This document shows, piece after piece, positions 1 to 64,000 of a stretch of DNA of 64,000 nucleotides (the first letter of the stretch is position 1; the number at the start of each line of letters is the position of its first letter). A program made the translations under genes and the position numbers. The notes under the pieces are model-generated. The model was not told where the DNA came from. It worked only from the letters and a program-made list of their open reading frames with translations, and made no database searches. The stretch is from Tubulanus polymorphus (Eukaryota > Nemertea > Palaeonemertea > Tubulaniformes > Tubulanidae): positions 4,278,501 to 4,342,500 of the forward strand of contig NC_134035.1 in the NCBI RefSeq assembly GCF_964204645.1, in the 5' to 3' direction.

Positions 1-87
1 ATTGTCGAGGACCTTATCTCATGTTCTGCTTTCGAAGTTAGTTTAGATCGGTTGATTAGTTTAGCCATCAGAGTCATTGATCACATG

Positions 88-193
88 GGCCCAGTTCCAC
101 AGTTGTGAATTAAGATTTGACTTTGGAGTTAACACATTGAAAATGAACTAATTTTAACTCAGAGTTAACTCTAACTCATGACGTGGAACTGGA
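88..193. repeat. Palindromic MITE-like repeat, family A
   Basis: The left end GTTCCACAGTTGTGAATTA and the right end (TAACTC...GTGGAACTGGA) are inverted copies around an AT-rich centre. Related copies lie at about 4155-4275, 23270-23355, 23505-23655, 28190-28345 and 29565-29670, always with a GTTCCACAGTTGTGAGTTA-like arm. A short non-autonomous DNA element is the likeliest explanation. Confidence 0.7.
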
Positions 194-1099
194 GCATGGT
201 GTTTTGAAGAATGCGGATTTCGCGGCGTGTTGAAGGTGCTGCACCATCTCCTAGTGGTTCTTAAATGTTATTGCTTTACAAATATACACCCTCATCATGG
301 GTACAAATTTTGATTCTCCTTCAATTTCTAATCGAAATAGCGCGACAGCGTGGTACATCGCCGAAAGATGAACGCGGCAAACGGAACTCCTAAAGATTTC
401 CAGTAAAATTCCGATAGAATCGAAAAGTCGTACGTCCCTCTTCAAACTTGCGAATGAATCTTCTGTTCATTTCGTAAACCGCGATTAGTTCTCGTTGAGC
501 TACGAATATTCGCGGGCGCGTCACTTTTCGCAAAAAACGAAATAACTTATTCATAAAATGCCGACGTCACAAAGCGACTGGTGCGCCGCCTACTCGAGTC
601 TTCGAAGGCAAACAATAACGTATAATGTTCTGATTTTACTATTGTTTAAGATGTCTGTTTTGCCCCTAGTGTAAGATTTGCGTGGAACGTTAACGACCTG
701 TTACATTTCTGTAAAGCACAGATTACTCGCCGTGTCGACGATCCCCGGGGATCGAGAAACCGCCGAATCAAGGCCTGATGCGCAGGTGGGTTTCGTGCCA
801 ATATGCATTAGATGATAATTATCGTCGTCAAGTGTCGGGGGTTAATTAGTCTCTCGATGAAGCCGTCGGGGCTAAATTTGTCGAATCAACGAATTTTCGT
901 TTCGTTATTTACGACTCGACGCGGTGTTACAGATCCGGCGAAATGTCGACAAAAGAAATCGCGCCGCGCAATTCCGCAATTCTCTGGCAGAGGTCCCGCG
1001 AGAATCGGCGCGTTTTAGCGCGTTTTTCCGATCCGCCCGCGGCGTCTGTATCGCGCGGGATGCCCTGAATTCCACCTGTGACATTACTGCTTAGTACTG

Positions 1100-1325
1100 A
1101 ATAAACCATATCACATTGCAAATAACCGCCATTTTGTTAGGGCACTTTCGTCCTGTATTGTCGGGTCATTCTTTCCCGTTTCTGAAAACCATTTGCGATG
1201 AGTTCATGTCACCGGTACTTAGACGATGGATTTTGACAATTTCGGGATAAAATTCTAACCTCTAGTTTTCAGTCGTGTATACGAATCTAAAATGTGCAAC
1301 AATGCGACATGAGAGTGATATTAAT
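1100..1325. repeat. Dispersed repeat copy (pair with 26480-26720)
   Basis: Shares colinear blocks with 26480-26720, including CCGCCATTTTGTTAGGG, TCCTGTATTGTCGGG, a TTTTGACAATTT block, CTCTAGTTTTC and a final CAATG...GAGAG...GATAT stretch. No coding potential is visible. The length (about 230 bp) suggests a SINE or other non-autonomous element. Confidence 0.7.
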
Positions 1326-1873
1326 TGATTTGTTCAACTTTCAAAGAAATTAATTACATAATTTCTCTAACAAAATATTGCAATGAACTATGAAGGCCAC
1401 TCGTCAAGAGCCTGAAGGCTGTAACTATGTAAAGAGTGGATGGGGAGCCCTGATTACCACTAAATCAACGATGACTATGATACAAAAAATATTAATATTA
1501 TAAAGCTTATCTATGGTAAGCTATTCAATACAACATACAACATACAATGGTAGTACAATAACAACTACTATAACATAAACATACTATGATTTGAATAATT
1601 TAGTAGTTTGTTTGATATTCAAAAAAACTGTGGCCAATTTTTGCCACAATTTTCAATACCATTGATTTTGTTATATACGTCATTGAAGTTTTTGAATATC
1701 ATGTTATACTGGACTTTTTTAGACTCGTTGAATCATTTAGATATAAATGTATCTTTGATAACGGTATCTTTATCCGAAACATTTGAATATAGAACGTTCT
1801 GTTAAACGGAGATGGTTTTTTTTTTCTCAACGTTAAATGAAACGTGAATAATGTTTTTAAAAAATATTTTCAG

Positions 1874-2779
1874 GATAAAAAGAGCGTCGTCAGACCAGAG
1901 AATAGCGGAGTTACAAGCTCTGATCGCGCTGTCGCGAGGCCGCAGCAGTCTAGTCGGATACGGGGAACTTGATCCTCGAATAGTGTAAGTATATAAGTTC
2001 CCGTTCGGCGGTTAATGTGCTGCCCTGGACCGCCCTACATTCGACATTGTGTAGTGTGAGATGTGGACAAAAAATCTTTCACTGAGGCGCTGATAAAAAA
2101 GATGTTTTAAGCCTGGTGTTGAATAGGACCAGGGCCACCTCTTTCAGACATTCAGCGCTGCCGTGAAATTAGACGAAAACCCTGGTGCTTGTTGTAGTCC
2201 TGAATCGCCAGACGTTCATCATTAGCGTGAAGTTTTGACGGCCAATTTTCTAGCTGATACGTTTGTAGTTCATACAGTGACGGATACAGTCAAAATTAAG
2301 CATGAACAATTTAAAAAAAAATATGAAGATCTTGTTGTGGCGTTGATTAGTTGTTTTACTATTAAAAAAGCTCATTGCGTGCGTAAGCAGCGAAATGGCG
2401 ACGAAGCTTATGGAAAAAAGGCACACAATTTCTAAAGTGGATACTCCCTTTTGCTGACCCTGGATCCGACCCTGTCGATTGTTCATATTCAATTAAGAAT
2501 TGATAATAATGTCTCGGGTGCGGGGTCGTGCGAAATTTGAACGATTGTAAATTAGCTGCAATAATTGTAATAGATATCGCGATTAATGCCTATAAATAAG
2601 AAACTCGGGTTCGCTGTTTGCATGCCGCGCTGATTGCATTCTCTCACTTTGTTTCTTGTTTCTACAGCGGTAAAAGGAACCAGGCTTCGAAGAAATCGTC
2701 AGATGCTGCCAAGGCACAAAAGCTATACCAAGCCAAACAAATCATCCGTCGTTTATTTGAGGATGTCATGAATCAATGA
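1874..2779 (+). CDS. Putative amidated neuropeptide precursor, 3' two exons
   Basis: Exons 1874-1984 and 2668-2779, joined in phase (TTTTCAG acceptor, GTAAGT donor, TCTACAG acceptor, TGA stop). The reading is ...IKR, then 34 residues starting ASSDQRIAELQAL and ending ELDPRIV, then GKR, then a basic C-terminal part ending LFEDVMNQ. KR before and GKR after is the usual layout for prohormone-convertase release of a C-terminally amidated peptide. An internal GR at peptide residues 19-20 might allow a second cut. The peptide has no cysteine. I do not recognise the family; AELxxLIxL faintly recalls PDF/cerebrin peptides, but this is weak. The signal-peptide exon is not found. A possible ATTAAA polyadenylation signal lies near 2831. 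Confidence 0.5.
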
Positions 2780-5626
2780 TAGATAAACTCTGTAAGTTGC
2801 CGGATATGAACCCGATCCGCTTTATTTACCATTAAAATAGTCGAAGCCGAGTTCATTAATTTGGCAGCAATTTATGTCGTAAAGGATATAATGAAATGGC
2901 CCTTGATTTATTCGCCTTAAACAACAATATTCTCTCCGGCGCTTGCCACTGCCATGGCTGTTTGTAGCCCTGAAAATACCACGGACCAGTTGCACGATAG
3001 TTCAAAGGTGGTCTTAAATCATAAAATTTTTGTCTTAAGGTTGTTAGATTGGCTCTTAATAGGATTAAGTTGGCCTTAATGGCCTTAAACTGGTCTTAAA
3101 ACCTGCCGTAATCGCATATGGAGTAAACTCATCGGTTCGCAGACTGTAAGGTGCTGCCCTCTATATACGAACTAAAATAAACGATAGGCGGCATTTCGGT
3201 CGAAGATTGTAATTTCACAGAATTTAGTCCACGGAAAAACCTCAATATGGCCCCAGTCAAGGAGGTCAGCCAATACAGAGTCCAAAGCCCTGAACGTGCA
3301 GCAGACCCCATTTCTATCGACGTAGAATCGACATTAAACGTGTATCAAGGCCCAGACTTTTTTATCGAACCACCCAAATTGCTCATAAATCGCGACACGT
3401 TTTTTCATCGTTTCTCTTTCAGATTTTAGTGCGCGCCGCGTGCGTGCGTAATTGCCGACAGAAAACAAAACCCTCTCGATCGAAAATATCCGCCAACGAA
3501 CAACCGACATCACACACCAGTCACACACTCTCGAGTATAGCTAACAAACCACCACCAAACAACAACCAGTGATAGGGAATTAAAAGCGAAGATCGGAATC
3601 GAAGAAAATGCTGGCATTTACTCGGTTTTTTACGTTTTAATGTACGGATCAATTAACTAAACAATTAATTTCGATTATTACTGGTCGAATTTATCATTAG
3701 ACGTAGAAAGCAATAATTCGAAGCTGGAAAAACTTTTAAGTCTTCATTTTCTGATGTTTCAATTTAGGGATTAATGCTGCTTAATAAGTTGATGATGGAC
3801 GCTGCGTTTCAGATGATTGAAATCTATGTTATTATTTGTGTTATATGTTTAACAGGCCTAGTTAGTTGTATAGATACTGTGAGACACAGGCCCGTAGCGT
3901 GGAGGAAATCTGCTTTTGAAAAGGAATATTTAGAAATTGTTGGATGAAATGTTCGGTTTTTCCAATTTAGTCCCTGTCTGAAGGGCTGTCATTGAACACC
4001 GTCGGAAGCCTATGGACTGCAAGCGTATTTACCTTCGAGCATAGTTTCAAAAAGTTCCGCGTTAAAACGTAAACGAACTGCCCAACACGCTACGGGTCTG
4101 ACAGAATATATTTATATACGGTGCACCTATTCTGTTAGTCTCAATAAGCCAAACTCACGGTTCCACAACTGTGAATGAAAGTTATTCGACAAAAATCAAC
4201 CGACTTCGCGATGGCTCAATTCCGGAATGAGTTAAAGTAGACCAAAGCCTGATTCGCCTATTCACAATTGTGGAAGCGTTAGTTCAATTTACCGTCGAAT
4301 ATAGCGATATAAAATATCATCATCAAAACCTTTGTTACGATTACCTCGAAATCACTTTCGGTTTCTAGAATGATTTGTCCGGCAAAACGTATAGTAAATT
4401 TATGCGTGCGTCTTCATGTGATTACCCTCGCGACCTAGTAACCGGTATATGTTAGCAATTAACAATGTTTCAATGAATTGAATAAATAAGTCAGACACGT
4501 CGAGTATCTTCACGATTCGGGTTGTAAATTACTATTGATTTTTGTTATAATGAAAAATATATACACGGAAATAAAGCATGAAAATGAGTATTTTCAAAAA
4601 GGGGCACACCTCACGCGTTCGATCGTTCGTTTGATGTTTAGATGTTTTCAAACCACCCCCGCCCGCTAGTCCTCTTAGAGTTCCGCGAGATCTGATCGGT
4701 TCTCGTGCTATATGTTCATCAGTCGTTTCTATACAGTTTGATGGCGATAACTGCAGTATCGTCGTATGTCGCGATATTTGTTATTTGGCGAGGGGAACAA
4801 ACCCCGTCTAACTCAAATAAACTGGGAAGATTGGCTCGAGATAAACGGAGATCGGAAAGGATTTCGTCCTTGTTGGAGTTAATCAAAAGTCCGAGTTGGC
4901 CACGTCTGAGGTGTACATGTACTAAAAAATTATTGTCATGTATATTTAGCAAAGCTATTTTCTGTCCTATTCTCGAAGAATGGTCGACGTCGGAAATCCG
5001 GAACAGAGCGAAAGAGTAACGAGCGAACTATCAGTTTGGAATACCAAAACTGGAACTGACTTCATTTTTACACATAGCTATTTATATAACACAGATTCAG
5101 ACAGGTTGAGACCTGGAAAATGATACAAAAACAAAGGTGATGAGTAGTGACATGACAGTGAGACAAACAACAATCAACACATTCTGACACAGACAAACAG
5201 TCTCAGAGGACAATGAGTAATAAGATGGAGATATAAACCAATAAAGAAATACGAAATATGTATAACAATTATCAGTGATATTTAGTGTTGTTAAATATAT
5301 ACATTATTACGATGTACTAAAGCAAAACTCATATTCACTCAATCATGATAACGATAATATATTTAGCCTAATATTCATTGAAACATTCATTCAAATGATT
5401 TGATCACATTGTATTTACAAATACATAGATGAAACGCATTTAAATAGCACTTAAACAAAATGCCTTAACTACGATAATTTTTTTCTGTCTAATATCCATA
5501 AAAACACTTATTGTCATTGGACTCGCGAGCATATAAGATGAAATACATTCAAGTGGCACTAATAAAAGTAAATAAGCAGAAATACGTCGTGATAGATGGC
5601 AGATCCGACATATATAAACCTATCGC
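2780..5626. other. Intergenic; no gene recognised
   Basis: No supported coding exon. It holds a copy of the TGGTCTTAA-type repeat (about 3005-3105; the same family forms the array at 49925-50465) and a diverged family-A repeat at about 4155-4275. An open frame of 104 codons at 4705-5019 has no splice support or recognisable motif. I searched the minus strand for a further exon of the ZNFX1-like gene, in particular a C-terminal RZ zinc finger, and saw none. Confidence 0.5.
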
Positions 5627-8600
5627 CTAGACGGTACTTTCGAGAAGTCGAATCATAGCTTTGATTTTAACATTATCGCGTTCGTCTAACTTCTTTCTGG
5701 CGAGCAGCGCATCTTCGATACGCTCCAGCGTTCCCGGAGCTTTACGGTTCGAAAACCTCCCCTTCGTATCGCGTAGTAGATTCAACCAACGCATTTCGGT
5801 GACGATGTCGTTCAGTTGCTGCTTCGTGACAGCGATGAATTTCGTAGAGACGATCGCCTTTCGAATGGAAGAAACGATATCGCACAATCGGGATTGCGAA
5901 TCGGGACGCGATAATGGGGGGATCGTAAGCGAAGCTAGCTCGTCGCCGTACTTCTTCAGCATACCGAGTGCCGCCAGTTGGACGGAGTTTAGCTTATTGC
6001 CTCGTATGTTGTCGATCTCTAAGTCTAGTCGCAGCCTGTCGATTTTACTGAGGGGGTCGGCGTGCAGCTTCCGATAGCATGCAACGAATTCTTCTTTCAT
6101 TGCTTTCGCTTCTTCTTCGGTTGGACGCATAGATTTCTTTTCGCGGTCGTGGTATTCCCGGCAGCTTTGTAGCAATCGGGCGTATCGTCCGTTCTGGTGA
6201 AACGTTACGCGACAAATCGGACATTCAGGGAAGGACAGCTTTCCATCGTTGGCTCGAGACTCGATGCTCGAGTCCAATCGATTGACCTCGACGACATGAC
6301 CGCACTCGACGATCTGGACGAACCGTGAATCTGCTGAAAACTCGCCGTTCATTTTGACCAGAGTTTCCTTGTCGCACACAGCACACAATTCCGGACAGAT
6401 TTCGCCGCAAAGTCCGATGCAAGGATGATCGCAATTGGCGATGCGTTTGGAGCATGGCTTGTCACATGGGATACGGTCGCACTGCTCCCAGCACAGCCGT
6501 GTACATTTAGAATGCTCGCAGCCCAAACTGCACGCTTTCGTGCATTTCGTACACGGCTCCGAACAAGGTTGACTACAGTATCCATGTGAACACCTTGTTG
6601 TACAAGGATATATCGAACACTCCACGCTGTTTTTGAAAGCACACTCTATTCTAACTCGATGCGAGCAGAACATCTTCTGAACTATCTTCTCCTTGCAACC
6701 CTGGTGTATTCTCCCATACAAACAGCCCGAGCCGCAGATTCCTTGGCAGTTGTGACCGCACTCGAGGATTTGCGAACATTTCTGCTCGCAAACGATGTTG
6801 CCAGCGTCTTTCCAACAGGGTTCCTTTTGCGTATGGCCACATTCCAGTTTCCTCGTAACTGGTATCCTGTATTTCTGCTTGTACGTTGCCGCATCTTTAC
6901 ATAGTACACGCTTAATAGAATGGTCACAGGGTAACATCAGCTTGACACGTTCTTCGCACGGCCCACACGGTTCCCCGCATTGCTTTGTACATATGTGGCC
7001 GCATGGCATTGGAATGTCACACTTTGAATTACAAGTAATCGCTTTGCCCCTCATGTGACAACTTGCCATTTGGACGTGTCTGCACGCAAGCCTATGTTCA
7101 ACTTGCGTCATACAATCGCCGCACGATATCTTACAAGGTTTCGTGCACGCATGGCCGCACGGCAGCTTCCTCGAACAGGCTTTGTCGCAAACGATTGGTT
7201 CTGTGTTCCGTGAACAGGGTATTAACTTGATGTGCTGACACGGGAGCCACTTAGGTACAGGCTCAGAACACCAACAAGGTTCGTTGCATCGTTTTTGACA
7301 CTTTGTCTCGTGCTCGCACTTGTTCGTTCTGGTGCACATCTCGATACACATCAATTCGGTTAGTTTCTGGTTGCAAGCTACGTTTTGGCGACTATGGCCA
7401 CATGGCAACTTTTTCGCTACCAATGTCGGACACGGAGGGCATTTTTCCCAACACAGAAGTGGACATTTGTGTCCTTCGGAACAAATCACTTTTGTACAAG
7501 GCTTCTTGCACTTGAACAGTGAGTGCTGAATATCATCGAGGTGACATGTTCTCGAACAGGTGTGTCCACACGTTAGTCGCGTGGTACATGGCAATGTGCA
7601 GCAACCTTGTGGGAACCGGTCAAAGTCGGACGGTTTGTTTATCAAAGAATGTTCATTATGAGGGTGATTTTGACAGAATATTTCCAACGACGGACCGCAT
7701 GCTTCTTCCCTCTTGAGATCGGTGCATATCTTTTCCCACAGTGGACTGCGTTTTGAAAGATGTTTCAAATTTCCGATGACGTACAAGCCCAGCTTCGCTC
7801 TGGATAGCGCGACGCAAACTCTGTTCTCTATAGCCAGGAAGCCGATACGGTCCGACGGCTCGGAGCGCACCAACGACAGCACGATGATGTCATTTTCTTC
7901 CCCTTGGAAATTATCGACCAAAGTCAAACGCATGCCACCGAATTCCTTCTTCGGCATCTTCTTTTTCAGCTGGAACATCTGTCCAGAATACGGTGTAAGC
8001 ACAGTTATTTGCTCTTTTTCGTAGCCTTGTTTTAGCAGGTAACCGCACAGTTTGGCCACGTATTCCGCTTCGAATAGGTTATAGTGACTTTTAATTTCAG
8101 TCTCGGTACCTTCCGGCTCGTTGTGCGTAACGAAGAACATATCCTTACCCATTCCTTTGACGTGATCGTACATCGTCACTGATCGGTCGTTCTTCAGTTC
8201 CGGGTAGATGTGTTTCATGAGCGTGGCGATTAGCGGTCTCATTCTGTGCTGATACTGTAGACACTTGTATTCGACTTGATTATCGATCATTCTCTCGAAA
8301 AACGAAATGTCCAAATTGTAGTTTTTTGACAATTCGTAAACGGTCGTCGACGGCTTCAGTTGTTTGTGGTCGCCGATCAGTACTAAATGCTCGCAGTTTT
8401 TAGTGAGAGACGTTATGATGTGCGACTCGAGCACCTCGGCGGCTTCCTCGACGATGGTAACGATCGGATGGATATCGCGCAGCAGCAGCTGAAGTCTTGC
8501 AGCCGCTGTCGTCGTCATTCCGATGATCTTCACGCCTCGTAAGATGCTCACGTCGATCTGGTCTTGGATTTCTCGATAGAGTTTGCATTTCTCTTCGTAC

Positions 8601-11600
8601 AGAGCTTGTTTCTCGGCAATACCTCGTAGATGATTCTTCACGTTCAAATTTACCCAATAACGGTAAAGACGCCACCTATCGTCGATACTGAGTTCCCAGA
8701 CATTACGTACTCGCATCACCTCGTCCGCGCTCATCAGGTCCTTCGATCTCAGCTGTTCTTTGACGAACTTCTTTGTCGCCTTTTTACTTCTGGTCACTGT
8801 CTGCCACCCGTCAGTCGCCGCCGGCTCTTTACTTCGACGCGCGATGTCTCCGGTCGTCGCTAGGATATTAGACATCGTCGGTTTCGAGTTCTTTCGAACA
8901 TGCGCGAAATCGTCCTCTCCGTCGAAATCGTTGTCGAGCATGCGTTGCTGTTCGGCGATTATTGCTTCGTCATCGAAATCGAGTCCTTCGTCATCCTCGC
9001 TCGAATCTGCATCTTCCATACATAGCCACTGAACCAGTCTGTCGTCGGTGTCTAGTTCCGCACTCATATTTGCATTCATCGCCGCTCCCAGCGATTCTGC
9101 TGACATGACGTTTCGTTTCATTCGCAGCGCGTACGTCGTTCTCAGCGCTTCCGTATCGCCAACCGTTCGTTGCAGTTCTTTAATCACACACTCCTTTACT
9201 AGGTAATTGTACAGATACCATCTTTGTTCCAAGTTTAGCAACCATACATCTTGTATGCGGTCCACTTCGAGACGACTATTCATCATCACGTCGTTTGTTT
9301 TCAGGAGTCGTAATCTCTGTCGAATGAAATCCTGTTTGGAAGGTTCCATTTCACCGAACACCAACCATTGTATGCCGGGATGTTGTTCTTTCTTAACGTT
9401 TCGGTCAATTTCGCAAAGCCATTTGATCAGCATATCGTCATTGAGCTGGGCATTTAACGTCGGGTTCATGAAAGGTCTTAATATTTCAACGGAGACTATT
9501 CCTCCGTCTAAATTTGCAATTTTTGCGCTGAGGGCTTTTATTTCATCTTCCATTGCGCCAATATCCCGGCGGGCTGCCGTGACCCCGTTGAACATATCTC
9601 GCGGAAGCTTTTTATCTTTGCGTAATTTAGCTTTGATATTCTTCAGCAAAAACGGCTGCATGGCTTCGTTGGCGCTGCGACCGCCGATTCGTACGATCGA
9701 GTCAGACTTGTCCAGTAGAAATTTAGTTATTTCCTTTAGAAACTGATCGAGTGCGTGGTTCGTGTAGCACACTAACAAAATAGGTTGGGAATTCTCGTTC
9801 CATCGTTGCCAATTATCAATCAGAATCCGCACGAGTGCCAGACCTACATAGGTTTTTCCTGTGCCCGGAGGACCTTGTATGATTGCCAAGCGTTTACTCA
9901 AAGCGAGCATGAGAGCAGCCCGTTGCGAATCGTCCATTCGAAGCGCCTCCGATGACAACCACGTTTCTTGTCTTAGCGGCCTCATAGTTTGGCGTCGGTT
10001 TCCGCCGACGATACTCGAGAGGTCGTAATTGGTTTCTCTAGTGAGGTATGTCGGCGCTTCGACTTTCGGCTGACAGTGGACGATGTGTTCCGCGAAAGGC
10101 ATGTTTCGCTCGGTGAACCATTGAAGTCCGCGCAGGACGTGTCGACTCGCTTCGAAATAAGCGGTCGTCTCGACCATCACGTACGTATAGTCGACCACGT
10201 CTTGTACGTCCTCGTCGAACTTTTCGAAACGCACCCGGATATCGCCGTCGCTCCGAAGTTTCTTCAAATCCCGACCGACCACCGTACAGAACAGTACGCG
10301 TTCGAAGTTGTCCCTCGAAAGGCAGAGTAACGAACCGTAAATCAACCGCTTGCTCGACTCCCAGCGCACTCCTTTTAACTTCTCGACGTTGAAGCGAAGT
10401 GTATGTTCTAACCCGGATAAGGTGCACGTCGGTGGCATTACGATGCGTACGTCCGAATAGACTCGGATGTTCTGCAGTTTCCCGGTGCGAATCGGTTTCT
10501 TGTATTCTTCTATTCCTTCGCGTAAAGGACGGATGAAATCCTCGCGAAGCAGCCGGAAATTGACGTCCAAGTAATGGTCGACGTCGACGAAACGACCCTT
10601 GGCGATGTTACGCCGTAGGAACGGTTCCGCGTCGAAGGCAAGATCCCGCGGCTGGGGAAATAACGAAATCGCGCGGTAGTCATCCGGGGGCGTTTCGAGG
10701 TCGTTGTTCGGCACCGAGTGCCATCTACGCATGGCGCCACCGGTAGACGGTGTTGGCAAATTGTTTCTGACAATCTCGTGGACGTGTTTCTGAAGTTCGT
10801 GAAGTTTTTCGATCATTCGCGGTGAAGGCGGATGTCGCTCACTTTTGACGACCGTATCGATGACACCTACGACCAGGAAGACGTCCTTGTGCGAGACACT
10901 GGGAATACGCGTCAACAATACGCCACAAATATCCATCATGACGTTAATTGACTTCTGACCTGCATCACCAGTGGCCTTCATTTTCGCCAGATAGCCGACC
11001 ACCGCTTTCGACAAGAACTCCGAGTCGACCATCATCGTCAGACATTCCAACGAACAGTGTCCGGTCGATTGACCGGGACAAGCCTTCATCCATACCTCTA
11101 AAACTAAGATAACTAAATCTGGTTTTTTATCGAAATTACCCTTCAGCAGATTCATCACTGGTTGCTTGTTACCGACCAGATACAGAGCCACGTCGGCGGC
11201 GTTTTCGTTCGCCTTCAGTTCGCTCAGTTTACGCCATCCTATTTGATAAGGAGGTCTCGTACCAGCTGCGCCTGAAACGCTGAATCGGGAAACGATGCAT
11301 TAGACAATACGAAGACATGCTTTAGGTAGATACCGTTTTGAGTAATACCTGAATCAATATCTACGTCAATTTCTATACACCTTGAATGGTACGATGGGTT
11401 GTATGAGAGAAATGCTTGGATAAATATCATCTGATAATATTCCATTAGAAATTTAAAATGTGATGCAGTGTTTATAAAAAACGCGCAATATTAGAACTTA
11501 ATAACGAAAATCTATTACATTTCCTTTCGGATTGATTACTTCTATATGTTATGAAGGGGGGTTTTTACTATAGTTCAATAGTCAAACGTTTTGGAGTTAG

Positions 11601-12491
11601 ATAATTGTTGTCATCATAGTTTTGAGATTTTATTGTTTATTTTGGCAGTCTGTCACAGTTTGGATCTCGTCTTGACACTTCTCAGATCTCCACTAGTATT
11701 TACTATAAATAACTAATAAACACCTAGTCGGGGTGGGTTTTGAGAACAGAAGGAGGTTTTAGAACAGATGAAGTTAGAGTACATGTTACAGCCGATAGGG
11801 GCCGACCTGCGAGTCGTGAGCTCCGGATATAGATCATAGCATAAAGGCCGACCCGCGAATCGAGAGCTTAAGACAGGGATATAGAAAATGGATATTCACA
11901 TCGCATCGCATGGGAAGATTGTAGTTACTTTGTCCTCGTCTGGATTATCAAAGAGACGTTCGACACGGGATCTCGCTTCCGAGAGAAAGGCCAGCTTTTA
12001 GTCTCTTCATGATATTCGCACGGTATCGACGAGTCGACCATCACGAAATCACAACTTTCCGCCGGTCGTGGGATTGACGAGAATACAGTTTTCGTCGATT
12101 CGTTACATATACATTTTCAGAGATTCCCAAAGAAAAACTGTTAGTTCTAATACCATGTGATTACGTCCCCTATATATATATATCATGCACACGATACTAT
12201 AGGTAACGTCATTCTAAGAACACTGCTTTAGGAGAGGCTAATACGGTGATAATCTATAACTCTGAGATAACACGCTATGCATTAATAAAAAAAGAACACA
12301 ATTTCGGGGCAATTGAAGAATGTGTACCTGTTAGATGAACCACCTCTGTTAGATGTGCCTCCTCTGGTAGATGAACCTCCTCTGTTAGATGGACCTCCTC
12401 TGGTAGATGGACCTCCTCTGGTAGATGAGCCTCTTGCCACGGTTTGGCGGCTGCATTGACTGCTTTTCTGACCCGGATTTCTGGTGAACAT
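5627..12491 (-). CDS. ZNFX1: NFX1-type zinc finger helicase, ZNFX1 homologue
   Basis: Two coding exons: 12491-12328 (ATG at 12491) and 11279-5627, joined in phase by a GT donor at 12327 and CAG acceptor; 1,938 aa. The N-terminus is an RGG-type repeat coded by an 18-bp unit (STRGGP, SNRGGS). Then come an armadillo-like N-terminal region, the ZNFX1 segment with FLRRNI and HFRLLRED-like motifs (here NFRLLREDFIRPLREGI), an SF1 helicase with Walker A GPPGTGKT (about 522-529), EEAAE (about 998), QHRM (about 1064), FQGEENDI and RVCVALSRA (about 1210), and a Cys/His-rich array of NFX1-type fingers (about 1270-1700). In vertebrates ZNFX1 binds viral dsRNA at mitochondria; the nematode orthologue acts in heritable small-RNA granules. 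The acidic helicase insert (SSEDDEGLDFDDE) is typical. The terminal RZ zinc finger of human ZNFX1 is missing; the protein stops at LLESTV. An extra upstream 5' UTR exon is possible. Confidence 0.95.
12328..12470 (-). repeat. 18-bp coding repeat giving RGG motifs
   Basis: Within the first coding exon of the ZNFX1 homologue, an 18-bp unit (TCTACCAGAGGAGGTCCA and variants) occurs about six to seven times and encodes (S-T/N-R-G-G-P/S/T). RGG-rich tails commonly bind RNA or drive condensates. Because the units are nearly identical, the copy number is probably variable. Confidence 0.8.
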
Positions 12492-12700
12492 CGTTGCAAT
12501 CGGTCTACGTTTGTTTGTTACAATCGCCAATATTGTAATATAACGAGAAATTCTAAAACACATGATGATTCGAATAGAAAAAAACACAATGTCTCGACCA
12601 GAATATCGTGAATGATTGAGTCTGAACGATCTAATATGTACCTTTCATCGACGCTATTATTACAGTTTTCATCAGTAAGACGTTTATTTCGATATATACA
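12492..12700 (-). promoter_or_regulatory. Upstream region of ZNFX1 homologue
   Basis: Sequence just upstream of the inferred ATG at 12491. The reading frame stays open upstream (to MFFSIRII... near 12587), so a slightly earlier start cannot be excluded, but the hydrophobic extension is unlike ZNFX1. No clear TATA box or initiator was identified. Confidence 0.25.
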
Positions 12701-12704
12701 ACCG

Positions 12705-13160
12705 GGTGTCTCCCAAAATGTGTTACCAAAGCTTTAAGATTACTAATAAACTATAATCTTAATTATTTTTGGGGGTTAGGTTGGTAGATTTGGATGTTTA
12801 CTCGAGGATGAAAATGTTGAAATGCAGTAGCGTGTTTTTGAATGGCCATGAAAATGGAGATGAATCAAAAACTATCCGTATTGTTCAATTGTGTTCGTTT
12901 ATTGTTAAACGACCATGAGACATTTGAAATCACAAAATCACCGGATTATCACTTCTTCTGATATCTTCCTTGTGGTAAATTGGAAAAACCAAGAAGGTAT
13001 TCGAAACACCACCAGCAGGAATCGAGGACTTTAGTAGTGTAAAGTAACAGGCTTTGAGAAATACTGGATCTGATGTGTCAAAATTCTGTGAGAGAAATTA
13101 GGCGTCGAACTCGACTGTGCATTGTCAAAAATGCATGGTTATGATATTGAACAATTCCGG
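12705..13160 (+). pseudogene. Decayed mariner/Tc1-type transposase fragment
   Basis: GGGTGTCTCCCAAAATG (about 12704) resembles a mariner-like terminus. Downstream, frames read SPDYHFF then YLPCGK, recalling the catalytic (SPDLxPxDYxLW) region of IS630-type transposases, followed after a frameshift by VFETPPAGIEDF (about 12995-13030), which matches the usual C-terminal block. Several in-frame stops and frameshifts make it non-functional. Only the 3' half of the coding region is recognisable. Confidence 0.5.
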
Positions 13161-15129
13161 AGCTGCTTAATTAGTAAAGCGGACCAACAGTTTTATTAAC
13201 AGAAACCTTCAATTTCATTATTGTCTCAAATCATGTCCATTTTATCGAAAAAGTACACAATGCAATAATCCCCTTTTCGACTTTAAGGGGCTATTCAAAA
13301 CACGCTAGTGCCCAGCCATGCCTAACTTATCATATCGTTGCATATTCCATCCATGAGGAGACATCCAGGTCTAACTACCTTACCCGCTGGAGGATTTCTT
13401 TCAATTATAGTTGAAGATGAAAGCTAACGCGGTAACACATTTTTGAGACAACCAGTTCAATTAACGAGCGAAATCCCACAATAAATTCAGCCAAAACGAG
13501 AAACTTGAATAACCAGTAGAATTGTACTGTACCTGTACCTGTACTTAAGTTTTTTCGACGATGAGCGAATGCCGTCTTTAGGCTCCTCAAGGCTTCAAAA
13601 GACTGAGACTGTAGTTTCGTTTTACATGCCTTCATATAAAGGTCGATGCGTCACATGTCGCCGAAATAGAAATTTGGGAATACCCAGATACCGCGAATTC
13701 GCGCATTGTGCCGCCAGACTGTCCAGCTGAAACGACGGCGTTTCAAATGACATGTCGAATTCTTTTTTTTCTGAAATGAGGAGCCGCTTCGAACGAACCA
13801 TTCGTCATAATGTTGGCCAGAGTATCTCTTTAAATAGTTCAGGCATGTAAAAAAATGCATTGCCTCCAGGAGATGGTGGGAGTTTTCAGCGCGCTGTTAC
13901 TGTTTTCGTTCAACCAATACAGTGTACAGTACTGCGCGCTACCTTAGCGAGTTGAATGCGCAGACTATTGGCATTTATGTCACATAGTACTACTGCAGAT
14001 AAAATACAACGAGACCAATAGTGCGACGCTCAGCTTTCGCTGCCGGTGTTGTATTTACTCTAGTATACCAGGTTACACTGAGACACTGAGGCATGGCGTC
14101 GTTCTGCCCAACGACAGATTGCTCTCTGGCGCACCCACTGTCATAATGCTGTCGCATCCTTCGAAGCTGATCGCATCAACAAGCTAATGGACAAACGTAT
14201 TAAAAGCAAGAAAGGCTGCTGCCCATTCATCGTAGCGATGAGAGATTGCACTACTCCAGGTGAACACGGCGACTATACTGTATTGTAAGCTCAGGTCGAC
14301 CCGATCATCTGGTCGGAATTTTTGCATCGGGAGCCTTTTCGATATGAGTTTACTTGCGACCGGTCAGGTCAGGTCAGCCGCAGACCCGTCGTATGCCGAA
14401 TCACAAGAATAGAACAAGTTCGATTTCTAAGACCAGATCAGATCGCCGTAGCCAAGGCCAACTTCGATTTTCGTAGCTAGTTGACTAGTGGTCGGAACTA
14501 ATAATCGAACGCACTTTAGTTCGGCCGTAACACTATTTCAGTGTCGGCTGTCTTGAACCTAGGTCCGAACTATAGCGACCGTGCTCAATTGCGTGCTGGT
14601 CGACCATTTCCAGACTATAGTTCCGACTAACGGACATTCGGTTTCGTTAGTTCGACCATAGTCGCCTAACTCCGATAACTGGAGTTCGTCCAATTAGCGA
14701 CGAGTCGTGCGTCACGTGGCCTTTAGACTCGACGTCATAGTCGACCTGAGCGATCTCGAGATCGGCCATCATCGATCACGTGTTTACTGCCACTGATGTT
14801 CCTACGACGATATGATCAATAGCTGAGCTTAGGTTAAAAAAAAGAAACGACCGAACCATAGAAAAAAAGAGAGTACACGCTTTATTGATTGCGAAGAGAA
14901 ATACGCGACTACTAACGATGAATATTCTACCACTCCTCCCGACCTGATGCCGCGTGACAATCAAATCAAGGGGTATGATCAGTCGAATATAAGCCCTATA
15001 CGAATAATCATTTCTTTATCAAACAGGACGCACTTCCACAGTGTCTTGGTGTGAATTTGACTTGAATTAGTTCATTTGCGGAAAATAAGGCAACTGGCTC
15101 CTCCGAGTCGGAACATTTTTCAAATAAGA
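13161..15129. other. Intergenic; repeats only
   Basis: No coding exon recognised. The segment at about 14450-14650 (GTGGTCGGAACTAATAATCG, TTCGGTTTCGTTAG) is a diverged copy of a repeat also at about 44105-44225. A short GGTCA tandem (GGTCAGGTCAGGTCAG) lies near 14360. A TTTATT at 14881-14886, AATAAA on the minus strand, could be the polyadenylation signal of the gene ending at 15130. Confidence 0.5.
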
Positions 15130-17085
15130 TTAAAAGTCGGTGTCTTCGTTGCTTGAAGACGATGATTTCTGGTTTAAATTTGCCGCCTCCATATCCCCAT
15201 CGCCATCGCTGTCGTCTGTAGATTTATGATCGTCTACTCGTTGTTCGATGACGACCGTTTTGACGATCGACTTACGTCGAGGCGTGTCGGAGTCAACGTC
15301 GCTGGCGTCCAGCGTTAGGTCGGCTTGAACGTCTTCCAATGCGTCCTCCAGCGATTTGTAAGCTTTCACCGTACCGCTACCGCCGCCGTTATCGCTCTTA
15401 TTCTTGTTTTTCTTCTTTTTCCGCAGCATCTTCGGTAATTTGATGTTGTTCAGCTGGCGTCGTATTCTGCCGTCGCTTCCGTCGCCTTTGCCGAAAATGA
15501 TAACCGGACGTTTGTACAGTATGACCGCCGCCGTCACGATTGCGCAGACGCCCAAAATACCGACGACCGCCCCGATGATCGCCCCGACCGGTGTCTGGTT
15601 TTCGACTTTCTCTATTTTCTCTTCAAGTAGGGCTTCTCGGTTCTGGAGAATTCGAAGTTACGATACAATTAGTTGTGATAGGACCCCAAATATATTAGTT
15701 TCAGATGATACGCCAAAATCGCCAAAGTCGTCTTGTAATTTGGACATCATTATGTTAACGACTTAATTGAAAAAAACAAATCGGGAATCAAAAATGGAAG
15801 ACGATTAAAGCGAGTTTGACTGTCGAAGGTGGTTTGATGTATATATGCTTCTATCCAAGGCTTATCGGACTGGTCTCTCTTTACCGATGAAAGAACGCTT
15901 ACCTCTTCTTCGTACAAATCATCTCTTAATTTCTCGACGATTTTAGCGACCTTTTTATTCGAAGGTTCATTCGCTTTCTTATCTTTCTTCGGGCTTTTCG
16001 AACCTATAATGCATATGAACACACAAGCCTTCATTCAAAATGTTAAGCTCGATTTCTTATAAGATCCAACAATGGATTTCATTAAAATCTTGCAATACCA
16101 TTGTATCAATTTGTCAAATTTGTAAGTGCACCCGTTGAGTTTCATTGAAATACACTAGGCATATACACACTTTAGCGGTGGGAATAGAACCTATCAGATA
16201 ATGTCAAAGTCTATTATAATCTGGTGTTGATGTTAGTATTAAAATGATTAATCAACCATTATTATCAGAACAACCTCCCTTAAATCGTTATCCTCATGTC
16301 AATGTTTCTCCGGCTCCAGGTCATTTTATCTAAGTAGTAACAACAGTGTAAGTTTTTGTAAGTTTATCTCTTTACCTATGTTCTACTTTCAACATTATTG
16401 TTACGAATAAAGATTCATAGATGATTAAGGGTAACCTCTAAAACATATAGGCCTGCCTACCTTCATCCTGGCTGCGCACTTCACTGATATCATCATCCCC
16501 GTCTTCGTCATTGCTCAAATCTTCCTCTGCATCGTCGGTATCAGAATCGTCGTCGTCGTCGTCACTTTCATCTGTTTCGTCTTCACCGTAATCTGGAATC
16601 CTCTCTGTATTGTATGAATGATAAAAGTTAATATGAAAGGCAGCGTTGTAGGTGTTTTATTCATATATTTGTATAGTTTGTACCATTTTCGTCCATTTCA
16701 TCTGTTTTTATGCTTTTGATTGTATTCCTTTTTTCGCCCGTCACAGATTTTGGCTTTTTAGTCGAATTCACAGCGACGACTAAAGATGAATAAAATGAAA
16801 TAATTGTTTTCCTGAATTATCTGTTGGGCTTCGGCGCTGGAGTTGTGGCCTAGTCTTGATTGTGTCCATAGATAGGCGGTTCAACTTTGGTTTTGGTTTG
16901 TTCACTAAGAACCTCAGTGTTAGCGTACCACTGCAGGAGCTCTTCCGAACTGGGTGAACTTATTGCAAATCATAGGTAAATAGTTTCAAAAATTGGAGAT
17001 GTTTGTTAACGCTCAGGAAATTATAAACATGTATTTACTCACCTAAACCTGCCAGGAATAACAGTATCAACAATCGCGAATTCAT
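15130..17085 (-). CDS. Acidic type I single-pass membrane protein, family unknown
   Basis: Five exons: 17085-17043, 16779-16684, 16604-16461, 16003-15903, 15642-15130. All junctions have GT-AG ends and matching phases; 298 aa in total. Residues 1-18 are a signal peptide (MNSRLLILLFLAGL...). The ectodomain (to about 145) has an NST sequon, a Lys-rich piece, a run of Asp (six in DDDDDD), more acidic sequence and a charged likely coiled segment (ALLEEKIEKVENQ). A membrane helix follows at about 147-171 (GAIIGAVVGILGV). The tail of about 127 residues starts strongly basic (LRKKKKNKNK) and ends acidic and Ser-rich (SSSSSNEDTDF). No known enzyme or adhesion domain is visible. The charge pattern could suit calcium binding or adhesion, but this is speculation. 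Confidence 0.8.
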
Positions 17086-17364
17086 GGATTCTTTTTATCT
17101 TTAAAATTCAAAACAACCCTCGAAAAAGTTAACCCAAAATTATCTGTCCCTCATTCCGCCTTCATTCGTCGCTCAACAATATCAACAGTTGCTTCGAAAG
17201 TCGTTACAGCAACAAAAGTAAGATTTGGCCAGAGGCGAATCTATCTTGTCAAATCAAATTTGGTTATGCCAGGATGAATACGATTTTACCTATAATCAAA
17301 TTTAATTTGATGTGATAAATTCGCCTCTGAATCAGTAAGAAATGCATAAAATGTAATGCAAAGT

Positions 17365-17370
17365 TTTATT
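17365..17370 (-). promoter_or_regulatory. Polyadenylation signal of the WSC/lectin receptor gene
   Basis: TTTATT on the plus strand is AATAAA on the minus strand, about 200 bases beyond the stop codon at 17569-17571 of the upstream minus-strand gene. The position suits a 3' UTR signal; cleavage-site elements were not checked. Confidence 0.45.
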
Positions 17371-17568
17371 CTATTTCGATTAAAAAAAAAACAGGTAAAT
17401 ACATGAAAATTGAGGATTCAAATCACAGAATCGATGAGCATTTGGCGTCACAAACAGGTCTAAGTAAACTTGCCAATCTTAATAATACCTAATAATGCGT
17501 TTGAGCTAAATAAGGATGGTTCAATCAACGATCTGCTTATCTTGGCATTAAGATGATAGATAGCGCGC

Positions 17569-20500
17569 TCAAATTTCGATTTGTTTCTCTAAGCCATCCT
17601 GTCCTACGACGGTCAGCGATAGTGTAATGTTCGACGTTTCAATCCCCGACGCGCGACGGGTGGACAGTTCGTCCGGCGACCTGTATAACGGGTTGACGAA
17701 GTGAGCTTGCTCGTGCAGTCGCTCGAAATGGTTCCGCCTAGAAATGATATCGAGAAAACAAATCTTCTCAAGTGTGAACGAATCGGAATACTCATCATTC
17801 GAGCATTAAATCGTAGAGTGCCCTTTGCTGGGAAGTATCTGTATATCGCGAAAATGGGTGTGGCATTGCTTTACCTTCTACGGCGTTTTTCGAACGAATA
17901 ACTGACGCCGAATATAATCATCAAAACTATTAAAATACCGACACCAGAAACGATATATTCTGAAAAGTCGAGAATGATACAGTGTTAGATGATATTGATA
18001 AACTCGCATTATTATCAGCGTGGCTAATGAATTATGCCCCGGGGCCCGGTTTCACGAACGGGGATTAAGCCTCTAATTCAGGTTAACTTAAATGGCTAAT
18101 TCGATTTAGAAGTTTGAGGTTACTTTTCGATGCCCGTTTCACAAAAGTGAGTTAACTTTAATTCGTATAAGTTTAACCTGAAAATCTAATCGGCTAATTC
18201 GAATTAGTTGCTACGAAAATGGGCTACTAGCAAACAACGAATGCAAACAACGACAAAACTCAAATTGTTTGACAATACGAATAATGAAGATATTTATTAT
18301 ACAGACCTATACATTTTAACAAATTCCAAAACATTTTTAATTCGAATTATCACCTAATTCGAATGAAAAGTTAAACCCCGTTCGTGAAACCGGGGTTTAA
18401 CTGAATCGGAAACGAACTAAGTTAGTTAGCCGTTCCCCCGGGTTAAAGTGGATAATAGTCTATAGAAACCGGGCCAAAACAGTGTTTTGCCCAGCGCCGT
18501 CACCAGTGATGATAAACAATAGATTCTCAGAAATATTTACGGTAATTCCTTCTCCACGAGCACGGAGGATACCCTTTATTCAAGATTTGGTAAAGTGTTG
18601 AAACACGAAAAAATCACGAAAAACGCTTATTAAGAGTTTGACTAATTAAAACCCGCAAACAGTCTGATTGTTTACCGAGGAGTCGGCTTTCCCGTTCGCT
18701 TATAGTATAGTTGTACAAACTGGTCTGATAGGAAACAAAATCTTACAATAGTTTTACAGAAGGCAGTCTACTGACGACTGCGGAATAAGAGTATGACAAA
18801 AGGATATGTTATAGGTTAAACATTATACAGCGATGATAAATTTTCTGGTAACTTTTGGTAACTATAGTTCTATGAACTAACTCACAATGATGGTGAGTTA
18901 GTTCATATGGAGTGCCATACAACTTGCCATACACACGTAAGTGGCCATCCATTGACCAACGTTCGGGAGACTCTACCAATACTCCACACTGGAGATATGG
19001 TCTGCAGTCTGGATGTCGTCAAAAGCCGTCTCTCGGGGAAAAACTCCAGGGCCTCATTCTCCGTAAATCAACCCGTCTTTACGAGGAATTATCATTCCGA
19101 TTGAAACTATCGATAAGATGTTTAACTATGATATAAATGTCGCAATTGTAAACTGAAAATATATTTTAAACAACGTTGTGTCGTTTTATTAATCGAAATC
19201 AAGATGGCGGCTTTTTCAATCGGTCAGTTCAACAGAACAACTCGATATTGAAACAGTTTCTTCCGTAATCAATATCTTTATCTATAAACGGCTGATTAGA
19301 CGAACACATCAATTATAAGTCGGATATTGATATGTTGCGATTTGGATGCGATGAATCCGTGGATTAATAAAAGAAAAGATAACAATTTAACGAGTCATTG
19401 TATTATGCCATCAAAATAACCTAAAAGATCTAGTCGAAATGTGTACAGGGATAACCTAGTGTTTTATATACATAATATCGGTTAGACTATCGGTATTATG
19501 CCTGAATATACATGGACCGGATAACTGTATGTGTAATCTCCCAAAAATCATCCGAATTTTTTCCAATTCAACTGTTTTGAAATAAAGATCGAATTGTCAT
19601 AAACATAAATCGTCCTTTAATTAGAATATTTTCTCGCATTTATTATCGGTTAACCTAACCTAATGTAACAATTTAGGATTAAGTCAAATTGCAAGATATT
19701 ATTTATTACACTGCGTTGACATAGAATTCACACTTCAATTCCTGTGTCAGTGGTGACCTTTTCGGTTTCTCTCCCCATAATAAACGTTTGTCCCAGTTCA
19801 TTTCCTCTCTGGTCAATGTCACGCAAACAACGATGATACTTGAATTGGTTGACAATACCAGGGAAGTGTGATGAGAATACTACAGAAATTATGAGAGATA
19901 TATACAATCCAGAGACAAAGAGACTAATTCAAGTAATCAGAGATGATACAAACTAAAGGAAAATTAACGTAGAAACAGTTACACGCTAAAACAGATTAAA
20001 GAGAAGCAGTTAAGAGACAAACTAGGGGGCACTTAAATTTAAGACAATTGTGAATACAAGTTGATCGACTAAAATTGATGAGGGGAAATCAGGTGTTGAG
20101 TTTAACCAGTTTACAGAGGAATTTTTATATAAGTTTATTATGGGATGAAAAACCGATATTCGGAAACAACTGAATTATTACGGAGATTCCCGATCTCGCT
20201 GGTTATCGCTTATCGGCGCGTTACGTAACAAAGCGCTCGCCGACGAACCGTTATCGGCTTTAGGGCAATTACAACGCACATTCGACAAGAGCTGCACAAT
20301 AGCGTCCGTATTCCATCTCATCACACTTCCCTGACAATACCAATAATGAAGATATTTATAATGCAAGACCTATACATTTTTCGAATTCGTTGAAAATCTC
20401 ATTGGAGAAAGAATTCAAAGGAAACGAAACGATCAAATTCGATTACACCAAAAAAGCTTAAAATACTTGGCGATGGGCGCATTTGTGAATGAAACATGCA

Positions 20501-23500
20501 TTATGGGAAGCTTATTTGGAATTAACTATTTGGAATTAACTTCGGAGATAATTCCAATTAGTGAATTTTTCGCTCATTCGCGTTTGTCAAACAGATTTAA
20601 TACTCGAATTAACTAATTCGATTAAAACATCTTTAATTCGAATTATCACCTAATTCGAATCACCTAATTCGAATCAAAAGATAATCCCCGTTCGTGAAAC
20701 CGAGCCCAGGTGATTGCATATCTTACATGCATAAATCCAACGATTTAATAGATCGTAATTCATCTAAATCTCATCTTCAGAGAAACAATAAACAACACAT
20801 TATGATAGGCCTAATGAATTGTCATTTTTTCAATACTACTTCTGATGTAGAGAAATTTTTAACGCGTTGCATCGAAAAAAATGTAAGATATTATCAGTTA
20901 GTATCGGATTATCGATTAGATCACTTTCCCCGTTATAGACGAATATAGATATTAGAATGACCGATTTCAAATGATTCGGAACACGATAAAAGTATATCTT
21001 CGCGTGGATATTAACGAGAAAATAAACAACGGATTTACCGATTGGAATTCTGTACTCGGATTCGATTGAATATCCAACATCTGTAGAAAATTAAACGAAA
21101 TTGATTAGTGATGATGATATCGACTAGTCGATAGAACACGTTTCGTAATAATTCACTTGAAAATGGTTTCATTAATTTGAACGAGACTGTCGCTTGCTCG
21201 CTTGCTTACTATTGTTTAATGTAGATGTTATTCTCGGTTGTGTCGTGGTCTGTCGTGTGGAGGATGCTGTCAGTGGTGGTGAGGTTGTTGGTCTAGTTGT
21301 ACTCACAGGGTCTTCGATTCTCGTCGTGCTGACAGTCGTTACTGCGGATGTCGTCGTTGTTGCGGGTGATGAAGTGCTCGACGATAAACTCGTCGACGCC
21401 GTCGTCGTTTTCGGAATTAAATCTTGACAAAACATAAAAACGGCAATTACGATCAACGTTAAAACGCGACGATTCCTTCTTTGGAAATCGAGCAGGGGCG
21501 CTAGCAGAGGTATCGCGTATAAACTATTCTATTCTATTCATCGATACGGCCTTGGTGGTGCTCAGTTGGATCTTGGAAAATGATTACTCCAAGGCGGGAT
21601 AAGGTATGATGCTATTGCATTCAATTTGCTATCGCTGTTGAGTGGCAAGTGGATTCGAGCCCTCTTCTGACTGCTTACAATGTGCGGGCGACATTTCAAA
21701 TGTCGTGGTCCAATAGGGTTAGTCTTGGTAGACCGAGATCCGAACGACGCAAAGTAAAGATAAACAAACTAGAAAATAAGATATTCATCGGATTTTCGAT
21801 GCGGTTAAACACCTTTTTGCTGCAAGTAATAACCAACTGCGGTCGTTTCAGTATTAACAGATTTCCACAGACATCCACCGGCGCCTCCACACTGCATAAC
21901 TACGGAATACTTCGGTGAAACGTTCGGGGTCCGGCTGCGCGGGTCCCAACGCGTGTAGTTAGCTTCCATCCCTGAAACCATCGAAAAATAAAACGTAATA
22001 TTTGAATATGACCGCTAGAAAATTCACGACATAAATTCAAAACTCTAGCGTTTAACCTCATTGAAATGAAAATGAATCAAATTTATGATTGAATAGCGAG
22101 TTAAAAGGCAATCGTACTGTAATCCAGCTGTTCAGACCACGTCCATACTGCGAATGTTAGACCTATCCAATATTGGCGGGCTTCCTTTAGTCGGGAATAA
22201 AGTAGTCGACGATTGGCAGCGCTGTCTGGTGCTGCTAGATGTCCCTGCCTCGATTTACAAAACGAACGTGCCTCGTACCAGGTCAGTGGGAGGTCTTCGG
22301 GAACGTCGAAGCACTTTCCAGATTCGGAGCACTTTTCACCTTTGAAATCATACAGAGCGGAGTGATTTATACGGAAGAGCATTGCAGCTACGCGGGAGCT
22401 TGCACAATCGTGGTCATTAATCTTTAGACTGGTCTTACTATGTTAGACCGGCTACAGAACTAAGCTGGTCTTGGACTGGTTTTAAATCTAAGCCAGGTGC
22501 AACAGGTCCAGACTGTGCAACTGGTCCCTCGTATGTTTCGGTTGTTTTTTTTTTTAGTTAGAAAAACTAACTTTTTAACGAGAAGAAACTGGACTGTCTA
22601 AACTCGAAAAGTCAACATAAAATCTCGAAAAATATTTCCGTTGAATTCGAGTTAGATTTGGCAAATTTGTTCTCTGAAAAATGTTGGCATTTAGAGAGCA
22701 GTGCCATTAACGAGTATGGCGTAATAACCGACTGACTGTGCTAGGTGTCTGCAATGATTTTCTGTAGATCCGTGAAGAGTTTGACTGATAGCGAAGACGA
22801 ACCTAACAAAATAAATTCGCGAAATTCATAATTTACCTGAATATTCGCAGATGAAATAATATCGATCGATGCATTTTTGTTCGGTCCACGAAAACTTGTG
22901 ATAGTCGTAGTCGAATTCTATCGTAGCGCACGTGTATTGGAATTTGTTGGTGGTAGGACGGCCGGGTCGCCAGTCGGTGTCGTCCGTATCCGCGACACTG
23001 TCGGTGCCGATATCGTAAAGATAGTGCGCCGATCTGCCTCCGCAGAATTCTTCGGGAGATCCAGCGCACGGCTCCTTGCACCCGTTTATCGAAGACGACG
23101 TCGCTTCGGACATGTGCCACTCGGCGAAACAGTTACAATACCTGCCATCCTGCGTACGTGAAATACAACATTTGATTTGATTTCATTTTGATCGTATATT
23201 CTATGAATGATTATCGGAAATTTCATAACTATAGTTGAAAGTTAATGACATGTTTTTGATCCGGTCCTCCTTTATAGTTCGTTCTAATTTAATTGGCTCT
23301 AAGAGTTGACTCGCTGAAAATGCACTGATTTCGACTCAAGAGTTAGTTACTACTTTGGGACCGGATGGAGGCCCCAGGTTTCGCAAGAAAAAACGATTAA
23401 ACGATTGATCTAATTTCTTCATTATTAAGGTTTATCAAAAATCTATTTTGAAGTATATCTTTGCGTGAAACTTTACCCAGGATCAGATGCAGTTTTATCA

Positions 23501-25123
23501 CGTAAGTTACCGGACCCAGTTCCTCAGTTGTGAGTTGACTCCGAGTTAACTCTGTGGAACTGGATCCTGAGTTCACAGTTAACTCTAATTCACAACTTTG
23601 GAACGGGATCCTGAGTTCAGAGTTAACTCTCACAACTATAGAACTGGATCCTGGTTAACGTTGACTACCATTTGTACACAACTGTCCCCCAGCAGATCCC
23701 CTTTTATCGGTCTTATCGATGGATGCGGCGGAGTTTCTCGGCCACAATTTGTTCTATGGTTTCTACCACAAATCGAGAAAAAGAAACCTTTGAAATTGTA
23801 GCTATTTAAGGAATCATCAGTCTTTATTGAATATCCGGTTATCAAATAACTCGGCGACCACAGGTTCGTATTATTCGTGCGCTATTTCACCTACCCAAAC
23901 GGTTGCGTATTTCGTATTTTTTGACTTGCACGTGGTGATGCATATCTTCGGGCTCATGTCGTCGCTCTCTATCGACAACGTCGGTTCTAAACCTTTCACG
24001 TAATTGTAACAACCTTGGCTCGAAACCGTTCGCCGATCTTTGAAAGTATACGATATAAAAGAAATGATATAGCGTTAACTCTCATAGAACTGTTAAGATA
24101 ATCATCCATTCCTGGTACGCGTAGCTCGTTACTACGATTTACGATGGAAAATGCGAAAATCAGTCGCAGAGATCTCTTCGTAGCTACATTTTTATCATCC
24201 TCCTTCGGCAGGGATTCGAACCTCATGGCATCGCTACACTCGGCCACGGTACGAAACCCTGCCACACTAGACTGGGTGCGCAGGTACATGCCAAGGTTTA
24301 CCGCCCGAAAACTTGCAGCACCAATCAGATCCGGTCTGTTATATAAATTTCACGGAAGAACTATAAATGGGATAACCCGGGCTAAAACAAAACGGGATAT
24401 CTGATTGGCTAATAATGACATTCTATGCCGCGCGTGTAGCTGCACACTCGGTCTAGTGTGGCAGGGTTTCGTGCCGTGGCAATCTCGATGCCATCAGGTT
24501 CCTGTCGGGGAGGATGCCTTTTATAAATTAACTACCCCTTTGATTGATTTCCTATCAGTATACTGACCATGTTCCCAATGCCATTCTACTTGATGACCGG
24601 TCAGAGCCAGAGCTACGTTTCCATAAATATTCTCGTCTCGGGCCAATTCGTCCAGCAGATTCTGGCTGCCTTCGTCGGTTATGAGCCCGGACGATGGCCC
24701 CATTTGCGTTAAGTAGTAACAAACTCCCAGCTTTTCGTCACATTTTCGTTGTGCTGAGAACAAAACAAAGGACAATTTCATCACTGCCTCTAGGAAGGAT
24801 CGGTAACGTCTGTGAACAAATTTTTTGAAATCTCCATCGCTGATTAAACTTTGGGATTTTTATGCATGCTACATTGACGCTTCTATAGTCTACACTGATT
24901 TCGACCTTACGACCTGCCTTCGTTCGGACCTGTGGAATTACATAGAACTTTCTCAAATCATTTCGAAAATCCGCTCTTTCCCCTTTCTAAGTGTCGTAAT
25001 AGCCGACAAGCTCTGCTTTTCTGTTCAACCTTCGTTCAACTTACCGCTGTACTGCCCTAGAGAATAACCAAATAACAAAGTTATCCTTAAATATAGTAAT
25101 ATCGTCTTATGTGCATACGCCAT
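17569..25123 (-). CDS. Single-pass receptor: split C-type lectin with WSC, second C-type lectin, mucin stalk
   Basis: Nine exons: 25123-25045, 24753-24568, 24037-23895, 23149-22837, 22339-22118, 21971-21813, 21422-21210, 17959-17875, 17737-17569; every junction is GT-AG and in phase, giving 522 aa. Order: signal peptide (1 to about 24); first half of a CTLD ending VEWHWEH (30-88); WSC domain (97-182: GCYNYVKG, KICITTCKS, GRYCNCF, PCAGSPEEFCGG); second half of the same CTLD (WRPGRP, CATIEF, YYFICEYS, 190-239); a second CTLD (242-366: TWYEARSFC, YWIGL, WTWSE); a Ser/Thr-rich stalk (368-438); membrane helix (440-461) with RRRRR stop-transfer; and a tail with HFVNPLYRSPDEL. Carbohydrate binding by either CTLD is not assured: no EPN or QPD motif is seen. 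Likely a surface recognition or adhesion receptor. Intron 7 (21209 to 17960) is filled with transposable elements. Confidence 0.85.
18041..18396. mobile_element. TIR element (MITE), family B
   Basis: Ends GGCCCGGTTTCACGAACGGGG on the left and CCCCGTTCGTGAAACCGGGG on the right, followed inward by AATTCG-rich sequence. No transposase gene; about 356 bp. It lies in intron 7 of the WSC/lectin receptor gene. A second, interrupted copy ends near 20707 (TTCGTGAAACCGAGCCC), and a short palindromic relative sits at 58984-59083. Confidence 0.75.
18712..18815. repeat. Dispersed repeat (pair with 29367-29470)
   Basis: Shares GTACAAACTGGTCTGATRGGAAA, the (C/T)TAC... segment, a CTACTG-centred stretch, GAGTATG and AGGATATGTTAT in the same order with 29367-29470. 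No coding potential. Confidence 0.6.
19815..20707. mobile_element. Family B MITE copy interrupted by an insertion
   Basis: The outer parts (GCAAACAACGA...GGTTGACAATACC and ATAATGAAGATATTTATAATG...TTCGTGAAACC) match the interior and right end of the element at 18041-18396. Between them sits a 473-bp insertion. The left terminal repeat is not seen, so this copy is truncated on the left. Confidence 0.65.
19860..20332. mobile_element. Nested 473-bp non-autonomous element with 9-bp TSD
   Basis: It starts AGGGAAGTGTGATGAGA and ends with the inverse, TCTCATCACACTTCCCT, and is flanked on both sides by GACAATACC (19851-19859 and 20333-20341). A 9-bp duplication with short inverted ends suits a Mutator-like family; this is inference from target-site length. 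The inner right part (20178-20330) is GC-richer and has an open frame with no recognised match. Confidence 0.75.
22425..22505. repeat. Single copy of the TGGTCTTAA repeat
   Basis: Reads AGACTGGTCTTACTATGTTAGACCGGCTACAGAAC and on; it matches the unit of the tandem array at 49925-50465. It lies in intron 4 of the WSC/lectin receptor gene. Confidence 0.55.
23505..23655. repeat. Family A palindromic repeats, tandem copies
   Basis: Three or four overlapping arms (CAGTTGTGAGTTGACTCCGAG, GTGGAACTGGATCCTGAGTT, ACAACTTTGGAACGGGATCC, CAACTATAGAACTGGATCC) lie head to tail; a partial copy is at 23270-23355. They are in intron 3 of the WSC/lectin receptor gene. Confidence 0.65.
24196..24516. mobile_element. 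Foldback element with about 88-bp inverted ends, family C
   Basis: The left arm (24196-24283, CATCCTCCTTCGGCAGGG...GTGCGCAG) and the right arm (24430-24516, CTGCACACTCGG...GGGGAGGATG) are inverse complements with few changes. The arm contains GGTTCGAATCC on the minus strand, an exact match to the RNA polymerase III B-box consensus. No transposase is present. It lies in intron 2 of the WSC/lectin receptor gene. The arm's terminal 50 bases also form the tandem array at 46525-47200. Confidence 0.85.
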
Positions 25124-25417
25124 TATATTGAATATGGAGAAGTAGATTATGCTAGATACTAAATTTTTAATTCCTATCAACATTTTTAGCACGATCGAAC
25201 CAGATAAGGTCATATGAAAATAATAAACGCATTAGCGTGACTGCGCTATAGATAAGAAACCTTAAGACAATTAGAACATTCAAGGTTAACTTGATTTTAT
25301 TTACAGTACGAGCCTTCAGCTTCGTCGGGTAGACAGATCAGTGTCTAATCTAAAAAGTGTATTTACAAGTGTAGATAACCCGTGCAAAACGAAACGCTCG
25401 GACTAGCGTGTTACGAA

Positions 25418-25567
25418 AGAAATCCCACGATAGATGAAAAGTTCTCGAATAGGAAGTGCACCGGGTATATTTCGAGCATCGTTTCGGCTAAAGACGGAAT
25501 ACACCCGGTGCACACTTCTTTCTATTCGAGAACTTTTCATTTTTGGCTGAATGAATCGTGGGGTTTC
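25418..25567. repeat. Long imperfect hairpin
   Basis: The left arm AGAAATCCCACGAT...GAAAAGTTCTCGAATAGG...GTGCACCGGGTATATT and the right arm AATACACCCGGTGCACAC...TATTCGAGAACTTTTCA...ATCGTGGGGTTTCT pair over about 55 bases with two bulges and a loop of about 20 bases. No neighbouring copy was seen in the window. Confidence 0.75.
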
Positions 25568-26479
25568 TACGGTATATATTTTTTTTTGCACGGATATTGT
25601 GTACATATTCTCGATTCATCGGATATCGTCATGTTCGACATATACGACGCGCTATTTCATAATCGTAATTCGACATTTAGAGATAGAATTCCCACACTAA
25701 TGTTCGTCATCGATGGATATTGTTTGGATTGTTCGTGAATAATAAAAGAATCGATTTGTTGCGAGGTGTTGATGTAAATTAGACAATTGCGTGCGAAATT
25801 GTGTTTAGTTTGTCGATGGATGATTACCGGCGACCGGTTGCGACGGGATTATAAATATTGCATATTGTCAGTTAAGTGAAAAAAAAACGACTTGTTATCT
25901 AAATCAACTACAGTACCACGCAAGATCCACAGTTACACGGCCTTGGCGAATCTTTGCTTGAAACCATGATTTTTGGAGTTTGTAACCGTTTTATGATTAT
26001 TACTTAAACTTTATTATCGGTTAATAAACTTTTAACAAATAACATACGTATTGACGTATTCATGAAGATAGGGACACTTTGCCATCCGAAAAATCCGAAT
26101 TGGCTCGCACAATATTATACAGCTATCGAGTTGTCCTAACTTTTCCGTAACTTTTAAAAATCTAGAAATGTTTTGCCCATCGAATTTATGAATTTATCGG
26201 TGGTCGGGAGTTGAAATTACATTCTATGGATGTATCGAGATCTGCGTGTAGCGTGTATGCGGGACAAACTAGTAAAACCTGGTATAAATCTTCAATTTGA
26301 TCGTCGTTGCAAATGGGGCGAATTTCGATGCTCATAAGGTAGTGTTTTTTTTTTTACAAAACGACTACACCGAAAGTACTGAATTATAGTAGATTGATGG
26401 TACACGGGCGGCCTGAACAGAGAGCCACAAAGCCTGTGCGATCACTACAGGACGTTCAGGACCGTTGAAAATTGCTAAT

Positions 26480-26720
26480 AAACCATTTTACGGTTGCTAG
26501 CCGCCATTTTGTTAGGGTACTTTTTTGTCCTGTATTGTCGGGCCATTTTTCTCTTTTTTTGAATACTATTTGCGATGCGTGTTGAAACATATTTCATTGG
26601 TCCATGGGTAGAGATTTTGACAATTTTAGCAACATTCAAACCGCGTGTATCTCTAGTTTTCGATAATGTAAAATTCACATCTCAGATTTGCAACGACACG
26701 CAATGAGAGCGATATAAAAC
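26480..26720. repeat. Dispersed repeat copy (pair with 1100-1325)
   Basis: Colinear with 1100-1325: CCGCCATTTTGTTAGGG, TCCTGTATTGTCGGGCCATT, TTTTGACAATTTTAG, CTCTAGTTTTCG and ACGCAATGAGAGCGATAT. Same orientation as the first copy. Confidence 0.7.
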
Positions 26721-27149
26721 CTGTGGCCAATTCTTGTCGCCGGCGTAAAAATTCTGGATAAAATGGTTTATCGAAAACGTGAACATTATTATGCACGACG
26801 TGATGCACACAGACGAATTCGTCAACGTGGGTTTTATCATTAATGCGTAGAACGCGTTTCGATACCACGAATTCCAACTTCCGCCATTGTCGAGTCGTCA
26901 TTAGCGTGCAAGCAGCGGAATCTCAAAAACGCAACAAACCGGTCGACGATCCGCGTTGTGGATGCTCTCATGTCGGTCCGATACTGCGTCGTGCGTGCTA
27001 TGGGGAGGCTATTTTCGTTTCATCCGATGCGCCACAATCCCGCAGTAATTACGAGTTTTAACTAATGGAAAATACTCGAAAGAAACATCGCGCGCAGACG
27101 ACCTCATCTCGGTGCAGTTGTTCGTACGTGTTTAGTATACGACAGATGA

Positions 27150-27400
27150 AAATACGGATAAAAGGATAAAAACCCACTTTCTATAGATTAAAAGAATTTA
27201 AAATCAATGATTTATTTATTCGAACAATGATTGAATGATGAACAATGATCATTCTGACGATGATCTCTAGGGTGAGATCGAAACGTCGTGTTTATCATAT
27301 ATTTTAGATTGTTCGAATAAATAAGTTCTTGATCTTTTAATCTGTAGATAGTGGGTTTTTATCTTTTTATCCGTTCACCATCTTTATCTTTTTATCCGAG
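27150..27400. mobile_element. TIR element (MITE-like)
   Basis: The left end GGATAAAAGGATAAAAACCC, then ACTTTCTATAGATTAAAAGA and a TTATTCGAACAATG block, is mirrored on the right by CGAATAAATAAG, GATCTTTTAATCTGTAGATAG and GTGGGTTTTTATCTTTTTATCC. The centre is GATCTCTAGGGTGAGATCGAAACGTCG. About 225-245 bp, without coding capacity. Confidence 0.75.
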
Positions 27401-27570
27401 TGTGGTTATCGTACTACGAAAATACGGATGTTTTTAAATCTTCTTAAAAATCCCTTTTTTCGCTTGATTAAAGGAAATCACCGTCGACGTATCGTCATAG
27501 AACCAAGAAACGGATGCTCTCCAAGAAACGGATGCTCTCCCGACGTAGGGCTCGTTGACGTCGCACGAAT

Positions 27571-30500
27571 ATGGGACGCTATTTACCGGAGAAATACTTT
27601 AACTGGAGACTACTGCTGATGCGGCTGCTGTTGCTGATGCTGTTGCAGATGCTGGTGGTTTTCGTGTGTTTCCTCACACCGGTTAACGCAGGTACGTCGC
27701 GCCGACCTTTCCTCTTACACATTGACACGTGGCAGAACGAACGTTCGACAGTAGGCCTAAGTCGTCCTGACAGTTTTTTTTCCGGGGCTAATTTCGTTCC
27801 GTTTAAACGCACCTCAACGAACCGCGCTGCCGTATTTCAAATAACATTTCATTCTATATCATTTATCGATTTTTAATTTCGAAATTTTTAATTTTTGTTT
27901 AATGTGTAAGATGTAAAACTGCCCATCGCCGGTTAGGCTGCCGCTGCTGCTGCTGCTGTTGCTGTTAAATCCCTACTTGCCATTTATAACACAAGTAATG
28001 ATATCGTGCACTAACATTGGAAACAGATTTTGTCAATGCAAATTATTTTTGTGGACAATAAAATATCTACCTATCGAAATCGAGCGCTTTTAAGATTCAA
28101 GATGGTAAAAATGGGCCATCGTTTTGTATTCTATGCTTTATCTGATTGATAGTTTATTTCAACGGTCATAACACATCTGAACGCCTGAACTATAGAGTTA
28201 ACTATGAACTCAGAACCCAGTTCTACAGTGTGTGAGTTCGAGTTCACCCTGAGTTTGAATCAGGTCATTATCGATGAGTTGACTCGTTAGTCAAATCTTA
28301 ACTCACAACTGTAGAACTGGACCCAGCCCCACAATTGTGAGTTAGTGCTTTTTATAAAAGAAAGAAGCCTCTATCCCGAGTACCGGAACCGTATTTTTAT
28401 TAAACCTATTTGGATACCTTTGATCGGTGAGATGTCACCAACGGTAAAAATTGAAATGCGGCACCGGTCAATTTCAAGTTCAGGGAGGTCCACGTATGGC
28501 GCCAATCTGTTTCATGCCACATGCGTAACTAAACCTAAATTCCGAATGTACTATTTACTAATAGATAATGTTTGTATATTTTTTGGCACAGTAATACCTG
28601 CGTGCGTCGGCGCACAGAAATACCCGAGGTTGCAGATCTTTCCCGACGCCGAACTTTCCGGTTACGACGACATCATGTTCGAGGGCGTTGCGACGTTCGG
28701 CGGCTGTATCGACAAGTGCGAGCAGACGATTTCGGTGAACTGCGTGTCGATCGACTTCGGCGCCATCTCGTGTAGCATTTCGTCCGAATCGAAACTAACT
28801 CATCCGAACGCCTTGACGCCGACTATCGGATACACGCACGCCATCTATACTTGCGAAGACGGTAAATAGCATTTAATGCGAATAGAGAAAAATATTCGAC
28901 TATGTTGACATGTTGTTCATAGTTATGTAGAAGTGATATTGTTTAAATCGCGAATGTCGATAACAGTAGAAGTAGTCTTTATAACCTATAACCACACATG
29001 ACGATAGTCCAATCAAACACCGTAAATCCGTGTCAACATGAAAAAATTCCCACAATAGAATCTTATGCGATTAAGATTTGTGAAAACGAAAAACGACAAA
29101 TCGCTCATCATCAGATGGAATGACGGCTGATTGAGGTCGTTGGTCGATAGCCGATAAGCTTCAGTTTTGTTTCAACTGATCTTTTGGATTTCATCGCATA
29201 AAGACTTTACTGTCGGACTTTTTCATTCGTCTTACTTATAACGACGTTTCTATCGTCGCCAGGTGTGTTTCACGATGCAGTAATTCGCTGTATTCGTGTA
29301 TGTGACCCATTCTCAGAATACAGACCTAATATTTCAGTATTGTATCGTATTTTTTACTCATCATAGTAAGTACAAACTGGTCTGATGGGAAATATAATTC
29401 TACAAATATCTACCATATGGCACTCTACTGGATATGGCGCAATGAGAGTATGGATGAAGGATATGTTATGAATTATCCAAAGAACGTTCATTTTCTGATA
29501 GTTACGGTTCGATGGCCCGGAGAAGGAACTTCGTTTGAATACTTCAATAAGAAGGCATCCTGTACCCGGTTCCACAGTTGTGAGTTAGAGTTAAGTCTGA
29601 GTTAAAATTAGTTCATTTCAATTAGTTAACTCAGGGTCAAATTTTAACTCCGAACTGTGGAACTGGACCCTAATTTGTAATATTGGTTCCATGAGTTATT
29701 AGCTAGTAGTGACTAATGAATTTGCAAACGGATGGATTGCCAGTTAGTAGTAATCACACAAAAGTTCCTTTTCAGGGTCTCAGCGTGCATTCCATTAATT
29801 AACACATGACATTGGTCTTCGACTCCCAGTAAATCTAACATTAAAAATGATAATGTATTTCATCGTTAACATGTGTTACAGTATGTCCTAATGGAGAGAG
29901 CGGCGTGTGGACGGCCTCGAGCGCAATAATGACCGGTAATGACCAGGCATCTACGCAGACGGTGGACTTGCAGGAGTGTCTGCTCGTCTGCAAGAACCAG
30001 TCGAAATTCTTGTGTCGCTTCGTCGAGTTCGAGTCGTCGACTGGGAACTGTCGAATGAGCCGCGACACGTTGACCACGAGACCCGACCTGGCGGTCGTTT
30101 CGCTAGGATGGACCGGGCACACGTTCAGCTGTAACCGTAAGATTCGAATATGAAAATCATCTTTCGTCTGGTTTTAACGACTGAAAATTCCCTAATTGAC
30201 TATTAGCAAAACTGACGCAGTCGAACCAAAAGCTGACAAAAAACGCCCAGCCTGGTTTGAATAGGGCTGTTTCTTTGGCTGAAAGAAGCCCGGCAATTGC
30301 ATCTGCAGGGGCTTATTTTGCGAAATAATCCAAGGGAGTCCCAGACTCGCCAATCGCCACTCGTGGATATTGCTTCTCTGCAATAATCACTGCTTTTTTC
30401 ATCAGGTGGTACCTCTCAAATTATTACCTGGTTCCGCCCCTGGGAACCGTTAGTGAGTTATTCGTTTTAGCTTTTAAAGAACAGCTCGTAAATCGTTTAG

Positions 30501-31303
30501 TTTTTGAACGTCTTTTGAGACTTGGTCAATACTTTTTACAGGCACGTGCCCGCCGAATGTTCAGCGTTGGGTGTCATTGTCATCAGGTCTCGGCGCTGAT
30601 ATCAACAACAACAGCAAAATAGTGCTGACGCCAAGCGCCGACGTTTGCAAAGAATACTGCGAGCGAGAATCTCAATTCGAATGCAATTTCGTCGAATTCT
30701 CATCGTCTCTGGGCCGATGTCGCCTGAATAGCGAAACTCCAATTACCAGACCCGCATCCACGACGACCGAGGTCGGGTATGAATACTTCATATTTTGCCA
30801 TCTAGGTAAGATATACATTATGATACAGTTAACTCTTGTCAAAATGAGCCCTACGCCCCAACCCCCCCCCCCCCGTTCCACGAAATCAAGTTCTAAACTG
30901 TAACGGTGATGGTGGTATTTTTGCAAGGTTTTACTCAGCTTAAAGCGCTGAGCAACAAATGCAGAAACAATTCACGTAAAGTTATTACAGATAAATTAAT
31001 ATCAGGCCCGTTCCACTGAACTAACATATCCCCCTCACCCCACGCTCATTGACGAAGTTCCACCCAGATGCCGGCCTTAAGAAAATTTGAGCATCGATTT
31101 CATGAGATTCGCTAATTGATAAGAGTTTCTCATTCGTTTTGTTTCAAAATACGCCCATGCTTCCAGACTGGCTCGATCTATGGCCAAATCGTCGGGTAAA
31201 GAAGCAAAACTTTCACCCAAATATGTTAGAAGTTGTGACAATGTTCTGCGCGACTATACTCGCCGGACCAAGGACATTTGCGTGGGTACCTCCACTGTCA
31301 TGA
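27571..31303 (+). CDS. Secreted protein with three PAN/apple-like modules
   Basis: Exons 27571-27691 (signal peptide, MGRYLPEKYFNWRLLLMRLL... to TPVNA), 28592-28861, 29882-30136 and 30542-30805, all in phase 1; each of the latter three exons is one module of about 85-90 residues. Modules share the PAN pattern: hydrophobic, TVxLQECLxxC, C-FVEFESSTGNCRM or C-FVEFSSSLGRCRL, and a terminal F-x-C. Module 1 has FGGCIDKCE and SCSIS. A last exon at 31167-31303 (DWLDLWPNRR... to VPPLS) fits in phase with a CAG acceptor, and an AATAAA follows at 31369, giving 348 aa; this exon is the least certain. PAN modules bind proteins or carbohydrates; the partner is unknown. No membrane helix is clear within the model. 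Confidence 0.75.
28190..28345. repeat. Family A palindromic repeat copy
   Basis: CTATAGAGTTAACTATGAACTC...ACTCACAACTGTAGAACTGGA and CCACAATTGTGAGTTAG; inverted arms around GAGTTGACTCGTTAG. It lies in intron 1 of the PAN-module gene. Confidence 0.6.
29565..29670. repeat. Family A palindromic repeat copy
   Basis: CCGGTTCCACAGTTGTGAGTTAG ... (long AT-rich centre) ... CTCCGAACTGTGGAACTGGACCC; about 105 bp with well-kept arms, perhaps the best-preserved copy. It lies in intron 2 of the PAN-module gene. Confidence 0.7.
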
Positions 31304-31368
31304 AAATCGAAACCCCTCCCCCTAACCCAAGACATGGCTGACTATAGGCCTGTATAAAAAAACAATCT

Positions 31369-31374
31369 AATAAA
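31369..31374 (+). promoter_or_regulatory. Polyadenylation signal of PAN-module gene
   Basis: AATAAA 66 bases after the proposed stop codon at 31301-31303. It supports 31167-31303 as the terminal exon. Confidence 0.45.
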
Positions 31375-33265
31375 CACCCTGGCTCGGTGCTATGATAGGA
31401 GAGAATGAAATACCACACCAACAGAAATAAATGATTGAGTTCATTTCCCTGATCCTCGTGGTTTCACAAAAAAAGTCAAAGGTTGTAATGCGTTAAGATT
31501 TCAAGGGCAATTGGAATGGGTTCATGATGAAAGCGTAAATAATCACGTAATCGTCTTAATATACACTGATCTATTTCTCGGTTTTTTCTGTCGGGTTTCG
31601 GTGGTAAATCGAGGTGCACTGTTTTAAACAAGGTGAGTGCCGCTCTTTTAAACTTATCACTCGTAACGAAATGGGGTACCCGCGTCGTTACTGTGGCAAT
31701 CGTGGATTCCGCGTGTGGCAGGCGAGGATCCGCCAGGTTCGCTAGTTGATAGTTTGTCTTCCGCTTTCGATTTCTTCTACATTCCAATTAAATCTGAATG
31801 AACTTTTCTCTTAAATGAATCAATTGTCAATGAAAACTATTCCGATATCTGAGTAAAAGAATGAAAGTATTGTATATTTGGTGGGTGCTGCGGTGATAGT
31901 ACATGGATTCGGGAGTCAAAAAATTCAGTTCAAAGTTCATGAAAAACGAAACTAATTTTGACAACGGAAGACCTATTGATCGTCACGCCATCTGGTGTGG
32001 TAACTGGTGTTGCGGGACCCCATTACATTCACGAGGCTGCCGTGGCTGGGTAGCGATGCCATCAGGTTCGAATGTGAATTACATTATGCAGGTCTTATCG
32101 TGTATACCCGTCCACATTATTGTGACAAGCGAGACGCCAGGAGTTCAGCTTCACAAAAAGGATAAATTCCTAAATCGAGTTCAGATAGACTGAGTTGATG
32201 AAATTCAAAGAGTTATAATTTTTACAGTTGAGAGTTAAATCTTTTAGAATTAAAACATTCAACTCAAATGCTTGGTTTAGCAGATGTAAGTTACCTCAAA
32301 TTGTCCAAATAGTTAATAATTCAAACCGTACGGTTCTAAGCCTAAACTCTAACACGAAAATGGACCCAAAAAGATTTTTTGCCGATGTCTCGAAGTCGTG
32401 AAGAAATCGGAAAAGTGTTTTTGTGACATTTTACGACATTCTTTATTATTACATATTATTATAATATGTTGATTGTTCGGCGATAAGCAAGAGAAACCGA
32501 CAAACATATAACATCGTAACATCGTCAAACTGATAAATCGGGTAAGTTAAATTATCTTTGGACATGTACCGATGGTGATTTGTAAACTTACTGCATTTCG
32601 ATGGTTTCTGCAGATTTTAGTTTTCACGCTCTTCCAAAACAAGAGATAAACAGCATGCATTCTGCCGAAATCTGATTGAAATCTGATTCAGTTTCATTCG
32701 AGTTTTATCTGAGATATTTTCACCGATTCACAACAGATTGTTTACAATATACGAATTTATAATGATGATGATGATGATGATAACAATAATAGTAATGATA
32801 ATACTAATAATAACAGTATTAAGTTACATAAGGCGCAGGTATCCTATTAAAACAGTTCAGATGTGCTCTTCTCAATTGTTGTCTGAAAAGAAGTGTCCTT
32901 CGAAGATGAGGCTCGAACTATCCCAGAGAAAATTAATTAAAATCTTGAAATCTATACGAGGTTCATAAGCGTGAGGTGCACAGAAGTTCAACAACAAGGT
33001 AATTCGTCGTTCGTTCGATCAAAGATTTAGAGATTAAAAGCAGAACTTATAAGTCAATCCGCATTTTTGAATTATTAGTATGTAATATCCATAATGTGAT
33101 AATGTTACAACCATATGATCGATAGTCACTGATAATATCATAAACACAACGACGCCTGAACGCTCGATAATTCAACTTTTAAAAAGACATTCTTCATCCA
33201 TTCATCATAAACGGCTGTTCATGAAATGCGTATCGTATTTAACCGCAGATAATCAGATGGTCTCA
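31375..33265. other. Intergenic; repeats and one uncertain ORF
   Basis: Contains repeat family D (31680-32010) and a GATGAT microsatellite (about 32761-32780). The open frame 32738-32968 (+) reads MMMMMMITIIVMIILII then IRRRYPIK and a 40-residue basic tail, which looks like a membrane helix with a cytosolic tail, but its phase does not join directly to the PAN exons. It is left uncalled. Confidence 0.4.
31680..32010 (-). repeat. Splice-adjacent repeat family D, reverse copy
   Basis: Reverse-complement copy of the family seen at 39570-39900 and 56650-56960: GGGTACCCG, TACTGTGGCAATCGTGGATT, GGCGAGGATCCGCCAGGTTCGC, then AGAAATCG..., GATTCGGGAGTC. It is the one copy in this list in reverse orientation and is not just upstream of a splice acceptor. 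A terminal tail resembling family C (GCTGCCGTGGC, GATGCCATCAGGTTCGAA) continues to about 32080. Confidence 0.6.
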
Positions 33266-34336
33266 TTATGCCGAATTACACACGAATTTCAGGGGCGGCA
33301 ACTTTTTCACATCTCTACGGATGCCTGAACTGGTGGCGAACAGACAAATGATGTTCCCGGCGCTGTTGACGAATGTCAACTGATACAGCATTCCCATTAT
33401 AAGATATTGACGTTTTCGTTCTTCAACCGACTCGATGGCTAGCCAGTCCGGCTTCAGCAGACCGTACAGCGTGGTGGGTAAGCTCGTCGCCATGAACAGT
33501 GTGGTCATTAGGAAAAGACTGATCGTTTTGCTGTTCTGGGATTGTTGATTCGCCCTCGCCGGCTGATTCGTGGCCGCTTCTGCGTTAGTTTGTGGCCGCA
33601 CGGAACTTCTAAATTTCACCAGGCAATTCGCAATGATTGTACCGTTGACTACGAAAATACACGACGGTATGATGGAATAGATGAGCGTGTCCGCCAGCAG
33701 AAATGCTTGAAAGTGCGGCTTGAAAAACTGGAGCGGTTGGCAAATCCCGTCGGTGAGATCCATGCCGTAGATCAACGGCGAGTACGTCAAGGCGATAGTC
33801 GTGATCTGAATTAGGTTGACGGCCAACCAGACTTTCCTTCGATACCTGTAGCCGGTCGTGCTGACCAGATGCGTCACGATGAACAACCGTTCGAACGATA
33901 CGTTCACTAAAAGCCACGTCGACGTGACGGATAAAACAACGCGGATGAAGAAAATGCTTTTGCATGTGAACCTGTTCAAACTGATTATTCGCACGTTCAA
34001 AACCAGGCCTATACAGTACGGATAAAATGAGAACCAAATCGCCAGCAAATCGCAAACGCTGATGCCCATCGTTAGGATATTAGTGATCGACGTCAGGTAG
34101 GCGTTCTTCCTCAAAACGGCGATGCCGACAACGTTGACGAACGTCGAAAACGGTAGAAAGGCGCCCATTGTTACGTAGGCCATGAAAATTTCGGCCTGAT
34201 GATGATCGGCCGAGCTGTTCGTCAGTGGGCGGAAAGTGCCATTAACAGTCGGTGTCAGTTGTGTGGCGTCATCGGCGAATTTCGTAGCGATGGTATCACT
34301 CGGGGAGAGCGCATCTGCGGGTGTCGTCACCTCCAT
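33266..34336 (-). CDS. Class A GPCR, FMRFamide-receptor-like orphan
   Basis: A single-exon 356-aa protein with seven hydrophobic segments. The extracellular N-terminus (about 50 aa) has sequons NGT (32-34) and NSS (40-42). TM1 holds VNVVGI, TM2 the conserved Asp (SVCDLLAIW, D96), TM3 ends in FER (148-150) instead of DRY, Cys125 pairs with Cys199 of loop 2, TM6 has SLP (285-287), and TM7 has NSAGNIICLF (324-333) instead of NPxxY. It resembles invertebrate peptide receptors of the FMRFamide type; the ligand is unknown. The ATG at 34336 gives a normal-length receptor, and no upstream Met is needed. It should signal through G proteins at the plasma membrane. The short C-tail is unremarkable. Confidence 0.85.
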   Translation of the reverse strand: MEVTTPADALSPSDTIATKFADDATQLTPTVNGTFRPLTNSSADHHQAEIFMAYVTMGAFLPFSTFVNVVGIAVLRKNAYLTSITNILTMGISVCDLLAIWFSFYPYCIGLVLNVRIISLNRFTCKSIFFIRVVLSVTSTWLLVNVSFERLFIVTHLVSTTGYRYRRKVWLAVNLIQITTIALTYSPLIYGMDLTDGICQPLQFFKPHFQAFLLADTLIYSIIPSCIFVVNGTIIANCLVKFRSSVRPQTNAEAATNQPARANQQSQNSKTISLFLMTTLFMATSLPTTLYGLLKPDWLAIESVEERKRQYLIMGMLYQLTFVNSAGNIICLFATSSGIRRDVKKLPPLKFVCNSA

Positions 34337-35824
34337 CGCCGCTCGAGCTGAATGAAATCAACAGTCTCGACCGTCAGCCGCGCATCCAATTGAGACGTGA
34401 CGAAACAGAAAACGTCAATCGTTTTACCATCTACGACATAAGACAGCTTTCAAGAAGCGCAACTATACTGAGTAGAGACAGGTAGAAGATTTCGCACCAG
34501 GACCACCGAATAAAACTAAGAATTGAAAATACCGATTGACCCGGTTTTATAAAGAACTTTCAGCAAATCTTTTATCAGATATCAGAGGCGAAAATACCGA
34601 ATATATATTTCAATAGCTTTTTATAAATCGATGGAATGAATGAATGCCTTAAATGAAAAGTCCTGTACCGAAAGAACTATTTTCATATGGTTTTAGTTCG
34701 ATAGCTCGGATCATTATACCGTTAAATAATTTAAATTAACGAATCTATCTATCTATTTATTCAATGCGAAGCCATGTGTAACAACAGTGGAAATAAGTAT
34801 CTATATACGCGTGTACATCAATTTCATTTTTTTACAGAGAACACGTCAAACTCTGTGTGCTTAGTTATTATCTAAAAAAAAACTAGCAATCGTAAATTGT
34901 CTGCCATTTATCAGTAAGTTTACCATTTTATGTGACTAAATCAACCGTTATCGATATGTAAATTGTTGATAACATTTCTGAATGAAGATTATGAAGATGC
35001 GTGATATTTTCTGCTCATATACTTTGATTATACAATATCTTTCAGCACAACAAGGTATGATCTCTTCTCTTACTCTCTGGGCCATCTTTTCTATCTATAT
35101 TTTTCACTCTCCTTCTCTGGGCGGATTCAGTGGGACTCAAGGGTGGATATATGATTTTTGAAGGGGAGAGACCTGCAAATTAGAACGGGCGCTTATTTTG
35201 AAAATGGCGAGTTTGGTGATGGCTATAGGCCTAAGCGAAACATTGGCGGGGGATTCGGCGGGCCACCCACATAAAGTCTAGGACGCACATGGGACTTTCT
35301 GGCCCTTATCAGGGCTGATATGGATTTACTTTCCTTTTAGAATTGTCTTTACAAAAAATATTCTAGACTTTTTGGAGGGCACGGGTTGGACCGGTCCAAT
35401 CCCCAAAATACACCCTTGAGACTTGTGAGACTTGTGGAAGTCCATCAAATTTTGTTGAGCGGCCTTTTTCATTTTGTCAACAAAGATAATTGAAGCATTT
35501 TTTCAGTGCAGGCGTGCGCATGATATTGCCTTCGTGAACATCAAAGTGCCCGTTTAGGATGTGACAAGTTCTCCAGAATCGGCCTCTAGATCTGGCCTTG
35601 TGGTCTTTCTATATCCCCCTCTCCCACCTGTTCCCTCCCTTCCCTACCATCCCCCTCCCTCCCTATTTCTGCCTCTCCCTCCATCACCCTCTCCTCCCAT
35701 CACCCTCTCCTCCCATTCTTTTTATGTTATAAACTATGGCGATGTTTTGTGTTGGCCTAAATATCTTCCCAATAACAATATGTTTAACGTGTAATAGCAT
35801 GGAGAGAGTGTAATTGATTTCAGC
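34337..35824. other. Intergenic; pyrimidine tract near 3' end
   Basis: No gene seen. A C/T-rich tract (about 35610-35720, with CCCTCTCC, CCCTCCC and CACCCTCTCCTCC repeats) lies about 100 bases upstream of the start of the ependymin-like gene. It may serve as an extended polypyrimidine tract before the acceptor at 35823 or form non-B DNA; neither can be decided here. Confidence 0.4.
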
Positions 35825-38800
35825 ATGGCTGTCGTCGTCCCAGTTATAGTAGCATTGGTTTTATCGATCGATACCGCTTCGGCGACGACTGAACCGAACC
35901 TTGGCGACGAGTGCGGGTGCTATCCGCCGAAAATGTCAGCCACGTTTGACGCCACGTTCACGACCGGCTCCGGACGAGGGACCGGCCCATCGGACGCGGG
36001 TGATTTCAAACCGTTTCGTATCGCGGGCAGGTATGGTTTTAATCTAATTTTTTAGCAAATATTTTTGCAGCTCAATATGCGATGATTAATAGAGATTCTG
36101 CGGTCGATGAAGATGAAGATCTTATTAGAAATTGCAAAAGAATCGTTGCATACGAAGAGTATAAAGATTGAGGAGATGTCAATTTGTATTCGTAGGCCCT
36201 AAACACTTTTCTGGCCCATGTTACCCAACGACAACAACCACGATTCTTTACGGGGGGTCACCGATACTTTATACATGTACTATATACTGGGAGCATAGGA
36301 ATACAAAATCCTTTAATTACTGTAGTTTCATAGTATATTTGGCCAAAACGCTACCGTTTGAACCAGTTATTAATTCATCTACATCTATTCGCCAATATTT
36401 TGTATTGTCCTTATTTTTTTATCTTAAAATAGGGATTGTCCCCGTTATCTATTTGGCTGGTAAATTTCGTTTGATTTTTCGATTGAGTGTCCCCTACAGA
36501 CCCACCACACCTGCCGGGAGCGAAACAGGGGGTTTGATTTTGAAATTGGAAGTCGAAGTACAGATATAGTTGTGTGATCGGCGGTCGAGTTTACATAATT
36601 TGTTCTGTTAAAATCGAAGTACATAATTGGAAATTCGGTTCCGGTTCATTCAAACAATCTTCCATTCAGTCTGAACCGGCAAGCGACTGATTGGGGTGAA
36701 TTTTCTTGGCTGCCTAATTTAATACATCGAGATTTTGGAAATAGCTATATTACAAGGTTGATAACAGGGTAACGGCAGACTTGAAAAACGTACGAGGCCG
36801 TGTGACCATACGTGAAGTAGAAGTTGATACTGGCGCAGATTTGCGATTCGTCGGGGATATCGTGATCGACTTCACGAAGAAGGTAAGACGTGGGTTCGGG
36901 GCCTGAACTATCTGGGAACTTTCTGAACCTTTCGTGGAAATCATCTTCATCCATTTTGGTGCGCTGCCTGAAATATCTTCTTTTGTGTATCTATTGCGAA
37001 TATTATTCCGTGTCTAATTCGATATTCTATAATCTGCTTGTTTTCAGGATTTCCAAGTAATGCCTGGCACCGAGCAGCAATGCTTAAAGGGCATCTTGTC
37101 CGATCGTTTCGTAGCCAGCGAGGGACGCCGCGCCAGTCATATGTTTTCGTCACGTTGTTGGCCAAGTGAGTAGATTAGTGACTCAGATAGAAAATAATTC
37201 TTTCGTTTCGCTATTAGCTATTCAAAACACAGTTGGTGTGCGTATCAGTGCGAAAATCCGGTCAAAATCTAGTTCATTTTCAATGAACTTTCATCTAGAA
37301 TTTGAGAAATTATGGATAGATTTCAAATTGAATCTGAGAAGATAATCCGGGAGTTGTTGTCTGAAAGCAAGCGCACTAGCGAACCTGGTGGATCCTCGCT
37401 TGCCACAAGTGGAATCCTCGATTGCCACAGTCGAACGTAGAGTCCTCATTAAGTAAATGCAAATTCTTAACATCTTAACAGACTTAACATCGATTATTTC
37501 TGCCGTAGGAAGAGCGTTCAAGAAAAGCTACAACGCCGACCGGACACTGGTCACCTTTACCGAACAGCTCATGTCGGTGACGAATAGTCTAACGTATGGC
37601 GTTACTACGTGCGCGATCGAAGGCGGTATCTATAACATGATGATGCCAAGGGGATTCGGAAGTAAGTTCACCCCGGGCGGAAGCGTCGCCGTGTCGTATA
37701 CACTCCCAGCAGCGGTCTAGATTAGAGTAGCGACTAACATCCATAGAAAGACGATCCAAAAAATTTCGACCCACGCCTTCCGCGATTGCTGGATAACTGT
37801 CCAGTTTTGAATAAAATTGGACTATATACTAGGTACTATACGGATTAATATGTCTGGAGATTTTTCTCACGTTGAAGCTTTCTCTACGGCTTCGTTTTTT
37901 TTTGACGCCTTATAAAACGTTACCATTATGAAACCTAAACAATGCTAACCATTCAGCGTCATTTTACAAACGACAGCCGTAAATCGATGTGCAAAACGTC
38001 ACAGGTTTATGTGTACACAAACAAGCTATCTGGCAAAATATTATTGACATAGATGTAGAATGGCTTCCTGTGATTATATAATGACCTATATTTGAACGTC
38101 GAAATGTTATATTGCATTCAATATCATTAGAAGACGTATTGTAATAGTAAAGGATGTATGATTATATCAGAAGCGGCAGGCATAAATAGAAATGATAAGT
38201 AAATCGGATTATTTGGTTAAATGGCGGATGTATACACGATGCGGAAGTCTGATATAAAAGTCAGACCCTGACGTGGGCATGCCGGTGGAATGACGAAGCT
38301 ATCTACGATGTGTGTAGGGCCGGCGTAAATTTCATCAGCGGCTACAAGCGGTTAATATGAAAATGTGTAAACATATAATTTCAATATTCAATCGTTTGTG
38401 AAAATATGTTTGATATTAGGAGTATGCAAGTTTCGTGAGATTAGCAATTTATAATAGCATAGCTGTCATATACGGCTCCGTGTCCTCTGATGGCATGTGT
38501 ATTAGGTGACAATTCAATTCAATTCTTTATTGATCCTTATTACATTGAAATTCCGGGATAAAATTCCCAAATTCAATAAATACAAATTTTAAAATAAATT
38601 AATACAACATACATGACACACGGGTAATTCATACAGAACAACATAAGCATGTTATTTTAAATGACAATGTCTACTTCAACCCACCCAGACTCAAGACTCT
38701 AGGAAATCGAGTGACAGCCAAACGCGTGGCCCGGGCCCGGGGACCGGGCCGGCTGGCTAGGCCACACGATATGCTCGAAGTCATAATGAAGCAGACATCA

Positions 38801-41064
38801 GAAGAGCTCTTTCTTCATCCATGGAGGCAATGAAGTTGCAGACCAGCTTAGAGGCATAAGTAAATGAAGTCGGTCGCAAGTTCGCGATCAATTATTGAGA
38901 ATTTTCAATAAAAAAATTTAAACCACTACTAGAGTCGAAGACCTGTATCATCTACCCAATCGCCAAATCTCATCATTCCCCAAATTTCTTAAAACTTCGA
39001 TTTCAAATTTGCAATTCCACATTAGCTTAGCCCAGAAATTCTACATTTTTTTCCCAGGCGTCAAATAATTTTCTAAAATTAATTTTCTTGTTTCTGTTTT
39101 TGGCATAGTTCCACGAAGATCGTAGTACGTGTGAAGTGCATGCGCCGACGAAGCAGCAAAAGAGTATACCAACGACAAATATAATCCCTTAACATCTATA
39201 TTTCAAATTTCTGTATATCAACGTTACTTTCGTTTCTCTGAGGATGAAAGTTTAGTCAAAACTTCGAAACTGTCAGAATGAATCATTTAATCACCAACTG
39301 TAGGTTTTGCTCATTAACTCTGAAATGCCCGGATTAATATCGTAATGTCTACCATTCATACACAGTTCTTATAGTGAATATTTTTTTCAAAGCTTGTCTA
39401 TACTCCTGGGGCCGGTTTCGTGGTCGGCATTTAAGTCCATAAAGTGGTCTTTGATGGCAAAATAGGCTATGTAATTTAAATGGTCTTAGACGCTCTTGAA
39501 TTTTAGCCTTGACTGCGCAATACTGACCCCTGGGTTTTTTTACAGAATGCGAGGGAGGGCTAGATAGGGTACCCGTAAATCCAGCTATCCCGGCAGATGG
39601 CGTGATAAGCAGTAGGTCTTCCATCAAAATTATTTCTTTCTCAATGAACTTTCAACTGGATTTGTAGACTCCCGAATCCATATATTATCACAGCACCCAG
39701 CAAATATACAATACTTTCATTCTCCTACTCGTATATCGGTAAAGCCTTCATGAATAACTGATTCATTTAAGCGAAAAGTTCATTCAGATTTAATTGAAAT
39801 GTAGAAGAAATCGAACGCGGACGACCAACTATCTACTAGCGAACCCGGCGGATCCTCGCCTGCCACAGTAGCACTGCGGGTACCCCATCGAATGATCGGT
39901 ATCGCAGAGAACGATGCACTCCGAAATACGAATCATTCGTGTTTTGATTAATGATTATTTCTTTTCGTAGAGTCGCCACTGTTCGTACAGGTGAAATACG
40001 CGGTAGATCAGATGAACGACGACGTGCCCGAATCGGCGTTCAAACCAACTAGCGATTGTTCGAGCAAACCTGTCGCTATAAATAATTTGGTGAGTATTTA
40101 AAATCGAACAATCTTTTGTTTTATACAGCTGCATATTTTCAAGCGCGAATAAACACGATAGGCCTACGTATATATCGATATGTATCATGTCATTTATATA
40201 TTTATATAGTATGCTGAGTGATAATCAGTGGCGGATCCAGACCTGGCGTGCGCCCAACCCCCCCCCCCCCATTTTTGCCGAGCAGAGAATCTTCTTTTCA
40301 AGCCACTAAATACATGTATATGAAAAAATATGTTGGATGGTAGCCGCAAATCTAAATTGGTTTACGGGGGGGGGGGATTCGTTAATCACCAAATCTTCAT
40401 CACCAAATGAATTATGTTCTTTGCATTACATTGCAAAAGTACGCTCAGAAGGTACCTCATGACGTCAGATTGTACCTCATTGCCCAGATCCCCTTAAATA
40501 TGGCTTCGGCTTCACCATTCAATTGCTCTCATCATTGAACCTCCCCCTTTTTCAAAATCCCTGATAATCGCTGTCCCTCTTTGCCCAATCTCGTTCTTCC
40601 TCCTCCTTATCTTGATAAATAAACGGAAGTCGGTATCAAAGTAGAAATAGTAGAAATCAAAAGCACCGGGGCGCGTTCTCTTTATCGCAAAATGTACACA
40701 GAGTGCCAAGCGGTGGTGAACAATATTCAATGAAACGGGCGCTATACAAATTTTAAGGAGTATCATTATTATCAATATTATCATCATTTTAATTATTTGG
40801 GGGCACGTTGATGAGATTAAAACACGTTCAACTTTGATAAATAGCTGATTCTAAATCTGTCGTATGAAAATGCGCGCTGATGCGATTAAGACAAGTTTAG
40901 CTTAGACAATAAGATTCTAATTCGATATTATATGCTCATGATGTATGATGTATGTAAAGATGACATTTACGTATTTTGTTTTATAGGATATGAGTTCATC
41001 GTTTTGGCTCATGTTGGGTCCGCTGGCTGCCTTGTCGCCGTGGAATCATATTATCATTTCATAG
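35825..41064 (+). CDS. Secreted ependymin-related protein
   Basis: Six exons: 35825-36030, 36768-36882, 37048-37165, 37509-37661, 39971-40089, 40987-41064; all in phase, giving 262 aa. A TTGATTTCAG acceptor directly precedes the ATG, so a 5' UTR intron is likely. Residues 1-20 are a signal peptide (MAVVVPVIVALVLSIDTASA). The mature part has ependymin-type spacing: CGCYPP near the N-terminus, RVTIREVEV and IDFTKK strands, QQCLKG, TTCAIEGG, and FKPTSDC near the end. Ependymin-fold proteins are secreted and may bind hydrophobic ligands or calcium. The last exon is unusual: a hydrophobic end (SSFWLMLGPLAALSPWNH) after Ser-rich sequence, which could be a GPI-anchor signal. Introns 3 and 4 carry family D repeats just upstream of the acceptors. 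AATAAA at 41171 is a plausible polyadenylation signal. Confidence 0.65.
37370..37445 (+). repeat. Splice-adjacent repeat family D fragment
   Basis: CGAACCTGGTGGATCCTCGC, TTGCCACAAGTGGAATCC, TCGATTGCCACAGTCG; it ends about 60 bases upstream of the acceptor at 37508 of the ependymin-like gene. Confidence 0.65.
37662..39970 (+). other. Intron 4 of ependymin-like gene
   Basis: No coding exon. A stretch at about 38510-38640 (CAATTCTTTATTGATCC, ATTCCGGGATAAAATTCCC) looks like the tail of a retroposon, but no coding remnant is visible. About 38700-38780 is GC-rich, and about 39400-39425 has GGGGCCGGTTTCGTGG, akin to family B ends. The intron closes with the family D copy at 39570-39900. Confidence 0.45.
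39570..39900 (+). repeat. Splice-adjacent repeat family D, near-complete copy
   Basis: Blocks in order: GGGTACCCG, CCGGCAGATGGCG, GTAGGTCTTCCAT, ACTCCCGAATCC, CACAGCACCCAGCAAATATA, GAACCCGGCGGATCCTCGCC and TGCCACAGTAGCA. It is colinear with 56650-56960 and, reversed, with 31680-32010. Its right end is about 70 bases from the exon 5 acceptor at 39970. Confidence 0.7.
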
Positions 41065-41170
41065 GGCTGCAATAGCTCGCCACTCACTACAGTAAAATTT
41101 CTAAAAAACATTTTTTCATGCGTCGAAATATGAAAACCGAGTAACTCGTCGCATGGCGTAAAATGTAGCA

Positions 41171-41176
41171 AATAAA
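41171..41176 (+). promoter_or_regulatory. Polyadenylation signal of ependymin-like gene
   Basis: AATAAA 107 bases after the stop codon at 41062-41064, and 71 bases before the 3' end of the convergent GPCR coding region. The two 3' UTRs are probably overlapping or adjacent. Confidence 0.45.
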
Positions 41177-41246
41177 AAACAAAAAAATGTATAGAAAGCA
41201 TCGCCTTATTTTATCGCAGACGTGAAGATGGGTAAACGTGAAGTTA

Positions 41247-42227
41247 TCATTTCTGTTTGAACATTCTCGCGAATTCCCGTCTAAATCTCGAACCGCACAG
41301 CATGTACAGAACGAAATTGACGGCGCTGTTCGTGTACTCCAGTAGCCGTAAAGTCGGGCCCAAAATCTCCACGAAGCCGCCGAGGAAGACAGCGCTGATT
41401 CGTTCGCTGTAAACGCGTAAAGCCTTATCGGGCATCGTCGTAACGATGAACACGATGCTAATTGCTAGTAACGTTTTCGTCGTGTTATTTTCCGCTTTCG
41501 AAGATGTTTCTGATGTGGAAATCGTCTGTCGTTGTGACGAGGCTGATATGAGCTGTCGTATGATAGCGGCGTTCATCGTCGTGATTAATGCGAAAGGTAG
41601 TACAGAGCCGAATATAACGTCCATCCAGACGAATACGTTGATAAAGAAGTATTTATATGAATCGGAGACTGTTTGGCAGTGATGGCCGAGTAGCGGGGGA
41701 CGTTTCATATACCGAACACCAAAGAGAATATGGCCGTCGATTAAGATCATGGCTACCACAACGGACAACATTCCTAAAATGGCATTTCGGCGAGTTGCTA
41801 TTGTCGAAGCCTTCATCGGAAACGTGACGCAACAAAATCTTTCCAGCGTCAAGATGACGATTAACCAAGAGCCCGCGTGCAGCGAAAATGTGGCCAAAAA
41901 CGCGGAGATGGGACACGTGACCGCGCTAACAGAAGCACCTAGATGTCTGCGAATATCGAATCCGAACTTGCCGCGACTGGCGACAAAAGCTGTATAGTGA
42001 ACAACTAGACGGAGAAGACCGTGGTCGAGCGTGATCGTGTCCATAATCGACAGACAACATAACATTAGAATCGTAGATGACATTTTGCAGCCACGCGGCG
42101 CCGTTCTTTTCAGAACGACGATACTGAGGATGTTTCCTACAGTGCCGAGTAACACTAAAGCAGCCCCACCCAATCCCAGTATGTAGTGACCTACTGGATT
42201 CGTCCTTATGACGTCGCTACCGTTCAT
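41247..42227 (-). CDS. Class A GPCR, FMRFamide-receptor-like orphan
   Basis: A single-exon 326-aa receptor with seven hydrophobic segments. Sequon NGS at residue 2. TM1 GN (31-32), TM2 Asp63, Cys105 at the top of TM3 with Cys184 in loop 2, ERF (129-131) in place of DRY, TM6 TTMPDKALR, TM7 NSAVNFVLY (300-308) and the helix-8 element RFRREF (314-319), which is common in FMRFamide and related peptide receptors. The third intracellular loop is Ser/Thr-rich (STSETSSKAENNTTK). The ligand is not identifiable. It is convergent with the ependymin-like gene (stop codons 182 bases apart). It is only distantly similar to the receptor at 33266-34336. Confidence 0.85.
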   Translation of the reverse strand: MNGSDVIRTNPVGHYILGLGGAALVLLGTVGNILSIVVLKRTAPRGCKMSSTILMLCCLSIMDTITLDHGLLRLVVHYTAFVASRGKFGFDIRRHLGASVSAVTCPISAFLATFSLHAGSWLIVILTLERFCCVTFPMKASTIATRRNAILGMLSVVVAMILIDGHILFGVRYMKRPPLLGHHCQTVSDSYKYFFINVFVWMDVIFGSVLPFALITTMNAAIIRQLISASSQRQTISTSETSSKAENNTTKTLLAISIVFIVTTMPDKALRVYSERISAVFLGGFVEILGPTLRLLEYTNSAVNFVLYMLCGSRFRREFARMFKQK

Positions 42228-43199
42228 TTCAGAGAATGTTCACGCGTCGTCACGTATGTGCGCTCGATAGCAGGCGCTTTGACTATAATTAATAGAAATA
42301 CAATTTCGATTTTAATGGGTTTCGTAAAAGCGTCGAAGATGTGCTAAAAGGTTTTAGTAAAAACGACATCCAGAGAGTTGCCCGATGATGCAGTGTGTAT
42401 GTATTTCATAATCACGATCACGATACATGTTTCGATAGTCACAATATTATCTAACCATTCGAGCCCGTGTGAGAAAGTATATACACCGGACAACGGTTAA
42501 TTCGTAGAGGAGCCGTGTTAACCGGGTTTAGAATAGATACGTAACGAGACAGGTTTACTATTTATTTGACGCACGAGCTTTCGCTACTATCGAATAGAAG
42601 CTTCATCGGGTGAATGAGCCAAGAACAATGGACAAGAGTTAGTAGATAGATTTATACAAGAGGCGTTGTTGCTGTTGCTCCAAATGTGATGAAGTACAAC
42701 ACCGGGTAATTCGAATAATTTTCCGAACCCGGTACAAGAATTAAGAACGGCCAATAACCTGCGAAAGGCATCCATCGATATGGACTCCGTAATCATATTG
42801 GTATAAGATCCAACTAGTGCTAAAAGTGAGGATCCACCGGCGGGTGCAACAGTACGCCGTGGGACATTCGATTTCTTCGAAAATAAGTAGAATCTATCCA
42901 AAGAGAAATCGCACATTTCTCTCAATAGTTATTAATCCCTTCTTTCTCAAGAAACGTATGTCTAACCATTCTGAAAATTTACACGTGTAAGAATAGCTAA
43001 CTTGTGTTTGATGTTTGATTAAGTCCAAAAAGATGGTTTTGCGAAGGATCACAGCGCACGTGGATAACACAGATTACGTCAGTAAAGTTTAATTAAGTTA
43101 CTGGTTGTCTAACAACAACGGACCTACATTTATATGTCACGCTGTCTCGACTTGACTCGTTTCTTTGATCTTGGACAAAAAATAGAATTTTCCAGCTAG

Positions 43200-43424
43200 C
43201 TACTTGGCCAAAGACACGACAAATTCGACTTCCATGACCCCGCCGACATATAGCTCCGCGAGTCCATAACGGCTATGGCTGATGCGTGTTCGTTGTGGAC
43301 TGTGGTCGTCCCCTAAGAAGGTCAGGTTTGTCAGCCCACTCTTAAATGGTGCCAAAGAGTTAAGGTCCTCGACGATTGCGGCTGTTAGTGAATTCCAAAG
43401 TGATTTACCGAAACGCCGAATCAA
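43200..43424 (-). pseudogene. LINE-type reverse transcriptase 3' end fragment
   Basis: The frame reads RRFGKSLWNSLTAAIVEDLNSLAPFKSGLT (shown in parts: RRFGKSLWNSL, then VEDLNSLAPFKSGL). It matches the usual terminal WNSLP...FKxxL block of non-LTR retrotransposon ORF2 proteins. It is short, without catalytic motifs, and ends in a stop; a dead remnant. Confidence 0.5.
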
Positions 43425-43689
43425 AAATCGAAACGGTTTTTTTCAGTCATTGGCTTAATATTAATTATTTTCTCGAGGGACTAAAGCTGTACTTAATCTG
43501 TCTGTAGGTGGGAGTTAGGCAGATGCCGAATACTTTTGTACCTCATAATCAACTGGTTGACGGGAAGAAAAGGCATTTTAAATCTCGTTGTTTCGCTTGG
43601 GTGTTGCTAGGTGTGCCAGCTATTGTTTGGTTGTACTAATCAGCGACCGTACTGTTCACAAATAGATAAAGCAAACCCATTGTGTTCTT

Positions 43690-43900
43690 ACTTGATTGCA
43701 GTCGCACCCCTATATCTGACACCTAGCTAGACCTAGAGAGTTTATCCATCACTTTCTTCAACATTGAACTGAGGGAGCAATAGAATAACACTCCTCAACT
43801 TTATTTAATTAAATCCTTGTGGATTAGGGCTAGATGTTGTCAGGCTCCAAAACTGTCCACAGTTCTGATTTGAATTCGACCCTATCGAGATAGAATTAAT
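43690..43900 (+). repeat. Direct repeat, copy 1 (copy 2 at 45660-45860)
   Basis: GCAGTCGCACCCCTATATC, ACACCTAGCTAGACCTAGAG, CTTCTTCAACATTGAACTGAG and the stretch to TTTGAATTC are nearly identical at 45660-45860 in the same orientation. Confidence 0.8.
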
Positions 43901-44593
43901 TGATTTAGCAAGTACACGTACGTATGTACCGTGTACTTGATAATATTAACAAATCCAGTGTGATTGGGAAAATGCTTGATTTTGAATAGATATGTGGAAA
44001 GGATGCTCGGGAAAAGTGAATGACGTGTAGATATCTATATTTCTGTGAGGGCCAAGCAAAGCCTAGGAGACCGCCGGAGCGAACAGGAAAAAGAATTTAA
44101 AGTAGGCCAAATTCGGTTTTCGTATCTAGTCGACTTGTGGTCGGAACGGAATAACCGAATGCACCTAATTTCCGAACTATTTCGGAATATAGTTGCGACA
44201 AACTGACATTCGGTTTCACTTACTAGAGGTTTCAGTGCCTTAAATATCTCAGTACAGCCTATTGGCTCACACTGTATCCCTCGGAACCAACATCATGTAT
44301 AAATATTTTTAAAAAACTAAATTGTATCGATTATCACTGTACGGCTTACGAAAAATATAAATATCTATCTATCTATTGTCGATTACTATCCACTCGGTAC
44401 GGATTTATCGCGCCATTTGTACAGTGTATAAAACGTTTGATTTCGTGTTTTGAAATATGTTCATTCATTTCAAGTGGAGTGAGAGTAAAGTCTCGCCGTT
44501 CCCGGCCCGCGTCGCGAGGGCAGAGAGGCGCTATACCGTCAGCTAGCGTCGCGTATCGTCGCAATCGAACACTAACTGGGCGGATCTGGGCTG

Positions 44594-44601
44594 TGACGTC
44601 A
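44594..44601 (+). promoter_or_regulatory. CRE motif, probable AP-2 alpha promoter
   Basis: TGACGTCA within the palindrome GTGACGTCAC, followed 10 bases later by AAATGGCGGCC, which resembles a YY1 core. Both lie about 110 bases upstream of a good donor site (AAC|GTGAGT, 44712/44713) that would close a non-coding first exon spliced to the acceptor before 46229. The region 44480-44620 is GC-rich for the window. The transcription start is inferred, not seen. Confidence 0.45.
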
Positions 44602-44712
44602 CAGTTTTGTAAATGGCGGCCACCGACTGGTGAAAAATCGAGTAGGATTGAAATAGAACCCGAGACGAGCTTCTCGATTTATATATAGCGCTGATTCGTC
44701 ATATAGAATAAC
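44602..44712 (+). other. Putative non-coding first exon of AP-2 alpha gene
   Basis: Ends in AAC|GTGAGT at 44712. The first coding exon has a TATATTTCAG acceptor 8 bases upstream of ATG, so a 5' UTR exon must exist upstream; this donor is the best candidate within 2 kb. The start coordinate is approximate. Confidence 0.4.
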
Positions 44713-44973
44713 GTGAGTAGAGACCGGGGCGCGGTCCACAGATAGCGCTATATTTCTTATGGATAAATTTTTCTGGAACGCGCGATATAAACATCAAAAC
44801 AGTGAGACCCCAGCCTGCAGCGAAATCTTTTTCATTTCCGGGCGGGTTCTTCTCGGAGCTAGCCTACTGTGGAAAGAATCGGAACAATCGTCATTTTTAA
44901 ATAAGCAGCTTTTATTGCGTCACTAACTCAAACGATATTCAATAACTCATGTCACCAACGATTACTTATTAAT

Positions 44974-45276
44974 TTAATTAGAGCATATAATCTTACCTTT
45001 TTCAGAGTTAACCCATAAAAATCCTTCACCGCACACATCCACGACCACAGTATTTTTATTTTCACTCTGATGGTACGCGGGTCGGTCCAAATAAACCTCA
45101 AGTAAACCTCGCCTAACTCGGACAAACTGGTACCGACAATATTGGTCCGCGGTGAACAAAGTCCGTGTAGTAGATAGGAAAATACATTTGGAAGTCAGGA
45201 AAAATGATTTCCGTTTTGTCCGAATTAGTTTAATCATGATTTGGTCCGAGTGAGGCAAGGTTAACTGCACATCCAC
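44974..45276 (-). other. Uncertain ORF with donor site
   Basis: An open frame of 100 codons from ATG at 45276; a GT donor (AAAAAG|GTAAGA) lies near 44997 inside it. The sequence has internal inverse repeats (TAATTCGGAC/GTCCGAGTTAG), so a foldback element is equally likely. No domain is recognised. Listed only because the donor is good. Confidence 0.2.
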
Positions 45277-45284
45277 TTCATTGG

Positions 45285-45660
45285 AAATAACTTAGGTCTA
45301 ACATCCGTTATAGGTTACCTTTCTGCTGTGTGGCGCTAGTGAATGGTGTTAAATGGTAAGGTCGGGTAGGCCTAACAATTAGAGACATCTACCTACAATG
45401 CAATCGCACCCCATATAACATAACTAAGGTCTAACATCCGTTATAGGTTACCTTTCTGCTGTATGGCGCTAGTGAATGGTGTTAAATGGTAAGGTCGGGT
45501 AGGCCTAACAATAAGAGACATCTACCTACAATGCAATCGCACCCCATATAACATAACTAAGGTCTAACATCCGTTATAGGTTACCTTTCCGCTGTATGGC
45601 GCTAGTGAATAGTGTTAAATGGTAAGGTCGGTTAACAATTGGAGACACCTACCTACAATG
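45285..45660 (+). repeat. 133-bp tandem repeat, about 2.8 units
   Basis: Units begin TAAGGTCTAACATCCGTTATA and contain TGGCGCTAGTGAATGGTG and AGGTCGGGTAGGCCTAACAA. Units start near 45292, 45424 and 45556. The last runs directly into the direct repeat 45660-45860. Confidence 0.85.
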
Positions 45661-45860
45661 CAGTCGCACCCCTATATCTTGACACCTAGCTAGACCTAGA
45701 GAGTTTATCCGTCACTTTCTTCAACATTGAACTGAGGGAGCTATAGAATAACACTCCTCAACTTTATTTTATTAAATCCTTGTGGATTAGGGCTAGATGT
45801 TGTCAGGCTCCAAAACGGTCCACAGTTCTGATTTGAATTCCACCCTATAGAGATATAATA
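45660..45860 (+). repeat. Direct repeat, copy 2 (copy 1 at 43690-43900)
   Basis: Same sequence as 43690-43900 with few differences (for example AAAACGGTCC for AAAACTGTCC). It follows the 133-bp tandem array, whose units end in the same GCAATCGCACCCC motif. Confidence 0.8.
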
Positions 45861-46236
45861 TATTGATTTTAACTGTAATGAGTTAAGATCATTTGGGACA
45901 ACAAAATTCATCTGGTTTACGGGAAACGCAGATTAAAAGTCATTTTCTTGTATATTGAACAAATTAACTGCAAATATTGTTCCGGTTAGACCGAAATCTG
46001 GATTGAGTAGGTTTGACTGTGCTGCTAATTTGACCTGAAAAGCAAGACTAGATGAACATGATAAGACCAATAATTTGATGAAAATATCACTAGTTTTTCA
46101 TTTTGAAAATTTCTGAAAAATACTGAAATCCAGGCAAGGCGTAGAATCTCCTGAAAAATAGGCATTGCAGACAACGAGGTAATTGTATAATGTTTCCAAT
46201 GTTTGAGTATTTTTGATATATATTTCAGATAGCACA

Positions 46237-63934
<17,698 letters not shown>

Positions 63935-64000
63935 GTAAGTTTACGCGATGCAACATTTCATGAAACCGACCTCTACGACGCCTAACGATTTAATGAAAAT

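Follow-up and report, generated by a model that had tools for sequence, protein, structure and literature searches.

A complete WSC domain lies inside, rather than beside, a C-type lectin-like domain (CTLD) encoded by a gene of the palaeonemertean Tubulanus polymorphus. Sequence comparison strongly supports this nesting, through the recurrence of the same order at eight further loci, near-full-length matches to the Pfam Lectin_C profile once the WSC domain is removed, and a 3 + 8 + 3 distribution of cysteines over the two lectin halves and the domain between them. The gene lies on the minus strand of the window (the whole 64,000-nucleotide stretch analysed here) and is, with a probability of roughly 0.78 for the whole explanation of origin, fold and function given below, one of at least nine loci for a lectin-type receptor whose first CTLD (CTLD1) is divided in two by an entire WSC domain. 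A literature search found no report of a WSC domain nested in a CTLD.

Exon Structure of the Window Gene

Modelled from splice signals, phase and homology, the window gene has seven exons with AG/GT signals at all borders, which join in frame into an open 450-aa protein. Exons 2, 3 and 4, with phases 1-1, 1-0 and 0-1, encode in succession one half of CTLD1, a complete eight-cysteine WSC domain and the other half of CTLD1; exons 5 and 6 encode a second CTLD (CTLD2).

25045..25123, minus strand: exon 1, start codon and signal-peptide-like hydrophobic leader (judged by eye); ends in phase 1
24568..24753, minus strand: exon 2, N-terminal half of CTLD1 with two N-terminal cysteines and the WxW block, without the alpha-1 region and C1; phase 1 to 1
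24243..24480, no strand assigned: inverted-repeat element in intron 2, between the CTLD1 N-half and WSC exons; 49-nt arms, 88% complementary, 140 nt between them
23895..24037, minus strand: exon 3, N-terminal half of WSC; phase 1 to 0
22837..23149, minus strand: exon 4, C-terminal half of WSC fused to the C-terminal half of CTLD1 (C2, C3 and C4); phase 0 to 1
22118..22339, minus strand: exon 5, N-terminal half of CTLD2 with alpha-1 region and C1; phase 1 to 1
21813..21971, minus strand: exon 6, C-terminal half of CTLD2, degenerate, without C3 and C4; phase 1 to 1
21172..21422, minus strand: exon 7, Ser/Thr-rich stalk-like segment; in-frame stop at its end

The WSC domain and the C-half of CTLD1 share exon 4 with no splice site between them (their border was placed by hand), whereas the eight other loci have phase-1 sites at this point. 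The 3′ end of the model is uncertain, as an alternative donor at 21209 would permit a further exon, and the initial annotation had given the protein 522 aa in place of 450. No membrane anchor was found for the window gene; of six hydrophobic minus-strand frames listed, two (17874-17984 and 15133-15657) were judged plausible membrane exons, and neither is joined to the model. A tRNA gene search returned no genes.

Domain Content of the Window Protein

Lectin_C (PF00059) and WSC (PF01822) are the only Pfam domains above cut-off in the window protein. The WSC domain, which the initial annotation had recognized as split across exons 3 and 4, scores 48.5 bits over positions 2-82 of 82 as a separate piece and 43.3 bits within the whole protein. 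The same annotation had assigned exon 2 and the later part of exon 4 to the two halves of a CTLD, an assignment in keeping with the profile result: with the WSC domain removed, CTLD1 scores 28.2 bits over positions 22-106 of 107, whereas the C-half by itself scores 21.7 bits and the N-half by itself has no match. Under a tighter cut the joined domain reached 31.3 bits, compared with 19.6-25.3 bits for six shuffles of the N-half placed on the same C-half. Chance likeness of the N-half was rejected on this comparison, which, as the sole test and from the window copy alone, is modest evidence. The two halves together match Lectin_C above its cut-off, but the domain is incomplete: the match begins only at position 22, and the stretch that carries helix alpha-1 and cysteine C1 in the five modelled paralogs is missing, leaving C4 without its usual partner. 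CTLD2, earlier taken to be intact, gives a match that ends at position 79 of 107 and contains five cysteines, C3 and C4 being absent from the alignment.

These losses bear on the possible, if unlikely, reading that the window copy is in decay within a family that otherwise functions, and that its own architecture is no longer in use. The cysteine counts for CTLD1, WSC and CTLD2 (5, 8 and 5), the missing alpha-1 region and C1 of CTLD1, the missing C3 and C4 of CTLD2 and the lack of an assigned anchor would fit such decay, but seven exons run through 450 codons without a stop and keep AG/GT at every border. A reduced CTLD1 N-half also seems likely at the two loci on contig C1, where the N-half models are joined only in part, so the reduction may be a trait of a subfamily.

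In phmmer searches of the PDB, the window N-half alone gave no matches and the joined window CTLD1 gave twelve, the best with an E-value of 0.052. A single divergent sequence is, judged by such searches, a weak query and the six-member profile a strong one: the profile built from six excised CTLD1 sequences aligns with solved CTLDs continuously through the join, for example with lithostathine at E 9.3e-14 over positions 4-126 of 127. The join aligns to an unbroken stretch of the known CTLDs with printed alignments, namely those of the PLA2 receptor, the yolk sac IgY receptor and DEC-205. The long loop region of a CTLD begins in the interval that separates the WxW block from the conserved W after it, and it is in this interval that the alignment places the WSC insert, at the start of the loop region as had been proposed.

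Paralogous Loci in the Same Genome

The order CTLD1 N-half, WSC, CTLD1 C-half recurs at eight further loci of the 268-Mb genome, giving nine on contigs C1, C3, C6 and C11, a lower bound, as the check for nesting covered a minority of the other CTLD and WSC places in the genome. Five of the eight were modelled over CTLD1, WSC and CTLD2 with the same phases throughout, and three (L029, L068 and L069) in part. A half-domain profile scan of a different set of eight loci, these three among them, found WSC and CTLD exons together in the three and no WSC at the threshold used in the other five CTLD loci (L012, L030, L031, L066 and L067). Some CTLD1 halves of the partial loci (the N-half of L068 and the C-halves of L029 and L069) escaped the half-domain profiles and were recognized by eye in the reading frames.

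Once the WSC domain is removed, CTLD1 of all five modelled paralogs matches Lectin_C nearly end to end, from positions 2-5 to positions 106-107 of 107, at 35.2-47.1 bits, and a merely tandem arrangement of WSC and CTLD was rejected on this ground. The partial loci gave 32.2, 25.3 and 22.1 bits, the last falling just below the cut-off of 22.6 and the last two including only part of the N-half. Paralog N-halves are weak on their own, with four of the five matching Lectin_C and one alone exceeding the cut-off; the N-half of C6c scores slightly higher with Kazal_2 than with Lectin_C, but below the Kazal_2 cut-off. All five modelled paralogs carry six cysteines in CTLD1, three in each half by reading of the sequences, with C1-C4 present and aligned; eight cysteines occur in the WSC domain of all six genes, the window gene included. 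With three cysteines in each half, a disulfide should bridge the WSC insert. In the tandem pair C3a/C3b (the last exon of C3b is 8717-8876, and the donor after its CTLD2 N-half is weak), dN is 0.337 and dS 2.135 (NG86), a ratio that may be counted as a sign of constraint, with dS near saturation.

Were the WSC exons alternatively spliced, or separate, the mature protein would contain either an intact CTLD1 or the WSC domain and not both, and nesting, although present in the gene, would seldom reach the protein. The five modelled paralogs would allow this, as phase-1 introns flank the cassette and skipping of both WSC exons keeps the frame. The window gene would not, because exon 4 carries the second WSC half together with the C-half of CTLD1 and begins in phase 0, out of step with the phase 1 in which exon 2 ends, and in all six modelled genes the WSC exons are open with AG/GT borders, which together make this explanation improbable. 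A very improbable alternative is that the CTLD1 halves do not form one domain, being relics of broken CTLDs or partners of the CTLD2 halves or of another chain in a domain swap. Such a swap is imaginable in the window gene, where CTLD1 has C4 without C1 and CTLD2 has C1 without C3 and C4, but it is hard to reconcile with the full set of six cysteines in CTLD1 of the five paralogs and in CTLD2 of four of them, or with the continuous alignment of excised CTLD1 to profile and known structures. The models are all derived from genomic sequence only, but an artefact of assembly or of gene modelling is scarcely credible, as an error of assembly would hardly repeat at nine loci on four contigs.

Origin of the Nested Arrangement

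Under the preferred reading, a single CTLD split by a WSC domain, the arrangement would have arisen by exon shuffling into an old intron. A two-exon WSC cassette, with phase 1 outside and phase 0 inside, would have inserted into a phase-1 intron already interrupting the CTLD immediately behind its WxW block, and gene duplication would have followed; we infer the direction of these events and the single entry from gene structures that are themselves directly visible. The intron of CTLD2 is in phase 1, lies four full codons after the conserved W in five of the six genes and holds no WSC domain, and the WSC-bearing intron of CTLD1 likewise follows that residue by four full codons in five of six; the exceptions are the CTLD1 intron of C6b, after six codons, and the CTLD2 intron of the window gene, after eight. 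On this agreement of site and phase, the CTLD2 intron is read as an empty site. A break of the CTLD near this place is common in the genome, where 29 of 99 Lectin_C matches cover the first half only and 24 the second half only. The window copy would later have lost the intron between WSC and CTLD1, fixing the cassette in place, along with some CTLD disulfide cysteines.

Comparison With Known Proteins

The separate components are familiar. In the five modelled paralogs CTLD1 has the six-cysteine pattern of a CTLD, and the two CTLDs in series recall tandem-CTLD receptors, with the PLA2 receptor, DEC-205 and the macrophage mannose receptor among the best whole-chain matches; unlike these, the present models have only two CTLDs, the first interrupted by a whole WSC domain. 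The mannose receptor family (group VI) combines CysR, FnII and eight or more CTLDs, whereas the six gene models here consist of two CTLDs and one WSC domain and fall outside it. A profile of the six nested WSC domains matches Kremen 1, the WSC domain of which has been solved, at E 1.1e-11. In Kremen the WSC domain stands in series between kringle and CUB, while here it sits inside another domain, and polycystin-1 contains WSC and CTLD in one protein as separate domains. Bivalve CTLD-containing proteins also include members with WSC (PMC10140915), and thus resemble the present family in having both domains in one protein, the relevant passage of that source being silent on where the WSC domain is placed. 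Fish antifreeze-protein-like genes have a CTLD intron downstream of the WIGL motif (PMC514892), which corresponds, by approximate position only, to the place of the WSC cassette; in contrast to the genes described here, the passage of that source on this intron mentions no inserted domain.

Predicted Fold, Function and Significance

From sequence and cysteine pattern, the two CTLD1 halves are predicted to fold together as a single domain, secured by the conserved C1-C4 disulfide, with the WSC domain projecting where the long loop region starts. In four paralogs the stalk is followed by a transmembrane-like stretch, and in two of the four the next frame contains a shared CDNP(L/I)Y. These four resemble type I membrane proteins with a stalk of mucin-like character and, in two cases, an NPxY-type motif in the tail. 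They are likely to serve as mucin-stalked recognition, and perhaps uptake, receptors at the cell surface. The initial annotation had regarded the loop as sugar-binding, but the motifs EPN, QPD, EPD and QPN occur in none of the 12 domains searched and WND in one, and the absence of EPN and QPD counts against calcium-dependent sugar binding by the CTLD. Glycan binding by WSC domains is stated in PMC10140915, and the WSC domain may be the main glycan-binding unit here, with CTLD1 acting mainly as a rigid holder.

Because the WSC exons can be skipped in frame in the paralogs, one gene could make a receptor with or without a WSC domain in CTLD1. That the WSC domain acts as such a removable loop cassette, so that a single paralog gene yields plain or WSC-bearing CTLD1 and ligand contact by WSC could alter the long loop of the CTLD, is a tentative and rather unlikely proposal; if true, the specificity of a lectin would be switched by a second binding domain inserted in its own loop.

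Exon shuffling is usually presented as adding domains between domains. In this gene family, by an unusual route to a receptor, a complete domain seemingly entered an intron inside another domain and persisted as the gene multiplied to nine or more loci, while the CTLD next to it in the same genes still shows the empty site. The CTLD is a fold that serves as a variable scaffold; the family would be a naturally occurring case of domain insertion into the CTLD loop region and would offer a receptor design, open to testing, in which two recognition units may be combined in one rigid module.

Structure of the window gene

Seven predicted minus-strand exons, defined by splice signals and an open frame, make up the gene that carries WSC and C-type lectin-like domains (CTLDs); its first and second CTLDs are termed CTLD1 and CTLD2, and their halves are marked N and C.

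25045-25123 (-), exon 1
24568-24753 (-), exon 2, CTLD1-N
23895-24037 (-), exon 3, first part of the WSC domain
22837-23149 (-), exon 4, remainder of the WSC domain, then CTLD1-C
22118-22339 (-), exon 5
21813-21971 (-), exon 6
21172-21422 (-), exon 7

All internal exon borders are AG/GT, every intron is in phase 1 except for a phase 0 intron within the WSC domain, and the joined frame comprises 450 open codons followed by a stop. The WSC domain matches Pfam WSC over positions 2-82 of 82 (48.5 bits in isolation, 43.3 bits within the full protein), and CTLD1 without it matches Pfam Lectin_C at 28.2 bits over positions 22-106 of 107. With these in-frame junctions and scores, the order proposed in the initial annotation for exons 2-3-4, a WSC domain between two CTLD halves, is upheld. 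CTLD1-C by itself scores 21.7 bits and CTLD1-N by itself has no Pfam match; when trimmed more closely, the joined domain reaches 31.3 bits, against 20.3, 20.6, 19.6, 20.5, 25.3, and 21.7 bits for six controls with the same C-half and a shuffled N-half. Support for the N-half is thus genuine but modest when this gene is taken alone.

CTLD1 of the window gene lacks the alpha-1 region and C1, and CTLD2 lacks C3 and C4 (five, eight, and five cysteines in CTLD1, WSC, and CTLD2, respectively), so that the following CTLD, previously described as intact, is not so in this copy. The reduced CTLD1 may be a subfamily trait and not decay, since two loci on contig C1 (L029 and L069) also seem to carry a reduced N-half.

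Other features were observed in the window:

24243-24480, in intron 2 between the CTLD1-N and WSC exons, MITE-like inverted repeat (two arms of 49 nt with 88% complementarity and a 140-nt spacer)
5627-11299 (-), one open frame of 1890 aa; its searched portion (7502-9799) gives AAA_12 (132.5 bits) and AAA_11 (62.3 bits), and Cys-rich repeats further along suggest a zinc-finger helicase of the NFX1 type, similar to ZNFX1
33266-34357 (-) and 41247-42239 (-), two rhodopsin-family GPCR sequences, each open in a single frame (7tm_1, 44.4 and 65.9 bits)
29854-30150 (+) and 30508-30900 (+), PAN domains (38.5 and 32.2 bits), perhaps of one multi-PAN gene
15133-15657 (-), open frame encoding a charged tail and a markedly hydrophobic stretch (Kyte-Doolittle 2.8), with no Pfam match at E 0.001
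47626-48026, long triplet repeat that translates as polyA, polyQ, or polyL depending on the frame
60374-61387 (-), minisatellite-like repetitive stretch with several frames open

Paralogous loci in the genome

The decisive support for the nesting lies beyond the window gene, in the remaining genome, where WSC and CTLD exons were used to search the 268-Mb assembly of 77 contigs.

Nested loci outside the window
C6a, C6:5.19 Mb, modelled over CTLD1-WSC-CTLD2
C6b and C6c, C6:7.89 and 7.91 Mb, modelled over CTLD1-WSC-CTLD2
C3a and C3b, C3:4.27-4.28 Mb, tandem, modelled over CTLD1-WSC-CTLD2
L068, C6:3.16 Mb, partial, same order
L029 and L069, C1:20.99 and 21.01 Mb, partial, same order

All five modelled paralogs share one exon order (CTLD1-N, WSC-a, WSC-b, CTLD1-C, CTLD2-N, CTLD2-C, where WSC-a and WSC-b are the two exon parts of the WSC domain) and one set of exon phases (1-1, 1-0, 0-1, 1-1, 1-1, 1-1). 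The splice signals of the partial loci match these phases where they can be placed. These three are weaker cases: CTLD1-N of L068 and CTLD1-C of L029 and L069 were missed by the half-domain profiles and recognized by eye in the translated frames, the opening part of CTLD1-N in L029 and L069 is on a separate exon outside the joined model, and the end of WSC-a in L069 is not placed. Including the window gene, at least nine loci have the nested order, a count that covers a minority of the CTLD and WSC places in the genome. The tandem pair C3a and C3b gives an NG86 dN of 0.337 and a dS of 2.135 (349 codons), with dS near saturation, a synonymous excess that would be expected under purifying selection. 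Two GPCR-like open frames, recognized by eye, adjoin the C6a paralog (L009 6675-7808 and 8162-9373, +).

CTLD1 as a probable single interrupted domain

Once the WSC domain is excised, CTLD1 of all five modelled paralogs matches Lectin_C nearly in full, from position 2-5 to 106-107 of 107 (C6a 47.1, C6c 36.0, C6b 43.1, C3a 35.9, and C3b 35.2 bits). Taken separately, four of the five N-halves match Lectin_C over its first half at 17.4-25.8 bits, one exceeding the 22.6 cut-off; that of C6c scores 18.7 bits with Kazal_2, below the Kazal cut-off, against 17.4 bits with Lectin_C. The excised CTLD1 of the partial loci scores 32.2, 25.3, and 22.1 bits; the latter two values come from sequences with an incomplete N-half. 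A profile built from six excised CTLD1 domains matched 202 distinct PDB sequences with E values of at most 0.001, and among the 60 of these listed, intact single CTLDs align as one stretch spanning the join; lithostathine, for example, covers profile positions 4-126 of 127 (E 9.3e-14). The claim that the WSC domain is nested within one CTLD is therefore strongly supported. In partial alignments of three tandem-CTLD chains (the PLA2 receptor, the yolk sac IgY receptor, and DEC-205), the next conserved W comes shortly after the WxW block, whereas 94-102 WSC residues separate these two sites in the nested genes. The five paralogs have six cysteines in CTLD1, three per half, and eight in WSC, so that one or more disulfides must bridge the insert if the eight WSC cysteines pair among themselves. 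In known CTLDs, the disulfide across that site would be C1-C4.

Proposed origin of the insertion

CTLD2 of the nested genes serves as an empty-site counterpart of the CTLD1 insertion. With exon ends entered by hand, the CTLD2 intron lies four full codons past the conserved W, in phase 1, in five of six genes (eight codons in the window gene), and the WSC-bearing intron of CTLD1 occupies this same place, also in five of six (six codons in C6b). A CTLD break close to this site is common in the genome: when 150 of 342 candidates were scored, with introns inferred from match ends, 99 Lectin_C matches comprised 29 first halves (end 52-71), 24 second halves (start 52-70), 13 whole domains, 23 starting at 34-46, 7 ending before 52, and 3 of none of these types. 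For fish antifreeze-like CTLD genes, an intron is reported downstream of the WIGL motif (PMC514892).

WSC exons are plentiful, with 93 matches at E values of 0.01 or below. A few WSC domains are intronless in a single frame (e.g., C4:24422387-24422629 and C6:4723981-4724223), and in eight other WSC loci (L038, L044, L046, L049, L050, L052, L053, and L056), chosen by eye among the rows listed, with further rows ambiguous and L052 and L053 near copies, the internal intron is apparently in phase 1 and a few codons earlier. The nested WSC domains share a phase 0 intron that follows YAG(V/L)Q or the corresponding residues (acceptor side only in L069), a mark that argues for a single WSC entry followed by duplication. 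Phase 1 splice sites part WSC-b from CTLD1-C in the eight other nested loci and the two are fused in one exon only in the window gene, where this intron was thus most likely lost; in-frame skipping of the WSC domain could therefore occur in the five modelled paralogs but not in the window gene. Near-identical WSC exons also form a tandem array at C9:13941090-13944988 (+), in region G000.

Relation to known proteins and proposed role

Literature on WSC domains with C-type lectins or CTLDs, on nested domains, and on domain insertion, covered mostly through titles and abstracts, yielded no WSC-in-CTLD nesting; papers combining C-type lectins with domain insertion were unrelated by title and abstract start, and the one matching C-type lectins with nested domains concerns sea cucumbers. 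Those matching C-type lectins and WSC include, among the matches listed, polycystin-1 papers and a study naming WSC among the domains combined with CTLDs in bivalves, its placement not stated in the text consulted (PMC10140915). An annotated protein of such architecture may already exist, as the comparison lay outside protein databases with invertebrate coverage.

In four paralogs (C6a, C6b, C6c, and C3b; C3a was outside this search), a stalk rich in Ser/Thr precedes a hydrophobic stretch (highest 21-residue Kyte-Doolittle mean 2.93-3.20), with a candidate phase 2 donor beside basic residues. The next open frame of C6a and C6b has candidate phase 2 acceptors and a tail bearing CDNPLY or CDNPIY. 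Motifs of the NPxY type serve in other receptors to recruit adaptors for endocytosis or phagocytosis. The best whole-chain PDB matches among those listed are tandem-CTLD receptors, their high scores being partly due to many CTLDs.

The insert had been tentatively assigned to the sugar-binding loop of the lectin; its position between WxW and the conserved W after it agrees with this, but sugar binding does not follow. EPN or QPD occurs in none of 12 CTLDs and WND in one, which makes a canonical calcium-dependent sugar site unlikely. Beyond the gene architecture, which is observed, we infer that the WSC domain, described as carbohydrate binding (PMC10140915), would act as the recognition unit, with CTLD1 holding it rigidly at the tip of the receptor, and that the nested-CTLD proteins would be uptake or immune-recognition receptors.
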